DNA of 64,000 bases from Streptomyces sp. RKND-216. Lineage in GTDB: Bacteria; Actinomycetota; Actinomycetes; Streptomycetales; Streptomycetaceae. Shown here piece after piece: positions 1-64,000 of the stretch. The DNA lies in contig NZ_SSBQ01000002.1 in the NCBI RefSeq assembly GCF_004795255.1, positions 1,035,001-1,099,000 of the forward strand. The letters run 5' to 3'. Within the stretch, counting starts at the first letter, position 1; every line of letters starts with the position of its first letter. Position numbers and translations under genes: made by a program. Under the pieces are notes generated by a model. It had not been told where the DNA came from and searched no databases. It saw only the letters and a program-made list of their open reading frames with translations.

Positions 1-3000
1 GTGACGCGCCGCCCGGGGACGGGCCACATACGGGCCCAGTCCACCTCGTGACCGCGCAACCACTGGTCCACGACCCGGGCGGGGTCACCGTCGGCAGCCC
101 CCGCTGCGGGGTCGGCGACGCCCGTCCGCAGGTCGGAACCGGCCTGCCCGTCGAGGAAGCGGCCAAGGCCGGCGACCGCCCCGGGCAGGGTCCGGGCGGT
201 CAGGGCAAGCCGGTGGGCGTGAGGTACTCGCCCGGTCTGCAGGGTCCAGGCGACATCCGGGAGGTTCAGGTTCGCGGCGTGCGTGGTCAGGTGGTCACAC
301 AGCGTTCGTGCGGCGGTGGCGAGGCGCTCGCGGGTGTCGGCGGAGAGCAGCAGGAGCCGGCGGGTGTCGGGGCCTCCGGCATCGTGGTCGAACGTCGCGG
401 ACTCGGGGACCGCGTCCGCCGCCTGCTCGCGGTCGGGGGGACGGGACGTCAGGATCGCATGACCGTACGAGCCGGTGGCCCCGACAGCATTGACGAGAGC
501 GGTGCGACGGCCGTCTGCCGCCTTCTCCGTCCAGGGGCGGCCGCGGTCCACCACCTCGACGGGGAGAGCGGCCCAGTCGACGAGGTCGTTGCGGCGGCGG
601 GCGACCGTGGTGGGTGCGATGGTGCCGTGACGCATCTGGAGGAGGACCTTGATGACCTGGGAGAGGCCCGAGGCCGCCTCCAGGTGCCCGATGTTGGGTT
701 TGAGGGTACCGACGGGGAGGCGCGGTGCGTCGCCGGACGTCGCGAAGACCTCGCTGAGGGCCTCCAGTTCGGCGACGTCCGCGATGCCGGATCCGGCGGC
801 CGCGCACTCCACGTAGTCGATGTCCCCGGGGGCTGAGCCCGCCTCGGCGAGGGCTCGCGAGAGCGAGTCGGCGAGCCGCTCGGCACGGGGCGCACCGTAG
901 CGGGGGGCCCGTCCGACGTGGGACATCCGGGTGCCTTCCACGAGTCCGTGGACGACGTCGCCCGCGTCTGTGGCCGCTGCCGCGGGGCGCAGCAACAACG
1001 CTGCTACGCCTTCGCCCGGGTACCAGCCCGACCCGTCGGCGGGGAAGGCTTCCGGAGTGCCGGACGTCGCGAGCAGTTCCATGCCCTCCAGGAGTCCCCA
1101 GTGGTAGGGGTGCGCGAGCAGGTTGGCCGCCCCGACGACGGCCGCCCCGCATTCGCCTCGCCGCAGGCTCTCCACCGCCAGGTGGAGGGCGGCCAGGGAG
1201 GACGCGCATGAGGTGTCGACGGCCATGCTGGGGCCTTGGAAGTCGAAGAAGTGGGAGATCCTGTTGGGGACGTCGGACGCGGTCGCCGGTGTCCGTGCCG
1301 GGCCTCCGTCGGCCCAGTGGTCGGCACCGCGCAGCCGGTGGTCCTGCCACATCGTGCCGATGAACACTCCGACCCGCCCGGCCGACAGGCGCAGCGACTC
1401 GGCTGTGTGCCCGGCGTCCTCCAGGCACCTCCACACCGCCTCCAGCAGGAGCCGGGCCTGCGGGTCCACGAAGGGCGCCTCCGCCGGCGAGACGTGGAAG
1501 AGCAGGCTTTCAAACCGGTCGATGCCGTCGAGGAAGCCACCGCGGGGACGTGTTCCTCCCCGCGCGACCTCACCGCGGGAGGGAGGCACAGGCCCGACGG
1601 CGGACCTTCCGGAGGCCAGATTGTCCCAGAAGGTGTCCAGGTCGTCCGCTCCCGGGAAGCGACCCGCCATGCCGATCACGGCCATCGGTTCCGGCGCGGC
1701 GGGGAGCTGCGGCCACGGCCCGGTCTGTACGGCGGCCACGGTGCCCACCGGTGTCGTCGCGGGGCGGCCGAACGGGGGGCGCAGCCCTGCCGCGGAGCTG
1801 GAGGCGTGGGACGCGGCACCGCCGAGGAATGCCTGGAGGAAGACGTGTCCCTCGTCGAGCCCCAGGGATGTGGCCAGCCCCTCGAAGGAGAGCGCGCCGA
1901 TCGGGCACAGGCCGACACCGGCCGCCGCCTGTCCCATCATCAGCAGCTGCCCCATGTGGCCCGCTTCCAGGGTGAGGTAGCGAAGACTCTCCTCGCCGTA
2001 CAACGGTTCGATGCCGGGGCGTCGGCCGACGAGGTAGATGCCGAAGCGGGAGCGGTCGAACACCTCCCGGTTGTAGACGAAGTGGCCACTGCGCAGGGCG
2101 CGTTGGACAGGGTCGATCCGGCGCAGCACGTGCTCGGACGGGTCGTAGTGGTAGAGCCCCTCATCGATGCCGGTGACGGCGTCAGCCGTCAGATGGAGGT
2201 AGGTCTGCACCGCGTACGTGTCCCCGGCCGAGGGGTGCAGCCGGCGCCTTCCCGACGCGGTGGGGGCGTCCCGGAGAAGGCTGAGCAGGCGGCAGAAGTC
2301 GGCATGCGGTACGGGCCGGTCGAGGAAGTCACGGCGGCTGGCCCGCCAGGCGTAGAGCTCCTCATCGAAGGGCTCGGCGTTCAGGGGCACGACGGGCTCA
2401 CCGGGACGGGCGGGTCGGCTGTTCCAGCGTCCGGCCTTGAAGCGGGCACGCTCCTCCGGCGAGAAGAAGTCCACGGGTCCCGGCCCGTCCTCCCGCGAGC
2501 CGCTGTGCGGCGCCCGGACCGGCGGCTGTTCACCGTCCTCCGGGCGCTCGTCGTCGCCCCGGCCTTCGGACGTCGAAGATTCGGCAGGTCGAGCGACGGC
2601 GGCCACTTCGTCCGTCGCCCCCCGGTGCAGTCGGCTTGCGATGGCGGTGACGTATGGCTTGTCGAGCAGGGCCGACACCGGTATCCGCTGGTGGTGGCGG
2701 CGTTGCAGGGTGCCCGAAACCTGCACCATGGTGAAGGAGGTGGCCCCCTGATCCCACAGGTCGGCCTCGGGGTCCACCTGGGGCACGCCGAGGGCGTCGG
2801 CGAAGAGACCCGCTATTTCGTCGCGCAGTTCATCGAGTGACGGGCCCGCGGATGCCGCAGCGATGCGGGTATCCGCCACCGTGCCTGGCTCGTCCCCGTG
2901 CGACTCGTCCGGAGGAGCGTCCCCTGGCGCCTCGCCCGACGCGGCCGGCACGGCCCGTTCGCCCGGCTCCGGCGGCCCGGGGACCGGCCACGGCAGGGCT

Positions 3001-6000
3001 TGGCGATCCAGCTTGCCGTTCGCCGTGGCGGGGAAGGAGCGCAGGTAGCCGAAGAAGTTCGGGACCATGTAGTCGGGCAGCGCGGCTGCAGCATGAGCCC
3101 GCAGCGCGCGCGGGGCGGGTGCCGCACCGCGGGGGACGACGTAAGCGACGAGCGTACGTTCCTCCCCTTCCCCGCGGCTGACGACCACGACGTCCTTGAC
3201 CGCGTCGTGGAGCCGCAGGCGGTGCTCGATCTCTCCCAGCTCCACGCGGAAGCCGCGGATCTTGACCTGGCCGTCCGCCCGGCCGTGGAGGCACAGGTTG
3301 CCGTCAGGGAAATACGACGCCCGGTCCCCCGTCCGGTACAGCCGCTCGGCCGGGTCGTCGTGGAACGGGTCCGGGAGGAACCTCTCGCTGGTCAGCTCCG
3401 GTTGGTTCACGTAGCCGAGCGCGAGACACTCGCCGCCGATGTACAGGTCGCCCTCGACGCCCACCGGGCAGGGCTGCATTGAGTCGTCCAGGACGTGGTA
3501 GCGGCAGTTGTCCAAGGGCCTGCCGTACGGGATGCTGCGCCACTCCGGGTCGATGTCGCGGATGGGGAACCAGTTCGACCAGACGGTCGCCTCGGTCGCG
3601 CCGCCGAGGCTGACCAGATCGGCCCGTGGAAACGCGGCACGCACGTCGCCGGGGAGCGAGAGGGGAGTGAAGTCGCCGCTGAGGAACACCAGGCGCAGGG
3701 TCTCGGTGCCGGCGCTGCCATGGTGGTCGGCGAGCAGCGGAGCGATCTGGGCCAGCGTGGTGGGTGCCGAGTTCCAGAAGGTGACGGGCTCGCTCAGGAG
3801 AACGTCGAGCAGCAGCGCGGGGTCGCGCTGCTGCTCCTCGTCGGCGATGTACAGCCCGGCACCGTATCCGAGCAGACCGAAGACGTCGAAGACGGACAGG
3901 TCGAACCCGAGCGAGGTCACGCAGAGGCCGAGGTCCGAGGCGTCGAAGGCGAAGGTGCGCCGAGCCCAGTCGAGCAGGTTGAGGACCGGCCGGTGCGCGA
4001 CAGCCACGCCCTTGGGGCGTCCGGTGCTGCCCGAAGTGAAGATGATGTACGCGGTCTGGTGTGGTTCGGCCACCGGTTCGGGATCGGAGCTGTCGGCCTC
4101 CGGGTCTGCGGGCAGTTCGTCGGCGCGTACCTCGGCCACGCCGTCCGGCGGCAGCCACCCCCGCCGGTCGGAGGTGGTGACCACGGTCGCGCACCCGGCC
4201 TCTTCCAGGACGACGGCGGCACGTTCGGCGGGAAGCCCTGGTTCGATGGGGAGGTAGACGCCGCCGGCCTTGAGGACGCCGAGGACCGCGGCGACCATCA
4301 GGGGGCCGCGGGGGAGGCTCACCGCCACCACCGTCTCGGGGCCGACGTCCCTACTGCGAAGCTCTCGAGCGAGACGATTGGCCCGCTGGTTCACCTCGCG
4401 GAAGGTCATGCTGCCACCGCGCCAGCGCAGCGCGACAGCCTCCGAGGTGAGACGGGCACGTTCCTCGAAGGCGGTGTGGATGAGCCGATCGCCGTCGAAC
4501 TCGTGCGCGGTGTCGTTCCATTCGTGCAGGATCACCCGGCGTTCCTCCTCGGTGAGGGGCGCCGGCCCTTCAACCGCCGGAGAGTCCCACTCCTCCTCGG
4601 TGACGAGGTGCTGCACCGCAGCGCCGTAGGCGGAGAACCACTCCTGCAGGTCGGCCTCGTCGAAGTCGGATTGCCGGACGTCCCAGCAGTAGTGGAGCGT
4701 TCCGTCGTCCTCCACGGTCGTGATGCAGTCGAGGGAGACGTTGGGTGTGCAGGTGCGCCACTCCCCCTGTCGGACACCGTCCGGCAGGGGGTCGCCGGTC
4801 AGGTCGAGGACGGACGTGTAGACGACGGGGTGGCCCGTCTCTCCCGTCGCCGTCCGGCGGCGCAGCTGCGCCAGACCGCTGGTCGGTACCGCCGCGTCGC
4901 TCGTGAGGGCTGTGAGGTGGGCACGGGCCCGCTCGGTGAACGGCAGGTCGCCCGACGGACGCGCCAGCCAGCTGAGCGCCGTGAACTCCCCGGGGCGGTA
5001 CGCCGCGTCGGGACCGTCCCAGCGCACCACCGGTACCGCGAAATCCCCGTCGTGGTACAGGGAGAGGATGTCCGTGAACGCGGTGAGGAGTGCGGCGTCC
5101 GGTGTCAGGCCGTGCCGTGCGGCGCGGTCGGTGAAGGCGGTCCAACCGGCGACGCGGCCCTGCAGGCGGATCCGTCGGGGTTCGGCTCCGTCGTCCGCCG
5201 GGCCGCCAAGTACCGGCCCGGACGGCAAGCCGGCGAGGGCCTGCTCCCAGTGGGCGCGCCATTCGCTCTGCTCGGGGGCCGCGCGACGATCGCGGAGGGC
5301 CCTGAGGTGCCGCTCGTACGGTTCGCCGGTCTCCGGGGTGCTCTGGGGCCGGGCGTACAGCCGCATCAGCGAGCGCCCCAGAGCGTGGATGCTGACCGCG
5401 TCCGCGAGTGTGAGGTCCAGGCACAGGTGGACGGTGTCGTGGTCCTCGCCCCGGGTGAGGCGAAGGTCCCACTGCGGCCGGCGTGCGGGTGGGAAAGGCG
5501 TCGCCATCATCGCCTCCCTGGTCTCTTCGACGCTCGCGCCCTCGATGACCGGGATCGTCCACTCCTCGGGGGCCCACGCGGAGACGTCGACGGCACCGTC
5601 CAGGGTGACCGCGGAGCGGAGGACGTCGTGGGCGGCCGCGAGACGCACGAGTGCGGCTTCGAGCCGCACCAGGTCGACAGTTCCGGGCACTTCGTAGGAG
5701 ACGTACACCTGACAACCGCTCCAGGTCTGTCGCTCCGCGGTACGACGGGCCACGTAGTAGGCTTGCTGGAGCTCGTTGAGCGGGCGTCGTTCGCGTTCGT
5801 TCGAGTCACCCGCGAGGGTCCGCAGGGCGTTGCGGAACGCTGCGAACGCCGCGTCCGGGACGCCCGGCAGGAGCATCGCGTCAGCGACGTCCCAACGCAG
5901 TTCCAGCCCGCCGGATCGCTCCCACATCTGGTGGTCCAGCCACACACCGCTCGTCTGGCTGGTGGCGTACACCAAGGCGTCGGCGAAGCCCCGCTCGCGC

Positions 6001-7430
6001 TGCGGGGCGGCGGCGTCGAGCATGCTGGTGAAGACCACGGGGGAGGCATCCGCGCCTCGGCCGCGCAGGGCGCGCCGGGCCGTGACGCCGCAGACCGCGG
6101 AGTGTTCCAGCGCGTTCCACAACTCCTGATGGGTCTGCCGTGCCGCTTCCTCCAGGGTGAGTTCGTTGGGAAGGACGGCCTCCACCGCGACCGTGCTCGT
6201 GAAGGGCCCGACGAGTTGGTCGGCGCCCGACGGCAGGAGGGTGCGTCGGCTAGTGGTGATGGTGACGGAGAACGGCTCAAACGCCCCGCATCGGGCCAGC
6301 GCCTCGGTGAAGAGGGTCAGCACCAGCGAGGTGGGGGTGACGCCGAACGCGGCGGCGCGCCGGCGCACGGCGCTCCACTCCGCGGGTGTCAGCCGGTCGG
6401 AGCGCGCGCGGCGTCGCAGCCCGGGGGCACCCGGCGGGCGTGGCGCGACGTCGTCCCGCACCACGGCGGGGGGCCCGGGGAGTTCGGCCAGCCGGGACGT
6501 CCAGTGGGCGAGCGCCCGACGGTGGCCGGCGGTGTGCGTGCGGTCGGCGAGTGCGACCAGGCAGTCCCGTGCTGTGTACGGAGGCGAGGGGAGGACCTGA
6601 TCGAGGTCCTCGTACAGGGCCTTCCACTGGGCGGCCAGCAGGTCCAACCCGGCTCCGTCAGTGATGAGAGCGTCGATGCTCCAGTGCACCCGGGCGTGCC
6701 CGTCGGCGCGGCGCGTCACCTCGACAGCGAAGAGCACGGAGGCGTCGGAACCGAAACAGGCGTGGGACATCCTTGCGCGGGTGCGGGCCGCGCGGAGGTC
6801 GAAGTCGTCGGGCTCCGCGGCCGGGTCCGGTTCCGAGACGGGAATCTCCCAGCGGGGCCCCACGGTGAGGATCTGCTGCCTGCCGTCGTCGGTGCGTGCG
6901 GACCGGAGCATTTCGTGGTGCTCGATCAGACGCTGCCAGGCGGCGCGGAGTCGGCCCGTGTCGAGCGCGGGCACGTCGAACTCACGATAGAGGTGGCAGC
7001 CGACGGGGTCGTCCGTGAGCTCGGGCGTGCGGCCGGCAAGGTACGCCTGCTGGAGCGGGGTGAGCGGGAAGGGGTCCGACGCCCGGGCAGGGTCGGCGGT
7101 CACGGTCACCAAGTGGCCGCCCGTCTCGCCCGCCGACCCTTCCTGTTCGGCAAGTTCTGCCGCCCTCGCCCCGAACTCGCCGAGTGTGGCTGCCTCCGTG
7201 AACCAGCCGAGGGGTGTTTCGATGCCGAAGTCTTCCTGCAGCGCGAGCCAGAGACGGGCAGTCGTCATCGAGTCGAGTCCCAGGCCCTTCAGTTGCGTGT
7301 CTGGGGTGACGGCTGTCTCGCCGGGCCGCAACCCGGTCAGCAACCGGCTGAGCGTCTCCCCTATACGCACTGGCAGGGGGTCGTCTGCCCGCGTGTGCTC
7401 GCCGGGCTCAGGACCGGATGCGACCGCCAT
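1..7430 (-). CDS. lnmI-like: Hybrid NRPS-PKS, LnmI-like, partial (C-terminus beyond left edge)
   Basis: One uninterrupted minus-strand frame from an ATG at 7430, with a GGGGGAG ribosome site, to the window edge (at least 2476 residues). Domains in order: carrier (Ser54 in GLDSMTT); Cy1 (about 120-545: FPLTPLQQAY, PVVFTS, VWLDHQ, but DALITDGAG has Gly for the last Ser of DxxxxDxxS); Cy2 (about 547-960: intact DLTLADAVS, PVVYTS, degraded VWLDHQ-type motif); A domain (about 964-1475: FTSGSTGRPKGV; pocket read as D-L-F-N-F-S-L-V-W-K, close to the cysteine code DLYNLSLIWK); PCP (about 1530-1600); SagB/nitroreductase-like FMN oxidase (about 1650-1885, thiazoline to thiazole); KS (from about 1914; Cys2075 in DTSCASS, intact KPNIGH, but the usual His of HGTGT is Ala near 2210). 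A post-KS linker follows with no AT, so this is an AT-less assembly line. Predicted role: add and cyclise cysteine onto an aminoacyl starter, oxidise it to a thiazole, and pass it to PKS modules. Confidence 0.93.
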   Translation of the reverse strand, partial: MAVASGPEPGEHTRADDPLPVRIGETLSRLLTGLRPGETAVTPDTQLKGLGLDSMTTARLWLALQEDFGIETPLGWFTEAATLGEFGARAAELAEQEGSAGETGGHLVTVTADPARASDPFPLTPLQQAYLAGRTPELTDDPVGCHLYREFDVPALDTGRLRAAWQRLIEHHEMLRSARTDDGRQQILTVGPRWEIPVSEPDPAAEPDDFDLRAARTRARMSHACFGSDASVLFAVEVTRRADGHARVHWSIDALITDGAGLDLLAAQWKALYEDLDQVLPSPPYTARDCLVALADRTHTAGHRRALAHWTSRLAELPGPPAVVRDDVAPRPPGAPGLRRRARSDRLTPAEWSAVRRRAAAFGVTPTSLVLTLFTEALARCGAFEPFSVTITTSRRTLLPSGADQLVGPFTSTVAVEAVLPNELTLEEAARQTHQELWNALEHSAVCGVTARRALRGRGADASPVVFTSMLDAAAPQRERGFADALVYATSQTSGVWLDHQMWERSGGLELRWDVADAMLLPGVPDAAFAAFRNALRTLAGDSNERERRPLNELQQAYYVARRTAERQTWSGCQVYVSYEVPGTVDLVRLEAALVRLAAAHDVLRSAVTLDGAVDVSAWAPEEWTIPVIEGASVEETREAMMATPFPPARRPQWDLRLTRGEDHDTVHLCLDLTLADAVSIHALGRSLMRLYARPQSTPETGEPYERHLRALRDRRAAPEQSEWRAHWEQALAGLPSGPVLGGPADDGAEPRRIRLQGRVAGWTAFTDRAARHGLTPDAALLTAFTDILSLYHDGDFAVPVVRWDGPDAAYRPGEFTALSWLARPSGDLPFTERARAHLTALTSDAAVPTSGLAQLRRRTATGETGHPVVYTSVLDLTGDPLPDGVRQGEWRTCTPNVSLDCITTVEDDGTLHYCWDVRQSDFDEADLQEWFSAYGAAVQHLVTEEEWDSPAVEGPAPLTEEERRVILHEWNDTAHEFDGDRLIHTAFEERARLTSEAVALRWRGGSMTFREVNQRANRLARELRSRDVGPETVVAVSLPRGPLMVAAVLGVLKAGGVYLPIEPGLPAERAAVVLEEAGCATVVTTSDRRGWLPPDGVAEVRADELPADPEADSSDPEPVAEPHQTAYIIFTSGSTGRPKGVAVAHRPVLNLLDWARRTFAFDASDLGLCVTSLGFDLSVFDVFGLLGYGAGLYIADEEQQRDPALLLDVLLSEPVTFWNSAPTTLAQIAPLLADHHGSAGTETLRLVFLSGDFTPLSLPGDVRAAFPRADLVSLGGATEATVWSNWFPIRDIDPEWRSIPYGRPLDNCRYHVLDDSMQPCPVGVEGDLYIGGECLALGYVNQPELTSERFLPDPFHDDPAERLYRTGDRASYFPDGNLCLHGRADGQVKIRGFRVELGEIEHRLRLHDAVKDVVVVSRGEGEERTLVAYVVPRGAAPAPRALRAHAAAALPDYMVPNFFGYLRSFPATANGKLDRQALPWPVPGPPEPGERAVPAASGEAPGDAPPDESHGDEPGTVADTRIAAASAGPSLDELRDEIAGLFADALGVPQVDPEADLWDQGATSFTMVQVSGTLQRRHHQRIPVSALLDKPYVTAIASRLHRGATDEVAAVARPAESSTSEGRGDDERPEDGEQPPVRAPHSGSREDGPGPVDFFSPEERARFKAGRWNSRPARPGEPVVPLNAEPFDEELYAWRASRRDFLDRPVPHADFCRLLSLLRDAPTASGRRRLHPSAGDTYAVQTYLHLTADAVTGIDEGLYHYDPSEHVLRRIDPVQRALRSGHFVYNREVFDRSRFGIYLVGRRPGIEPLYGEESLRYLTLEAGHMGQLLMMGQAAAGVGLCPIGALSFEGLATSLGLDEGHVFLQAFLGGAASHASSSAAGLRPPFGRPATTPVGTVAAVQTGPWPQLPAAPEPMAVIGMAGRFPGADDLDTFWDNLASGRSAVGPVPPSRGEVARGGTRPRGGFLDGIDRFESLLFHVSPAEAPFVDPQARLLLEAVWRCLEDAGHTAESLRLSAGRVGVFIGTMWQDHRLRGADHWADGGPARTPATASDVPNRISHFFDFQGPSMAVDTSCASSLAALHLAVESLRRGECGAAVVGAANLLAHPYHWGLLEGMELLATSGTPEAFPADGSGWYPGEGVAALLLRPAAAATDAGDVVHGLVEGTRMSHVGRAPRYGAPRAERLADSLSRALAEAGSAPGDIDYVECAAAGSGIADVAELEALSEVFATSGDAPRLPVGTLKPNIGHLEAASGLSQVIKVLLQMRHGTIAPTTVARRRNDLVDWAALPVEVVDRGRPWTEKAADGRRTALVNAVGATGSYGHAILTSRPPDREQAADAVPESATFDHDAGGPDTRRLLLLSADTRERLATAARTLCDHLTTHAANLNLPDVAWTLQTGRVPHAHRLALTARTLPGAVAGLGRFLDGQAGSDLRTGVADPAAGAADGDPARVVDQWLRGHEVDWARMWPVPGRRV

Positions 7431-7493
7431 GTGTCGTACTCCCCCAGGTGGAAGTGTCTGCCTTGCTCCGACGCAAGCAGCATAGAAAGACAA

Positions 7494-7532
7494 AACCCGT
7501 CTATTCGCTCAGAAGTGAGCAAAAGACGGGTT
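7494..7532 (-). terminator. Intrinsic terminator between the lnmH-like and lnmI-like genes
   Basis: On the minus strand, AACCCGTC (7532-7525) pairs with GACGGGTT (7501-7494), enclosing a second small stem GCTCA/TGAGC, and a T-rich run follows. It lies 23 nt after the stop of the upstream gene and ends that transcript before the NRPS-PKS. The inner stem is also operator A, so terminator and operator overlap. Confidence 0.7.
7507..7520 (-). promoter_or_regulatory. Operator A: predicted Crp/Fnr-type site upstream of the NRPS-PKS
   Basis: On the minus strand this reads GCTCA-CTTC-TGAGC, a perfect 5-N4-5 inverted repeat. A -10 hexamer TATGCT lies at 7484-7479, with its last base 34.5 nt from the dyad centre. 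That puts the predicted start near 7472 and the dyad at about -41.5, the class II Crp/Fnr activator position. The same spacing is seen at operators B and E. The binder is inferred to be the regulator encoded at 15285-15989. Confidence 0.6.
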
Positions 7533-7554
7533 CCGTAAGAGAGTCGAGACGGGG

Positions 7555-8427
7555 TCAGCTCAGCGGAGGGAGGGGCGCGCAGGCCACGTCGCCCATGCTG
7601 CCGTCCACGAAGATGCGGTTCCAGGTGCCGCCGCCCTTCTCGGGCGCGATGATTTCGTCGAGGTAGATGTCTCGGACCTCGTCATCCATGCGCATGTGCA
7701 TGTCGATGAGGTCGTAGTACGCGTTCTCCGAATGCATGTGGATCAGCCAGTGCGTACGGTCGGCCGGGCCGAAAGCCTCCTCGTACAGGAAAGAAGAGGC
7801 GATGCCGGGCAGCCGGGTGTTGATGGACTCCGTGATGCGGCGGGCAAACATCCGCGCCTCCGCGCGAAAAGCGTAGCGGGGCTGAGCCACCCGGTGGATG
7901 ATCAGACCGGCGTTCGCCGAGTGCACCGTGTCCCGCGGGGCCACGGCGGTCTGCTCCTGCGCCGGGGGCACCCGCAGGCCCGGAGTGGCGTCCGCGATCC
8001 GCGTGCCGTCGGGCAGCACCTCGTCGGTCCCGTACATACCCCACCCCTGCGGGATGAGTGCCGTCTCCTCGAAGGACCCGTCGGTGAACATGCCCTGCCA
8101 GTCGGTCTCCGCCGCCGGGCCCTCGTCGCCGTCCAAGAGTGCGGAAACGGCCCTGAAGCCGGCGAGGGACCGCAGGTGGATCATCCAGTGCAGACGGTCC
8201 CGCCGCCCGAAAGCCTCTTCCAAGACGAACACCGTCACCTCACCGGCGTACTTCGTGTTGAGAAACTCGGCCTGAAGCAGCGCGATACGGCGCCCCTCCG
8301 CCCGGTGGGCCTGCTTCAGCTGAGCGGTCCGCTTCACCACCACGCCCGCGTTGGTCGAGTGCAGCAGCGTCTCCGCGCTCACCGACGTCTGCCGGTGCGC
8401 GTGCACGGGAGCCGGGCTCACGGTCAT
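7555..8427 (-). CDS. Unknown protein with two internal repeats, LnmH position
   Basis: 290 residues; the ATG at 8427 is preferred over the GTG at 8433 because GAGGAG sits six bases before it. The protein is two copies of one unit (about 20-95 and 165-280). Each begins HSxNAG followed by a hydrophobic strand, continues with FRAE/HRAE and a helix, then EEAFGxxDRxHWxIHM/L. The C-terminal copy ends GGGTWNRIFVDGS. The strand-helix-strand pattern with EE...DR.HW.IH resembles dimeric alpha-beta barrel proteins (ABM/NIPSNAP type); this is inference from pattern only. A paralogue with the same double-repeat plan lies at 18171-19088. It is the last gene of the hydratase / AT-ER / unknown operon, next to the NRPS-PKS, the place lnmH holds as I remember the leinamycin cluster. 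Function unknown. Confidence 0.85.
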   Translation of the reverse strand: MTVSPAPVHAHRQTSVSAETLLHSTNAGVVVKRTAQLKQAHRAEGRRIALLQAEFLNTKYAGEVTVFVLEEAFGRRDRLHWMIHLRSLAGFRAVSALLDGDEGPAAETDWQGMFTDGSFEETALIPQGWGMYGTDEVLPDGTRIADATPGLRVPPAQEQTAVAPRDTVHSANAGLIIHRVAQPRYAFRAEARMFARRITESINTRLPGIASSFLYEEAFGPADRTHWLIHMHSENAYYDLIDMHMRMDDEVRDIYLDEIIAPEKGGGTWNRIFVDGSMGDVACAPLPPLS

Positions 8428-8485
8428 CTTCACTCCTCGGTCTCGGTCCTCGATCGGCGCGTGCCCGGTCGGGCTCCGCCGGACA

Positions 8486-10795
8486 TCACGTGTGCACCAG
8501 GCGGGCGAAGCGCCTGCCCAGCACCTCGGCGGCGCCGGTCATCAGTGCTTCGGCGATCGCGTCCACATGCCGGTCCCGCCAGTCCTCCATCGGCGTACCG
8601 CGGACGTGGTGGTTGAACGCACCGATGGCGGGCCCGCACTGGATCTGAAAGTTCACCCGCTGGGCCGGGTCGCCCTCCAACGCCCAGGTGACGCTGCGCG
8701 CGAAGTACCAGCGGAAGGTCAGGGCCATGCGCTGCTTGGGCGAGCGTTCCGCCTTTTCGATCTCCCTGCCGCGGCCCCGGGCCAGGTGGTGGGCGCGAGC
8801 TTCCTCCCACACCTGAGCGAACGGACGCTGGAAGTAGGTCTCTTCCACCACGCGGCGCGTCGTCTCGTCGATCGACTCCCAGGCGTCGTACTGGCGGTAG
8901 AGCTGGTACAGCTTGTTGCCCCGGGCTGCGAACATGGTGGCCTTTCGGACCACCTGCACCCGGGCGCCCAACTCGAACATGTCGCCGGCGGGGGCGTACG
9001 CGGTGTCCTGGACGTCGAGCCCCGCGAGCAGGTCCTTCACGGCATCGGACGTCCCTGCCTCGACGGAGCACTGGTTGACGCTTCCCGTCAGGACGAAGTC
9101 CGCGCCAAGGACGAAGGCCGCCGCCACGGTCGACGGTGCTCCGATGCCTCCGGCCGCTCCCACCCGGATACGTTTGCGGTAGCCGTGGCGTTCCATGGCG
9201 GCGTCCCGGTGCCAGAGCATGGCCGGCAGCAGGGTGAAGGCGGCGCCGCCGTCGGTGTGCCCCCCGGAGTCGGCTTCGACGCAGATGTCCCCGCTCACGG
9301 GCAACTCGGTGGCGATCCTTGCCTCCTCGGGAGTGAGGAGTTCCTCTGCGACGAGGCGGTCCACCAGCGCCGCCGGGGCGGGCGACATGAACGCTTCCGC
9401 CACCTCGGGGCGGGAGACCTTGGCGATCACCTGGTTCGGCGCCAGGGGCGCGCCCTGCGCATCCCGGTGAGCGCCCGCGAAGCGGAAGCGGACGGCGGCG
9501 GGAGTAAGTTGGGTGAACCCTGCGGCCTCGACGGTACGGACGCCGTGCCGAAGGTATAGGTCGATGACGGCGTTCTCGTACCCGGGGTCGTCGATCGAGT
9601 GCAGCAGATTCATGCCGAACCGGTCACCCGTACCCAGCGCACCCTGTATGCGCAGCAGTTCCTTCTCGACCGTGCCGAGGTCCAGACCGCCCGCCCCGAA
9701 AAAGCCTTTCAGCCCGCTCTGCCCCAGTCTGATCACCAAGTCCGCCGAGGCGATGCCGCGGAACATCGCCCCCGCGAGGTAGGAGTAACGGAGTCCGTGA
9801 TCGCGGCGGAACTCCGGGCACCCCAGCTCACCTGCTCGGACGAGGCGGTGTCCTTCGCCTCCCACAGGACCGGGGGCGGGTTCGGCCGACGGCGGTCGCC
9901 CATACCCGGACACCCCGTCGGTCCCCGCGGCACCGCCGGCTGGCTCCGTGGCGGACTTTTTCTTGGCGTCGGCCCACAGGCCGCTCAGCACGCGTCCCGG
10001 ACCGGTCTCCTCCAGATCCTCGACCCCGTGGTCGACCAGGTACCGCATGGTCCGGTGCCACTGCACGGGCTGGTGCATCTGACGAGCGAGCAGTTCGGCC
10101 ACCTGGCCGGCCCCGTAGGGGGCGGCGGTGACGTTGGCGAGTACGGGGATGCGGGGGTCGGCGAACGAGAACTCGCGCAGGTACTCCGCGAACTCGTCCG
10201 CGGCCTCCTTCATGTACCGCGAGTGGAAGGCCGCGCTGACCCTGAGCGGGACGCTGCGCACGCCGTCGTGACGCGACAGCTCTCTCGCCACGTCACGCAG
10301 TACGTCCGTCGGCCCCGACAGCACGGCTTGCGAGGCGGAGTTGAGGTTGGCCACGTCCACCAGTCCACGGTCCGCGCCGTTCGTCAGCGCTGACACACTT
10401 TCACCGGATACTCCCAGGACGGCCAGCATCCCACCGGCCGCGGCCTGACCCATGAGCTCGCCGCGGCGGTGGACCAGTCGCACTCCGGTGGCGAAATCGA
10501 AGACACCAGCGGCGAGCAGCGCGTTGTACTCGCCCAGGCTGTGTCCGGCCAGATACCGGGGGGCGGGGAGCGCCGGGTCCCGTGCGAGGTGGGAGAGCGC
10601 GTTCACCACGAACAGGGCGGGCTGCGCGTACTCCGTGCGGTCGAGGTTTCCGTCGCCGCCAGTGCGGCACAGTTCCTCGATCGAGTGTCCGACGACGGCG
10701 TCAGCCGCGGCCGTCAACTCGGGGAAGCGAGCGAACAGGTCCCCTCCCATGCCCCTGCGCTGGGAGCCCTGCCCGGGAAAGACCAGTACCGTCAT
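8486..10795 (-). CDS. lnmG-like: Trans-acting acyltransferase-enoyl reductase didomain (LnmG-like)
   Basis: 769 residues. The N-terminal AT (about 1-300) begins VLVFPGQGSQ, has nucleophile Ser86 in GHSLGEY and an AAFHSRYM motif; the FH form marks malonyl-CoA specificity. The C-terminal half (about 335-769) is a PfaD-type FMN enoyl reductase of the nitronate monooxygenase fold (SGDICVEADSGGHTDGG, GAAGGIGAPSTVAAAFVLGADFVLTGSVNQ). In AT-less PKS systems such a protein loads malonyl units onto all modules in trans and reduces chosen enoyl intermediates. This fits the neighbouring NRPS-PKS, which lacks an AT after its KS. The ATG overlaps the stop of the upstream hydratase gene (TGATG), so the two are translationally coupled. 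AT-ER fusion plus gene order are the strongest single pointers to the leinamycin family. Confidence 0.95.
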   Translation of the reverse strand: MTVLVFPGQGSQRRGMGGDLFARFPELTAAADAVVGHSIEELCRTGGDGNLDRTEYAQPALFVVNALSHLARDPALPAPRYLAGHSLGEYNALLAAGVFDFATGVRLVHRRGELMGQAAAGGMLAVLGVSGESVSALTNGADRGLVDVANLNSASQAVLSGPTDVLRDVARELSRHDGVRSVPLRVSAAFHSRYMKEAADEFAEYLREFSFADPRIPVLANVTAAPYGAGQVAELLARQMHQPVQWHRTMRYLVDHGVEDLEETGPGRVLSGLWADAKKKSATEPAGGAAGTDGVSGYGRPPSAEPAPGPVGGEGHRLVRAGELGCPEFRRDHGLRYSYLAGAMFRGIASADLVIRLGQSGLKGFFGAGGLDLGTVEKELLRIQGALGTGDRFGMNLLHSIDDPGYENAVIDLYLRHGVRTVEAAGFTQLTPAAVRFRFAGAHRDAQGAPLAPNQVIAKVSRPEVAEAFMSPAPAALVDRLVAEELLTPEEARIATELPVSGDICVEADSGGHTDGGAAFTLLPAMLWHRDAAMERHGYRKRIRVGAAGGIGAPSTVAAAFVLGADFVLTGSVNQCSVEAGTSDAVKDLLAGLDVQDTAYAPAGDMFELGARVQVVRKATMFAARGNKLYQLYRQYDAWESIDETTRRVVEETYFQRPFAQVWEEARAHHLARGRGREIEKAERSPKQRMALTFRWYFARSVTWALEGDPAQRVNFQIQCGPAIGAFNHHVRGTPMEDWRDRHVDAIAEALMTGAAEVLGRRFARLVHT

Positions 10796-11628
10796 CAGTT
10801 TCGGCCCCCGCCCTCGTCGGGACGCACTTCCCAGGGGAGCCTGCCGGCGGTGGCCAGGCTCCCGACCCGCCGGCGGACGACGGGTGAGCTCATCAGCCGT
10901 GTGAATTCCCGCAGCGCGTGCTCCTCGGTCTCCTCGGTGTCGGGCCTCAGGGCCCGCATATACGCCTTGAGCTCTCCCACAGTGACGGGGTCGATCCGGG
11001 TCGTCCTGACGAGTAAACGCTGGAGAGCGTGCTCCGGGTCGTCCACCACCTCGTCGACCAGGCCCCAGCGCTCCGCCTCACGCGCCGAGACGGGCTGAGT
11101 GCCGAGCGCCATCGTGTGCGCCCGTTGCAGACCGGTGCGCTTGACCAGGAAGGGCAGGACACAGCAGGGCAGCAGGCCCCACAGCGCCTCGGGTAGGCTG
11201 AACCGGCTGCGTCCGGTCGCGAAGACGAAGTCGCTGGCCGCGGCCAGACCGACCCCGCCACCTGCCGCCCGGCCATCCACACAGGAGACGACCACCACCC
11301 GAGCGGTGGTGAAGCGGCGCATCAGGTTCAGGAACGCCTCGCCCCCGGCCGCCATCGAGGCGCCGCCGGACACCTCGGCGGCCGCGCTGGAGAAGTCCAG
11401 GCCGGTGCTGAAGATTCCGCCCGCGCCCTCGAGCGCCATCATCACGCAGTCCGGGTCGGACTCCGCCCGGGTCAGGGCGTGCCCGAGTTCGTCCACAACT
11501 GCGCCGTCAAGACTGTTCTGGCGTTCTGGCCTGTTCAGGGTGACGCGCAGGACGGCCGACTCACGCGTCACCCGCAGCGCGGTGCCGGTCCGTTCGGGCG
11601 GCGGTTCGGGGAGGGCGGAGGGATCCAC
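10795..11628 (-). CDS. lnmF-like: Enoyl-CoA hydratase/isomerase family protein (LnmF-like)
   Basis: 277 residues from a GTG at 11628 with GGAG six bases upstream. A longer frame opens at 11730, but that codon lies inside operator B and the extra 34 residues look non-coding. Crotonase-fold signatures: [10 protein letters not shown] near the start, an oxyanion-hole stretch [29 protein letters not shown], and [12 protein letters not shown]. In AT-less pathways ECH1-type proteins dehydrate HMG-type ACP intermediates during beta-alkyl branching. LnmF has that role in leinamycin, where a propionate-derived branch carries the sulfur chemistry. The HMG synthase and acyltransferase/decarboxylase partners are not in the window and are expected further left. 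First gene of the operon with AT-ER and the LnmH-position gene; the 3' end overlaps the AT-ER start. Confidence 0.85.
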
Positions 11629-11722
11629 GGGATGCTCCAGTCGTGAGGACGTGCAGGGCCGCGGTTCGCCGAAGGCTCCAGGTCCTTCGCCGTCGGACCT
11701 TAGCGGGCCGACCTGCGCAGTG

Positions 11723-11740
11723 CCGCTCACAATTGAGCGG
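11723..11740 (-). promoter_or_regulatory. Operator B with promoter for the hydratase operon
   Basis: Perfect 7-N4-7 palindrome CCGCTCA-CAAT-TGAGCGG, the longest of the set. A -10 hexamer TAAGGT lies on the minus strand at 11702-11697, 34.5 nt from the dyad centre, identical to operator A. The start near 11690 leaves a leader of about 60 nt to the GTG at 11628. The palindrome overlaps the upstream in-frame GTG at 11730, which argues against that codon as the start. Confidence 0.65.
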
Positions 11741-11772
11741 GGGCTCCGGCCCGGGGCGCAGGCGATCGGCCC

Positions 11773-13089
11773 CTATGACCCGAGCCCGGGCTCCGCGGCC
11801 GGCTCCGCGTTCGAGGACCGTGCGAAGAACGTGCCGAGGAGTTCTGCGAGTTCGTGCGGCCGGTCGTGCACCACATGGTGTCCCGCTGCCAACAGCTGTA
11901 CATGACGACCGCCGGGGAACCGGCGGACGTCCCGTACGAGCCGGTCCGGGGACGCGGTCCGGTCGAGTGCACCGGTGACTGCGAGGACGGGGACCGTGAC
12001 CCGTGGGGCGTGCGGCAGTGGATCACACGTCCAGAAGTCGAGGAGCTGACGCGCGTACGCACGGAGGACCGGGGCACTCGAGAAGGGTCGTCGCGCCTCC
12101 TCCGCCAGCGCGCGGGACGGAGCCGACAGGACATGCCGGGCACAGGCGGCCGCGTCCGAAGCGGCGGCGTCCGGGGGTTTTTCCAGGTCGCCGGCCAGCA
12201 TCCGCCGCATCGCCTCCGCGAGCGCGGGCCGGCGGGCGACCGACCAGCACATCGACTCCAGGTTCCGTTCATACGCGGTGTCCGGGTCGTCGGGGCGGTC
12301 GAGCACGCGGAAGGACCCGTGGAGGAACGCCATGGACCGTACGGCTGCGGGTGCACGCCGGTGGAATTCCAAAGCCACCTTGGGACCCGTGCACCAGGCC
12401 AGCAGGTGGCAGTCGCGGACACCCTCGGCGTGCAGCACGGCCACCAGGTCGGCCACGTGATCGTTCAGACGCAGTGGACGCTCTCCCGGGGCGCAGCCAC
12501 GAGGGCTCCAGGCGAGGACGCGGTGGTCGTGCGCGAGGACCGCGATGAGCCGGTGCCACGGGCCGAGCCCCATGCCGAGTGCGTTGAGGACGACGACGGG
12601 CGCGCGCGAGGGGTCCGGTTCGCCCGCCGCATGGTACGTCAGGACGCCCCCCATGACTCCAACCCGCCGCAGCGGTTCCTGGGCGACGTGCGCCGCCTGG
12701 GTGTCCAGCAGTCGGTCCGACTCGTTCTGCCGACGACGGGCGGCTTCGATCAGGGCGTCGGTTCCCGACCACGGGACGGCGCCCGGGCCGGCTGGGTGCG
12801 TGACGCCGCGGTGGGAGGATCCGCGGGACGCCCGGTGCTCCAGCAGGCGGTCGACGACGGTGGGGCCGTGCTCGTCCTGGGTCGGGCGGACGGTCACCCC
12901 GTAAGCCCGCCCGAGGCGGGCGGCCAAGTGCGCAGCTCCCCCGTTTCCGGGGCCCGTGGCCCTCTCCAGAAGGACCTCTGGCACGGTCAGCGGGTGTCGG
13001 CCGAGGTAGTCCGTGGAACGGGCCCGAACCTCGACGACCGTGTCGTGTACCGCGTCGAGGAGCGGCAGGAATCTTTCGATGGCATCCAA
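11773..13089 (-). CDS. Alpha/beta hydrolase with a Cys in the nucleophile position
   Basis: The C-terminal part (from about residue 155) is an alpha/beta hydrolase: an oxyanion region LNALGMGLGPWH, then nucleophile elbow LAWCTGP where the usual GxSxG Ser is Cys, an acidic candidate in TGALDRTA, and the catalytic-type His in AGHHVVHDRP. The preceding stretch (LAARLGRAYGVTVRPT...PTVVDRLLEH) faintly resembles the end of a carrier-protein domain but has no phosphopantetheine Ser. The start is uncertain: the frame is open to 13419, but the residues upstream look non-coding, contain a GGCA repeat and would swallow operator C. I use TTG 13089 (AGGGA upstream); GTG 13203 is the alternative. It sits in the lnmE position. 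A thioesterase or acyltransferase role is possible but unproven. Confidence 0.7.
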   Translation of the reverse strand: MDAIERFLPLLDAVHDTVVEVRARSTDYLGRHPLTVPEVLLERATGPGNGGAAHLAARLGRAYGVTVRPTQDEHGPTVVDRLLEHRASRGSSHRGVTHPAGPGAVPWSGTDALIEAARRRQNESDRLLDTQAAHVAQEPLRRVGVMGGVLTYHAAGEPDPSRAPVVVLNALGMGLGPWHRLIAVLAHDHRVLAWSPRGCAPGERPLRLNDHVADLVAVLHAEGVRDCHLLAWCTGPKVALEFHRRAPAAVRSMAFLHGSFRVLDRPDDPDTAYERNLESMCWSVARRPALAEAMRRMLAGDLEKPPDAAASDAAACARHVLSAPSRALAEEARRPFSSAPVLRAYARQLLDFWTCDPLPHAPRVTVPVLAVTGALDRTASPDRLVRDVRRFPGGRHVQLLAAGHHVVHDRPHELAELLGTFFARSSNAEPAAEPGLGS

Positions 13090-13155
13090 CGCGGGCCGTC
13101 CCTGTGGTGTCGGAGGTCTGTCGGCCAGCCTCCAGCCCTGCCCCGGCGCCGCACT

Positions 13156-13169
13156 GCCCAGAATTGAGC
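13156..13169 (-). promoter_or_regulatory. Operator C: predicted Crp/Fnr-type site upstream of the hydrolase
   Basis: Minus strand GCTCA-ATTC-TGGGC, one mismatch from the perfect inverted repeat seen at A, B and E. A weak -10-like hexamer GAGGCT ends 35.5 nt from the dyad centre. If real, the gene should start downstream, supporting the 13089 start. Confidence 0.45.
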
Positions 13170-13279
13170 GGCGCGCCTCGCTCTTCTCCCGGAAATCGCG
13201 CACGGCCCGACAGGGCGCCCCATGGCGTCGGGCCGAAGCGGCGGCTGTGCCGAGGGACGGGCGACAGCGGCCGGTGACG

Positions 13280-13301
13280 GGCAGGCAGGCAGGCAGGCAG
13301 G
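13280..13301. repeat. Tetranucleotide repeat (GGCA)n
   Basis: About five tandem GGCA units in the leader of the hydrolase gene, between it and the divergent P450. If the longer 13419 frame were translated, slippage here would shift its reading frame. More likely it is untranslated leader. Confidence 0.7.
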
Positions 13302-13410
13302 CCGAGGATGGGGCCGGTGGGCCGGTCGACACGGGTCGGCCAGTCAACCTGGCGGCAACCATCCGCGCCCCGGACGGGGCAGTTGCCCCCGAAGGCCGCA
13401 GACTCCGGTC

Positions 13411-13424
13411 GTGACCCATCTCAC
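13411..13424. promoter_or_regulatory. Classical Crp-type palindrome GTGA-N6-TCAC
   Basis: GTGACCCATCTCAC is a perfect 4-N6-4 inverted repeat of the classical Crp half site. It lies in the divergent region 164 nt upstream of the P450 start. Its half site and spacer differ from the GYTCA-N4 set, so a global Crp is a better candidate binder than the cluster regulator. Confidence 0.4.
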
Positions 13425-13477
13425 GACATGGCCCGCCTTGGGGTTCACACGATCACACTCTCCGTGTACGAATGGTT

Positions 13478-13491
13478 GTTCAAGAGTGAGC
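13478..13491 (+). promoter_or_regulatory. Operator D: predicted Crp/Fnr-type site upstream of the P450
   Basis: GTTCA-AGAG-TGAGC, flanked by T and A to give a 6-N4-6 inverted repeat with one internal mismatch. It ends 96 nt before the P450 start. A weak -10-like CAGTCT ends at 13520, 35.5 nt from the dyad centre. Confidence 0.5.
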
Positions 13492-13587
13492 AGACCAAAG
13501 CTTCCCCGGTCCGCCAGTCTCGCGTGGCCAGGAGTCCCACCGGTCAACGCGTTCCCTGCTGTCAAGGGCGTGAGGAGTTCGAACGGC

Positions 13588-14787
13588 ATGACGAGTTCGG
13601 AACGGGTCCACACCTACCCCTTCGAAGGAGAGGTGGACGGGCTGGACATCCACCCCCGTCTCACCGAACTCCGCGAAACGGAACCGCTAGCCCGACTGCG
13701 TCTCCCGTACGGCGGCGACGGCTGGCTGGTCACCCGCTACGAGGACGTGAAGAGCGCCAACTCCGACCCGCGTTTCAGCCGTGCGTCGATCGGAGAGGAC
13801 ACCCCTCGTACCACGCCCCTGGCACGCCGAGGGGACACGATTCTCAGCATGGACCCGCCCGAGCACACTCGCCTGCGCCGTCTGCTGTCCAAGGCTTTCA
13901 CCGCGCGCAGTATGGCCGCGTTGCAGCCTTGGCTCGAGGAACTCTTCTCCTCCCTGCTCGATGCCGCGGAACGCAAGGGGCCGCCCGCCGACGTCGTGAA
14001 GGACCTCGCCGAGCAGTTCACCATCGCGGTGATATGCCGCCTGCTTGGCGTGCCGTACGACGACCGCGCCAGCTTCCAGCACTGGTCGGAGGTGATCATG
14101 TCGACCACCACCTACTCCAGGGAGGAAGCCGAGGAGGCCGATGCCGCCATCCGCCGCTATCTGGGGGATCTCGTCGCTGCTCGTCGGGCCGAGCCCCACG
14201 ACGACCTGCTGGGCGACCTGGTGGCGGCCAGGGACGAGGGGGATCGGCTGACCGAGGAGGAGCTGATCACCTTCGGTGTCACGTTGCTGGTGGCGGGGCA
14301 CGAGACCTCGGCCCATCAACTGGCGAACATGGTGTACGTCCTCCTCACCCATGACAGCCAGCGGGCGCTCCTTGGCGAGAACCCTGATCTCCTTCCGCGA
14401 GCGGTGGAGGAACTGCTGCGTTTCGTGCCGCTGGGCAACGGTATCGGTAATGCCCGGATCGCGACCGAGGACGTCGCTTTGAGCGGGGGCACGGTCCGAG
14501 CGGGCGAAGGCGTCATGGCCGCCGCGGTCAACGCCAACCGAGACCCCCGCGTGTTCACCGATCCCGACCGCCTGGACGTGACGCGGGAGACGAATCCACA
14601 CTTGGCCTTCGGACACGGAGCGCACTATTGCCTGGGGGCCCAACTGGCCCGCCTCGAACTGCGAGTAGCTCTGGGGGCGCTCCTGGAACGCTTCCCGGGA
14701 ATACGCCTCGCTGTAGCACCGGAAGAGGTCGAGTGGAAAAGGGGGGGTCTCTTCCGAGGCCCTCGACGACTGCCGATCGCATGGTGA
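13588..14787 (+). CDS. lnmA-like: Cytochrome P450 (LnmA-like tailoring oxygenase)
   Basis: 399 residues, the normal size of a soluble bacterial P450. The ATG at 13588 follows GAGGAG; the longer open frame upstream is non-coding. I-helix AGHETSAHQ (acid-alcohol pair E-T), K-helix EELLR, and heme loop FGHGAHYCLGAQLAR with Cys348 as thiolate ligand. Uses electrons from the ferredoxin encoded 8 nt downstream, the same two-gene arrangement as lnmA-lnmB. Likely hydroxylates the finished or nascent macrolactam; substrate and position cannot be told from sequence. Operator D upstream suggests control with the rest of the cluster. Confidence 0.93.
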   Translation: MTSSERVHTYPFEGEVDGLDIHPRLTELRETEPLARLRLPYGGDGWLVTRYEDVKSANSDPRFSRASIGEDTPRTTPLARRGDTILSMDPPEHTRLRRLLSKAFTARSMAALQPWLEELFSSLLDAAERKGPPADVVKDLAEQFTIAVICRLLGVPYDDRASFQHWSEVIMSTTTYSREEAEEADAAIRRYLGDLVAARRAEPHDDLLGDLVAARDEGDRLTEEELITFGVTLLVAGHETSAHQLANMVYVLLTHDSQRALLGENPDLLPRAVEELLRFVPLGNGIGNARIATEDVALSGGTVRAGEGVMAAAVNANRDPRVFTDPDRLDVTRETNPHLAFGHGAHYCLGAQLARLELRVALGALLERFPGIRLAVAPEEVEWKRGGLFRGPRRLPIAW

Positions 14788-14794
14788 GGATTCG

Positions 14795-15025
14795 ATGACC
14801 ACTGGCTCCCGTTGGCGCGTGCAAGCCGATCACGGCGCGTGCATGGGCACCGGAATCTGTGCCGGTATCGCTCCGCACCGCTTTCGGGTCATCGATGGCC
14901 GCTCGGTCCCCACTCCCGAGGAGTCGCCCCCGGACCAGGAGGTGTGGGACGCGGTCGAGTCATGCCCGATGGAAGCGCTGCGCATACTTGACGCTGCGAG
15001 CGGTGAAATCCTGAGCCCCATCTGA
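14795..15025 (+). CDS. lnmB-like: [3Fe-4S]-type ferredoxin (LnmB-like)
   Basis: 76 residues. Cysteines lie in DHGACMGTGIC near the N-terminus and SCPMEAL near the C-terminus; the spacing CxxxxxC...CP is typical of the small single-cluster ferredoxins that serve Streptomyces P450s. It starts 8 nt after the P450 stop with GAGGA before the ATG, so the two are cotranscribed and it is the presumed redox partner. No ferredoxin reductase gene is present in the window. Confidence 0.92.
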   Translation: MTTGSRWRVQADHGACMGTGICAGIAPHRFRVIDGRSVPTPEESPPDQEVWDAVESCPMEALRILDAASGEILSPI

Positions 15026-15208
15026 CTCCCCGACCGCGAGGGGCGACTGCGGGGCGCGCCTCCTCCCTCCACGGGCACCCAGGCTCCCGGCCGCTCGTCC
15101 TGTGCAACGCAGGGCGCTCCCCTGGTGCGCATGCCCGAGTCTCCGCCACTCCGGTGCGACGGGGGTGCTCTCCGCGTTCTCTCACCGGGGCGTGCGCTGC
15201 CCCGAATC

Positions 15209-15222
15209 GCTCAGCTCAGATC
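15209..15222 (+). promoter_or_regulatory. Weak half-operator upstream of the crp/fnr gene
   Basis: GCTCA-GCTC-AGATC: one perfect half site and a second arm matching three of five positions, 62 nt before the regulator start. No good -10 at the shared spacing. It could allow weak autoregulation or be chance. Confidence 0.2.
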
Positions 15223-15284
15223 CGGACGACTGCCGACAGCAGCCGGTTCTCCCGGCTTCCCTGCCTCACAGGAGTACTCGCCAG

Positions 15285-15989
15285 ATGAGCATCTCGTACG
15301 CCCCCACAAGCCCTGCGGTGACATCTCCCACCAGCTTCATGAGCAGAATCAGAGAAAGCCTGGAATGCCGTACGCGGATCGGCACACGCGTCACCCTGGC
15401 AAAGAACGATTGCGCGTACAGCTGCGGCGATCCCGACCGGAACATCTACTTCCTTGAGAGTGGAAGTCTCAAAACGGTCACCTTCTCCCGGAACGGCAAG
15501 GAATGTCTCCTCCGTATATGTTGCCCGGGGGAGGTGTTCGGCGAACAGGGCAGCGTCTTCGGCCACGTTCGATCGGAGTCGACCATCGCGATGCAGGACA
15601 GCGTCATGCGGCGGATGCCGTACTCCCGCTTCCTCAGCGCCATCGCCGACGAGGGACTCGTCGGCGACTTTGTAGCCTACCTCGCGTACCGGCTGGCCGA
15701 GCAACAACAGGCCATAACGAATCTGACCACCGTGGACAGCGAACAGCGCCTGGCCACCACACTGCTCGACTTGGCCAACAAACTCGGAAACGGCGATCCG
15801 GTCTACACCCGCATCGAACAGCGCCTGACTCATGAGGAGTTAGCCCGCATGGTGGGCACGACACGGTCCCGCATCGGATTCTTCCTGAAGACCTTCCGAG
15901 CCCACGGGCTGCTGGACATCTCTCCGTCGTCCCGCTTCATCATCCACCGACCGCGACTTACAGCGTACCTCGAAACGCGGCACAGCTGA
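15285..15989 (+). CDS. lnmO-like: Crp/Fnr-family transcriptional regulator (LnmO-like)
   Basis: 234 residues; ATG 15285 has GGAG ten bases upstream, while the frame open from 15102 is leader. N-terminal cyclic-nucleotide-binding fold (PGEVFGEQGSVFG), long dimer helix, then a winged HTH (LTHEELARMVGTTRSRIGFFLKTF). The recognition helix lacks the E-R pair that reads GTGA in Crp and FNR, in line with a different half site (GYTCA). Several cysteines (CAYSC, RICC) could bind metal or sense redox. It contains a TTA codon at 15840-15842, so translation should need the bldA tRNA. Gene order regulator-PCP-A matches lnmO-P-Q; I recall LnmO as the pathway activator. Predicted to bind operators A to E. 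Confidence 0.88.
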   Translation: MSISYAPTSPAVTSPTSFMSRIRESLECRTRIGTRVTLAKNDCAYSCGDPDRNIYFLESGSLKTVTFSRNGKECLLRICCPGEVFGEQGSVFGHVRSESTIAMQDSVMRRMPYSRFLSAIADEGLVGDFVAYLAYRLAEQQQAITNLTTVDSEQRLATTLLDLANKLGNGDPVYTRIEQRLTHEELARMVGTTRSRIGFFLKTFRAHGLLDISPSSRFIIHRPRLTAYLETRHS

Positions 15990-16046
15990 CCCCCAACTCG
16001 CCCGCCGACCTGGATCCGGATACGCCGAGAGGAAGCTCGATTCGCC

Positions 16047-16310
16047 ATGTGGAATCATCGCTTCGAGTCCATAGTAAGAAACCACCTTCCGCATCTGGAT
16101 ACGGAAACACCACTGACCCCCGACCTGTTGCTCTCCGCACACGGCCTGGACTCCATGGGAGTTTTCGGGCTCATCACCGATCTCGAGGAAGCGTACGCCC
16201 TCACCCTGCCCGACGAGGCAGTCGTCCCGGCCAACTTCGCCACGCCGCGCACGGTTTGGGACATGCTCTTACCCCTCGTACCCCTCGGCCACGACGAGCC
16301 CGCCGGATGA
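16047..16310 (+). CDS. lnmP-like: Stand-alone carrier protein (LnmP-like PCP)
   Basis: 87 residues, one carrier domain. The phosphopantetheine Ser is in HGLDSMGVFGLI (about residue 35). It starts 57 nt after the regulator gene with GAGAGGA upstream, and its TGA overlaps the next gene's ATG (ATGA), coupling it to the adenylation enzyme that should load it. By analogy with LnmP/LnmQ it carries the starter amino acid, probably D-alanine, to the NRPS-PKS. The gene has a TTA codon at 16269-16271, a second bldA-dependent gene in the cluster. Confidence 0.92.
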   Translation: MWNHRFESIVRNHLPHLDTETPLTPDLLLSAHGLDSMGVFGLITDLEEAYALTLPDEAVVPANFATPRTVWDMLLPLVPLGHDEPAG

Positions 16311-17923
16311 GGGCGCCCGTGGACACCTTGGCGGACAAGGAGAGGGTCACCTTGCTGCACGAGTGGTTTCTGGACGGACTCGCTGCAGCCCCGGAAAGTG
16401 TCGCACTGCGACTGGGGGACGCGTTCTGGACCTATGAGGAGTTGCACCGCATGTCGTGCGACTGGGCTGGGGCGCTTCTCGCCGGCTGCGGCCGGACACC
16501 CCGGAGCGTCGGCGTTCTGGCCTCCAAGACGCCGGAGGCCTACATCGGACTTCTCGCAGGACTCTACGCGGGAAGCACGGTCGTGCCTCTCAGCCCGGAA
16601 CATCCCCTCGAGCGCAATCGCGAAGTCGCCCGCGCGGCCGGACTCGAAGCTCTGGTTGTCGACAGGGCCGGCGCCGTGCAGATAGGCGCGTTGGCCGCGG
16701 TCGCGCCCCTGCAGGTCTGCCTCACCGCCTCAGCGAGCTCCGACTCCCCCTCCGGCGTGCGGCTGGTCGTCCCCGACGGGAGCGAGAGGACCGAACCACA
16801 GCGCGGTGGGGAAGACGGGCACGCGTACGTCCTGTTCACTTCCGGCTCCACTGGCCGCCCGAAGGGCGTGCCCGTACGGCACGGCAACATCAGTGCATTC
16901 CTGCGCGCCGCCCTTCCCCGGTACGCGCTGGGACCCAAGGATGTCTTCAGCCAGGTCTACGAACTGACCTTCGATCTTTCCATGTTCGAAGTCTGGGCGG
17001 CGTGGGGAAGCGGAGCCTGTCTCACCGTGCTCAACCGCGTCCAGGCGCTGGCCCCGGAGAGGTTCGCGGCACGTCGAGGCGTCACCGTCTGGACCTCGAC
17101 GCCGAGCCTCGCCGCAGCGGTGCAGAGCCGCGGCACCGTGTCTGCCGGAGCCCTTCCCGATCTGCGCTACACCGTGTTCTGCGGCGAACCCCTGCCGACG
17201 GAGACCGCACGTCAGTGGTCGACGGTGGCGCCGAACACGGTGATCGACAACCTGTACGGGCCGACCGAACTCACCGTGGCGTGCACAGGCCACCGCTGGG
17301 ACCCGGACCGTGCCGATTCCGACCACAGCAACGGCATCGTTCCCATAGGCCGGCCGTTCAGCGGCGTAGGCTGCCTTCTGCTGGACGAGCACGGCGACGC
17401 CTCAGCCGTCGCGGGTGAGCTGTGTGTCAGCGGACTGCAACGCTTCGACGGGTACCTCGACCCGGAGAACGACGCGGGACGATTCGTGGAAGTCGACGGC
17501 GCACGCTGGTACCGGACGGGCGACCGGGTGCGGTGGGAGGGCGCGGAACTCGTACACCTCGGCAGAATGGACGACCAAGTCAAGGTCCACGGTTACCGCG
17601 TCGAACCGGGCGAGGTCGAGGAGGCGGTGCGGCGTGCCGCACCCGATCTGGACGCCGTGGTTCTCGCACTGCCCGCCCCCTCCGGCACGTTGCTCGCCGC
17701 TTTCGTCCTCCGCGTGAGCGACCTGGACACCGCAGCGCTGTTGAAAAAGATGGCCGAGCACCTTCCCTTCTACATGCTGCCGCGGCATCTGTGGCCGCTC
17801 TCCGATCCCCCGCTCACAGCGAATGGCAAGATCGACAGGGGTTGGCTCCGCGAGGAGGCCGGGAGACGCATGGCGGCGCTCCCTCCGCAGAAGGAATCGG
17901 CGAACGTCCGGTCCTCCGCCTGA
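16307..17923 (+). CDS. lnmQ-like: Stand-alone adenylation enzyme (LnmQ-like)
   Basis: 538 residues. A-domain core motifs in order: LFTSGSTGRPKGVPV, FDLSMFEVW, NLYGPTELTVA, YRTGDRVRW, GRMDDQVKVHGYRVEPGE, and catalytic Lys in NGKIDRGW. Pocket residues read as D-L-F-T-V-C-L-V-A-K, which I cannot match to a standard code. Its nearest look-alikes are DltA-type D-alanine ligases. With the leinamycin parallel, where LnmQ activates D-alanine, alanine is the best guess for the starter. It overlaps the carrier gene by 4 nt. The final 20 residues are an uneventful tail and no carrier is fused. Confidence 0.9.
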   Translation: MRAPVDTLADKERVTLLHEWFLDGLAAAPESVALRLGDAFWTYEELHRMSCDWAGALLAGCGRTPRSVGVLASKTPEAYIGLLAGLYAGSTVVPLSPEHPLERNREVARAAGLEALVVDRAGAVQIGALAAVAPLQVCLTASASSDSPSGVRLVVPDGSERTEPQRGGEDGHAYVLFTSGSTGRPKGVPVRHGNISAFLRAALPRYALGPKDVFSQVYELTFDLSMFEVWAAWGSGACLTVLNRVQALAPERFAARRGVTVWTSTPSLAAAVQSRGTVSAGALPDLRYTVFCGEPLPTETARQWSTVAPNTVIDNLYGPTELTVACTGHRWDPDRADSDHSNGIVPIGRPFSGVGCLLLDEHGDASAVAGELCVSGLQRFDGYLDPENDAGRFVEVDGARWYRTGDRVRWEGAELVHLGRMDDQVKVHGYRVEPGEVEEAVRRAAPDLDAVVLALPAPSGTLLAAFVLRVSDLDTAALLKKMAEHLPFYMLPRHLWPLSDPPLTANGKIDRGWLREEAGRRMAALPPQKESANVRSSA

Positions 17924-18061
17924 GCGTTCTCGGATCGGGATCCGTACGGCTTTTCCGCCCCCACGGGCAAGCCGGAAGCCCGGCTGAGCGTCGGCGTACC
18001 AAGGACGATCACGCACCCACGGGAATATTCCGGACGCGGCGTCGCCGGATGCGCACGGAAA

Positions 18062-18077
18062 TGCTCAGATCTGAGCA
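18062..18077 (+). promoter_or_regulatory. Operator E upstream of the second double-repeat gene
   Basis: Perfect 6-N4-6 palindrome TGCTCA-GATC-TGAGCA. A -10-like hexamer AAGCAT ends at 18104, 34.5 nt from the dyad centre, the same spacing as A and B. It lies 93 nt before the ATG at 18171. Confidence 0.6.
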
Positions 18078-18170
18078 GCCAGGGCGGCCGTCCGCGAGAA
18101 GCATGGAGTGGGCCGGGCGCTACAAGCCGGTCTCACCCACCATCTCGTCCAGACCAGAAAAGGACTCGCC

Positions 18171-19088
18171 ATGGCCCAGACTGAGAAGTCGGACCGGCCG
18201 GAAACCGGCAGCACCTTCCTCCCCGCGCTGGCCACCATGCCGGATACTGGCGACTCACTGCTGCACTCCGGCAACGCCGGACTCATCATTCACCGAGCCG
18301 GTCAGCTCAGGCACGAGTTCCGCGCTGAAGGCCGCGCGTTCGCCAGCGACCTGGTGAGCTACCTCAACAAGCCGGTGGCGGGCGTCGCCACGATCATGGT
18401 CTTCGAGGAGATCCTGGGCGACGTCGACCGGCTGCACTGGCTGATCCACATGAAGATGCCCAACGACTACCGTCGCTTCCTGCACGTGGCGGACCACGAT
18501 GCCTCGTTCAAGGAGATCACGGAGGGCGACCGCCTGCCCCAACGCGACGGGGGCAACTGGGAACGCATGTACGTCGAGGGGTCCTTCCAGGAACGGGTGT
18601 ACGTCCCCCAGCACGGCTTGGACCACCACGACGACGAGGAGGGAGAGGAGCCGGAGACTTTCGTGCCTCCCGCGCTGCACCAGACGGGACTCCCGGTCGA
18701 CCGGCTGCGCCACTCCGCCGACACCGGCCTCACCATCCTCCGTTCCGCTCAGACCAAGTTCGAGTTCCGCAACGAGGCCCGCCACTTCGCCTTCGAATGG
18801 GCGCGCCACGTCAACCGTGCCCTCACCGGAGACGTCACGGCGTACCTGTACGAGGAGACCTTCGGGCAACAGGACCGCATCCACTGGATGCTGCATCTGG
18901 ACAATCTTGACAGCTACCGCCGCCTGCTCGAACTGAAGGACTCGGACCAGGAATTCCGGGCCATGCTGGGCCAGCAGTTCGTCCCGGCCCGGAAGGGCGG
19001 GGGCACGTGGGAGCGGACCTTCGTCGACGCCGGCATTCGGGACACCGTGCTGACTCCGCTGCACAGCGGAACAGTCACCGGCTTCTGA
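18171..19088 (+). CDS. Unknown protein with two internal repeats, paralogue of the LnmH-position gene
   Basis: 305 residues from ATG 18171, with AAAGGA upstream; the earlier in-frame codon at 18108 overlaps the promoter. Two copies of the unit seen at 7555-8427: copy 1 (LLHSGNAGLIIHRAGQ, FRAEGR, FEEILGDVDRLHWLIHM, GGNWERMYVEGS) and copy 2 (LRHSADTGLTILRSAQ, FRNEAR, YEETFGQQDRIHWMLHL, GGGTWERTFVDAG). The cluster therefore holds four copies in two genes at its two visible ends. Operator E indicates co-regulation with biosynthesis, which argues for a pathway role. No catalytic motif is recognised; an ABM/NIPSNAP-like fold is a guess. Confidence 0.85.
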   Translation: MAQTEKSDRPETGSTFLPALATMPDTGDSLLHSGNAGLIIHRAGQLRHEFRAEGRAFASDLVSYLNKPVAGVATIMVFEEILGDVDRLHWLIHMKMPNDYRRFLHVADHDASFKEITEGDRLPQRDGGNWERMYVEGSFQERVYVPQHGLDHHDDEEGEEPETFVPPALHQTGLPVDRLRHSADTGLTILRSAQTKFEFRNEARHFAFEWARHVNRALTGDVTAYLYEETFGQQDRIHWMLHLDNLDSYRRLLELKDSDQEFRAMLGQQFVPARKGGGTWERTFVDAGIRDTVLTPLHSGTVTGF

Positions 19089-19129
19089 AAGGGTCGCCCA
19101 CCGGAGACGCGCGCCCGCTCCACACGGCC

Positions 19130-19158
19130 CTGCCGTCGATGCCGGGCATCGACGGCAG
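19130..19158 (+). terminator. Hairpin terminator after the second double-repeat gene
   Basis: CTGCCGTCGATGCC and GGCATCGACGGCAG form a 14-bp perfect inverted repeat separated by one base, 41 nt past the stop codon. No T-run, as is usual in Streptomyces. Confidence 0.75.
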
Positions 19159-19374
19159 GAGCGCCGAAGTCCCTCTCGGCACCGTCGGCGACGCCATACC
19201 AGACGCCCTACTTCCACAGGCGACGTCCGAACGACGCGACTGCCGGGCATCCCTCGCGGAAGCAATTGTGCAGAGGACCTGACGGAGGCTGCCACGTGTC
19301 GTCCCGCCGCAGTTCTCGACTCGCCGCCATCCCCGAGGGAAGGCGCGGGCGCGTCTGCAACGGAACGGGCAGGC

Positions 19375-19410
19375 GCGAGGGCCCGTACGTGATCACGTAC
19401 GCGCCCTCGC
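19375..19410. terminator. Second strong hairpin at the cluster edge
   Basis: GCGAGGGC/GCCCTCGC arms enclose the palindrome CGTACGTGATCACGTACG. It probably backs up the terminator 220 nt earlier. Apart from these two hairpins I see nothing coding in 19089-19493. Confidence 0.55.
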
Positions 19411-19493
19411 ACAAGATCCCTTGTGCGTCGGTCACGCCGTGAGCCACGAGAACGACCGCTGTCGGCGACATCGCAGGTAAAAGACGTAAGAGA

Positions 19494-19530
19494 TGGTGTC
19501 CGAGGGGGGACTTGAGCCCCCCACGCCCGC
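19494..19530 (-). repeat. tRNA 3'-end fragment, possible attachment site
   Basis: On the minus strand the segment ends in GGGGG-CTCAAGT-CCCCC (T arm), CTCGGAC (acceptor strand), A, CCA. This is a complete tRNA 3' end with encoded CCA; the acceptor implies a 5' end GTCCGAG, typical of a tRNA-Leu. T54 is C. No 5' half is attached; the IS3 remnant abuts instead. Duplicated tRNA 3' ends mark integration sites of phages and integrative elements. Confidence 0.65.
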
Positions 19531-19770
19531 CCTCACGGTCCAGTTGCCGCCACACCCTCCGGATGCCGTAGACGCCGTAGTTGTCGGCGTGGACGCGGCC
19601 GATGTGCTCCTTCAGTTCTGTGTCCCGGACGGATCGGGGGCTGGGCGGGCGGTTCTTGGCCGCGTAGTAGGTGCTGGTTGCGATCTGCAGTCCGTGTCCG
19701 GTCAGGACACGGCAGATCGGCACGACACCGAACACCTGCTTGAACTCGTCAATGAAGGCTACGATCGCCT
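19531..19770 (-). pseudogene. IS3-family transposase orfB, truncated
   Basis: Reads AFIDEFKQVFGVVPICRVL, GLQIATSTYYAAKNRPPS, then HADNYGVYGIRRVWRQLDREG. This is the N-terminal part of an IS3-type OrfB. It breaks off before the catalytic DDE core exactly where the tRNA fragment begins, so it cannot be active. Confidence 0.85.
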
Positions 19771-20084
19771 GTGTGGCCGGTCGAGCTCGGCGCGAAGAAA
19801 GCCGATGCGGCCTTGAGGATCTCGTTCGCCCTCTTCAGCTCGGCGTTCTCGGCCTTGAGGCGCTTGATCTCGGCGGCTTCTTCAGAAGTGACCCCCGGCG
19901 GCTGGCCGGCGTCGGCCTGGGCTTTCCGGACCCAGGTCCGCACGGTCTCCGCCGCACCGATTCCGAGCTTTGCGGCGACCGCTTTTATCGCGGCCCACTC
20001 GGTCGGGTAGTTCGGGCGGACCTCCGCGACCATGCGGACCGCACGCTCACGAAGCTCGGGAGGGTAGGGGGACGGACGGGTCAT
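19749..20084 (-). pseudogene. IS3-family OrfA (HTH subunit), altered C-terminus
   Basis: 111 residues: MTRPSPYPPELRERAVRMV with a helix-turn-helix (IGAAETVRTWVRKAQ) and the leucine-zipper-like stretch EIKRLKAENAELKRANEILKAASAFFA. The normal tail (about ELDRPHR then stop) is read out of frame here, so the end looks shifted by a small deletion. Part of the truncated element, not expected to function. Confidence 0.75.
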
Positions 20085-20325
20085 GACTCGATCCTCTCAG
20101 GGAATCGAGCCTCCATCAGACCCGGAACGGTTCAGTCGCCCAGCCGCGTCAAGGGGGCCAACGGCCGGCCCAGGCGACGGTCGACCAACCCGTCAGGCAG
20201 CCGCTCAAGACCGACCCGAACCATGATCAACGAGCGTCCAATGAGCGTCGCAAGCGTCATTTCAGCGTCAAGATATCGCCCGTAACGCGCACAGCGCACA
20301 TAAAGCACATCGGCAAAACAGCAGA

Positions 20326-21705
20326 TCAGGCGTCCTGCGGAGCAGGCTTGAGGATGGCGACGGACTCCATGTGGTGGGTCATCGGGAAGAGGTCGAAGGC
20401 GCGGAGGAAGTGGGGGACGTAGCCGGCCTCGCGGAAGTAGGCGAGGTCGCGGGCGAGGGCGGCGGGGTCGCAGGCGACGTAGGCGATGCGGCGGGGGCCG
20501 AGGGCGGCGATGAGCCGGACGGTCTGCTTGCCGGCGCCGCTGCGCGGCGGGTCGAGGACGACGAGGTCGGCCTCGGTGATGCCGGTGCGCGGGAGAACGG
20601 CTTCGACCTTGCCCTGTTCGACGCGGACGCGGGGGAAGCCGGAGAGGTTGTGGCGGGCGTCCTCGGCAGCACGCTTGCCGGACTCGATGCCGAGGACGGC
20701 TCCCTGTTCGCCGAGGCGGTCGGCGAGGGCGCCCGCGAAGAGTCCGGCGCCGCAGTAGAGGTCGAGGGCCGTCTCGCCCTTGCGCGGGGTGAGGCCGCGC
20801 ATCACGGTGTCGACAAGGAGCCCAGCGGCCTGCGGGTGGACCTGCCAGAAGCCACCGGCCGAGATCCGCCAGGTCTGGTCGTCGGCACGCTCGCGGACGT
20901 ACGGGCGGCCGTGCACGCGGTGGACGTTCTTGTCCTTCTCACCGACGCGGAGGACGGAGACGGGCCGGTCGAGTTCGACGAGCGGGAGACGTCCGCCGGG
21001 GCGCGGGGTGAGGAGAACCTGGCGGTCGCTGGAGCCGGTGGCGGCGGTGGCTTCGACGGTGGCGATCTGCGGCCAGAGGTGCTTCTCGACGCCGAGTTCG
21101 CTGACGCCGGGGGCGGCGATGAGGCAGTGGTCGATGCGCTCGACCTCGTGCGAGCGGTGCCGGCGCAGACCGGCGTGGCCGTCGGCGTCGACCGCGTACT
21201 GGACGCGGGTGCGCCAGGCGGGGACCTCCCCGGCGGGGACCTTGTCGCCGGGGGCGGGTTCGACGGTGCCGTCCCAGTTGACGTCCTCGGCGGTGAGGCC
21301 GGCGAGGCGCTGGAGCTGTTCGGCGAGCACGTCGGCCTTGAGCCGGCGCTGGGCGCCGGGCTTGGCGTGCTGCCAGTCGCAGCCGCCACAGCGGCCGGGG
21401 CCGGAGAACGGGCAGGGGGCGGGGACGCGGTCCTTGGACGCCTCCAGCACCTCGACGGCGTCGGCGCGGAGGAAGCGGGCGCCCTCCTGGCCCTCGGTGA
21501 CGCGGACGCGGACCCGTTCGCCGGGGAGAGTGTGCCGCACGAAGAGGACCTGGCCCTCGTCGGTGCGGGCGACGCAGTGGCCGCCGTGGGCGACGGGCCC
21601 GACGGTCACGGTGTGCTCCTGGCCGACGAGGGACGCCTCACCGGAGGCGGTGGCGGCGGCATCGACGGGACGGTCGGCGCCGGGGGCGTCCGGGGACTGG
21701 GACAT
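20326..21705 (-). CDS. TRAM-domain RNA (uracil-5-)-methyltransferase, RumA/TrmA family
   Basis: 459 residues. N-terminal TRAM domain (about 28-90), a Cys cluster PCPFSGPGRCGGCDWQH suited to a 4Fe-4S centre, then the SAM-dependent methyltransferase core: DLYCGAGLFAGALA (SAM binding), VLDPPRSGAG, and catalytic Cys in YVACDPAALARDLAYF, followed by LFPMTHHMESVAIL. Forms 5-methyluridine in rRNA or tRNA; which RNA cannot be told from sequence. First core gene after the cluster edge; the MITE-like element lies 60 nt upstream of its start. The DNA from 20135 to 20325 behind it holds nothing I recognise. Confidence 0.93.
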   Translation of the reverse strand: MSQSPDAPGADRPVDAAATASGEASLVGQEHTVTVGPVAHGGHCVARTDEGQVLFVRHTLPGERVRVRVTEGQEGARFLRADAVEVLEASKDRVPAPCPFSGPGRCGGCDWQHAKPGAQRRLKADVLAEQLQRLAGLTAEDVNWDGTVEPAPGDKVPAGEVPAWRTRVQYAVDADGHAGLRRHRSHEVERIDHCLIAAPGVSELGVEKHLWPQIATVEATAATGSSDRQVLLTPRPGGRLPLVELDRPVSVLRVGEKDKNVHRVHGRPYVRERADDQTWRISAGGFWQVHPQAAGLLVDTVMRGLTPRKGETALDLYCGAGLFAGALADRLGEQGAVLGIESGKRAAEDARHNLSGFPRVRVEQGKVEAVLPRTGITEADLVVLDPPRSGAGKQTVRLIAALGPRRIAYVACDPAALARDLAYFREAGYVPHFLRAFDLFPMTHHMESVAILKPAPQDA

Positions 21706-21765
21706 GAGGGGGTGGCTCCACTGCGTCGGGTGCTGACGGGCTTGCTGGGGCGGCAGCCGTCCAGT

Positions 21766-21972
21766 CTAGGGCGTGTTTCGAAAGTAGCGCCGTCCGCCCG
21801 GAGAGCGGGCGGGGCGGCGTCGTGGGGGCACCTCCCAGGCGAAGCCCTGGGGGAGCGTGCAGATGCAAGGCGGAGGGAGGAAAGCGCAGCGGGCTGCGCT
21901 GACGACCGACAACGCAGCAGATGGGCGTGCATGGCGCCGCCCCTCGGGCGGGACTTTCGAAACGTGCCCTAG
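21766..21972. mobile_element. MITE-like element, 207 bp
   Basis: Near-perfect terminal inverted repeats: GGGCGTGTTTCGAAAGT at 21769-21785 and its mirror at 21953-21969, with two mismatches, each bordered by CTAG (a target-site duplication or part of the repeat). Inside lies a second hairpin around CTCCCAGG/CCTGGGGGAG. No open reading frame. This is the structure of a non-autonomous element mobilised by a transposase with matching ends. It sits between the methyltransferase start and the permease stop. Confidence 0.8.
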
Positions 21973-22022
21973 TGCCGGGCCGGCGACGGGATTCCCGCCC
22001 GGAGGACGGCGTGGGCGGCGGC

Positions 22023-24104
22023 TCAGCGCGGCGGGCGGCCGTCGTCGCCGTTGCGATGGCCGTTGCCGTTGCCACGCGGTGGGGCGCCGGGGACGGGCCC
22101 CCGGCGGACGGCGCCGGGCGCGTTCCAGTCGGCGTACTTGCGGGCCCGCCGCTTGGCGATCTCCGAGGACTCCAGCTGCCACGGCACCGAGGTGACCATC
22201 ACGCCGGGGGTGAAGAGCAGGCGGCCCTTGAGGCGCAGCGCGCTCTGGTTGTGCAGCAGCTGCTCGTACCAGTGGCCGACCACGTACTCCGGGATGTAGA
22301 CGGCCACCACGTCGCGCGGCGACTCGCGGCGCAGCCGCTTCACGTAGTCGATCACCGGACGGGTCACCTCGCGGTACGGCGACTCCAGGATCTTCAGCGG
22401 TACGTCGATGCCGCGGCGGTCCCACGCGGCGCGCAGCTCGCGGGTCTCCTCCTCGTCGACGCTGATGGTGACGGCCTCGAGGGTGTCGGAGCGGACGAGG
22501 CGGGCGTAGGAGAGGGCGCGCAGCGTCGGCTTGTGGATCTTGGAGACGAGGACGATGGAGTGCACCCGGGAGGGACGCACGGGCTCCTCCTCGGTCTCCT
22601 CGACCACGAGTTCCTCGGAGACGTTGTCGTAGTGGCGGCGGATCGCAGTCATCACGGCGTAGAAGAGCGCCATGCCGACGAGGGAGACCCAGGCGCCGTG
22701 GGTGAACTTCGTGATGAGGACGACGACCAGCACCAGGCCGGTGAAGAAGGCGCCGAAGGCGTTGATGGCGCGGGAACGCTTCATGGCCCGGGCCGCGGCC
22801 CGGGAGGGGTTCTCGGACAGCAGGCGGTTCCAGTGCCGCACCATGCCCGTCTGGCTGACGGTGAAGGAGACGAACACGCCGACGATGTAGAGCTGGATGA
22901 GCTTGGTGGAGTCGGCGTCGTAGACGGCGACCAGTATCGCGGCGGCGCCGGCGAGCAGCACGATGCCGTTGGAGAAGGCCAGCCGGTCGCCGCGGGTGTG
23001 GAGCTGGCGGGGCAGGTAGCGGTCCTGGGCGAGGATCGAGCCGAGCAGTGGGAAACCGTTGTAGGCGGTGTTCGCGGCGAGGAAGAGGACCAGGGCGGTG
23101 GCGGCGGCGAGGAAGACGAACGCGAACGAGCCGTCGCCGAAGACGCCCGCAGCGACCTGGGTGATCACCGGGTCCTGGGTGTAGTCCTCGCCCGCGGGCG
23201 CCCCGTCGATGAGGATTTCCGTGGCCGGGTTCTCCGCCATCTTCACGTCGGTCGCCAGGGCGAGGCCGATGATGCCGCAGAACATGGTGACCGAGATGGC
23301 GCCCATCATCGCCAGGGTGTTGGCCGCGTTCCTCGACTTCGGTTTGCGGAACGCGGGCACGCCGTTGCTGATCGCCTCGACGCCGGTGAGCGCGGCACAG
23401 CCGGAGGAGAAGGCCCGCAGCAGCAGGAAGGCGAGGGCGATGCCGGTGAGGCCGCCGGGGTGCTCGGTCTGGATCTCGTAGCCGGCGCTGGGCGCGCGCA
23501 GGTCGTCGCCGAACATCCAGTGACGGACCGCGCCCCACGCGATCAGGCAGAACACGCCGAAGACGAAGCAGTAGGTGGGGATGGCGAAGAGCCTCCCCGA
23601 CTCCTTCACGCCTCGCAGGTTCATCACGGTGAGCAGCGCGATGATCGCCACGGCGGAGGCGATCTTGTGCTCCACGATGAAGGGGATCGCCGACCCCAGG
23701 TTCTCCACTCCGGAGGAGATCGACACCGCGACCGTCAGCACGTAGTCGACCAGCAGCGCGCTCGCCACGGTGAGACCCGAGCGCCGGCCCAGGTTGGTGT
23801 TCGCGACCTCGTAGTCGCCACCGCCGGAGGGGTAGGCCCGCACGTTCTGCCGGTACGACGCCACGACGGTGAACATCAGTACGACAACCGCCAGTGTGAT
23901 CCACGGCGAGAAGTGGTACGCGGTGACCCCGGCGAGTGACAGCATGATCAGCACTTCGCCGGGCGCGTACGCCACGGAGGAGAGCGGGTCCGAGGCGAAC
24001 ACGGGAAGGGCGATGCGCTTGGGCAGGAGGGTCTGTCCAAGCCGGTCGCTGCGCAGGGCCCGCCCGATGAGAATCCGCTTCGGCAGGTCGGTCAACTTCG
24101 GCAC
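22023..24104 (-). CDS. APC-family amino acid permease
   Basis: 693 residues. Membrane part (about 40-480) with roughly twelve hydrophobic segments; conserved start VFASDPLSSVAYAPGE and the GGGDYEVANTNLG stretch of the APC superfamily. A soluble C-terminal part (about 500-693) contains SIVLVSKIHKPTLRALSYAR and a USP-like pattern. It imports an amino acid or related solute; the substrate is unknown. The frame is open to 24767, but GTG 24104 aligns with the family start. TACGAT lies seven bases before it, so the mRNA may be leaderless. Divergent from the trkA pair with a 69-nt shared promoter region. Confidence 0.9.
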   Translation of the reverse strand: MPKLTDLPKRILIGRALRSDRLGQTLLPKRIALPVFASDPLSSVAYAPGEVLIMLSLAGVTAYHFSPWITLAVVVLMFTVVASYRQNVRAYPSGGGDYEVANTNLGRRSGLTVASALLVDYVLTVAVSISSGVENLGSAIPFIVEHKIASAVAIIALLTVMNLRGVKESGRLFAIPTYCFVFGVFCLIAWGAVRHWMFGDDLRAPSAGYEIQTEHPGGLTGIALAFLLLRAFSSGCAALTGVEAISNGVPAFRKPKSRNAANTLAMMGAISVTMFCGIIGLALATDVKMAENPATEILIDGAPAGEDYTQDPVITQVAAGVFGDGSFAFVFLAAATALVLFLAANTAYNGFPLLGSILAQDRYLPRQLHTRGDRLAFSNGIVLLAGAAAILVAVYDADSTKLIQLYIVGVFVSFTVSQTGMVRHWNRLLSENPSRAAARAMKRSRAINAFGAFFTGLVLVVVLITKFTHGAWVSLVGMALFYAVMTAIRRHYDNVSEELVVEETEEEPVRPSRVHSIVLVSKIHKPTLRALSYARLVRSDTLEAVTISVDEEETRELRAAWDRRGIDVPLKILESPYREVTRPVIDYVKRLRRESPRDVVAVYIPEYVVGHWYEQLLHNQSALRLKGRLLFTPGVMVTSVPWQLESSEIAKRRARKYADWNAPGAVRRGPVPGAPPRGNGNGHRNGDDGRPPR

Positions 24105-24173
24105 GGGGAGGATCGTACGCGGGCAGTCGTGCGATGCTGATACGGCCCGCTGCAGCGGATGAGAGGGACGGGC

Positions 24174-24845
24174 GTGCACATTGTGATCATGGGCTGCGGA
24201 CGCGTAGGCGCCGAGCTCGCACAGGCCCTGGAACAGCAGGGTCACACGGTCGCCGTGGTCGACCGCGACCCCACGGCGTTCCGTCGGCTGGGCTCCGGCT
24301 TCGGCGGGCGTCGAGTGACCGGGCTCGGCTTCGACCAGGACACCCTCCGGGAGGCCGGAATCGAGGAGGCCGGCGCGTTCGCCGCCGTCAGCAGCGGCGA
24401 CAACTCCAACATCATCTCGGCCCGGGTCGCGCGGGAGAACTTCGGCGTGGAGAACGTCGCCGCCCGCATCTACGACCCGCGCCGCGCCGAGGTCTACCAG
24501 CGGCTCGGCATCCCCACGGTCGCGACCGTGCGCTGGACCGCCGACCAGATGCTGCGACGGCTCCTGCCGTCGGGCGCGGAACCACTGTGGCGCGACCCCA
24601 GCGGCGGCGTGCAGCTCGCGGAGGTGCACGCGTCCGAGGAGTGGGTGGGCCACCGGGTCAGCCGGCTCCAGGAGGAGACGGGCGTACGCGTGGCCTTCCT
24701 CACCCGGCTGGGCGAGGCCATGCTGCCGACGTCGCAGACCGTGCTGCAGGAGGGTGACCTGGTGCATGTGATGATGCGCACCGACCAGGTCGCCGAGACG
24801 GAAGCGGCCTTCGCGAAGGGCCCCGAGGAGGCGCAGCAGCGATGA
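24174..24845 (+). CDS. trkA: TrkA-type potassium uptake regulatory subunit (first of pair)
   Basis: 223 residues from GTG 24174, preferred over ATG 24159 because GAGAGG sits before it. N-terminal RCK/TrkA-N Rossmann domain (IVIMGCGRVGAELAQAL, VVDRDP, VSSGDNSNIISARVARE), then a TrkA-C domain (about 145-215). Such proteins bind NAD(H) and gate a Trk/Ktr channel; no membrane subunit gene is nearby. The ATGA overlap with the next gene couples the two. Confidence 0.88.
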   Translation: MHIVIMGCGRVGAELAQALEQQGHTVAVVDRDPTAFRRLGSGFGGRRVTGLGFDQDTLREAGIEEAGAFAAVSSGDNSNIISARVARENFGVENVAARIYDPRRAEVYQRLGIPTVATVRWTADQMLRRLLPSGAEPLWRDPSGGVQLAEVHASEEWVGHRVSRLQEETGVRVAFLTRLGEAMLPTSQTVLQEGDLVHVMMRTDQVAETEAAFAKGPEEAQQR

Positions 24846-25510
24846 GGGTGGCGATTGCGGGTGCCGGAGCCGTCGGCCGCTCCATCGCGGGCGAACTCCT
24901 CGAGAACGGCCACGAGGTGCTGCTCATCGACAAGACGCCGTCGGCGATCTCCGTCGAGCGCGTCCCGCTGGCGGAGTGGCTACTGGCCGACGCGTGCGAG
25001 ATCACGTCGCTGGACGAGGCGGCGCTGGAACGGTGCCATGTGGTGATCGCAGCGACCGGCGACGACAAGGTGAACCTCGTGGTCTCGCTGCTGGCGAAGA
25101 CCGAGTACGGGGTGCCGCGGGTGGTGGCCCGGGTCAACAACCCGAAGAACGAGTGGCTCTTCAACGAGTCGTGGGGCGTCGACGTCGCGGTGTCGACACC
25201 GCGCCTGATGTCGGCGCTGGTCGAGGAAGCCGTGAGCGTCGGCGACCTGGTGCGGCTGCTGCGCTTCTCGCAGGGCGACGCGAACCTCGTCGAGCTGACG
25301 CTCGCGCCGGAGGCCGCGCTGGCGGGAACGCGGGTCGGCGACGTGGCCTGGCCGCAGGACACCGCGCTTGTGACGATCATCCGGGGGAACCGGGTGCTCA
25401 CACCGAACCCGAACGACGCCCTGGAGGCCGGGGACGAGCTGCTGTTCGTGGCCGCGCCGGCGCGGGAGGAGCAGCTGGAGGACCTGCTGTCCGTCCGCGG
25501 GTCAGGCTGA
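24842..25510 (+). CDS. trkA: TrkA-type potassium uptake regulatory subunit (second of pair)
   Basis: 222 residues. RCK N-terminal domain (VAIAGAGAVGRSIAGELLENGHEVLLIDK, AATGDDKVNLVVSLLAKTEYGVPRVVARVNNPKNEWLF in pieces) and a TrkA-C domain ending VLTPNPNDALEAGDELLFVA. Paired with the preceding paralogue through a 4-nt overlap, so the two probably form a mixed gating ring. Confidence 0.88.
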   Translation: MRVAIAGAGAVGRSIAGELLENGHEVLLIDKTPSAISVERVPLAEWLLADACEITSLDEAALERCHVVIAATGDDKVNLVVSLLAKTEYGVPRVVARVNNPKNEWLFNESWGVDVAVSTPRLMSALVEEAVSVGDLVRLLRFSQGDANLVELTLAPEAALAGTRVGDVAWPQDTALVTIIRGNRVLTPNPNDALEAGDELLFVAAPAREEQLEDLLSVRGSG

Positions 25511-25894
25511 CGCCCGGGGGCAGCCGACGTACGGCGCCTCGCGGCTGCGGGGTTCCGCCCCGCCCGCACGTGTCCGGAGGACTCCCGGTGAACGCAGGTG
25601 ACGCCGGTGGCTCTCACGCTGCGGCCCCGCGCGCCCGGAGACCACCCCGCAGGCCGCCACGTCGGGCCGACCGGTGTGGGCGGGGAGCCGGTGACGGCGG
25701 AGAGGGGGCGCCCGTCGGCGCTCCAGTCCCCCGCGACCGGCCGGGTCCCGGCGGCGCCGTCGGGCACGCGCTCGACCCGCCGCTGCTGCGGCGGGCCGAG
25801 GCGCCGAACAGTGCGGGGCGGTCGCGGGCGGAGCACCGCCCTCCGGGCTGTGCCCGGCCCGTGGCGGGCGGGTCGGCCGCCCGGCCCGGAGGGC
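25511..25894. other. Convergent intergenic region
   Basis: Between the trkA pair and the DUF3159 gene. Nothing coding seen. Near its right end CCCTCCGGGC (about 25839) and GCCCGGAGGG (about 25884) can pair over an internal GC-rich hairpin, a plausible two-way terminator. Confidence 0.5.
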
Positions 25895-26701
25895 CTACGC
25901 GCGGTGACGGCCGCGTTCGGGCGCGGGGGTGTCGTCGGCCTTCGGGGCGGCCTCCGCGGCCTTCGCCTCCTCCTCGGCCTCCATCTCGGCGAGGACGTTG
26001 ATCGGCGGCGGGGCCTTCGCCAGGAAGATCCAGGTGAGGTAGACGGCCAGCAGCAGCGGGGGGATCTTCAGGGCGACGGTGACCCAGCCGAAGCGGGTCG
26101 GGTCGGCGAAGAAGTACAGGGGGAAGAGGATCGCCGACTTGGTCAGGAAGATGAAGCCCCAGGCGTAGCTGGCCTTGACGTAGGCGCGCTTGCGGCCCGG
26201 GTTACGGGTGCGCCAGGAGAGGTTCTCCTTGAAGATCGGCCCCAGGATGATGCCGAGCAGCGGATAGCCGGTGGCCGCGCTGATCAGGTAGGCCAGCGCG
26301 AGGCCGAGCCCGTACAGCATGCCCGGCAGGTAGAAGTCCTTCGCGTCCCCGGTGAAGACGGCGAAGGCTACGCCCACCGCGACGCCGAAGACGCCGCTGA
26401 AGGCATGCTTGACCGTGCTGCGGCCGAGGAGCCGTGCGACGCCCATCAGGGCGGAGAGGACGAGTGCGGCGATGGCCGCGGTGTGGATGTCCCGGTTGAT
26501 CGTGTAGATCAGGATGAAGCAGAGCCCGGGGACGGTCGTCTCGATGAACCCGCGGAGGCCGCCGAACGCCTCCAGCAGCGCGGCGTGCGTCTCGGCCTGG
26601 TACGTCGCTCCGTCGGGTGACGCCGGGGTCCCGTCCTCAGCGGGCGGGGGCGTGACCCCTTCACGGTTCTGGTGGGCGGTGTCCCTGTCGAGTGAGGTCA
26701 C
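25895..26701 (-). CDS. DUF3159 family membrane protein
   Basis: 268 residues. A polar N-terminus (about 45 residues), then about six membrane segments beginning VPGLCFILIYTINRDIHTAAIAALVL and a conserved FKENLSWRTRNPGRKRAYVKASYAWG loop, ending in an acidic Ala/Glu-rich cytoplasmic tail. Function unknown. GTG start 3 nt after the stop of the OB-fold gene, with AGGAG overlapping that stop. Confidence 0.85.
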   Translation of the reverse strand: MTSLDRDTAHQNREGVTPPPAEDGTPASPDGATYQAETHAALLEAFGGLRGFIETTVPGLCFILIYTINRDIHTAAIAALVLSALMGVARLLGRSTVKHAFSGVFGVAVGVAFAVFTGDAKDFYLPGMLYGLGLALAYLISAATGYPLLGIILGPIFKENLSWRTRNPGRKRAYVKASYAWGFIFLTKSAILFPLYFFADPTRFGWVTVALKIPPLLLAVYLTWIFLAKAPPPINVLAEMEAEEEAKAAEAAPKADDTPAPERGRHRA

Positions 26702-26704
26702 CCG

Positions 26705-27103
26705 CTACTCCTGTCCGAGGGGTCGCAGTTCGTACTTGGGGTTGAAGAGCACGGGGCGGCCCCGGTTCATCGCCAGCCGGCCCCAGGCGATCACCTTGCG
26801 CCCGGGTTCGATACCCGCGATCGCCCGCCTGCCGAGCCACACCACGTCCAGGGCGGCCGAACCGTCGAAGAGTTCGGCCTCCAGGGTGGGAACTCCGGCG
26901 CGTGGCCGCAGCGTCACGGTGCGCAGTGTACCGGTCACGCGGACGAACTGCCGGTCCGCGCACTCGCTGATGCGCGTGCAGCCGGTGGTCGCCGTGTCCT
27001 CGCGCAGTTCGGCGGACCGCAGATCTTCCTCCGAGGAGGACAGCCGCTCCAGGAAGCGCCGGAAGCGCCCGTGGGCGGGCTCGTCGCGGGTGGCACCTTT
27101 CAT
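26705..27103 (-). CDS. OB-fold nucleic acid-binding protein
   Basis: 132 residues. N-terminal helix with RFLERLSSSEEDLR, then an OB fold (about 50-130: RVTGTLRTVTLRP, LEAELFDGSAALDVVWLGRR, IEPGRKVIAWGRL). Resembles the small OB-fold proteins often encoded beside DUF3159 genes in actinobacteria. Its ATG overlaps the position where the ABC ATPase gene would stop if read in frame. Confidence 0.88.
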   Translation of the reverse strand: MKGATRDEPAHGRFRRFLERLSSSEEDLRSAELREDTATTGCTRISECADRQFVRVTGTLRTVTLRPRAGVPTLEAELFDGSAALDVVWLGRRAIAGIEPGRKVIAWGRLAMNRGRPVLFNPKYELRPLGQE

Positions 27104-27857
27104 AGCGCCAGCGTACCCGCGCCGGGCAAGGGATCCCGGCCCTGCGGGACCCGGCCGTCGGTGAGCTCCAGTACCTCGGCGGCGAGACCAAGGAGCGCCT
27201 CGTCGCGGGTGGCCACAGGGCGGTGATGCCCTCGCTGCGAACGACGGCGCGGAGCAGTTCCATCACGGCGAGTCCGGTGTCGGCGTCGAGCTGGCCGGTG
27301 GGCTCGTCGGCGAGGAGCAGGCGGGGGCGGTTGGCGAGGGCGCGGGCGAGCGCGACGCGCTGCTGCTGGCCGCCAGAGAGTTCACCGGGACGCTGTGCGG
27401 CATGGTCGGCGAGGCCGACGAGGGAGAGCAGCAGCGCGACGCGCTCCTCGCGTTCGGCGGTGGGAGCACGCCGCAGACGCAGCGGGACGCCGACGGTCTC
27501 GGCCGCGGCGAGCACCTGGAGCAGGCCGAAGCCCTGGAAGACGAAGCCGACGCGGTCCCGGCGCAGCTCCAGCAGCTGCTCGCGGGTCAGGTCGGCGAGG
27601 GCGGTGCCGTCGACGGTGACCGTGCCGTCGTCGGGGGTGTCGAGCCCGCCGACGAGGTTGAGGAGAGTGGTCTTAGCCGATCCGGAGCGTCCGCCGACGG
27701 CGGTGAGCCGGCCGCGCGGCACGGTGAACGAGACGCCGCGCAGCGCGTGCACGGCGGTGGCGCCGCTGCCGTACGTGCGGTGCAGGCCCTCGACGACCAT
27801 CGGCTCGGGCCGCTGCTCCGGCGAGGTGCCGGCCTCCGCCGGTGCGGCGTCGCTCAT
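27100..27857 (-). pseudogene. ABC transporter ATP-binding protein, frameshifted
   Basis: Intact to about residue 214: MacB/LolD-type ATPase with signature [15 protein letters not shown], Walker [14 protein letters not shown] and Q-loop VFQGFGLLQ. Walker A is GRSGSAKTT, with Ala where the invariant Gly before Lys should be. Near 27216 one G is missing; the next frame continues sensibly ([25 protein letters not shown] in pieces) and would end in TGA at 27102-27100, overlapping the OB-fold ATG. As written, translation runs on to 26661 in nonsense. Either a real frameshift or a single-base sequence error. The Walker A change favours a decaying gene. No permease gene is adjacent. Confidence 0.8.
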
Positions 27858-27991
27858 GTGCGTCCCTGGTCCCCGTGCGTGCCCGGAGGCCCCTCCTACG
27901 GACCTCCGGCCCCGCTCCGCGACGCCCCGAGGCGTGTCGCGGCGGCGGGGCCGGGACGACCGTACCGCGCGGTGCGCGGCTGCGGCAGGGG

Positions 27992-28783
27992 TCAGCGGAC
28001 CTCGGTGATCTCGGGGCCGCGCTGGAGCTTGTCGATGCCTCCGGCGAACCGGGAGCCCTCCTCGACGGTCTCCTGCCGGACACCCTCGGGAACCATCTGG
28101 GCGTCCTCGGGGAGCTGGAGGACGATCGGGTCGCGCGGGGCCATCGGCGAGTCGCCGCGCACCACGACGGTGTCACGGAAGATCGACTCGAGCAGCCCGG
28201 CCTGCTCCGGCTGGACGGCACCCTGGCCGGAGATCACGCCGCGCAGGAACCAGCGCGGGCCGTCGACGCCGATGAACCGCACGACCTGCACGCCATGCTT
28301 GCCGTCGGGCAGCTGGACGGGGACCTGGGCACGCAGCTCCCAGCCGAGCGAGCCCTCCTTCTCGTCGATGACGCCGCCCTGCTTGGTGATGCCGGCGGCG
28401 ATCTCCTCGCGGACCTCCTCCCAGATGCCCTCGCGCTTGGGCGCGGCGAAGGCCTGGAGCTGGACGGCGCTGTCGCGGAGCACGACGGTGGCCGCGACGA
28501 TCGCGTCGCCGGCGACCTCGACGCGGAGTTCCATGCCCTCCACGCCGGGAACGTAGATGCCGCCGAGATTGACGCGACCCTTGCCGGGCTCGCCGACCTC
28601 CGAGAGGTCCCACGGGCCGTCCGGTCGCGGGGCCGGAGGCAGCTTGACGCGCTGCGCCTCGGCGTCGGTCACGCCGTCGGCGCCGGTGGCGTCGCCCCCG
28701 CCACCGTCGGACTGCTCGGTCTCGAACTCGTCCGAGGCGCCCCTCTCAGGCTTTTCGCTCTTCTTGCGACGACGTCCGAACAC
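27992..28783 (-). CDS. DUF3710 family protein
   Basis: 263 residues. Basic, charged N-terminus ([15 protein letters not shown]) then a globular part with [38 protein letters not shown] and [17 protein letters not shown]. Conserved across actinobacteria next to dut; function unknown. Starts 1 nt after the dut stop, so it is coupled to it. Confidence 0.88.
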
Positions 28784-28784
28784 G

Positions 28785-29309
28785 TCACTGTCCTCTCAGG
28801 TCGGCGTCCAGGCCGGATTCGACCACAACGGAATCTTCTTGGCGTGCAGCGGTGCCGGTGCCGTGGCCCCCGGTCGAACCGAAGCCCCCCGCGGCCCGTG
28901 CCGAGCCCGGCAGCTCCTCCACCTCGTGGAAGCGCACCTTCTCCACCTGCTGAACGACGAGTTGGGCGATGCGGTCGAACCGTTCGAACCGCACCGTCTC
29001 GCGCGGGTCGAGGTTCGCCACGATCACCTTGATCTCTCCACGGTACCCGGCGTCCACGGTTCCGGGGGCATTGAGCAGCGAGAGGCCGCAGCGGGCGGCG
29101 AGGCCGGATCGGGGGTGCACGAAGGCGGCGTACCCGTCGGGCAGCGCGAGGGAAACCCCGGTGGGCAGCAGGGTCCGTTCGCCGGGGGCGAGCACGGCGG
29201 CCTCGGTGGTGACCAGGTCGAGGCCGGCGTCGCCGGGGTGGGCGTAGGCGGGGAGCGGCACCTCGGGGGCGAGGCGGCGGATCAGCACGTCGACGGGCGG
29301 CCGGCTCAC
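28785..29309 (-). CDS. dut: dUTP diphosphatase
   Basis: 174 residues. Trimeric dUTPase motifs in order: AHPGDAGLDL (1), PRSGLAARCGLSLLNAPG (2), GTVDAGYRGEIKV (3), RIAQLVVQ (4) and AAGGFGSTGGHG (5, the P-loop-like tail). Converts dUTP to dUMP, keeping uracil out of DNA and supplying dTMP synthesis. GTG 29309 overlaps the stop of the thioesterase gene (GTGA), and the DUF3710 gene follows directly. Confidence 0.96.
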   Translation of the reverse strand: MSRPPVDVLIRRLAPEVPLPAYAHPGDAGLDLVTTEAAVLAPGERTLLPTGVSLALPDGYAAFVHPRSGLAARCGLSLLNAPGTVDAGYRGEIKVIVANLDPRETVRFERFDRIAQLVVQQVEKVRFHEVEELPGSARAAGGFGSTGGHGTGTAARQEDSVVVESGLDADLRGQ

Positions 29310-29899
29310 GGGTTCACCTCGAAGGCGCGGGCGCGGCGGACCTGGTCCGGGTCGGCCATGGCGGCCTTGATCTCGGCCTCGCGGCCGTGGTCGACGAAGT
29401 GCTCGACCTTGACCTCGACGAAGACGGCGTCCGCGCGGACGGCGACCGGCCCGTCCGCGCCGCCGATGCGGCCGGTGGCCGTGCAGTAGATCTTGCGGCC
29501 GTGCCGGGCGAGGGCACGGGCGTCCAGGTGCAGCACCGTGTCCACGGGGACCGGGCGGACGAAGTCGGCCTCCAGACGGCCCGTCACGGAGATGACGTGC
29601 ATCAGCCAGTTGAGGGAGCCGAGGGTCTCGTCCAGGGCGGTGGTGAGCACCCCGCCGTGGGCGAGACCGGGTGCGCCCTGGTGGGCGGGCTTGACGGTGA
29701 ACTCGGCGGTGACGGTCACGCCCTCCCCCGCGCGGGCCTCCAGGTGCAGGCCGTGCGGCTGCTTCTCGCCGCAGCCGAAGCACTGGTCGTAGTGGGAGCC
29801 GAGCACCTCGCCGGGGGCGGGCGCATCGGGGTGACGGACCGGGGTCACGGCGTCGTCCGGCGGCGTCAGGGAGGTTCGGGCGGGTCGGTCTGCACTCAC
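29306..29899 (-). CDS. PaaI/YbgC-type hotdog thioesterase family protein
   Basis: 197 residues from GTG 29899; the longer frame upstream overlaps the divergent DUF3093 gene. An N-terminal CFGCGEK motif, then a hotdog domain (about 65-170) with LAHGGVLTTALDETLGSLNW (HGG...D/E), the pattern of PaaI-type acyl-CoA thioesterases. Substrate unknown. Head of the thioesterase / dut / DUF3710 operon. Confidence 0.85.
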   Translation of the reverse strand: MSADRPARTSLTPPDDAVTPVRHPDAPAPGEVLGSHYDQCFGCGEKQPHGLHLEARAGEGVTVTAEFTVKPAHQGAPGLAHGGVLTTALDETLGSLNWLMHVISVTGRLEADFVRPVPVDTVLHLDARALARHGRKIYCTATGRIGGADGPVAVRADAVFVEVKVEHFVDHGREAEIKAAMADPDQVRRARAFEVNP

Positions 29900-29960
29900 G
29901 TGTGCAGACCTTACCGGCGCGGAGGGCGGCGGCTCCGCGCGGCCGTGCCAAGCTGGAGGC

Positions 29961-30488
29961 ATGGAGCAGCCTTCCACCCCCTCGGCGTCGTCCCCGTCCG
30001 CACCCTCCCCGCAGGGGGCCGCACGGCCGGCCAGGCCGTTCGACGAGCGGCTGACGGCGCCGCGGTCGTGGTGGCTGATCGCCGTGCTGGCCGGGCTGTC
30101 CAGCGGGCTGATCCTGCTGCCGGTGGGGGCGGTGGCCATGCTGGTCGGGCTGGTGGTGACGGGCGCGGCTGCCGCGGTCGGGGTGAGTGCGTACGGCTCG
30201 GCCCGGGTGCGGGTCGTCGCCGGCTCACTGGTCGCCGGGGACGCGCGCATCCCCGTCGCCGCGCTGGGTGAGGCATGGGCGCTGGACGCGGACGAGGCGC
30301 AGGCGTGGCGCACGTACAAGGCCGACCCGCGGGCGCACATGCTGCTGCGGGGGTACGTGCGCACGGCGGTGCGGGTGGAGGTCACGGACCCGGAGGACCC
30401 GACGCCGTACGTGTACGTCTCGACGCGTCGGCCCGAGGCGCTGGTGGTGGCGCTGCAGGCGGCCGGGGCAGGCGCTCCGGAGGGCTGA
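29961..30488 (+). CDS. DUF3093 family membrane protein
   Basis: 175 residues. Pro/Ser-rich N-terminus, FDERLTAPRSWW, then two hydrophobic segments (about 40-80) and a beta-rich soluble end with LRGYVRTAVRVEV and YVYVSTRRPEALVVAL. Typical actinobacterial DUF3093 layout; no known function. Divergent from the thioesterase gene, CTGGAGG before the ATG. Confidence 0.88.
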   Translation: MEQPSTPSASSPSAPSPQGAARPARPFDERLTAPRSWWLIAVLAGLSSGLILLPVGAVAMLVGLVVTGAAAAVGVSAYGSARVRVVAGSLVAGDARIPVAALGEAWALDADEAQAWRTYKADPRAHMLLRGYVRTAVRVEVTDPEDPTPYVYVSTRRPEALVVALQAAGAGAPEG

Positions 30489-30533
30489 CGGGCCCTGAGG
30501 GACTCGTGGGGCCCGGGACCCTTGCGGGCGGGC

Positions 30534-31436
30534 TCAGCGGCCGGGCGGGAGCCCGGGAGCACCGGGCGGGGGAAGTTCACCCGGCGGTGGCAGCTCGTGC
30601 CAGGGGACGGCGACCCGTCGGAGGTCGGTGCGGACCCGCTCTGCGAGCTTCGCGGTGTCGCGCCGGTTCATCACCGCACCCACGGCCGCACCCACCATGA
30701 ACGGAGTGAGGCTGGGCAGGTTGCGCAGCGTCCGTTTGAGGAGCTGCTGCCGCAGTTCGCGGCGCATCTGCACGCCGAGGGCGGCGTTCACCGTCGCGGG
30801 TTTGGTGAGGTCGATCCGCCGCTCGGAGGTCCACGCCTGGAGGTAGGCGGTGGTGCGCTGCTGGAGGGTGCCGGGGGCACGGCGGCCGTACACCTCGTGC
30901 AGTTCGGCGATCAGCTTGAGCTCGATGGAGGCGACGCCGACGATCTCGGCGGCGAGTTCGGTGGGCATCGCCGGTGGGACGGGCATCATCGCGGCCGCGC
31001 CCACCCCGGCGCCGACCGTCGCCGAGCCCTTCAGAGCACCCGAGACGAGGCGGTCGGCGATCTCCTCCGGGCCGAGGCCCGGGAACTGGCGGCGCAGTGT
31101 CTCCAGGTCGCGCACCGGGATGCGCGGCGCGGTCTGCACGATGCGGTCGGCGACCACGCCGAGGAAGGCGCGGACCCGGCCGCGCCGTGAGCGGTCGTCG
31201 GGGGCGTCCGGATCGAGGGGGTCTGCTGCTTCCGGAACGTCCCCGCTCCCGGCCCGCTCGGCCTCGGCAGCCGGTTCCGCCCCTCCTACGGCACCGACGT
31301 CGCCGTCGGCCGCGTCGGCGCCGCTCCGGCGCGCCCACCGGACGCGCGGCAGGCGGCGGCGCGCGGGCACCGGTGCGAGCGAGGCGCCCTCGTCCTGGGC
31401 TCCTCGCTCGGCATCACGTGCGTCGTCTGCCGCCAC
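30534..31436 (-). CDS. Conserved hypothetical protein
   Basis: 300 residues. A disordered acidic/Arg-rich N-terminal third, then a helical core with VPVRDLETLRRQFPGLGPEEIADRL, a glycine/alanine stretch TVGAGVGAAAMMPVPPAMPTELAAEIVG and FMVGAAVGAVMNRRDT, and a Pro-rich end. The Gly/Ala stretches could sit in or on a membrane. Follows the DUF4193 gene by 16 nt on the same strand. I do not recognise a function. Confidence 0.75.
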   Translation of the reverse strand: MAADDARDAERGAQDEGASLAPVPARRRLPRVRWARRSGADAADGDVGAVGGAEPAAEAERAGSGDVPEAADPLDPDAPDDRSRRGRVRAFLGVVADRIVQTAPRIPVRDLETLRRQFPGLGPEEIADRLVSGALKGSATVGAGVGAAAMMPVPPAMPTELAAEIVGVASIELKLIAELHEVYGRRAPGTLQQRTTAYLQAWTSERRIDLTKPATVNAALGVQMRRELRQQLLKRTLRNLPSLTPFMVGAAVGAVMNRRDTAKLAERVRTDLRRVAVPWHELPPPGELPPPGAPGLPPGR

Positions 31437-31452
31437 GGCGGGGCGTAGCTGA

Positions 31453-31752
31453 TCAGGCCGCGCAGTCGCGGCAGATCGGGTGCCCGTTCTTCTCGGCCGC
31501 CAGCTGCGAACGGTGGTGCACCAGGAAGCAGCTCATGCAGGTGAACTCGTCCGCCTGCCGCGGCAGGACGCGGACCGACAGCTCCTCGTTGGACAGGTCG
31601 GCGCCGGGCAGTTCGAGGCCCTCGGCCTGCTCGAACTCGTCCACGTCGACGTTGGAAGCGGACTTGTCGTTACGTCGCGCCTTGAGTTCCTCGATGCTGT
31701 CTTCGTTGACGTCGTCGTCGGTCTTGCGTGGGGTGTCGTAATCCGTTGCCAT
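31453..31752 (-). CDS. DUF4193 family zinc-binding protein
   Basis: 99 residues from ATG 31752, with GGGGAG upstream. Acidic N-terminus (MATDYDTPRKTDDD) and a C-terminal pair FTCMSCFLVHH and HPICRDCAA, a four-Cys zinc site. Widely conserved in actinobacteria, function unknown; small zinc proteins of this kind often bind RNA polymerase, but nothing here shows it. Confidence 0.88.
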   Translation of the reverse strand: MATDYDTPRKTDDDVNEDSIEELKARRNDKSASNVDVDEFEQAEGLELPGADLSNEELSVRVLPRQADEFTCMSCFLVHHRSQLAAEKNGHPICRDCAA

Positions 31753-32178
31753 GTCGCTCTCCCCCTCTGGGTGTATGCGGTGTCTCAGCGCACGTAACGC
31801 GTGAGAGGCCGGGCTTGTGCCCGACCTGAGGCGGAGATTTTGCCTCACATCAAGGTCTGTTACTCAATCGACACCCGCCCCGACCCCCGAAGAGGCGATC
31901 GGGTGGGCAGTCGATCAGGACCGTAGATGGTCCGAAAGTCGCACTTGGCGCGCGCCACTCCGTGGTCTGCCCACGATCGACACCAGGCGAAACCCGGACG
32001 TTCCGGCATTTCTTCCCGGCCGAAGATCACACAGCGTCGATGCGGCCGAAATTGCCTGTGTGATCGATCACAGCCGCGCGGGCGCCCGTCCCGGTGGCGT
32101 CCGTGTCCGCCGAATTCCGTACATGTGCTCCTCCTCACACCCCTTCGGTCCACCCTCGGGCGAGCCGCGACGCACGGC
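31753..32178. other. Intergenic region between the DUF4193 gene and cutS
   Basis: No gene seen on either strand. It should hold the DUF4193 promoter and the cutRS terminator, but I could not identify either with confidence. Confidence 0.4.
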
Positions 32179-33438
32179 TCAGACGGGCAGCACGACCCAC
32201 ACGACCAGGCCGCCCTCGTCCCGCGGCCGCGCCTGCACTGTGCCGCCGTGGGCCCGCACCACGGACCGCACGATGGACAGCCCCAGGCCGACGCCCCGGT
32301 CGCTTCCGGTCCGCTCGGAACGAAGACGCCGGAACGGCTCGAACAGGTTGTCCACCTCGTAGGCCGGGACGTGCGGCCCGGTGTTCTCCACGACCAGCAG
32401 CGCGTGCCCGGGCTGCGCCTCGGTGCTCACCGCCACCCAGCCGCCCTCGGGAAGGTTGTAGCGCACGGCGTTTTGCACCAGGTTCAGCGCCACCCGCTCC
32501 AGCAGTACCCCGTTCCCCTGCACGTACGCCGGCGGGCGCAGGCCGCCCAGCTCCACGCGCGCCGTCTGGGCGTCGGCACGCATCTGCTCCACGGCCCGGC
32601 CGGCCACCTCGGCGAGGTCGACGGGCTTGCGGTCGACGATCTCGTTCTCGCTGCGGGCGAGCAGCAGCAGGCCCTCCACCAGCTGCTCGCTGCGTTCGTT
32701 GGTGGCCAGCAGGGTCTTGCCGAGCTGGTGGACCTCCGGGGAGGCGTCCGGGTCGGAGAGCTGCACCTCCAGCAGCGTGCGGTTGATGGCGAGCGGGGTG
32801 CGCAGCTCGTGCGAGGCGTTGGCGACGAAGCGCTGCTGCGCGGTGAACGCCCGGTCCAGCCGGTCCAGCATCTCGTCGAAGGTGTCGGAGAGCTCCTTCA
32901 GCTCGTCGTCCGGACCCTCCAGCTCGATGCGCTTGTGCAGGTCCGACCCGGCCACCTGGCGAGCGGTGCGGGTGATGCGGCCCAGCGGAGACAGCACCCG
33001 GCCGGCCATCACGTAGCCGAACGCGAACGCGGCCAGGGCGAGGCCCATGAGCGCCAGCAGCGAGCTGCGCAGCAGCTCGTCCAGGGCATGGGCACGCTGC
33101 ACGTCGTTGCACTGCGCGAGGCGGCGCATCAGCTCCTCGGCCGGCATCCGCCCGGCCAGCTCCGGGCAGGTGTTGGAGGTCAGCTGCGCCTCCACGCCGA
33201 TGATCTTGAACGGCAGCTCGTTGATCTCGTACAGCGCCTGGGCGGCGAGCAGATAGATGATCGTCAGCAGCACCATGCCGGCGATGAGGAACATGCCGCC
33301 GTACAGGAGCGTGAGCCGTATCCGGATCGTGGGCCGCAGCCAGGGGTACGGGCGGGACGGCTCACGCGGGTCCCAGGTGGGCTTCGGGGGCGCGTCGGGG
33401 GGCGGCGGATCGGGCGCGGGCGTAGGAGCGTCGGCCAT
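32179..33438 (-). CDS. cutS: Sensor histidine kinase CutS
   Basis: 419 residues. Pro-rich N-terminus, TM1 (about 43-68), a short extracytoplasmic domain with two cysteines (Cys91 and Cys110), TM2 (about 127-147), HAMP, phospho-His in NASHELRTPLA, and an HATPase with NLVQNAVRYN and GVGLGLSIV. The two sensor-domain cysteines match the conserved pair proposed to read extracellular disulfide formation in CutS. Partner regulator 3 nt upstream on the same strand. Confidence 0.93.
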   Translation of the reverse strand: MADAPTPAPDPPPPDAPPKPTWDPREPSRPYPWLRPTIRIRLTLLYGGMFLIAGMVLLTIIYLLAAQALYEINELPFKIIGVEAQLTSNTCPELAGRMPAEELMRRLAQCNDVQRAHALDELLRSSLLALMGLALAAFAFGYVMAGRVLSPLGRITRTARQVAGSDLHKRIELEGPDDELKELSDTFDEMLDRLDRAFTAQQRFVANASHELRTPLAINRTLLEVQLSDPDASPEVHQLGKTLLATNERSEQLVEGLLLLARSENEIVDRKPVDLAEVAGRAVEQMRADAQTARVELGGLRPPAYVQGNGVLLERVALNLVQNAVRYNLPEGGWVAVSTEAQPGHALLVVENTGPHVPAYEVDNLFEPFRRLRSERTGSDRGVGLGLSIVRSVVRAHGGTVQARPRDEGGLVVWVVLPV

Positions 33439-33441
33439 GGC

Positions 33442-34095
33442 TCAGATCCGGTACCCGGCGCCGGGGACGGTGAGGATGACCGGAGGCTCGCCGAGCTTGC
33501 GGCGCAGGGTCATCACGGTGACGCGGACGACATTGGTGAACGGATCGGTGTTCTCGTCCCACGCCTTCTCCAGCAGCTGCTCGGCGGAGACCACATTCCC
33601 CTCGCCGCGCATCAGCACCTCCAGCACCGCGAACTCCTTCGGCGCGAGCTGCACCTGCCGGCCCTCCCGGAACACCTCGCGGCGGTTGGGGTCCAGCTTG
33701 ATCCCCGCTCGCTCCAGCACCGGCGGCAGCGCGGCCGTCGTACGACGGCCCAGGGCACGGACCCGGGCGATCAGCTCGCTGAACGCGAAGGGCTTGGGAA
33801 GGTAGTCGTCGGCGCCGATCTCCAGGCCCTCGACGCGGTCGCTGACATCGCCCGACGCGGTGAGCATCAGCACGCGGGTGGGCAGACCGGACTCGACGAT
33901 CGCCCGGCAGACGTCGTCGCCGTGCACCAGCGGCAGGTCCCGGTCGAGGACGACGACGTCGTAGTCGTTGACGCCCACGCGCTCCTCGGCGGCCGCGCCG
34001 TCGTAGACCACGTCGACGGCCATGGCCTCCCGCCTCAGTCCGGTCGCCACGGCATCGGCGAGCAGCTGCTCGTCCTCGACGACGAGTACGCGCAC
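33442..34095 (-). CDS. cutR: Response regulator CutR
   Basis: 217 residues from GTG 34095, with GGAAGGAAG upstream; the frame open to 34386 is leader. Receiver domain with phospho-Asp in VVVLDRDLPLV and Lys in YLPKPF; OmpR-type winged helix ending VRVTVMTLRRKLGEPPVILTVPGAGYRI. With CutS it forms the secretion-stress two-component system first described as suppressing antibiotic production in S. lividans. Adjacent genes, 3-nt gap. Confidence 0.94.
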   Translation of the reverse strand: MRVLVVEDEQLLADAVATGLRREAMAVDVVYDGAAAEERVGVNDYDVVVLDRDLPLVHGDDVCRAIVESGLPTRVLMLTASGDVSDRVEGLEIGADDYLPKPFAFSELIARVRALGRRTTAALPPVLERAGIKLDPNRREVFREGRQVQLAPKEFAVLEVLMRGEGNVVSAEQLLEKAWDENTDPFTNVVRVTVMTLRRKLGEPPVILTVPGAGYRI

Positions 34096-34309
34096 GGCGG
34101 TCTTCCTTCCCTGTCCGGTCCGGTCGGTCCGGCCCTGTCCTCGGTGCACCCCGGCGGGGCGGGCAGCTGTGCCGCCGGGGCGGTCACGGGTGCGGCGGCA
34201 CGGGACCACCGCGCCGCACCCCAGCGGCGTGCTCCCCTCATCCTGCCCGCCCTGCCGGTAAACCGGCGGTAAGAGGAGGTGACGGACTGCGGGAGTGTAC
34301 GCGGGACGA

Positions 34310-34347
34310 CCGGGGATTTTTTTCACCGCCGGTGAGGTTTTCCCCGG
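34310..34347. repeat. Nested inverted repeat upstream of cutR
   Basis: CCGGGGA...TCCCCGG encloses CACCGCCGGTG, with a seven-T run between the arms on one side. It lies in the 411-nt gap between cutR and the small gene at 34507. Could be a terminator or an operator for the divergent genes. The rest of the gap shows nothing clear. Confidence 0.45.
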
Positions 34348-34506
34348 CATCAAGGTGGGGAGGACGAGTGCACACCCAACGATCACGCCTTGCCGGCGGC
34401 ATGGCCCGACCCACCCGGGCTTTCGCGCCGGCCGGGCAGCACGTCGTGATCGTGCCCATCACCCTCGGCACACCCCCGTGCCGCCGACCATGACGAGGGG
34501 GCGCAC

Positions 34507-34701
34507 ATGGACGCGTTCACCGCAGGCATTCTGCAGCGGATACGGAGCACCCAGTCCGATCTGCACGCCGCTCGTGAGTCGGGCGACGACTTCCTCGTGG
34601 ACGTCGAGCAGGCCGAACTGGAGGATCTGCGGCGCATCGCCGCCGATCACGGCGTGGACGTGGACCGCATCAGCCGGGGGGTCAGCGCCTCCCCCTGCTG
34701 A
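34507..34701 (+). CDS. Small conserved hypothetical protein
   Basis: 64 residues, MDAFTAGILQRIRSTQSDLHAARESGDDFLVDVEQAELEDLRRIAADHGVDVD in pieces: amphipathic helices, acidic, no Cys except near the end. GAGGGGG before the ATG. Codon use fits a real gene and a hairpin terminator follows 69 nt downstream. Function unknown. Confidence 0.75.
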   Translation: MDAFTAGILQRIRSTQSDLHAARESGDDFLVDVEQAELEDLRRIAADHGVDVDRISRGVSASPC

Positions 34702-34770
34702 CACTGACGTTCGCGGCCGTCCCTCCACGACGGGCTGCGCCATCGCCGCCGACACAGCCGACACAGGGAT

Positions 34771-34798
34771 GTGCCCCGGGCCCGAAGGCCCGGGGCAC
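34771..34798 (+). terminator. Intrinsic terminator after the small hypothetical gene
   Basis: GTGCCCCGGGCC and GGCCCGGGGCAC form a perfect 12-bp stem with a CGAA loop. Confidence 0.85.
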
Positions 34799-35082
34799 AC
34801 CCCTGTGCGGAGCGACCGCCGGTCCGGCGTGCGGAGCGAGGGCCGGTGGTCGGCTCACGCGCGCGAGGGACGCGGTCGGGGTGCATCACCTCGGTCCCGC
34901 CCGGACAGCGAGCACCTGGCGGGACCGAGGACCGCCAAGGACCGCGCATTGCCGGGCCTTCCCGCTCAGCCGGACGGCACCATTGCGCCCGGCGAGCGCC
35001 TTCACGACGGTGCTTCCGGGGAGGCGGCGACGGCCGCCGGCGCCCCTCTGCGGGCTGTGCGGAGACCCGCACGGACGGGGGT
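34799..35082. other. Intergenic region after the terminator
   Basis: No coding sequence recognised between the terminator and the end of the inositol monophosphatase gene. Confidence 0.4.
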
Positions 35083-35928
35083 TCAGTCGTGCCAGGCGCC
35101 GAGGGCGTCGAGGAGGGGCTGGAGGGCGCGGAAGACCCCCGGGGAGGCAGCGACCGTCAGGGCCTCGCCCAGCGGCTCGCCCGGCCGGCCACCGGTCAGC
35201 GCACCGGCCTCGCGGGCGATCAGGTCGCCGGCCGCCCAGTCCCAGCGGTGCAGTCCGCGTTCGTAGAAGCCGTCGAGCCGGCCCGCGGCCACGTCGCAGA
35301 GGTCGACGGCCGCCGAGCCGGACCGGCGGATGTCGCGGACCTGCGGGACGAGACGGCGCGCCACCTCCGCCTGGGCGACGCGCCGCTCCTGGACGTAGTT
35401 GAAACCGGTGCCGACGAGGGCCTGGTCGAGCGAGGGAGAGGTCCGGCACCGCACCGGCCGGCCGTTGCGGAAGGCGCCGTGTCCGGCGACGGCCCGGAAG
35501 GTCTCCGCGCGGGAGGGGATCTCGACGACGCCGACGACGGTCTCGCCCCGGTACTCCGCGGCGACAGAGACGCCCCAGGACGGGAGGCCGTAGAGGTAGT
35601 TGACGGTGCCGTCGATCGGGTCGATGATCCAGCGCACTCCGCTGGTGCCGTCCACCGAGGCGCCCTCTTCGCCGAGCACGCCGTCGTCCGGCCGGTGCTC
35701 GGCGAGGTGCCCGGTGATCAGCTTCTCGGCGGCGAGGTCCATCTCGGTCACGACGTCGATGGGGCTGGTCTTCGTGGCCGCCACTCCCAGGTCGTCCGGC
35801 CTCCCGTCGCGCAGCAGCACACCGGCCCGTTCCGCCGCCGCCAGCGCGGTCTCCAGCAGGTCGGCCTTGAGCCGCTCGAGCGCGTCGGGGTCTGAGGCGG
35901 CGCGGGGGCGGTGGTGTCCGTCGGTCAC
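35083..35928 (-). CDS. Inositol monophosphatase family protein
   Basis: 281 residues. Family metal-site motifs: GEEGAS, WIIDPIDGTVNYLYG (DPxDGT) and WDWAAGDLIAREAG. Dephosphorylates inositol-1-phosphate or a related sugar phosphate. GTG start at 35928; 36 nt separate it from the upstream ferrochelatase gene on the same strand. Confidence 0.92.
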   Translation of the reverse strand: MTDGHHRPRAASDPDALERLKADLLETALAAAERAGVLLRDGRPDDLGVAATKTSPIDVVTEMDLAAEKLITGHLAEHRPDDGVLGEEGASVDGTSGVRWIIDPIDGTVNYLYGLPSWGVSVAAEYRGETVVGVVEIPSRAETFRAVAGHGAFRNGRPVRCRTSPSLDQALVGTGFNYVQERRVAQAEVARRLVPQVRDIRRSGSAAVDLCDVAAGRLDGFYERGLHRWDWAAGDLIAREAGALTGGRPGEPLGEALTVAASPGVFRALQPLLDALGAWHD

Positions 35929-35964
35929 GGTGGTCGTGCTCCTCGTCGTCGGGGTCGGGCGGGG

Positions 35965-37077
35965 TCAGGTGTAGGGGCTGTCCGCGCCGGCCGCGGCGGG
36001 TTTCGGCGTGCGGGCCGGGCAGCAGCCGGCCGGGCACACGTCGTGGCTCGGCCCGAGGGTGCCGAGCGCGCAGCGCCGCGGCCGTTCGCCGCGTTCGGTG
36101 GCGGCCCGTTCCCGCACCAGTTCGCGGACGGCCGCGGCGAAGCGCGGATCGTCGCCCACGGTCGCCGAGCGGGCGGCGGGCAGTCCCAGTTCCTCGGCCT
36201 TGGCCATGGCCTCGGTGTCGAGGTCGTACAGCACCTCCATGTGGTCGGAGACGAAGCCGACGGGGATCATGACGACCGCGGGCGCACCGGAGCCGTACAG
36301 GTCCTCCAGGTGGTCGCAGACGTCCGGCTCGAGCCAGGGCACCTGCGGCGAGCCGCTGCGCGACTGGTAGACGAGCTGCCAGGGCCGGTCGACGCCGGTG
36401 GCCTCCCGTACCGCTTCGGCGATCACCCGGGCCGCGTCCAGGTGCTGGGCGACGTACGCGCCGCCGTCCGGGCCGGAGGTCTCGGCGGACGCGGTGGGGA
36501 TGGAGTGGGTGCAGAAGGCGAGGTGGGCGCCGTCGCGCACGGCCTCCGGGAGCCTGCCCAGGGCGGCCAGGACGCCGTCGGTCACCGGGTCGAGGAATCC
36601 GGGGTGGTTGAAGTAGTGGCGCAGCTTGTCGACGCGCGGCAGCGCCAGGCCCTCCTCCTCCAGCGCGGCAAGCGACTCGGCGAGGTTCTCGCGGTACTGC
36701 CGGCAGCCGGAGTAGGAGGCGTAGGCGCTGGTGGTGAGCACCAGGACGCGGCGCGCGCCGCCCTGGACGGCGTCGCGGAGGGCGTCGGTGAGGTACGGCT
36801 CCCAGTTGCGGTTGCCCCAGTGGACCGGGAGGTGGAGTCCGTGCGCGGCGAAGTCCTTGCGCAGCGCCTCCGCCAGTGCCCGGTTCTGCGCGTTGATGGG
36901 GCTGACGCCGCCGAACCGGTAGTAGTGCCGTCCGACCTCCTCCAAACGTTCCCGGGGGATTCCGCGGCCCCGGGTGACGTTCTCCAGGAAGGGCACCACG
37001 TCCTCGGGTCCCTCCGGGCCGCCGAAGGAGAGGAGGAGCAGGGCGTCGTAGGGGCGGGCTTCGAGCGCGTCGGACAT
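35965..37077 (-). CDS. hemH: Coproporphyrin ferrochelatase
   Basis: 370 residues from ATG 37077; the frame open to 38400 is antisense to the next gene. Begins [22 protein letters not shown], has catalytic His in [12 protein letters not shown] and metal-site Glu in [14 protein letters not shown]. The C-terminus carries a Cys cluster ([18 protein letters not shown]) typical of actinobacterial enzymes with a [2Fe-2S] centre. Inserts iron into coproporphyrin III in the Gram-positive heme route. Transcribed with inositol monophosphatase. Confidence 0.94.
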
Positions 37078-37206
37078 GTCATCGATCCTGCCACCCGGGC
37101 CGCCCCGAGCCGCGCAGGGCCCGTGAGTATGATCCCCGCAGCCGCCGGGGGAGGCGGCCCGTGGGCACGGGCCGTACGAGGAGTCCGCCGCAGGAGGGGG
37201 TCGGGT

Positions 37207-38526
37207 ATGCGCGCACCGAGCAGGAGCGGCTCGCCGACGTGGCGGAACTGGGCGGGGAACGTCGGGATGCGTCCGGTCCGCACGGTGGCGCCGTCCTCGA
37301 CGGCGGCGCTGGCCGAGGCGGTGCGCCGGGCGGCGGAGGACGGCCTGCCGGTGAAGGCGGCAGGCACCGGCCACTCCTTCACCACGGTCGCGGCGACGGA
37401 GGGTGTGCTGCTGCGCACGGACCGGCTGTGCGGGGTGCGGAACATCGACCGGGCGGCCGGCACGGTCACGGTCGCGGCGGGCACGCCGCTGTGGCAGCTC
37501 AACGAGGCCCTCGCCGGCGAGGGTCTGTCGCTGACCAACATGGGCGACATCATGGAGCAGACGGTGGCCGGGGCGGTGAGCACCGGCACGCACGGCACGG
37601 GCCGCGACTCGGCGGGGCTGGCGGCACAGGTCGTCGGGCTGGAGCTGGTGCTCGCGGGCGGCTCGGTCCTGCGGTGCTCGGCCGAGGAGAACGCCGACGT
37701 GTTCGCCGCGGCCCGCGTCGGTCTGGGCGCACTGGGCGTGATCAGCGAACTCACCTTCGCCGTCGAGCCGTTGTTCCTGCTCACCGCCCGGGAGGAACCG
37801 ATGCCGTTCGGGCGGGTGACCGAGGAGTTCGACCAGCTCGCGGCGGAGAACGAGCACGTCGAGTTCTACTGGTTCCCGCACACCGAGCACTGCAACACCA
37901 AGCGCAACAACCGCAGTCCGGGCCCCCCGAGGCCGCTGCACCGCGTGCGCGGCTGGGTGGACGACGAACTGCTGTCGAACGGCGTGTTCCGCGCCGTGTG
38001 CGCACTGGGCCGAGCCGTGCCGGGAACGGTTCCCGGGACCGCCCGGATCGCCGGCCGGGCGCTGTCCGCGCGCAGCTACACCGACGTCCCCTACCGGGTG
38101 TTCACCACGCCGCGGCGGGTGCGGTTCCTGGAGATGGAGTACGCGCTGCCGCGCGAGGCCGGGATGGCGGCGCTGCGCGAACTCCGGGCTCTCATCGAGC
38201 GGTCGGACTTCCGGGTGAGCTTCCCCGTCGAGGTGCGCACCGCACCGGCCGACGACATCACCCTGTCGACGGCGAGCGGGCGGGACAGCGTCTACCTCGC
38301 CGTGCACATGTACCGGGGGGCACCGCACGAGGCGTACTTCACAGCCGCGGAACGGATCATGGCGGCGCACAGCGGGCGCCCACACTGGGGGAAGCTGCAC
38401 TCGCGGGACGCCACGTGGCTGGCGGAGGCGTACCCGCGGTTCGGGGATTTCCTGGCACTGCGTGACCGTCTCGACCCGGGGCGGGCGTTCGGCAACGACT
38501 ATCTGAGGCGGGTACTCGGGGACTGA
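37207..38526 (+). CDS. FAD-linked oxidase, D-arabinono-1,4-lactone oxidase/alditol oxidase family
   Basis: 439 residues from ATG 37207 preceded by AGGAGGGGG. FAD-binding PCMH domain (about 15-185): [37 protein letters not shown], and [18 protein letters not shown], the site of covalent FAD in relatives. The C-terminal ALO domain ends [26 protein letters not shown]. Oxidises a sugar alcohol or aldonolactone with O2; exact substrate unknown. Divergent from hemH. Confidence 0.9.
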
Positions 38527-38937
38527 GCGGAGTCGGGTGGGACACCCAACTCCCCAGAGACCGGATCGCAGCCTTCCACTTGTGTCGATCTAGTGAATGT
38601 CCGGACGGCTCGACGCGGCGCGCGAGGGCGCGCCGAGCGCCTGAAGCCCACCCGCGGACGGGAGTTCGGCGGCGCGTCACCCACACCCGGATGGTCCGAA
38701 TGGAGTAGTGTGACGAGCCCTGGCCTCGGCCCCGACCCTGGCTTCGCTGCCCAGCGTGACATCCCGTCACGTTGAGTGGCCAACGTGTCACCGTGCCATA
38801 ACGGCGGAGCGGGACCGGGGCTCGACACGCCGGGCGAGTCGGCAAGGTTGTGGCAGGCTGCACCCGGGCAGGCCACACTCGTCCAAGCGGGAGCAGCGAC
38901 GCACGTGACGTCGGCAGGCACCACCGGGGAGGTTCCC
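38527..38937. other. Intergenic region upstream of sepH
   Basis: Both flanking genes read rightward. No gene is recognised; the open frames here lack coding character. It should contain the sepH promoter, but I could not assign -35/-10 boxes. Confidence 0.4.
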
Positions 38938-40005
38938 ATGCCCGAACTGCGTGTCGTGGCCGTCAGCAACGACGGCACACGGCTGGTGCTCAAGGCTGCC
39001 GACAGCACGGAATACACCCTTCCGATCGACGAACGGCTGCGCGCCGCGGTGCGCAACGACCGTGCGCGCCTGGGGCAGATCGAAATCGAGGTGGAGAGCC
39101 ACCTGCGCCCCCGGGACATCCAGGCCCGGATACGAGCCGGCGCCACCGCCGAAGAGGTCGCGCAGATGGCCGGCATCCCCGTCGAGCGGGTCCGCCGCTT
39201 CGAGGGCCCGGTACTGGCCGAGCGCGCGTTCATGGCGGAGCGCGCCCGGAAGACACCCGTGCGTCGCCCGGGCGAGAGCACCGGTCCGCAGCTCGGCGAG
39301 GTGGTGGCCGAGCGGCTGCTGCTGCGCGGCGCGGACAAGGACACCGTGCTGTGGGACTCCTGGCGCCGGGACGACGGCACCTGGGAAGTGGTGCTCGCCT
39401 ACCGGGTCGCCGGCGAACCGCACTCGGCCGGCTGGACGTACGACCCGCCGCGGCGGCTGGTGCAGGCCGTGGACGACGAGGCGCGTTCACTCATCGGCGA
39501 GACCGACGACACCCCCGAGCCGAGCTTCCCCTTCGTGCCGCGCATCGCGCGACTGCCGCGGGACCGCGGAGACCGGGGCGAGCGCGGGGACCGGCCGGAT
39601 CTGGAGCCCGCCGCACTGCCGCCCGCATCGGCCGACGGCGCCCCCGCGGAAGCCGCCGACTCGCTGACCAGCCTGCTGGAGGCGGTGCCGAGCTTCCGGG
39701 GTGACCTGGTCGTGCCCGAGCGGCCCGCCGCCGTGCAGTCGGCCGACGCTGAGGAGGACGGCACGGCCGTCGCCGACCGCGAGTCCGACGAGGACCGGGA
39801 GCAGATCGACCCGCCCGCCCCCGCGGCCAGCGCGGGCTCCGCGTACGCGGACGTGCTGATGCCCCGTTCGGTGAAGGCGCACCGCGAACGGCTCACGGGG
39901 AACACCGATCGGCAGGCCGAGGCGGACGGCGTCCGGCCCGGCCGGCGGGCCGCGGTGCCCAGCTGGGACGAGATCGTCTTCGGCACGCGGCGCAAGAAGG
40001 AGTGA
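38938..40005 (+). CDS. sepH: Cell division protein SepH
   Basis: 355 residues from ATG 38938 with GGGGAGG upstream. The N-terminal DUF3071 domain (about 1-180) starts MPELRVVAVSNDGTRLVLK and includes an HTH-like segment IRAGATAEEVAQMAGIPVERVRRFEG; a long disordered acidic linker follows, then a conserved tip VPSWDEIVFGTRRKKE. SepH promotes FtsZ assembly during septation in actinobacteria. Strong two-way terminator directly after the stop. Confidence 0.95.
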   Translation: MPELRVVAVSNDGTRLVLKAADSTEYTLPIDERLRAAVRNDRARLGQIEIEVESHLRPRDIQARIRAGATAEEVAQMAGIPVERVRRFEGPVLAERAFMAERARKTPVRRPGESTGPQLGEVVAERLLLRGADKDTVLWDSWRRDDGTWEVVLAYRVAGEPHSAGWTYDPPRRLVQAVDDEARSLIGETDDTPEPSFPFVPRIARLPRDRGDRGERGDRPDLEPAALPPASADGAPAEAADSLTSLLEAVPSFRGDLVVPERPAAVQSADAEEDGTAVADRESDEDREQIDPPAPAASAGSAYADVLMPRSVKAHRERLTGNTDRQAEADGVRPGRRAAVPSWDEIVFGTRRKKE

Positions 40006-40007
40006 CC

Positions 40008-40063
40008 GGGCGGCCGGCCCCGCCCCTCGCGGACTTCCCGCGGAGGGGCGGGGCCGGCCGCCC
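40008..40063. terminator. Bidirectional terminator between sepH and the sulfurtransferase
   Basis: Long GC-rich inverted repeat: GGGCGGCCGGCCCCGCCCCT pairs with AGGGGCGGGGCCGGCCGCCC around a GCGG/CCGC inner stem. It serves both convergent genes. Confidence 0.85.
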
Positions 40064-40072
40064 AGGCCGGTC

Positions 40073-40903
40073 TCAGCCCGCTTCCGGGCCGATGGCCACC
40101 GGCCGCGCCGGGTCGGCGGTCCACTCGCTCCACGAGCCCGGGTAGAGCGCGGCGTCGATCCCCGCCTCGGCGAGGGCCAGCAGTTCGTGCGCGGCCGACA
40201 CGCCGGAGCCGCAGTACACGCCGACCTCGGTGCCCGGTGTGACGCCGAGCGCGGCGAAGTGCGCGGCGAGTTCCGCGGCCGGGCGGAAAGTGCCCCGGTC
40301 GGTGACGGTCGCGGTGGTGGGCGCGGAGAGGGCGCCGGGGATGTGTCCGGCGACCGGGTCGAGCGGCTCCACCTCGCCGCGGTACCGCTCGCCGGCACGG
40401 GCGTCGAGCAGCGCCCCACGGCGGGCGAGCTCCGCCGCCCCGTCCGCGTCCAGCGTGGGCAGGGAACCGGGTACGGGCGTGAAGTCGCCGACGGCGGGCT
40501 CGGGCAGGTCCTTCGTCAGCGGCCCGTCCCAGACCGGGAGACCGCCGTCCAGCACGCGCACGTCCGGGTGCCCGGCCCAGCGCAGCAGCCACCAGGCGCG
40601 CGCGGCGGCCCACCCGAGGCCCCCGTCGTAGGTGACCACGGGACGGTCGGCGGACACGCCGGCGCGGCGCATCGCGGCGCCGAACACCTCCGGCGCGGGC
40701 AGCGGGTGGCGTCCGGTGCCCGGCCCCGCGGGCGCGGCGAGTTCGGTGTCCATGTCGACGTAGACGGCGCCCGGCAGGTGGCCTTCGGCGTAGGCGGGGC
40801 GGCCGGGCGGGCCGCCGGGGACGTAGCGGACGTCGAGCAGCACCGGCGGCCGGGGACCGGCCAGTTCGGCTGCCAGCGCGGAGGCGGTGAGGAGTGCGGT
40901 CAT
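40073..40903 (-). CDS. Sulfurtransferase, two rhodanese domains (mercaptopyruvate type)
   Basis: 276 residues. N-terminal inactive rhodanese domain (LLDVRYVPGG...HLPGAVYVDMD) and C-terminal active domain with Cys in VYCGSGVSAAHEL. The CGSGVS loop is that of 3-mercaptopyruvate sulfurtransferase rather than thiosulfate rhodanese (CRKGVT). Moves sulfane sulfur to thiols or cyanide. ATG 40903 follows GGAGG. Confidence 0.92.
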   Translation of the reverse strand: MTALLTASALAAELAGPRPPVLLDVRYVPGGPPGRPAYAEGHLPGAVYVDMDTELAAPAGPGTGRHPLPAPEVFGAAMRRAGVSADRPVVTYDGGLGWAAARAWWLLRWAGHPDVRVLDGGLPVWDGPLTKDLPEPAVGDFTPVPGSLPTLDADGAAELARRGALLDARAGERYRGEVEPLDPVAGHIPGALSAPTTATVTDRGTFRPAAELAAHFAALGVTPGTEVGVYCGSGVSAAHELLALAEAGIDAALYPGSWSEWTADPARPVAIGPEAG

Positions 40904-41030
40904 GACGCCATCCTCCCGCAACCGCGTCCCGCCGTCCCGCGCCTCCGCCCGCGCTACGGGACCGGATGACACAATCCACCGCACGGGTACACGGAAGAGA
41001 CCGCACCGACGATGGTCAGGGGAGCAGCAG

Positions 41031-41840
41031 ATGACGCAGACAGTCAGCGCGCGGCAGCGACGGCAGACTCCGGGCACGCCGTGTTGGGCCAGTCTCATGG
41101 TGCGCGACCTCGACCGCAGCCGGGACTTCTACCAGGGCCTCTTCGGCTGGGAGTTCACCGCCGGACCGCAACAGCTCGGCCCGTACGTCAGGGCGGTGCT
41201 CGACGGGCGTGAGGTGGCCGGACTCGGCGAGACTCCGTCGGGCCGGCGCTTCCCTGCCGCCTGGACCCCCTACCTGGCCAGCGACGACGCCGACGAGACG
41301 GCGGCCCTCATCCGGCTGTGCGGCGGTACCGTCGCCGTGGGCCCGCTCGACTTCGGCGACACGGGACGGCTGGTGGTCGCCGCCGATCCCGGCGGCGCCG
41401 CGTTCGGCGTCTGGCAGAGCGACGAGGACACCGGTGTCCAGGTGGTGGAGAACGCCCCGGGGACGCCCGTGTGGTTCGAGCTGCTGACGCACACGACCGC
41501 GGGGCCGGGCGCCTTCTATCCATCGGTGTTCGGCTACGGGACCAAGCCCGACCCGGGAGGCGACGAGCAGGACCGGCTGACACTGCTGGTCGGAGACCGG
41601 CCGGTGGCGACCGTGCGCGGCACGGACGGGGCCCGGCCGTCGGCGCACGGACCGCACTGGAAGACCTGCTTCGCCGTCCGCGACGTCGAGGACACGGTGC
41701 GGCGGGCCCGGGAACTGGGCGGCCGACTGGTCCGGGAGCCGCATCCCACGCCGTACGGTGTGCGGGCGACGGTGGCGGACGCCGAGGGGGCGGAGTTCAG
41801 CGTACGGGAGCAGCCGGGGGCGTCCGGCGATGCGTCCTGA
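41031..41840 (+). CDS. VOC/glyoxalase family protein, two tandem domains
   Basis: 269 residues with two betaalphabetabetabeta repeats: MVRDLDRSRDFYQGLFGWEF / LVVAADPGGAAFGVWQ and TPVWFELLTHTTAGPGAFYPSVFGY / ATVADAEGAEFSV. Similar to Streptomyces proteins annotated as hydroxylase or glyoxalase-like; no substrate can be inferred. AGGGGAG before the ATG. Confidence 0.9.
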   Translation: MTQTVSARQRRQTPGTPCWASLMVRDLDRSRDFYQGLFGWEFTAGPQQLGPYVRAVLDGREVAGLGETPSGRRFPAAWTPYLASDDADETAALIRLCGGTVAVGPLDFGDTGRLVVAADPGGAAFGVWQSDEDTGVQVVENAPGTPVWFELLTHTTAGPGAFYPSVFGYGTKPDPGGDEQDRLTLLVGDRPVATVRGTDGARPSAHGPHWKTCFAVRDVEDTVRRARELGGRLVREPHPTPYGVRATVADAEGAEFSVREQPGASGDAS

Positions 41841-41862
41841 AGGGGGCGCGAGCCCGGCGGTC

Positions 41863-42633
41863 TCAGGCGGGTGAGCCTCCGGGCCCCCGCACACCCTCCG
41901 GCGCCGGGGCCGAGCCGTTCGCGGGGGCCGAGCCGTTCACTCCGCCGGGAGCCGGGCGCGGCGGCGGAGGCGCGGCCACGGCATCCACGGGCAGAACGTC
42001 CGGGGAGAGCGGCGCGGCACCCGCCGTCACCGCCGTGAGCCGACGGCGGTGGTGCCGCCTGCACAGCACCTCGTAGCCGATCTCCGCGGCCGGGCCGCCC
42101 CGTCCGCCGATGTCGCCGACGACGACCTGCGCACCCTCGACCACCATGCGCCCGCCGACCGTACGCGCGTTGTGGGTGGCGCGGGCACCGCACCAGCACA
42201 GCGCCTCGACCTGCAACGCCTCGATGCGGTCGGCCAGTTCCATCAGCCGCTGGGAGCCGGGAAAGAGCTTGGTGCGGAAGTCGGTGGTGATGCCGAAGGC
42301 GTACACGTCTATGCCGAGGTCGTCCACGATGCGGGCCAGCTGGTCGACCTGGTCCGGGGAGAGGAACTGCGCCTCGTCGGCGATCACGTAGTCGCTGCGC
42401 CCGCCCGCGGTCAGGTGCCGGACGAGATGCAGGTGGAAGTCGAAGTCCTCGTCCGTCTCGACTGCCTCCGTCACCAGGCCCAGGCGGGAGGACAACAGCC
42501 CCTCCCCCGCCCGGTCGTTCCGGGTGAAGATCATGCCCTGGAGGCCGCGTGCCGACCGGTTGTGCTCGATCTGGAGGGCCAGCGTGCTCTTGCCGCAGTC
42601 CATCGTGCCGGAGAAGAAGACCAGCTCGGGCAT
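41863..42633 (-). CDS. tdk: Thymidine kinase
   Basis: 256 residues. Type II TK: P-loop GTMDCGKST (residues 9-17), DEAQFLSPDQVDQL (Walker B and base), lasso domain, and zinc ligands in CWCGARAT...CRRHH. Phosphorylates thymidine for dTTP salvage. A Pro/Ala-rich tail of about 55 residues beyond the family core is unusual but looks disordered. The 96-nt gap upstream has a 13-nt direct repeat (GTGGGGCGTGACG twice). Confidence 0.95.
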   Translation of the reverse strand: MPELVFFSGTMDCGKSTLALQIEHNRSARGLQGMIFTRNDRAGEGLLSSRLGLVTEAVETDEDFDFHLHLVRHLTAGGRSDYVIADEAQFLSPDQVDQLARIVDDLGIDVYAFGITTDFRTKLFPGSQRLMELADRIEALQVEALCWCGARATHNARTVGGRMVVEGAQVVVGDIGGRGGPAAEIGYEVLCRRHHRRRLTAVTAGAAPLSPDVLPVDAVAAPPPPRPAPGGVNGSAPANGSAPAPEGVRGPGGSPA

Positions 42634-42729
42634 GGAGAAGACGGACCTTTCGGGTCGGGGGACGGTGGGCGGTCGCAGTCGCGGTGGGGCGTGACGGTGG
42701 GGCGTGACGGTCCGTCGTGCGGCGTGGCG

Positions 42730-43947
42730 CTAGGTGCGGACCTCCAGCAGCGGGACCATCTGCTCCGCGCGGGTCGCGGAGCCGTGCATGCCGATCAGCG
42801 CAGATTCCTTGGGCTCCCGCCGGGTGGCGACCACCGCGGCGTTCCCGTTCATCGCCACGACGACGTCGCCGAGACGGTCGCGGACGCGGTCCTCCACCCG
42901 AGGGCCGAACCAGCCGAGTGCGACGGCCTCCTCACGGGTGGCGACCCAGGCGTGGCCGGCGAGCACCTCGCGCCAGACGTCGGCGACGGCGCCGGCCGCG
43001 CCGGGCACCGCGTACAGGTGCCGCATGCGTCCCTCGCCGCCGAGCGAGGCGACGCCGGCGGAGAGTTCCCAGTCCTCGTCGAAGTCGAAGCGGAACTGCG
43101 GGCTTTCGGGTACGTCGACCATGCCGTGGTCGGCGGTCACGTAGAGGGCGGAGCGGGGCGGCAGCTGCTCGGCGAGGCGCTGGGCGAGCCGGTCGACGTA
43201 CTGGAGCTGGCCGCGCCAGGCGTCGGAGTCCATGCCGTAGCGGTGGCCGTGACCGTCGAGTTCGGCGTAGTAGGTGTACACCAGGGTGCGGTCGGCGGCG
43301 CTGAGGCGTTCCGCGGCGGTGTCCATCCGCTCCTCCGCGGCCAGCCGTCCGTGGAAGGTGCCGCCGGAGAGGGCCACCGTGGTCAGCGGGGTGTGCTCGA
43401 AGTGCGGCGCGGTGACCTGGCAGGTCGCCACGCCGGCGGCGTGGGCGAGGCGGAAGACCGTGGGGTGCGGCTGCCACAGGTGGGGGTCCGTCCACGGGCG
43501 CCAGCGGAGCTGATTCATCAGCGCGCCGGTGTCCGGGTTGCGGACGGTGTAGCCGGGCAGGCCGTGCGCGCCGGGTGGGAGGCCGGTGCCGACCGAGGCC
43601 AGCGAGGTGGCAGTGGTGGAGGGGAATCCGCTGGTGAGCGGGCGTCCGCTGCCGCCCAGCGAACTCGGCAGCAGCGAGGTGAGGAACGGCGCCTCCTCGG
43701 GGTGGGCCGCCAGAGCCTCCCACCCCATTCCGTCGACCAGGAAGACGCAGACCCGGTCGGCCGGCTCCAGCGGGAGACCCGCCTCCAGGCCGGGCACCCC
43801 CTGTCCGGAGGCGAGGGTCGGCAGCAGGTCGGCCAGTGAGCCGTCGCCGTAGCGGGGAACGGGCGCGGTGCGCGGATCCAGGGGCGTCGCCTCGTCGGCC
43901 GGGTAGGGGTCCTCCGGGACGGGTCGCGCCGTGTGCGGCGGTGTCAC
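42730..43947 (-). CDS. Nucleotide pyrophosphatase/phosphodiesterase family protein
   Basis: 405 residues of the alkaline phosphatase superfamily: CVFLVDGMGWEAL (metal Asp), SGFPSTTATSLASVGTG (nucleophile Thr/Ser), YYAELDGHGHRYGM and YVTADHGMVDVP (metal His/Asp). Cleaves phosphodiester or pyrophosphate bonds; substrate unknown. No signal peptide. GTG 43947 overlaps the DUF5998 stop by 4 nt. Confidence 0.9.
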   Translation of the reverse strand: MTPPHTARPVPEDPYPADEATPLDPRTAPVPRYGDGSLADLLPTLASGQGVPGLEAGLPLEPADRVCVFLVDGMGWEALAAHPEEAPFLTSLLPSSLGGSGRPLTSGFPSTTATSLASVGTGLPPGAHGLPGYTVRNPDTGALMNQLRWRPWTDPHLWQPHPTVFRLAHAAGVATCQVTAPHFEHTPLTTVALSGGTFHGRLAAEERMDTAAERLSAADRTLVYTYYAELDGHGHRYGMDSDAWRGQLQYVDRLAQRLAEQLPPRSALYVTADHGMVDVPESPQFRFDFDEDWELSAGVASLGGEGRMRHLYAVPGAAGAVADVWREVLAGHAWVATREEAVALGWFGPRVEDRVRDRLGDVVVAMNGNAAVVATRREPKESALIGMHGSATRAEQMVPLLEVRT

Positions 43948-44543
43948 CGGTGGGCACCCGGGCGGGCCGCCGCCGTCGCCTCGGAGAGCGCCTGCGCGAA
44001 GGCCAGCGCCTGCCGTACGGTCTCCGGCCCGTCGCCCGCCTCGCTCACCCGGAGGGAGAGGTCGTCGGCCGTGGTGGAGCCGGTGTAGCCGTGGTCCGCC
44101 TCGCAGTTGGGGTCGCCGCAGGCCGCGGGCTCCAGGTCGATGCGGGAGACCGCGCCCCAGCCGATGGTCAGCACCACCTCGCGCGGCAGGGTGCCGGGGG
44201 TGTAGGACTCCGGGTCGGCGACGACGCGGGAGAGGACGACGGAGGCGATCCGCTCCAGCTTCACCGACTCGGTCGAGGTGGTGGCGTACGGCGAGGCGGA
44301 GGTGCCGTCGGCCGGCTGCTCGTCGGTGTGGCTGACCAGGAAGCGGGTGCCGGTGAGGACGAGGACGGTGACGTGCCGGCGGATCTCGTTGGAGTCGAAC
44401 GTCGTCTCCTGGTGCACCAGGTAGGACGACACGGGTTCGCCGCCGACGGCCGCCTCGACCGCCTCGGCGACGAGGGCGGGGTAGTAGCCGCTGCGCTCGA
44501 TCGCGGAGCGCAGTCCCTGGGTCGTCGTACCGGTCTTCGCCAT
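43944..44543 (-). CDS. DUF5998 family protein
   Basis: 199 residues starting MAKTGTTTQGLRSAIERSGYYPALV; later EPVSSYLVHQETTFD, FLVSHTDEQ and a CGDPNCEADHG motif (possible metal site). Conserved in Streptomyces, coupled by GTGA overlap to the phosphodiesterase gene. Function unknown. Confidence 0.85.
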   Translation of the reverse strand: MAKTGTTTQGLRSAIERSGYYPALVAEAVEAAVGGEPVSSYLVHQETTFDSNEIRRHVTVLVLTGTRFLVSHTDEQPADGTSASPYATTSTESVKLERIASVVLSRVVADPESYTPGTLPREVVLTIGWGAVSRIDLEPAACGDPNCEADHGYTGSTTADDLSLRVSEAGDGPETVRQALAFAQALSEATAAARPGAHR

Positions 44544-44680
44544 GCGGACCATCCTAGGGCCTGCGAGGGAAGGTTCTGCCGGTCCGTACGGCGGCGCCGG
44601 TCCGCCTCGCCGGTATGCCGCAGGACCGGGCGGGCGGCATCCGGGACGGCGGCCCGGTCCGGCGGGGGAAGGCGGCCCGG

Positions 44681-47506
44681 TCAGTACGCGGGCAGGGTGC
44701 GGCGGCCGAGGTCGCCCCGCGGCGGCGGTTCGGCGACCCGTACGGCCGCGCCCAGCACGGTCAGCCCGCGCGGCGCCACCACCACCGGCTCCAGATCGAC
44801 CGCAACGATCCGCGGGTGGTCGTCCAGCAGCCGGGAGACCCGCAGCAGCAGGTCCTCCAGGGCGGCGGTGTCGACCGGCTGCGCCCCCCTCCAGCCGAAG
44901 AGGAGGGGGGCCGCGCGCAGCGACCGGACCAGCCCCTGGACGTCCCGGTCGGTGGCGGGGACCAGGCGCTGCGCGGTGTCGCCGAGCAGCTCCGACGGTG
45001 CCCCGGCGAGGCCGAAGGACAGCACGGCGCCGATCGACGGGTCGACGGCCGCACGGACCACGGTGTCCACGCCGCGCGGTGCCATGGCCTGCACGACCGG
45101 CCGCAGCTCGGCGGGCTTCCCCAGGGACGAGGTCAGGTCGGCGTACGCCCGGCGGAGCTGGTGTTTGCTCGCCACGTCCAGGCGTACGCCCCCGAGGTCG
45201 GCACGGTGCCGCAGGTGCGGGGCGGTGGTCTTGAGCGCCACCGGGTAGCCGAGCCGGCGGGCCGCGGCGACGGCGTCGTCCGCGGAGGCGGCGGGCAGGG
45301 TGGGCTGGACGGCGATGCCGTAGTGGCCGAGCAGCTCGGCCGTCCCGGCCTGGCCCAGCGGCAGGCTGCCGTGCAGCCCGGGTTCGGCGGCGGCCACCGT
45401 CGTGGGCCGGGCCGCACGCGCTGCCGCGGGGTGGGCCGTACGGGCGCCGGGGGCGTCCTCCCCGGACCCGTCGCCGCGGGTGGCGCGGGCGACCAGCCGG
45501 GCGGCTGCCCCTTCGTCCACGTCGAACTGCGGGACGCGGCCCGGCTCCTGTGCGTCGCGGCGCCATGCCGCGTGCCGCACGGCGTGGGCGAGGGCACGCA
45601 CCGCCCGTTCCGGTGAGGGGTAGCTGGGGATGCCGCGGGTGGCCAGCGCCTCGTCGAGCCCGGCGATCGCCAGGTGCACGACGGCCAGCGGCTTCTCCGC
45701 ACCGGATGCGGCGTCGGCCAGCGCGTCGGCGAGCGACCCGACCGGCACCTCGCCGACGCCGGGGATGGCGGTCACGACGACCGCGTCGGTCTGCGCCTCG
45801 GCCAGCGCCTCGCGGACGGCCTCCCGGAAGTCGCCCGTGGTGGCGGCGGTGGTGAGGTCGCGGGCCGGCAGGGGGCGCAGTCCGTCGGTGAGGCAGGCGT
45901 CGTGGGTGAGCAGGCTCAGCGACTCGGTGTTGCCGAGCAGCGCGACGCGCGGCCCGGCGGGCAGCGGCTGGGACGCCAGCAGTGCTCCCGCGTCCACCTG
46001 CTCGGTCACGGTGTCGACGGTGATCACCCCCGCCTGCCGCAGCAGCGAGGACACGGTGGCGGCGGGCGTACGCGAGGCCGGTGCGGCGTGCCCGGGCGGC
46101 GGGGCGCTGCCGCTGTGCCGGGCACCCTTGACCACGACGACGGGCTTGCGGACGGAGATCCGTTTGGCGAGACGGGTGAACTTCCGCGGGTTGCCGATGG
46201 ATTCCAGGTACATCAGCGCGACGTCAGTGTCCGGGTCCTCGTCCCAGAACTGGAGCACGTCGTTGCCGGAGACGTCGGCGCGGTTGCCGGCGGAGACGAA
46301 GGTGGACAGACCCGCGCCGCGCCGGTGCAGCCCTTCGAGCAGCGCGATGCCGATCGCGCCGGACTGGGTGAACAGACCCACCCGCCCCCGCCGGGGCATC
46401 CGCGGCGACGGCGTGGCGTTGAGGCGCACGTCCGGGGCGGTGTTCATGATGCCGAGCGCGTTCGGCCCGATGACGCGCATGCCGTACGAGCGGGCGTGGC
46501 GGACGAGTTCGCGCTGTCCGTCGCGGGTGAAGTCGGCGGAGAGCACGACCAGGCCCTGCACGCCGTGTTCGCCGCAGTCGGCGACGACGTCGGCCACCTC
46601 CGCGGCGGGGACGGCGACGACGGCGAGGTCGACGCGCTCCGGCACGTCGCGGACCGAGCGGAACGCGGCGGCGCCGCCGAGGTCGGGGACGCGGTCGGGG
46701 TCGGGTGACGGGTCGAGCGCGTGGTTCACCGCGTACGTGCGCCCGGTGAATCCGGCGGCGCGCAGACTCTCCAGCACCGTGCGTCCGGCGCCGCCGGGGG
46801 TGCGGCTGACGCCGACGACGGCGACCGAGGCAGGGGCGAGCAGGCGCTGCACGGAACGGCCCTCGGCGCGCTGCTCGCGGGCGTGCATCACGGCGAGGGA
46901 GGCTTCGGTGGGCTCCAGGTCGAGCGTGAGGTGGACGGAGCCGTCCTCGAAGCTGCGGCGCTGGGAGTAGCCGGCGTCTGTGAACACCTTGATCATCTTG
47001 GTGTTGGCGGGCAGCACCTCGGCGATGAAGCGGCGGATGCCGCGTTCGCGGGCCACCGCGCCCACGTGCTCCAGCATGGCCGAGGCGAGGCCGCGTCCCT
47101 GGTGGGCGTCCTGGACGAGGAAGGCGACCTCGGCCTGGCCCGCCCGGACGGCCTCCTGCGGCACGCCGTCCCCGGTGCCGGTGGGAGCGGTGTGGGCGGG
47201 GCGGCCGTCGCCGTCGATCCGGTCGTACCGGACGGTAGCGATGATCTCGCCGCGGACGGTGGCGGCGAGCCCGACCCGGTCGACGTAGTCGTGATGCGTG
47301 AATCGCCGGACGTCGCGGTCGGAAAGACGCGGATACGGAGCGAAGAAGCGGTAGTACTTGGACTCGTCGGATACCTGCTCGTAGAAGGCGACCAGCCGGT
47401 CCGCGTCGTCGGGCGTGATGGGCCGGATCCGGGCCGTGCCGCCGTCGCGGAGCACGACATCGGCCTCCCAGTGCGCGGGATACGCCCGGTCCGCCGGAGT
47501 CTGCAT
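44681..47506 (-). CDS. GNAT / acyl-CoA synthetase-like fusion, PatA-type protein acetyltransferase
   Basis: 941 residues. N-terminal GNAT acetyltransferase (about 15-190: RIRPITPDDADRLV, EVAFLVQDAHQGRGLASAML), then a CoA-binding domain (about 220-345), a succinyl-CoA-synthetase-like domain (about 350-520), and a C-terminal ATP-grasp (about 715-935). This is the NDP-forming acyl-CoA-synthetase-like PatA family with GNAT in front, as in the S. lividans enzyme that acetylates acyl-CoA synthetases. Probably tunes acetate/acyl-CoA metabolism by lysine acetylation. Divergent from ptsH. Confidence 0.92.
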   Translation of the reverse strand: MQTPADRAYPAHWEADVVLRDGGTARIRPITPDDADRLVAFYEQVSDESKYYRFFAPYPRLSDRDVRRFTHHDYVDRVGLAATVRGEIIATVRYDRIDGDGRPAHTAPTGTGDGVPQEAVRAGQAEVAFLVQDAHQGRGLASAMLEHVGAVARERGIRRFIAEVLPANTKMIKVFTDAGYSQRRSFEDGSVHLTLDLEPTEASLAVMHAREQRAEGRSVQRLLAPASVAVVGVSRTPGGAGRTVLESLRAAGFTGRTYAVNHALDPSPDPDRVPDLGGAAAFRSVRDVPERVDLAVVAVPAAEVADVVADCGEHGVQGLVVLSADFTRDGQRELVRHARSYGMRVIGPNALGIMNTAPDVRLNATPSPRMPRRGRVGLFTQSGAIGIALLEGLHRRGAGLSTFVSAGNRADVSGNDVLQFWDEDPDTDVALMYLESIGNPRKFTRLAKRISVRKPVVVVKGARHSGSAPPPGHAAPASRTPAATVSSLLRQAGVITVDTVTEQVDAGALLASQPLPAGPRVALLGNTESLSLLTHDACLTDGLRPLPARDLTTAATTGDFREAVREALAEAQTDAVVVTAIPGVGEVPVGSLADALADAASGAEKPLAVVHLAIAGLDEALATRGIPSYPSPERAVRALAHAVRHAAWRRDAQEPGRVPQFDVDEGAAARLVARATRGDGSGEDAPGARTAHPAAARAARPTTVAAAEPGLHGSLPLGQAGTAELLGHYGIAVQPTLPAASADDAVAAARRLGYPVALKTTAPHLRHRADLGGVRLDVASKHQLRRAYADLTSSLGKPAELRPVVQAMAPRGVDTVVRAAVDPSIGAVLSFGLAGAPSELLGDTAQRLVPATDRDVQGLVRSLRAAPLLFGWRGAQPVDTAALEDLLLRVSRLLDDHPRIVAVDLEPVVVAPRGLTVLGAAVRVAEPPPRGDLGRRTLPAY

Positions 47507-47586
47507 GAGTGACAGCGTACGGCCGGGTGCGGCGTAGTGTCGTAGGCCAGCACCGGGTTCCGAGTCGTGGGGAGGAGGAGAGCGGG

Positions 47587-47904
47587 ATGGCCGAGCGCCG
47601 TGTCACCGTCGGCTGGCAGGAGGGCCTGCACGCCAGACCGGCCGCGATGTTCTCGCGGGCGGCGATGGCCACCGGAGTCCGGATGACCGTACGGAGGCCG
47701 ACCGGCGACGGGACCGGGGATGACACCGACGGAGACGGCGCGCCCGCCGTGGACGCCGCCTCGATGCTGGGCGTCATGGCGCTGGGCGCCGAGCGGGGCG
47801 ACGAGATCGTGCTGGCCTCCGAGGGCGACGGGGAGGCGGACCGGTCCGCCCTGGACCGGCTGGCCCGGATGGTCGCCGAGGGCCTCGACGAGCTGCCGGC
47901 GTAG
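47587..47904 (+). CDS. ptsH: Phosphocarrier protein HPr
   Basis: 105 residues. Active His15 in GLHARPAAMF and the second conserved stretch AASMLGVMALGAERGDEIVLASEG. A Gly/Asp-rich insert of about 12 residues (GDGTGDDTDGDG) makes it longer than usual HPr (about 85-93). Relays phosphate from enzyme I to sugar-specific EIIA proteins. GGAGGAGGAG precedes the ATG. Confidence 0.92.
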   Translation: MAERRVTVGWQEGLHARPAAMFSRAAMATGVRMTVRRPTGDGTGDDTDGDGAPAVDAASMLGVMALGAERGDEIVLASEGDGEADRSALDRLARMVAEGLDELPA

Positions 47905-47960
47905 GTACGGCGCCCCCGGCCCGGTGCCGCCCCGCGAGCGGTCCCGTCCCCGGAGGGTGT

Positions 47961-48761
47961 TCAGACGGCGACGCCGTGCTCGCGGAGGTAGGGCAGCGGG
48001 GCGATGTCGGAGCCGTAGTCGGGGCCGGTGCGCACCTCGAAGTGCAGGTGCGGACCGCTGCTGTTGCCGGTGGAGCCGGAAAGTCCCACCCGATCGCCCG
48101 CACCGACCTGGGCACCGGCCGCGACCGTGACGGACGACAGGTGGCCGTACTGGGTGTACGCGCCGTCGGCGTGGCGGACGACCACGTTGTAGCCGTAGGA
48201 GCCGGACCAGCCCGCCTCCACGACCTCGCCGGCGGCGACGGAGCGGACCGTGGTGCCGGACGCGGCGTGGAAGTCCACGCCGGTGTGGCTTCCGGAGGAC
48301 CACGTGGCGCCGCCCGCGCCGTAGGCGGTGGAGACGTGGGAGCCGGCGACCGGGGCGACGTAACGCCGCAGGGCGGCGCGTTCCGCGGCACGGGCCGCGC
48401 GGCGGCGTTCCGCCTCCTCGCGCTCGCGCTCGGCCCGGGCGGCAGCCTTCCGCGCTGCCTCTTCGGCCGCCTCCTCCGCGGCGCTGCGCTGGGTGCGTGC
48501 CTGGTCCGCGACGCGGCCGGCGAGGGCGTCCGACACGGCGGCGGCCTGCGTCAGACCGGTGTCCGGGCCCCCGGAGGCTTCCTCGGAGGCAACGGCGGGT
48601 GCCGCAGGTGCGGCGGCGGCCGGGGCGGCGAGGGAGCCGACGACGCTCGCGGTGGCGAGTCCCGCCACGCCGGCGATGCGGGCGCCCGCACGGCAGGCGC
48701 GGCCCGGCCGGCGGTGCTTGCCCGGGGTGCGCTGCCTCCCGGGGCCAGTGGTGGTCGCCAT
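47961..48761 (-). CDS. Secreted M23 family (LytM) peptidase
   Basis: 266 residues. Arg-rich start and hydrophobic stretch IAGVAGLATASVVGSLAAPAAAAPAAP form a signal peptide; then a charged coiled-coil (about 85-130), and an M23 domain (about 135-260) with zinc ligands in GSHTGVDF and PHLHFEVR. Cleaves peptidoglycan cross-bridges or activates amidases. Convergent with ptsH. Confidence 0.92.
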   Translation of the reverse strand: MATTTGPGRQRTPGKHRRPGRACRAGARIAGVAGLATASVVGSLAAPAAAAPAAPAVASEEASGGPDTGLTQAAAVSDALAGRVADQARTQRSAAEEAAEEAARKAAARAEREREEAERRRAARAAERAALRRYVAPVAGSHVSTAYGAGGATWSSGSHTGVDFHAASGTTVRSVAAGEVVEAGWSGSYGYNVVVRHADGAYTQYGHLSSVTVAAGAQVGAGDRVGLSGSTGNSSGPHLHFEVRTGPDYGSDIAPLPYLREHGVAV

Positions 48762-48927
48762 GCTGCGGCGGGCTCCTCTCGGGCTGCACGCGGGCCGCGG
48801 CGGCGGCGCCTGCTGACGTGAGCCGGAGGGACGCTAATCAGGACATCTGCCAACAGCCAAACCGAATCGGCTGATTGTCGCGCATGCCACAGCACAGACC
48901 GGGCATCTCGGCGCCGAAGCGGACAGA

Positions 48928-48969
48928 GCGCGGCCTGCGGCGAGGTGCTCACCTCGCCGCAGGCCGCGC
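48928..48969. terminator. Intrinsic terminator after the M16 peptidase operon
   Basis: Perfect 19-bp stem, GCGCGGCCTGCGGCGAGGT against its complement, with a GCTC loop. It lies 63 nt past the stop of the M16 operon. The adjacent 48762-48927 is leader of the M23 gene; I looked for a c-di-AMP riboswitch there and saw none. Confidence 0.9.
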
Positions 48970-49031
48970 TCAGGAGTGCACGCCGGAGGCGGTGTTCAGG
49001 CGCGGTTCCCGCGTGCGCGCGGGACGCGCCC

Positions 49032-50435
49032 TCAGGTGCCGGGGACGACGGTCACCTCTCCGATGCCGAGTGCGCGCACCGGGTCCGCGATCTGTCCGGC
49101 GTCGCCGACGAGGACGCAGACCAGCCGGTCCTCGGGGAAGGCGTTGACGACGGCGGCGGTGGCCTCGACCGTGCCCGTCTCGGCGAGACGGAGGTACAAC
49201 TGCGCCTGGTAGTCGTCCGGTAGGTGCTGTTCCACCTGGTCGGCGAGGGTGGCGGCGACGGCAGCGGCCGTCTCGTACCGCAGCGGGGCCACGCCGACGA
49301 GGTTCTGCACGGCGACGTCCCGCTCCTCGTCGTCGAGGCCGTCGGCGGCGAGGGTGCGCAGCACCTGCCACAGGTCCGCGAGGGCGGGGCCGGTCACGTC
49401 GGTGGCGACGGAACCGCTGATGGCGAGCATCGCCGCCCCCGAGCCGTCCGGCGCGGAGCGCAGCACCTGGCCGAAGGCGCGGACGCCGTAGGTGTAGCCC
49501 TTCTCCTCACGCAGCACGCGGTCCAGACGGGACGTCAGAGTGCCGCCCAGGCAGTACGTGCCGAGGACCTGCGCGGCCCAGACGCGGTCGTGCCGGTCGG
49601 GGCCGATGCGGCCGATGAGCAGCTGGGTCTGCACCGCGCCGGGCCGGTCGACGATGACGACGCGGCCGGTGTCGTCGGCGGTGACGGCCGGGACCGGCCG
49701 GGGCTCGGCCGTCGAGCCCGTCCAGGCGCCGAGGGTGTCGGCGACGGCCTGGTCCAGGTCGACGCCGGTGAAGTCGCCGACCACGACGGCAGTGGCCGTG
49801 GCGGGACGCACGTGCGCCTCGTAGAAGGCGCGGACGGCCGCGGCGTCGATGCGCTGCACCGTCTCCTCCGTGCCGAGACGGGGGCGGGAGTGCCGGGAGG
49901 CGGCCGGGAAGAGCTGCCTGGCCAGTTCCTTCGCGGCGCGGCGGGCCGGGTTGGCCAGCTCGTGCGGGATCTCGTCCAGGCGGTTGCGGACCAGCCGGGA
50001 GACCTCGTCGTCGCGGAAGGCGGGGGCGCGCAGCGCGTCGGCCAGCAGGCTCAGCCCCTTGTCGAGGCGGGAGGCCGGGACCTCCAGGGAAACCCGTACG
50101 CCGGGGTGGTCGGCGTGCGTGTCCAGGGTGGCGCCGCAGCGCTCCAGCTCGGCGTTGAAGGCCTCGGCGTCCAGCTTGTCGGTGCCCTCGGCGAGCGCGC
50201 GACCCATGATGTTGGACACGCCGTCCAGACCCTCCGGCTCGGCGTCCAGCGGGGCGAGCAGGTTGACCTCGACGGCGACGACTTTCTGGCCGGGCCGGTG
50301 GCAGCGCAGCAGGGTCAGGCCGTTGGGCAGGGTGCTGCGGTCGGGCGCCGGGAAGGCCCACGGCTTGGGTTCGCCGCCGCGGGGGCGCGGGTGGAAGTCC
50401 ATCGTCATGCCTGGGGTGTTGGCGGCGTCGCTCAC
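49032..50435 (-). CDS. M16 family peptidase-like protein, non-catalytic subunit
   Basis: 467 residues, two M16 domains. The zinc motif HxxEH is absent (VSNIMGRALAEG takes its place), but the substrate-binding R-Y pair region is kept (EEKGYTYGVRAFGQ). This is the pattern of the inactive partner in heterodimeric M16B peptidases. GTG 50435 overlaps the stop of the catalytic-subunit gene by 4 nt, so a complex is likely. Confidence 0.92.
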   Translation of the reverse strand: MSDAANTPGMTMDFHPRPRGGEPKPWAFPAPDRSTLPNGLTLLRCHRPGQKVVAVEVNLLAPLDAEPEGLDGVSNIMGRALAEGTDKLDAEAFNAELERCGATLDTHADHPGVRVSLEVPASRLDKGLSLLADALRAPAFRDDEVSRLVRNRLDEIPHELANPARRAAKELARQLFPAASRHSRPRLGTEETVQRIDAAAVRAFYEAHVRPATATAVVVGDFTGVDLDQAVADTLGAWTGSTAEPRPVPAVTADDTGRVVIVDRPGAVQTQLLIGRIGPDRHDRVWAAQVLGTYCLGGTLTSRLDRVLREEKGYTYGVRAFGQVLRSAPDGSGAAMLAISGSVATDVTGPALADLWQVLRTLAADGLDDEERDVAVQNLVGVAPLRYETAAAVAATLADQVEQHLPDDYQAQLYLRLAETGTVEATAAVVNAFPEDRLVCVLVGDAGQIADPVRALGIGEVTVVPGT

Positions 50436-51784
50436 TGGCCGGTCTCCTCGGCTGCGGTCTGGTCCCCGTCCTCGGACGCGGTCTCGGGTGTGGTCGGCTC
50501 GTACACCAGGACGGCGCGGTTGTCCGGCCGGAGCCGGGCGGCGGCGACCTGGCGCACCTCCTCGGCCGTGACCTCCAGCACCCGCTGCACGGCGGTCAGC
50601 GCGAGCTGCGGGTCGCCGAACAGCACCGCGTAACGGCAGAGTTCGTCGGCGCGGTCACCGACCGTGGCGAGCCGGTCCAGCCACTCGCGCTCCAGCTGCG
50701 CCTGGGCGCGCTCCATCTCCTCCTCGGTCGGGCCCTCGGCCGCGAACCGGGCGAGTTCCTCGTCGACGGCCGCCTCGATGTCGGCGACCTCGGTGCCCGC
50801 GGACGCCTTCACGTCCAGCCAGCCCAGCGAGGGGGCACCGGCGAGGCGCAGCAGGCCGAAGCCGGCGCTGACCGCGCTCTGGTCCCGGCGGACCAAGCGG
50901 TTGTGCAGCCGGGAGGACTCGCCGCCGCCGAGGGCGGTGAGCGCGAGGTCCGCGGCGTCGCACTCGCGCAGGCCGTCCTCCGGCAGCCGGTAGACGGACA
51001 TCAGGGCGCGAGCCGGCACCTCCTCGCGGAGCACCTGCCGCTGCTGCTCCCCCATGATCTCGGGCAGGGCGCCGTCCCGCGGCGGATGCTTGCCGTCGTG
51101 GCCCGGGATGGAGCCGAAATACTTCTCGATCCAGCCGAGCGTGGCCTCCGGGTCGATGTCGCCGACCACGGACAGCACCGCGTTGTTCGGCGCGTAGTAG
51201 GTGCGGAAGAACTGGCGCGCGTCCTCCAGGGAGGCGGCGTCCAGGTCGGCCATGGAGCCGATCGGGGTGTGGTGGTAGGGGTGACCGTCGGGGAAGGCCA
51301 TGGCGGTCAGCCGCTCGAAGGCGGTGCCGTAGGGCACGTTGTCGTACCGCTGACGGCGCTCGTTCTTGACCACGTCGCGCTGGTTCTCCATGGACTCCTC
51401 GTCCAGGGCGGCCAGCAGCGAGCCCATCCGGTCTGCCTCGAGCCAGAGGGCGAGCTCCAACTCGTGCGCCGGCATGGTCTCGAAATAGTTGGTGCGCTCG
51501 AAGCTGGTGGTGCCGTTGAGGGAGCCGCCGGCGCCCTGGACCAGCTCGAAGTGGCCGTTGCCCGGCACCTGATTCGAGCCCTGGAACATCAGGTGCTCGA
51601 AGAGGTGGGCCAGGCCCGTACGGCCCTTCACCTCGTGCCGGGAGCCCACGTCGTACCAGATGCAGACGGCGGCGACCGGCGTCAGATGGTCCTCGGAGAG
51701 CACCACGCGCAGGCCGTTGGCCAGCCGGTGCTCGGTCGCGGTGAGCCCGCCGGTGGAAGGCGGGGGCGTGGCCGTGTGACCCAT
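50432..51784 (-). CDS. M16 family zinc peptidase, catalytic subunit
   Basis: 450 residues. Inverted zinc motif HLFEHLMF with the downstream Glu in the ENQRDVVKNERRQ helix, as in pitrilysin/processing-peptidase enzymes. The C-terminal domain lacks a second site. No signal peptide, so probably cytoplasmic. Forms a coupled pair with the non-catalytic subunit gene. Confidence 0.93.
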   Translation of the reverse strand: MGHTATPPPSTGGLTATEHRLANGLRVVLSEDHLTPVAAVCIWYDVGSRHEVKGRTGLAHLFEHLMFQGSNQVPGNGHFELVQGAGGSLNGTTSFERTNYFETMPAHELELALWLEADRMGSLLAALDEESMENQRDVVKNERRQRYDNVPYGTAFERLTAMAFPDGHPYHHTPIGSMADLDAASLEDARQFFRTYYAPNNAVLSVVGDIDPEATLGWIEKYFGSIPGHDGKHPPRDGALPEIMGEQQRQVLREEVPARALMSVYRLPEDGLRECDAADLALTALGGGESSRLHNRLVRRDQSAVSAGFGLLRLAGAPSLGWLDVKASAGTEVADIEAAVDEELARFAAEGPTEEEMERAQAQLEREWLDRLATVGDRADELCRYAVLFGDPQLALTAVQRVLEVTAEEVRQVAAARLRPDNRAVLVYEPTTPETASEDGDQTAAEETGQ

Positions 51785-51995
51785 GGGCCGCTCAGTCCCT
51801 TCGATCGCGAGAGGTGATTCTTTCCGTCACTGTATGCAAGCGCTCCGACTGTCCGCGAAGTTCCCGTACGGTACGTGCCCAGGACCTTCCCCGCGCGACC
51901 GGTTGTCGGACCCGCGGGCCACAATGGTCCGCGTCAGTCTCAGCTCTCCCTGACCCAGCTCGTCAGACCACCCGGACGAAGGAGCGCTCGCCGCG

Positions 51996-54449
51996 ATGGC
52001 CCGCCGCAGTACGAAGACCCCGCCGCCGGACGACTTCGAGGAGCGCATCCTCGACATCGACGTCGTCGACGAGATGCAGGGCTCCTTCCTGGAGTACGCC
52101 TACTCGGTCATCTACTCGCGCGCCCTGCCGGACGCCCGCGACGGCCTGAAGCCCGTGCACCGCCGCATCCTGTACCAGATGCACGAGATGGGCCTGCGCC
52201 CCGAGCGCAGCTACGTCAAGTGCGCCCGCGTGGTGGGCGAGGTGATGGGCAAGCTGCACCCGCACGGCGACTCCGCGATCTACGACGCGCTGGTGCGCAT
52301 GGCGCAGTCGTTCTCGATGCGCGTGCCGCTGGTCGACGGGCACGGCAACTTCGGTTCGCTGGGCAACGACGACCCGCCGGCCGCGATGCGCTACACCGAA
52401 TGCCGGTCGGCTCCGGCCGCGGGACTGATGGTCGAATCGATCGACGAGGACACCGTCGACTTCGCGCCGAACTACGACGGCAGCGAGCAGGAGCCCGTCG
52501 CGCTGCCGTCGGCCTACCCGAACCTGCTGGTCAACGGCGCCTCCGGGATCGCGGTCGGCATGGCGACCAACATGGCGCCGCACAACCTGGGCGAGGTCGT
52601 CGCCGCGGCCCGGCACCTGATCAAGCACCCGGGCGCCGACCTCGAGACGCTGATGCGCTTCGTGCCCGGCCCCGACCTGCCCACCGGCGGGAAGATCGTC
52701 GGACTGGACGGGATCCGGGACGCGTACGAGAAGGGGCGCGGCACCTTCAAGATGCGCGCCACCGTCGCCGTGGAGCAGGTCACCGCACGGCGCAAGGGCC
52801 TGGTCGTCACCGAACTGCCGTTCGCCGTGGGTCCGGAGAAGGTCGTCTCCAAGATCAAGGACCTGGTCAACGCGAAGAAGCTCCAGGGCATCGCGGACGT
52901 CAAGGACCTCACCGACCGCGAGCACGGGCTGCGACTGGTCATCGAAGTCAAGAACGGCTTCAACCCGGAGGCCGTGCTCACGCACCTGTACAAGCTGACG
53001 CCGATGGAGGAGACCTTCGGCATCAACAACGTCGCCCTCGTCGACGGGCAGCCCCTGACCCTCGGGCTCAAGGAGCTGCTCGAGGTGTACGTCGACCACC
53101 GCTTCGAGGTGGTGCGGCGGCGCAGCGAGTTCCGGCGCGGCAAGCGACGCGACCGGCTGCACCTGGTCGAGGGCCTGCTCGTCGCGCTGCTCGACATCGA
53201 CGAGGTCATCCGGCTCATCCGGGGCAGCGAGAACGCCGCCGAGGCCAAGCAGACGCTGATGGAGCGCTTCGGACTCTCCGAGGTTCAGACGCAGTACATC
53301 CTCGACACCCCGCTGCGGCGCCTGACCCGCTTCGACCGCATCGAGCTGGAGAGCGAGCGCGACCGGCTGCGGGAGGAGATCGAGGAGCTGACGCGCATCC
53401 TGGATTCGGACGCCGAGCTGCGCAAGCTGGTCTCCTCCGAACTGGCCGCCGTCGCCAAGAAGTACAGCACCAAGCGCCGCACCGAGCTGCTGGACTCCGC
53501 CGAGTCGCCGGTCACCGCCGTCCCCCTCCAGGTCGCCGACGACCCGTGCCGCGTGCTGCTGTCCTCCACCGGCCTGCTGGCCCGTGCCGAGAACGGCACC
53601 GCGGACACCGGCGCGGGCGCGGAGGTCAAGCGCGTCAAGCACGACGTGATCGTCTCGGCGGTTCCCGCCACCACCCGCGGCGAGATCGGCGCGGTGACCT
53701 CGGCCGGGCGGCTGCTGCGGCTGGCGGTGGTGGACCTGCCCCAGCTCCCGGAGACCGGTGGGCCGCCGAATCTGTCCGGAGGCGCTCAGGTGTCGGAGTT
53801 CCTGACGCTGGCGGCGGACGAGTCGCTGATCTGCCTGACGACGCTGGACGAGTCCTCGCCCGGGCTGGCGCTCGGCACCGCGCAGGGCGTCGTCAAGCGT
53901 GTCGTGCCGGACTATCCGGCGCACAAGGAGGAGCTGGAGGTCATCTCGCTCAAGGAGGGCGACCGCGTCGTCGGCGGCGCCGAACTCCGCACGGGCGAGG
54001 AGGATCTGGTGTTCGTCTCCAGCGAAGCCCAGCTGCTCAGGTACCCGGCGGGGCAGGTGCGGCCGCAGGGCCGGGCGGCCGGCGGTATGGCGGGCATCAA
54101 GCTCGCCCCGGACGCGAAGGTCCTCTCGTTCTCCGCGGTCGATCCGTCGGCCGACGCCATGGTGTTCACCGTCGCCGGTTCGCACGGCACCCTCGACGAC
54201 TCGGTGGCCACCGCCAAGCTCACCCCGTTCGACCAGTTCCCGCGCAAGGGCCGGGCGACCGGCGGCGTGCGCTGCCAGCGGTTCCTGAAGGGCGAGGACT
54301 GCCTGACCATGGCCTGGGCGGGGCCGGCGCCCGTCCGCGCGGCGACCCGCACCGGCGCTCCGGCCGAGCTGCCGGAGCCGGACCCGCGCCGGGACGGCTC
54401 CGGTGTGCCACTGGCCAAGCCCGTCGCGGCGCTGGCCGGACCGGCTTAG
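51996..54449 (+). CDS. parC: DNA topoisomerase IV subunit A
   Basis: 817 residues. Catalytic Tyr133 in AAMRYTECR; quinolone-region [10 protein letters not shown] with Ser93 and Asp97 in the wild-type, sensitive state; beta-propeller C-terminus. With ParE (58586-60712) decatenates replicated chromosomes. GAAGGAG before the ATG. The stop overlaps tail-to-tail with the GTPase gene by 4 nt, leaving no room for a terminator. Confidence 0.95.
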
Positions 54450-55603
54450 TCCATCGGGCGGGCGGCCGAGGAGGGCTCGGGGAGGACGAGTTCCGCCTCG
54501 TCCAGGTCGTCCCACGCGTCACCGGGCTCCTCACCCGTCTCCGACGCCCCCGTCGCGTCCTTCGCGGCGGGGTCGTCGACGTACCGCAGGACGCCCCACA
54601 TCGCGCGCGGATCGGCCGGGGCGGCGGGGTCCGCCCTGCACGCGTCGAGCCCCTCACGGAGCGCGGGGCCGTCCACGCCGGTGCCGATCAGCACCAGTTC
54701 GGTGCCCCCGGGCCCGAGCCCGGCGCGCTCCACGGGCGCGAACCGCAGGAAGCCGCCCACCGCGTGCACCGCGTAGCGCCGCTGCGGGTCGGCGTCGCCG
54801 AAGTCGACGAAGCCCTTGATCCGGTAGACGCCCTGAGGCCGCCGGTCCAGGAACTCCAGCAGCCGACGGGGGTCCACAGGCTCCCGGGTGCTGAACTCCA
54901 CGCTCTGGTAGGCCGCGTGGAGGTGGCCGGCGTGGTCCCCCGCAAACTCGTCGCCGGCGCGCAGCAGCGCGTCGAAGGAGAGCTGTTCGGCGGCCGACCG
55001 CCGCCGCTCCGGTCGGTCGAAGAGCAGGCCCGGGTCGACCCGCCCGTACGCCGCGCGCACCACCGGGCCACCGGGGCTGAGTTCCCGCAGGCTCGCCTCC
55101 AGGGTCTCCAGCGTCCCGGGATCGGCACGGTCGGTCTTGTTGAGCACCACCAGGTCGGCGGCCCGCAGATGGCGGTCCAGTTCCGGATGGCGTTCCCGTG
55201 TCGCGGGATACTCGGCGGCGTCGACAACCTCCACCAACCCGCCGTACACGATGTGCGGATTGCGGCTGGCGAGGATCATCCGGATCACCGTCTCGGGCTC
55301 GGCGAGCCCGCTCGCCTCGACCACGACGACGTCCATCCGCGCGGACGGCCGCGCGAGAACGTCCAGCACACCGTCCAGGTCCTCGGTGTCGACGGCACAG
55401 CACAGGCAGCCGTCGCCGAGCGACACCATGGAGTCGACCTGCCCGGCGACCGTCATCGCATCGATCTCGATGCTGCCGAAGTCGTTGACGACCGCGCCGA
55501 TGCGGGTACCGCCGCTGCGCCGCAGCAGGTGGTTGAGGAGCGTGGTCTTGCCGGAACCGAGAAAGCCGGCGAGAACGACGACCGGAATCCGGCGGGTGAC
55601 CAC
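54446..55603 (-). CDS. COG0523 (CobW/YjiA) GTPase, putative metallochaperone
   Basis: 385 residues from GTG 55603 with GGAGG upstream. G1 [15 protein letters not shown], metal motif GDGCLCCAV (CxCC), [11 protein letters not shown] and NKTD (G4), then a CobW C-terminal domain ([20 protein letters not shown]). Such proteins deliver zinc or another metal to client enzymes. No zinc-uptake-regulator site was recognised upstream. Confidence 0.9.
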
Positions 55604-55716
55604 GGGGACCTCCAGCGTGTCGGGATCGGGGCGGGCGGGGCCCGATCGTAGTCGAGCCACTGCGGTCGGTCGCAGCCCGGCCGTGGGGACGCGTCCGGGG
55701 GGTGACCTGGAACAGG

Positions 55717-55735
55717 TTCGGTTAGGCTCGCCTCT
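55717..55735 (+). promoter_or_regulatory. Iron box (DmdR/IdeR site) at a leaderless promoter
   Basis: TTCGGTTAGGCTCGCCTCT matches 15 of 19 positions of the Streptomyces iron box TTAGGTTAGGCTCACCTAA. It contains a -10 TAGGCT (55723-55728) and ends one base before the GTG at 55736, so the transcript is probably leaderless and blocked by the iron-loaded repressor. Confidence 0.7.
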
Positions 55736-56746
55736 GTGAGAACGTGCGCCACAGCGTCCCGGGTGCTGAGCGAGCCCCTGGCGGCCACGGCCGCCACCGC
55801 ACGCACCTGGCTGCTGATCGAACAGCCCGGCCCCTGGGGCTCCAAGGCCCTGACGGAGAGCCACCTCGATCCCGCGCTGGGCGCCGCCCTGGACCGGGCG
55901 GCCGCGCCGCACGGCGTGCGTGTCGCGCTCATCCGCCGACCGGGACCGCACGCCGACCGCGGCGAGCCCCACGACCGGCGCATCCACCTCGCTCACACCG
56001 CACCCGGCGTCTCCTGGGTGCTCACCCGCGAGACGGCCGCCGGGGTGGACCCCGTCACGTCCCTGCCGGACATGGACTTCGCCGCTCTCGGCGCCGGGAT
56101 CCGCGCCGGCGCGGGCCCCGGCTGGCACGACCACCGGGGCGACCCGCTGGCGCTGGTGTGCACCAACGGCAAGCGGGACCGCTGCTGCGCCCTGCTCGGC
56201 CGCCCGCTGGCGGCGGAACTCGCCGCGTCCGCGCACGCCGACGTCTGGGAGATCACGCACATCGGCGGCCACCGCTTCTCCCCCACCCTGCTGGTGCTGC
56301 CGTACGGCTACGCCTACGGGCGCGCCGCCGCGCACACCGTCAAGTCGGTGCTGGAGGCGGTGCGCGAGGGGCGTGTGGTGACCGAGGGCTGCCGAGGACG
56401 TTCGGTCTGGGACCGGCCCGGCCAGGCGGCCGATCTGGCCGTCCGGGAGGCCACCGGCGAGCAGCAGGCGGACGCGCTGGACGTGGTGGACGTGCAGGAG
56501 GCGCCGGAGGGCTCGGGCGGGCAGCGGTGGGCGGTCACCGTGGTGCACCGGGACGGGCGCCGCTGGCGGGTGCACATCGCCGCGGTGGCCGACGACGCCC
56601 CGCAGGCGGCGCCCAGTTGCGGCGCCGTGCTGGGGCTGCCGCCGCAGATGCGGGTCGAGGCCGTCGAGGCGCTCGTGCCCGTGGCGGCGGCGCCGGCGGG
56701 CGCAGCGTGCGCCGCGGGCGAGGGAGTGGAGCGCCCGACTCGGTGA
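55736..56746 (+). CDS. Sucrase/ferredoxin-like family protein, iron-regulated
   Basis: 336 residues. Family hallmarks: an N-terminal segment TWLLIEQPGPWG, a thioredoxin-like ferredoxin core with CTNGKRDRCCALLGRPLA and ITHIGGHRFSPTLLVLPYGYAYGR. Presumed [2Fe-2S] or redox protein; biochemical role unknown. The iron box over its start places it in the iron-starvation response, perhaps siderophore reduction. Overlaps the next gene (GTGA). Confidence 0.88.
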   Translation: MRTCATASRVLSEPLAATAATARTWLLIEQPGPWGSKALTESHLDPALGAALDRAAAPHGVRVALIRRPGPHADRGEPHDRRIHLAHTAPGVSWVLTRETAAGVDPVTSLPDMDFAALGAGIRAGAGPGWHDHRGDPLALVCTNGKRDRCCALLGRPLAAELAASAHADVWEITHIGGHRFSPTLLVLPYGYAYGRAAAHTVKSVLEAVREGRVVTEGCRGRSVWDRPGQAADLAVREATGEQQADALDVVDVQEAPEGSGGQRWAVTVVHRDGRRWRVHIAAVADDAPQAAPSCGAVLGLPPQMRVEAVEALVPVAAAPAGAACAAGEGVERPTR

Positions 56747-58539
56747 CGGCCACGCCGGACGAGGAGACCGGAACGGACGGGCCTCCCTGGCAGGCCACGA
56801 CCGGCGCGCCACCGGGCCCGTTCGGGACGGCCTCGCGGCGGCGCATCGGAGCGGTACGGCGGCGATTCCCGTTCGGGCTGTCGCCGCGCGCGCTGCGGGT
56901 CGGCATGCCGCGGCGGGTCTTCTCCCAGGTCCTCGTGATGCAGCTCGCGATCATCACGGGGGTGACGGCCCTGGTCACCGGTCTCTTCCTGGCCCCGCTG
57001 AGTGCCGAGTTCGACGACCGCGCCACCCAGCGCGCCCTGGCCATCGCCCGGTCCACCGCCGTGCAACCGGGCCTGCCCGAGCAGCTGCGCTCCCCCGGCG
57101 GCCCGTCCGCGGACGGGCCGGTACAGGAACGCGCCGAGCGGGTGCGACGCACCACCGGCGCCAGCTACGTGGTGATCATGGACACCCGCGGCATCCGCTG
57201 GTCCCATCCGGAGGTGCGGCGGATCGGACGGTACGTCTCCACCGACCCGGCCCGCGCACTCGCCGGGCACGAGGTGCGGCACATCGACGTGGGAACGCTG
57301 GGACGGTCGGCGCGGGGCAAGGTGCCGGTGCGGGACGACGAGGGCCGGATCGTCGGCGCGGTGTCGGTCGGCATCGCCTACGACAGCGTCCGCGAACGGC
57401 TGCTCGGCGCCGTTCCCGAGCTCCTCGCCTACGCGGGGGGCGCCCTGGGCGTCGGCGTGCTCGCGGCGCTGCTGGTCTCCCGCCGTCTGCAGCGGCAGAC
57501 CCACGACCTGGCGTTCTCCGACATCTCCGCCCTGCTCGCCGAGCGCGAGGCCATGCTGCACGGCATCCGTGAGGGCGTGGTGGCGCTCGACGGGGCGGGC
57601 CGCATCCGGCTGGTCAACGACGAGGCCCAGCGGCTCCTCGACCTCGCCCCGCGGGATGCGGGACGGGCGCTGGAGGAGGCACTCGGCTCCGGGCGTACGG
57701 CGGACGTGCTCACCGGGCGCGTCACCGGGCGGGACCTGCTCACGGTACGGGGCGGCCGGGTGCTGGTGGCGAACCGGATGCCGACCGACGACGGCGGCGC
57801 GGTGGTCACCCTGCGCGACCGGACGGAGCTGGAGCAGCTGGGCCGCGAGCTGGACAGCTCGCGGGTGCTGGTGGACGCCCTGCGTGCGCAGGACCACGAG
57901 CACGCCAACCGGCTGCACGTCCTGCTCGGCCTGCTGGAACTGGAGCTGTACGACGAGGCCGCCGCCTACCTGTCCGAGGTGGTCGGCGTGCACCGGGCCA
58001 CGGCGGAGCAGATCACCGGTCAGGTGCGCGACCCGCAGCTGGCCGCGCTGCTGGTGGGGAAGGCCACCGTGGCGGCCGAACGCGACGTGGCGCTGCGTGT
58101 CCGGTCCGGGACGCTGCTCCCGGACCGCTTGGTCGACGCGCGGGAGATGGTCACCGTGGTGGGGAACCTGGTGGACAACGCGCTGGACGCGGCGGCCGGC
58201 ACCGCACGGGCGGAGGTCGGCGTGGAGCTGCTCCCGGCCGGCGGCACGGGCGTCCGGCTACGGGTCACCGACAGCGGGCCCGGGATTCCACCCGAGCGGC
58301 GGGAGCAGGTGTTCGCCGAGGGCTGGTCGACGAAGCCGCCGCCGGCACATGGTAGGCGAGGGCTCGGCCTGGCGCTGGTGAAGCGACTGGCGGAACGGCA
58401 CGGCGGCATCGTGCGGGTGGGCGAGGCGCCCGGCGGCGGCGCGGAGTTCACCGTGGAGCTGCCGGACGCGCTGGCGCCCGACCCGGCCGTCGCGGACCGG
58501 GCGGGCGCGGCGGCGGGCGGCACTGACGGTGCCGCCTGA
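56743..58539 (+). CDS. Sensor histidine kinase, CitA/DcuS type, no adjacent regulator
   Basis: 598 residues from GTG 56743, coupled to the sucrase/ferredoxin-like gene; a shorter start at an internal Met near 56905 is possible. TM1 (about 68-90), a periplasmic PASTA/CACHE-like PAS (SYVVIMDTRGIRWSHP), TM2 (about 225-245), cytoplasmic PAS (GIREGVVALDGAGRIRLVNDEA), phospho-His in QDHEHANRLHVLLGLLEL and HATPase NLVDNALDAA. Members normally have a response regulator next door; here parE follows convergently. The operon with an iron-box gene suggests an iron- or carboxylate-linked signal. Confidence 0.88.
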   Translation: MTATPDEETGTDGPPWQATTGAPPGPFGTASRRRIGAVRRRFPFGLSPRALRVGMPRRVFSQVLVMQLAIITGVTALVTGLFLAPLSAEFDDRATQRALAIARSTAVQPGLPEQLRSPGGPSADGPVQERAERVRRTTGASYVVIMDTRGIRWSHPEVRRIGRYVSTDPARALAGHEVRHIDVGTLGRSARGKVPVRDDEGRIVGAVSVGIAYDSVRERLLGAVPELLAYAGGALGVGVLAALLVSRRLQRQTHDLAFSDISALLAEREAMLHGIREGVVALDGAGRIRLVNDEAQRLLDLAPRDAGRALEEALGSGRTADVLTGRVTGRDLLTVRGGRVLVANRMPTDDGGAVVTLRDRTELEQLGRELDSSRVLVDALRAQDHEHANRLHVLLGLLELELYDEAAAYLSEVVGVHRATAEQITGQVRDPQLAALLVGKATVAAERDVALRVRSGTLLPDRLVDAREMVTVVGNLVDNALDAAAGTARAEVGVELLPAGGTGVRLRVTDSGPGIPPERREQVFAEGWSTKPPPAHGRRGLGLALVKRLAERHGGIVRVGEAPGGGAEFTVELPDALAPDPAVADRAGAAAGGTDGAA

Positions 58540-58585
58540 GGCCGGGGCTTCGGGCGGACGCGAACACGCCCGGGCGGCTCGCCGC

Positions 58586-60712
58586 TCAGATGTCGATGCG
58601 GGAGCGGTCCAGCGTGGCCGCCGACGTGGTGATGAACTCGCGGCGCGGCGCGACCTCGTTGCCCATCAGCAGGCTGAACGCCTCCTCCGCCGCCTCCAGG
58701 TCGCTGATGTTGATGCGCCGCAGCGTGCGGTGCCGCGGGTCCATGGTGGTCTCGGCGAGCTGGTCGGCGTCCATCTCTCCGAGGCCCTTGTACCGCTGGA
58801 TGCTGTCCTTGTAGCGGACGTTCCGGCGCTCGAGGTCGAGCAGGGTCTGCCTCAGCTCGTTGTCGGAGTAGGTGTAGAGGTACTTGTCCTGCCCCTTCCT
58901 GGGGTTGATCAGCTCGATGCGGTGCAGCGGCGGCACGGCCGAGAAGACCCGTCCGTCCTCCACCATCGGCCGCATGTACCGCTGGAAGAGGGTCAGCAGC
59001 AGGCAGCGGATGTGCGCGCCGTCGACGTCCGCGTCGGCGAGGAAGATCACCTTGCCGTAGCGGGCCTGGTCGATGTCGAAGGTCCGGCCGGAACCAGCTC
59101 CTATGACCTGGATGATCGCCCCGCACTCGGCGTTCTTGAGCATGTCGGAGACGGACGACTTCTGCACGTTGAGGATCTTGCCGCGGATGGGCAGCAGGGC
59201 CTGGAACTCGGAGTTCCGCGCGAGCTTGGCGGTGCCCAGTGCCGAGTCTCCCTCAACGATGAACAGTTCGGAGCGGTCGACGTCGTCGCTGCGGCAGTCG
59301 GCCAGCTTGGCCGGCAGCGCGGACGACTCCAGCGCCGTCTTCCGGCGCTGCGCCTCCTTGTGCTGCCGGGCGGCGATCCGGGTGCGGGCCGCCGCGACGA
59401 CCTTCTCCAGCACCGACCGGGCCTGCTGCTTGGCGTCCCGCTTGTGCGACGTCAGGAATGCCTTGAGCTCCTTCGCCACCACCTGCGCGACGATCCGGGA
59501 GGCGGCCGAAGTGCCCAGCACCTCCTTGGTCTGCCCCTCGAACTGCGGCTCCGCGAGCCGGACGGTCACCACGGCGGTGAGGCCCTCCATGGCGTCGTCC
59601 TTGACGACGTCGTCCTCCGCCACGCGCAGCAGCTTGGCCGACCGCAGCGCCTCGTTGACCGTGCGGGTGATCGAGCGCTCGAAGCCGGTGACGTGGGTGC
59701 CGCCCTTGGGGGTGGCGATGATGTTGACGAAGGACTTGACGGTGGTGTCGTAACCGGTGCCCCAGCGCAGGGCGATGTCGACGGCGAGTTCCCGCTGCAC
59801 CTCGGTGGGGATCATGTGGCCCCGGTCGTCGAGGACGGGGACCGTCTCCTTGAACGTGCCCTGGCCCTGCAGCCGCAGCACGTCGCACACCGCGCGGTCC
59901 TGCGCGAGATACTCGCAGAACTCGCTGATGCCGCCGTCGTAGCGGAAGACCTCCTCGGTGGCCTCCGCACCGTCCAGGCCGCGCTCGTCGCGCACCACGA
60001 GCGTGAGGCCCGGCACCAGGAAGGCGGTCTGGCGGGCGCGCGCGTACAGCGTCTCCAGTGAGAGCCGGGCGTCCTTGAGGAAGATCTGCCGGTCGGCCCA
60101 GTACCGCACGCGGGTGCCCGTACGGGTCTTGGGGATCTTCTTGTTCTTCAGCAGCCCCGTGGCGGGGTCGAACGGCGCGTCCGGGCCGGACTCGGTGAAG
60201 ATGCCGGGAACGCCGCGGCGGAAGCTGATCGCGTGGGTGCGGCTGCTGCGGTCCACCTCGACGTCGAGCCGGGAGGACAGCGCGTTCACCACGGAGGCGC
60301 CGACGCCGTGCAGACCGCCGGAGGCGGCGTACGAGCCGCCGCCGAACTTGCCGCCGGCGTGCAGCTTGGTCATGACGACCTCGACGCCGGAGAGCCCCGT
60401 CTTCGGCTCGACGTCGACCGGGATGCCGCGGCCGTTGTCCCGGACCTCCACCGAGCCGTCGTCGTGGAGCAGGATGTCGATGTGGTCGCAGTGGCCGCCG
60501 AGCGCCTCGTCGACGGAGTTGTCGATGATCTCCCAGAGGCAGTGCATCAGGCCGCGGCTGTCGGTCGACCCGATGTACATGCCAGGGCGCTTGCGGACCG
60601 CCTCGAGCCCCTCCAGGACGAGCAGGTGCCGCGCGGTGTAGTTGGACCCGCCGTCCCGGTCCGCTCCGGACAGCAGGGCGGTGGAAGACGACACTGAGGT
60701 CTCGGCGGTCAC
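58586..60712 (-). CDS. parE: DNA topoisomerase IV subunit B
   Basis: 708 residues from GTG 60712 with GAGGAG upstream. GHKL ATPase (DNSVDEALGG, DNGRGIPVD, GLHGVGASVVNALS), transducer, and Toprim (EGDSALGTAKLARN, DADVDGAHIRCLLLTLF). Partner of ParC 4 kb away. Convergent with the sensor kinase. Confidence 0.95.
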   Translation of the reverse strand: MTAETSVSSSTALLSGADRDGGSNYTARHLLVLEGLEAVRKRPGMYIGSTDSRGLMHCLWEIIDNSVDEALGGHCDHIDILLHDDGSVEVRDNGRGIPVDVEPKTGLSGVEVVMTKLHAGGKFGGGSYAASGGLHGVGASVVNALSSRLDVEVDRSSRTHAISFRRGVPGIFTESGPDAPFDPATGLLKNKKIPKTRTGTRVRYWADRQIFLKDARLSLETLYARARQTAFLVPGLTLVVRDERGLDGAEATEEVFRYDGGISEFCEYLAQDRAVCDVLRLQGQGTFKETVPVLDDRGHMIPTEVQRELAVDIALRWGTGYDTTVKSFVNIIATPKGGTHVTGFERSITRTVNEALRSAKLLRVAEDDVVKDDAMEGLTAVVTVRLAEPQFEGQTKEVLGTSAASRIVAQVVAKELKAFLTSHKRDAKQQARSVLEKVVAAARTRIAARQHKEAQRRKTALESSALPAKLADCRSDDVDRSELFIVEGDSALGTAKLARNSEFQALLPIRGKILNVQKSSVSDMLKNAECGAIIQVIGAGSGRTFDIDQARYGKVIFLADADVDGAHIRCLLLTLFQRYMRPMVEDGRVFSAVPPLHRIELINPRKGQDKYLYTYSDNELRQTLLDLERRNVRYKDSIQRYKGLGEMDADQLAETTMDPRHRTLRRINISDLEAAEEAFSLLMGNEVAPRREFITTSAATLDRSRIDI

Positions 60713-60862
60713 GCGGTTCGCTCCTCGCTGAATTCTGCTCGTGTGGCGGTGGTGCCGGATGAGAGGGTACCGAGGCCCAGTTGAGCCGTTGTGCAGGGCG
60801 CCCATGCTAGCGCAGCGTCGCATGCACGTTCGATAACTCGGACGGGTGACGCGTACATCACG

Positions 60863-60891
60863 TTCACATCCAGGCATGAACCGTTTAGGCT
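60863..60891 (+). promoter_or_regulatory. Sigma-HrdB-type promoter
   Basis: TTCACA-N17-TAGGCT on the plus strand, predicted start near 60898, giving a leader of about 250 nt to the DUF7455 gene at 61150. The rest of 60713-61149 is the divergent parE leader; nothing else was recognised. Confidence 0.5.
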
Positions 60892-61149
60892 CCGGGCACG
60901 TCCTCTGACACGAACCGTTGAACCGGATCGTGACCACGACCGACACCGACCCCACACCTTCGACACCCTTCATCACGAACCGAGCACCACCGGCAACCGA
61001 CGCACCACGGCTCATTCGCCGCCAACCGGCAGCATTCCGGCCGTCACGGAGGGAGAAATCCTCCTGGGAAAGTCCGGAGCGGGAACGTTTTCGGGCTGGT
61101 TGGATGTTGACCCTGGTACGACAGCTCGTCGAGCTAGAGAAGAGGCGAC

Positions 61150-61380
61150 GTGACTACTGTTCTGACCCCCGCGACCCCGCTGACGGCAGCCGACCGCTGC
61201 GACCGCTGCAACGCGCAGGCCTACCTGCGCGTCGTGCTCCTCAGTGGCGGAGAGCTGCTGTTCTGCGCGCACCACGGCCGCAAGTTCGAGCCGGAACTGA
61301 AGAAGATCGCCGCGGAGATACAGGACGAGACGGAGAAGCTCACCGCGACTCCGGCCACCGCAGGCGAAGACGAGCGCTGA
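61150..61380 (+). CDS. DUF7455 small zinc-ribbon protein
   Basis: 76 residues. Zinc knuckle CDRCNAQAYLRVVLLSG...FCAHHGRK (CxxC and CxxH) followed by an acidic helix. Conserved between parE and hrdB in streptomycetes as I recall; function unknown. GTG start. Confidence 0.88.
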   Translation: MTTVLTPATPLTAADRCDRCNAQAYLRVVLLSGGELLFCAHHGRKFEPELKKIAAEIQDETEKLTATPATAGEDER

Positions 61381-61462
61381 CGTCCCGCCTCAGACGCGGG
61401 ACACGCCGGACCCCGGCGTACCACAGCGTCGGACGAGCTCGGACCGGCCACAGGGCCGGACA

Positions 61463-61503
61463 CGACGGGCGGCTACCCGGTAGCACCGGGAAGCCGCCCG
61501 TCG
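61463..61503. terminator. Bidirectional terminator
   Basis: CGACGGGCGGCT and AGCCGCCCGTCG form a 12-bp stem with an inner CCCGG/CCGGG pair, between the convergent DUF7455 and protease genes. Confidence 0.85.
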
Positions 61504-61567
61504 GTCGTGTGCGGGCCCTCGCAGGAGGTTCCGCAGCCTCCGCAGAGGGTTCTGCGCCGGCCGTCGG

Positions 61568-62503
61568 TCACGAGGGATTCTCCGGGGCGGGTGCGGGGAT
61601 CAGGGGGAGCATCGCGGAGATCCGGGTGTAGACGCCGGGCAGGCCCCGCTCACCGCAGCCGGTGCCCCACGAGACCAGCCCCACCAGCCGGCCGTCGGCC
61701 ACCAGGGGCCCTCCACTGTCGCCCTGGCAGGCGTCCGGACCACCGGCGGGCAGTCCCGCACACAGCATGGAGCCGGCCTCGTAGGTGCCCGACACGCTGC
61801 CGGGATAGGCCTCGGCGCAGGCGCCGTCGGGCAGGAGGCGCACCCGGGCCGCGTGCAGCGTCTCCGCGAAGCTGCCGTCCCCGCGCACGTCGCCCCAGCC
61901 GTACACGGTGGCCTCGGTGCCCGGGCGGTAGGCCTCGTCCCCCACCGCGGCCGGCTCGATCGGGCGCGCGCCCGAGAGCGGTTCGGCCAGGGTCAGCATC
62001 GCCACGTCGCCGGCGTTGGTGCGCAGGTCGTGCCCGGGATTCACCCAGACGTCCGACACCGGCGTCTCCCGTCCCACCCCGCCCGTGAGGTCGTCACGTC
62101 CCGATATCACCCGCAGGTCCGTGACCTGCCGCCGGTCCACGCCCAGCACCTCGGTGCTCAGGCAGTGCGCAGCGGTCAGCACCGTACGCGGGCCCACCAG
62201 CGCGCCTCCGCAGAACTGGCCGGAGCGGGTGTCCCCGAAGCGCTCCCGGCTGGCCAGAGCGACCGTCCAGGAGTGCTCGGCCACGCTCACGTCCCGGCCG
62301 CCCACGACGTCCCCGTCCCGGACCGCCGCGGGATTCTTCGCATCCGCCGTCTCCCCGGCGAGCGTGCCGTCGATGACCGCAGGGGCGGCGGACGCGCCGT
62401 CCCGCGGCTTCTCGGCCTCACGGAGCTGCGCGGGAACGGCGGGCACGGTGCAGGCCAGCAGCAGGAGCGGACATATGAGCGGGCGGAGCAGGCGGTCTCG
62501 CAC
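61568..62503 (-). CDS. Secreted trypsin-like serine protease
   Basis: 311 residues from GTG 62503 preceded by GGGGAGG. Signal peptide LLRPLICPLLLLACTVPAVPA; LLAC could be a lipobox. After a pro-region (about 25-70) the mature enzyme likely begins at VVGGRDVSV. Catalytic triad: TAAHCLS, NAGDVAML and CQGDSGGPL; disulfide Cys as in chymotrypsin-fold S1A enzymes. Confidence 0.92.
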   Translation of the reverse strand: MRDRLLRPLICPLLLLACTVPAVPAQLREAEKPRDGASAAPAVIDGTLAGETADAKNPAAVRDGDVVGGRDVSVAEHSWTVALASRERFGDTRSGQFCGGALVGPRTVLTAAHCLSTEVLGVDRRQVTDLRVISGRDDLTGGVGRETPVSDVWVNPGHDLRTNAGDVAMLTLAEPLSGARPIEPAAVGDEAYRPGTEATVYGWGDVRGDGSFAETLHAARVRLLPDGACAEAYPGSVSGTYEAGSMLCAGLPAGGPDACQGDSGGPLVADGRLVGLVSWGTGCGERGLPGVYTRISAMLPLIPAPAPENPS

Positions 62504-62921
62504 GCGGCCTCCCCAGGTCGGTGGCGTCGTGACCACCCAGGGTCGACTCCCGGAACACCCTCCGCATCCGGAGCAACGGAGACGGACCGGAGCCCCCGAT
62601 CGGGGGAACACCGGCCCGCCGGTCGCCGAAGGCCCGCCGTGCGGCCGTCCGTCAGGCCGGGCGTTCTGCGCTGCTCCGGCCTCACCGTGGCGGCCGCCGG
62701 CGGCCCCTCGTCACCGACGCCCTCGGCCCGTTCCCGCCGGTCCACGTGGTTGCGGCGAACGCCCGGGACCGTGACGGCGCTCGCCGCCCCCTGCCGCGAA
62801 CCCGCCTCGGCCATTCGGGGGTCTGAAGGGTCTGGGCCGATCAGAGCTTCGCCGGCCTTCTGGTCGCTTCACCCGCTCAGATCCCGGCCGCGACGTGGAG
62901 ATCGTCCGAAAGGACCCTGCC
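62504..62921. other. Intergenic region with no recognised gene
   Basis: Between the protease start and the hydrolase remnant. Open frames here read as low-complexity Arg/Pro/Ala and are unlikely to be genes. Probably the protease promoter region plus decayed DNA. Confidence 0.4.
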
Positions 62922-63150
62922 CTGCGGTGCTCTCAGAGAAGCCGGTGGGTGCGCGCGCGATCCGGTCGGGCGCGTTCTCGGTGGGGATGTGCCCGGCATC
63001 CGGGACACGCACGAGTGTGCTGTGCAGGGTTTCCGAGGCGAACCGCTCGGCGTACTCCACCCTCTGAGAGCGGTCATCCTCGCCCCAGACAAGCAACTTG
63101 GGCGTCGCGTTCCGCCGCAGCGCAGGAACAGCATCGCGGGTGTAGAGAGG
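62922..63150 (-). pseudogene. Alpha/beta hydrolase, C-terminal fragment
   Basis: A short minus-strand stretch reads ALRRNATPKLLVWGEDDR (acidic catalytic residue region) and VRVPDAGHIPTENAPDRIA (catalytic His), the end of an alpha/beta hydrolase. The nucleophile half is missing and no start fits. Remnant. Confidence 0.7.
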
Positions 63151-63179
63151 GCAGCCATCTCCAGTGCGCCGCACGGCCC

Positions 63180-63347
63180 GAACCGGTTCGGGCCGACGCG
63201 TCGTTGGCGCCACTGCTGGAGTGGGTCACCTCCCACCCCGATGCCCGGCTGACTCTCGGCCTCCTCACCGAACGCGCCGGACAGCCCAGCCGGACCCTCG
63301 CCCAGCGGTTCACCGAACAGCTCGGTACCAGCCCGGGGCAGGGCCGG
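63180..63347 (+). pseudogene. GlxA/AraC-type regulator, fragment of the HTH domain
   Basis: Plus-strand frame reads LAPLLEWVTSHPDARLTLGL, then LTERAGQPSRTLAQRFTEQLGTSPGQ, the first HTH of a GlxA-type AraC regulator. The sensing domain and the second HTH are absent. Remnant next to the hydrolase fragment. Confidence 0.7.
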
Positions 63348-63445
63348 CCTGGCGCCCGTGAACCGTCACCGGGCGCGAAGCGCGCCAACGCCACGCCCGG
63401 CGAGGTGATGAGCCCGCCGCGAGAGCGAGGAGGGCGGCGACCGCC

Positions 63446-63494
63446 GCGAAAGCGCCTCCGAACCCGCATCAGTGCACGTCGGAGGCGCTTTCGC
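63446..63494 (-). terminator. Intrinsic terminator of hrdB
   Basis: GCGAAAGCGCCTCCGA and TCGGAGGCGCTTTCGC form a perfect 16-bp stem over a 17-nt loop, starting 9 nt past the hrdB stop. Confidence 0.88.
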
Positions 63495-63502
63495 TGCGCG
63501 GA

Positions 63503-64000
63503 TCAGTCCAGGTAGTCCCGCAGGACCTGCGAACGGGAGGGGTGCCGCAGCTTGGACATCGTCTTGGACTCGATCTGGCGGATGCGCTCGCGGGTGACGC
63601 CGTAGACCTTGCCGATCTCGTCCAGCGTCTTGGGCTGGCCGTCGGTGAGGCCGAAGCGCATCGAGACGACACCGGCCTCGCGCTCGCTGAGGGTGTCCAG
63701 GACGGAGTGAAGCTGTTCCTGCAGAAGGGTGAAGCTGACCGCGTCCGCAGGGACGACGGCCTCGGAGTCCTCGATGAGGTCACCGAATTCACTGTCGCCG
63801 TCCTCGCCGAGCGGGGTGTGGAGCGAGATCGGCTCGCGCCCGTACTTCTGGACCTCGACGACCTTCTCCGGGGTCATGTCGAGTTCCTTGGCCAGCTCCT
63901 CCGGGGTGGGCTCGCGGCCCAGGTCCTGGAGCATCTGGCGCTGCACGCGGGCCAGCTTGTTGATGACCTCGACCATGTGCACCGGGATGCGGATGGTGCG
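63503..64000 (-). CDS. hrdB: Principal RNA polymerase sigma factor HrdB, partial (3' end)
   Basis: The C-terminal 165 residues only; the gene continues past the right edge. Sigma region 3 ([30 protein letters not shown] in pieces) and region 4 with [32 protein letters not shown], ending [10 protein letters not shown] as in HrdB. Essential housekeeping sigma factor recognising -35 TTGACA and -10 TANNNT promoters. Confidence 0.96.

Follow-up and report, generated by a model that had tools for sequence, protein, structure and literature searches.

Predicted operators in the gene cluster

The window analyzed here, a stretch of 64 kb of DNA, contains a gene cluster in which one operator had been predicted to precede five transcription units, and the question is whether these sites are recognized by the Crp/Fnr-family protein encoded among them and, if so, with what effect. 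Comparison of sequences across genomes makes it very probable that the five sites are operators of this cluster-encoded regulator and that they serve class II activation. The sites and the neighboring genes are listed in Table 1.

Table 1. Predicted operators, promoter hexamers and genes of the cluster (positions in the window)
Feature	Position	Strand	Description
Site A	7507..7520	-	Predicted operator upstream of NRPS gene starting at 7430 (-)
Site A -10 hexamer TATGCT	7479..7484	-	End 34.5 nt from dyad centre
Enoyl-CoA hydratase (ECH)	10795..11628	-	Downstream of site B; family match
Site B	11725..11738	-	Predicted operator upstream of ECH gene, start 11628 (-)
Site B -10 hexamer TAAGGT	11697..11702	-	End 34.5 nt from dyad centre
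Site C	13156..13169	-	Predicted operator upstream of alpha/beta-hydrolase gene, start ~13089 (-)
Site C weak hexamer GAGGCT	13127..13132	-	One base further than in A, B, E
Site D	13478..13491	+	Weak predicted operator upstream of P450 gene, start 13588 (+)
Site D weak hexamer CAGTCT	13515..13520	+	One base further than in A, B, E
Cytochrome P450	13588..14787	+	First gene past site D; Pfam p450; K. griseola relative 81% identical
Ferredoxin-like gene	14795..15025	+	Between P450 and regulator; named by eye; K. griseola relative 65% identical
Crp/Fnr-family regulator	15285..15989	+	Recognition helix GTTRSRIGFFLK; proposed activator at five sites
Carrier-protein-like gene	16047..16310	+	Named by eye; K. 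griseola relative 69% identical
Stand-alone adenylation domain	16307..17923	+	AMP-binding; K. griseola relative 69% identical
Site E	18063..18076	+	Predicted operator upstream of DUF6039b, start 18171 (+)
Site E -10-like hexamer AAGCAT	18099..18104	+	End 34.5 nt from dyad centre
DUF6039 protein	18171..19088	+	Downstream of site E; family match

A pattern scan of the window with GYTCANNNNTGRGC returned the five predicted places and no others, with eight strand hits in total (100 shuffles gave a mean of 0.60 and a maximum of 4). Details of the original prediction held as well: A, B and E are exact GCTCA-N4-TGAGC repeats whose hexamers have the sequences and distances that had been described, and the weaker hexamers of C and D lie one base further, as had been noted. 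When one mismatch was allowed in GYTCA-N4-TGRGC, the window gave 16 hits against 16.1 expected, which is the chance level. The five sites are grouped within 11 kb. In the unit preceded by site B, AT-ER and DUF6039a lie downstream of ECH on the same strand. Immediately upstream of the regulator gene there is no site; the best matches, at 15209 and 15214 with two and three mismatches, respectively, were rejected as operators, no hexamer being visible by eye at the right distance.

The expectation that a genome scan would find the motif to be uncommon stood for the site with its hexamer, and failed for the degenerate pattern. In the 5.61-Mb genome, GYTCA-N4-TGRGC cannot be called rare, with 26 hits on the forward and 16 on the reverse strand, and without the hexamer these 42 strand hits are a slight excess over the 31 of the reversed-pattern control (11 forward and 20 reverse). 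The exact GCTCA-N4-TGAGC occurs at eight places, A, B and E being three of these, and base composition alone predicts about 4.6 per genome and 0.05 per window. Once a (T/A)AnnnT hexamer was required at the distance found in A, B and E, the whole genome yielded these three sites alone, and the reversed control yielded none.

A scoring matrix was built from 43 promoters of other organisms and then applied to the window, where the five sites outranked all other places. Their combined scores in the direction of Table 1 were 30.0 (B), 28.8 (E), 23.8 (A), 18.0 (C) and 15.1 (D), and site D scored 19.7 in the opposite direction. In 60 Markov-shuffled windows, the maxima of the combined score averaged 6.2 and reached 15.4; those of the site part alone averaged 11.3 and reached 21.7, a value above the site parts of A, C and D.

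Conservation of the sites in related clusters

Presence of the motif in related clusters had also been anticipated, and four other clusters do preserve sites A and B at related genes. The 14-mer of site A is identical in Kitasatospora griseola, where TAGGCT stands at the same distance, and three further clusters, G474, G523 and G532, carry it at that gene too. The 14-mer of site B is likewise identical in K. griseola and precedes DUF6039b-ECH in two of the three further clusters (L178 and L187); it is also present in the third, G474. The predicted five-promoter set is kept in K. griseola for A, B and C, the last being an exact palindrome there. The counterpart of site E, GCTCAAATCTGATC, has one mismatch, lies 176 bp upstream of the matching gene and is followed by AAACAT ending at +36, whereas site D has no counterpart in that species. 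In Xenorhabdus budapestensis, whose regulator is 31% identical to that of the window, the site with its spacing occurs upstream of the regulator gene itself and of a PKS-like gene (named by eye).

Spacing and co-occurrence with the regulator subfamily

Relatives of the regulator with the recognition helix GTTRSR(I/V)G define 46 same-class loci. When all 5-gap-5 repeats were tried, GCTCA-N4-TGAGC was the top inverted repeat near these loci, with 55 occurrences against 1.21 expected; it was found at 29 of the 46, which include homologous clusters, so that independent events are fewer than counted. The site is not confined to leinamycin-type clusters, the context of the original prediction; it belongs to a wide Crp/Fnr subfamily.

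The distance to the promoter is nearly fixed in this subfamily. The 67 non-redundant sites give 134 half-flanks, in which the hexamer TANNNT ends at +35 from the dyad centre in 29 cases and at +36 in 17; every other offset from 14 to 63 has at most one. By sequence spacing, 45 of the 67 sites have the class II arrangement; the 22 sites lacking TANNNT at +35/+36 include C, D and E of the window. A regulator that binds these sites and represses would also have its dyad over the -35 region, since a center at -41.5 would cover the -35 element too. Nevertheless, repression is improbable: a fixed distance to the -10 hexamer is the signature of a class II activator, and an excerpt of PMC7105598 refers to the related LnmO as a positive regulator.

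The sites are tightly tied to the regulator subfamily across genera, as seen in two partly overlapping sets of Streptomycetaceae genomes (394 and 392). In the first sample, the site with hexamer was present in 11 of the 16 genomes with a relative and in 10 of the 378 without (Fisher p 1.8e-12); in the second, in 12/15 and 7/377, respectively (Fisher p 9e-16). The reversed pattern turned up in 13 of the 394 genomes of the first sample, all of them lacking a relative, and in 10 of the 392 of the second, of which two encode one. Regulator genomes with no match to the full pattern numbered 5 of 16 and 3 of 15; the relatives in G200 and G208 (31-32% identity) may lie outside the subfamily.

This tie bears on the possibility that the sites belong to another regulator. 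The genome does encode a second full-length HTH_Crp_2 protein (C2:2583602), presumably the global Crp, as well as four partial matches at the cut-off, and the CRP half site likewise contains TG. However, from genome to genome the sites go with the cluster regulator, and in the window they lie together within 11 kb; a global Crp would predict sites in nearly all Streptomyces genomes, whereas 373 of 394 have no site at the -10 spacing. We consider such an assignment slightly less probable still than repression. Assignment to the cluster regulator, with the dyad at about -41.5, is strongly supported by the cross-genome motif, spacing and co-occurrence.

Comparison of the regulator with known systems

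The protein matches cNMP_binding and HTH_Crp_2, that is, the beta-roll and winged helix-turn-helix of the Crp/Fnr superfamily, and no other product of the window matches HTH_Crp_2, as predicted. The top solved structure by both sequence and fold is GlxR of Corynebacterium glutamicum (structures within 1 Z unit being tied), with 24% identity in the structural alignment; Escherichia coli CRP has the same fold. In the relatives, R96 is invariant and E87 nearly so, and both align with the phosphate-binding Arg and Glu of the GlxR cNMP pocket. Cyclic AMP-binding CRP proteins also carry a base-contacting Thr/Ser in the C-helix, which is absent here: an invariant Q140-Q141 replaces the T-N pair of GlxR (T127/S128 of CRP).

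In the oxygen-sensing FNR group, four conserved cysteines hold an Fe-S cluster. Here, C74 is the only cysteine kept in all of the 24 and all of the 48 relatives compared, and C47 is nearly invariant in the 24. The description of the sites as FNR-type is apt for the 5-N4-5 inverted-repeat geometry, which FNR shares, and inappropriate for the sequence: the consensus is TGCTCA-N4-TGAGCA, not TTGAT-N4-ATCAA, and its half site stands in the TGnn register of CRP.

At CRP class II promoters, the dyad lies at -41.5 and the half site starts with TG, as proposed here, but the half sites differ (TGCTCA versus TGTGA). The recognition helix reads RSRIGF against RETVNK in GlxR, and via the GlxR alignment S195/F199 correspond to E181/R185 of CRP. 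The usual E-R pair is thus missing, as had been noted, and the earlier reading that the half site is non-standard for this reason is strongly supported by the sequence comparison.

LnmO, of the leinamycin cluster of Streptomyces atroolivaceus, is a Crp/Fnr-type, cluster-situated regulator as well. The gene roles beside it that are presumably shared here are P450, ferredoxin, carrier protein, A domain, AT-ER and ECH; on the basis of this gene content, orthology with LnmO is possible. We found no report of this operator in paper titles and abstract openings, and it may have been published in work on LnmO.

In the following model, binding and activation are inferred, as are the starts of the transcripts, the extent of the operons and the ligand. 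A regulator dimer would bind the palindrome TGCTCA-N4-TGAGCA centered at about -41.5, overlapping the -35 region, and class II contacts would recruit RNA polymerase to a -10 hexamer ending 34.5-35.5 nt from the dyad centre. The units switched on would be (i) NRPS, (ii) ECH/AT-ER/DUF6039, (iii) the hydrolase, and (iv) DUF6039b, with the P450 unit switched on more weakly; the regulator itself might be read through the latter. Such an operator and promoter layout, predicted for the regulator type of leinamycin-like and many other polyketide/peptide clusters, would make it possible to recognize target genes and the borders of a cluster in the sequence and to assign an activator to a silent cluster.

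Sister helix classes

The sites of sister regulators with the helix PR(I/V)S or SR(I/V)S share this register and differ in the central dinucleotide. By helix residues 195/198 (numbered as in the window protein), the half sites are TGCTCA (S/G), TGTCCA (P/S) and TGAGCA (S/S). The repeats enriched at P/S and S/S loci do not include GCTCA-N4, and from counts of 5-gap-5 repeats alone no motif stood out clearly in either class; their motifs emerged only once the -10 distance was required. An origin by chance palindromes combined with shared cluster descent is favored by the many homologous loci and by the five further exact palindromes in the genome, which match the composition expectation, yet this explanation is extremely improbable given the spacing peak in 67 non-redundant flanks, the different sites of sister classes at the same spacing and the low reversed controls.

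That each of the three helix classes has its own site, all in one register, suggests a helix-operator code among these regulators, and would make such a code of DNA recognition by Crp/Fnr proteins directly testable. A broader generalization has, in our estimate, an even chance of being correct: a large Crp/Fnr subfamily would use the half site TGnnCA, N4 and rigid class II spacing, with nn set by residues 195 and 198 (S/G, CT; P/S, TC; S/S, AG) and the operator tracking the helix over kinship, and its S/G branch would have been recruited as a cluster-situated activator of polyketide/peptide clusters in Actinomycetota and at least one gammaproteobacterium. In spite of having the S/G site, the window regulator groups closer to the P/S clade than to the majority of S/G proteins.

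Another repeat enriched at S/S loci, TGAACCGGTTCA, was dropped as an operator because it is absent from all upstream stretches examined and lies inside the regulator gene at several loci. Counted by genome, the S/S site and its regulator are weakly associated (10 of 34 genomes with the regulator, 2 of 26 without it, p 0.036); counted by place, 31 of the 33 occurrences of the S/S motif fall in genomes that encode the regulator, and five places were found with the reversed control.

Candidate operators in the cluster and in its genome

The original prediction of a candidate operator pattern shared by five places in the cluster was confirmed: the degenerate pattern GYTCA-N4-TGRGC occurs in the window at five places (sites A-E), all within 7507-18076, against 0.60 expected strand hits. 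Tolerating one mismatch added background only (16 matches vs 16.1 expected). The degenerate pattern alone gave 42 strand hits in the whole 5.61 Mb genome vs 31 for the same pattern reversed. Addition of a (T/A)AnnnT hexamer at the predicted distance retained A, B, and E only (reversed control, 0). Exact GCTCA-N4-TGAGC is found at 8 places genome-wide, three of them inside the cluster, where window composition predicts 4.6 places per genome and 0.05 per window. By hand count, ~32-62 nt separate each predicted start from the probable initiation codon of its unit, with A and B also covered in the downstream-frame analysis. The exact palindrome near the ROK-type-regulator-like gene is probably a site of another factor or a chance match.

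Coordinates of sites and associated features (G, genome, with G000 being that of the window; C, contig; L, locus)
Feature	Position	Remark
Site A	window 7507	
Site B	window 11725	
Site C	window 13156	
Site D	window 13478	
Site E	window 18063	
Crp/Fnr regulator	window 15285-15989 (+)	
DUF6039 proteins of the cluster	window 7555-8427; 18171-19088	two
Short GGCA repeat	window 13280-13302	between sites C and D
Exact palindrome	G000:C2:747480-747493 (L003:1501)	no -10 spacing; near ROK-type-regulator-like gene (by eye)
GTTCAACCGTGAGC, three copies	G000:C2:3087942-3088045	steps of 60 and 30 bases; tandem-repeat-like
Palindromes with -10 at class II distance on both flanks	G053:C13:68595-68608; G506:C2:1511589-1511602; G490:C7:35166-35179	
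Palindrome pairs	L087:2677/2714; L096:2409/2446; L098:5378/5414	36-37 bp apart; 5' of trans-AT PKS genes
ThsB-like TIR-domain gene	L070:823-1284	directly 3' of P/S-class site

Sites at loci of related regulators

The proposal that A-E are candidate operators of the cluster regulator is supported by comparative analysis and widened beyond this cluster. Relatives were drawn by two peptide patterns, one being part of the recognition helix; the best 76 loci listed comprise 46 SR[IV]G (S/G), 24 PR[IV]S (P/S), and 4 SR[IV]S (S/S) loci, and two outside the helix pattern used. When each of the 1,024 possible five-base half sites was tried at gaps of 0-12, inverted GCTCA with gap 4 ranked first in these 46 SR[IV]G loci (55 vs 1.21 expected). 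It is present in 29 of the 46, with log10 P of -69 (runner-up, -26), a value that overstates independence because the loci include homologous clusters. With one mismatch tolerated, TGCTCA-N4-TGAGCA was found in 41/46 SR[IV]G vs 0/24 PR[IV]S loci of the same best 76.

The 76 degenerate sites, including those of the window, were reduced to 67 by removing near-identical flanks, giving 134 half-flanks. TANNNT ends 35 bases from the dyad centre (+35) in 29 half-flanks and at +36 in 17, no other offset between 14 and 63 having more than one. Together these represent 45 distinct sites of the 67; TANNNT is missing there at the remaining 22, among them window sites C, D, and E and the Kitasatospora griseola sites B and C. 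The oriented consensus is TGCTCA-N4-TGAGCA (last base A, 0.59), followed by G (0.70) and a hexamer near TAGCGT. Because three palindromes (G053, G506, and G490) have a -10 on both sides, one dyad may serve two divergent promoters. In the paired palindromes of L087, L096, and L098, the upstream copy would lie near -78, a class I-like position.

Related clusters and downstream genes

The K. griseola cluster is syntenic with that of the window: (i) site A is identical, with TAGGCT at the same distance, (ii) site B is identical, (iii) the counterpart of C is an exact palindrome, (iv) D is absent, and (v) E reads GCTCAAATCTGATC, with one mismatch and AAACAT ending at +36. Three further genomes (G474, G523, and G532) encode regulators 58% identical and carry the A 14-mer 5' of an NRPS gene in every case; their B 14-mer lies 5.1-5.2 kb from the A 14-mer and 39-45 kb from the regulator. 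At the two B places outside G474 (L178 and L187), it precedes DUF6039b and ECH genes. DUF6039 genes also follow the same candidate operator in L068 and L108; a literature search found no paper bearing this name.

Downstream frames were picked by length and codon composition, and 30 of 44 were scanned for families. These 30 include trans-AT-type KS proteins, NRPS, A domains, P450, DUF6039, MFS, and O-methyltransferase, as well as DUF1697, DUF6218, Suc_Fer-like, and one protein without a family. In L079, the regulator gene itself is downstream of the site. In Xenorhabdus budapestensis, sites with the hexamer stand 5' of the regulator gene, whose ATG is at 9920, and of a gene judged by eye to be PKS-like, with its ATG at 11628.

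Co-occurrence of site and regulator

Among 394 Streptomycetaceae genomes, a relative (E 1e-20 or better) was found in 16, two of which (G200 and G208) show just 31-32% identity, and site plus hexamer in 21 genomes (30 places): 11/16 with a relative vs 10/378 without. Among 392 genomes of the genus (E 1e-25 or better), a relative was found in 15 and site plus hexamer in 19, seven of them already positive in the first sample (G000, G101, G024, G076, G095, G303, and G361): 12/15 with a relative vs 7/377 without. The reversed control matched 13 genomes, 0 with a relative, in the first sample and 10, two with a relative (G474 and G506), in the second.

Sister classes and helix determinants

The PR[IV]S loci carry a different site, YGTCCA-N4-TRGACR. 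TGTCCA-N4-TGGACA with two mismatches gave 46 matches in 21 of the 24 PR[IV]S loci among the best 76 listed, with TANNNT at +35 in 22, at +36 in 3, and at any remaining offset from 25 to 59 in at most 3. With one mismatch, the TGTCCA half site gave 14 matches, the highest count among the 179 remaining permutations being 7. The strict pattern was observed at 16 places in 7 of nine PR[IV]S genomes (control, 0), a test that is not independent because these genomes belong to nine of the loci yielding the motif.

The SR[IV]S loci carry TGAGC-N6-GCTCA. In a set of 60 genomes from a single acidobacterial family, centred on G701, which itself contributed loci to the motif, this site occupies 33 places in 12 genomes (control, 5 places), four palindromes being counted twice, once per direction. 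By hand count, 31 of the 33 places are in regulator-bearing genomes, and the site occurs in 10/34 genomes with the regulator vs 2/26 without (p 0.036). The consensus TGAGCAnTATTGCTCA, built from 38 partly repeated sites with the outer ten bases required, is in register with the S/G and P/S sites. Within the common frame TG-nn-C-N6-G-nn-CA, sites with a hexamer have CT exclusively in SR[IV]G (hexamer at 20 of the 31 CT sites; at other dinucleotides, 0), and, in small numbers, TC (3/4) and CC (1/1) in PR[IV]S and AG (3/5) in SR[IV]S.

We infer that residues 195 and 198 may cause this site difference, other residues also differing among the three classes. Xenorhabdus retains GCTCA despite the helix RSRVGYFMN, which makes the LK pair an unlikely determinant. 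In the tree, built from 91 proteins, P/S and S/S each form one group. The S/G class requires two changes, its members grouping together in 6% of bootstrap trees; the starred branches, taken alone, are compatible with a single S/G origin. The window protein and its relatives are nearest the P/S group with moderate support (88/82), the bootstrap being unsettled and long branches flagged.

Behind the P/S and S/S sites, 20 proteins were scanned (frames picked by length). They include superoxide dismutase, desaturase, universal stress protein, metal ATPase, the regulators themselves, and others, with no family for six and no PKS or NRPS among the 20. Crp/Fnr regulator genes lie 3' of S/S-class sites in L230 and L246, and the L230 site also faces a Ysc84-domain gene.
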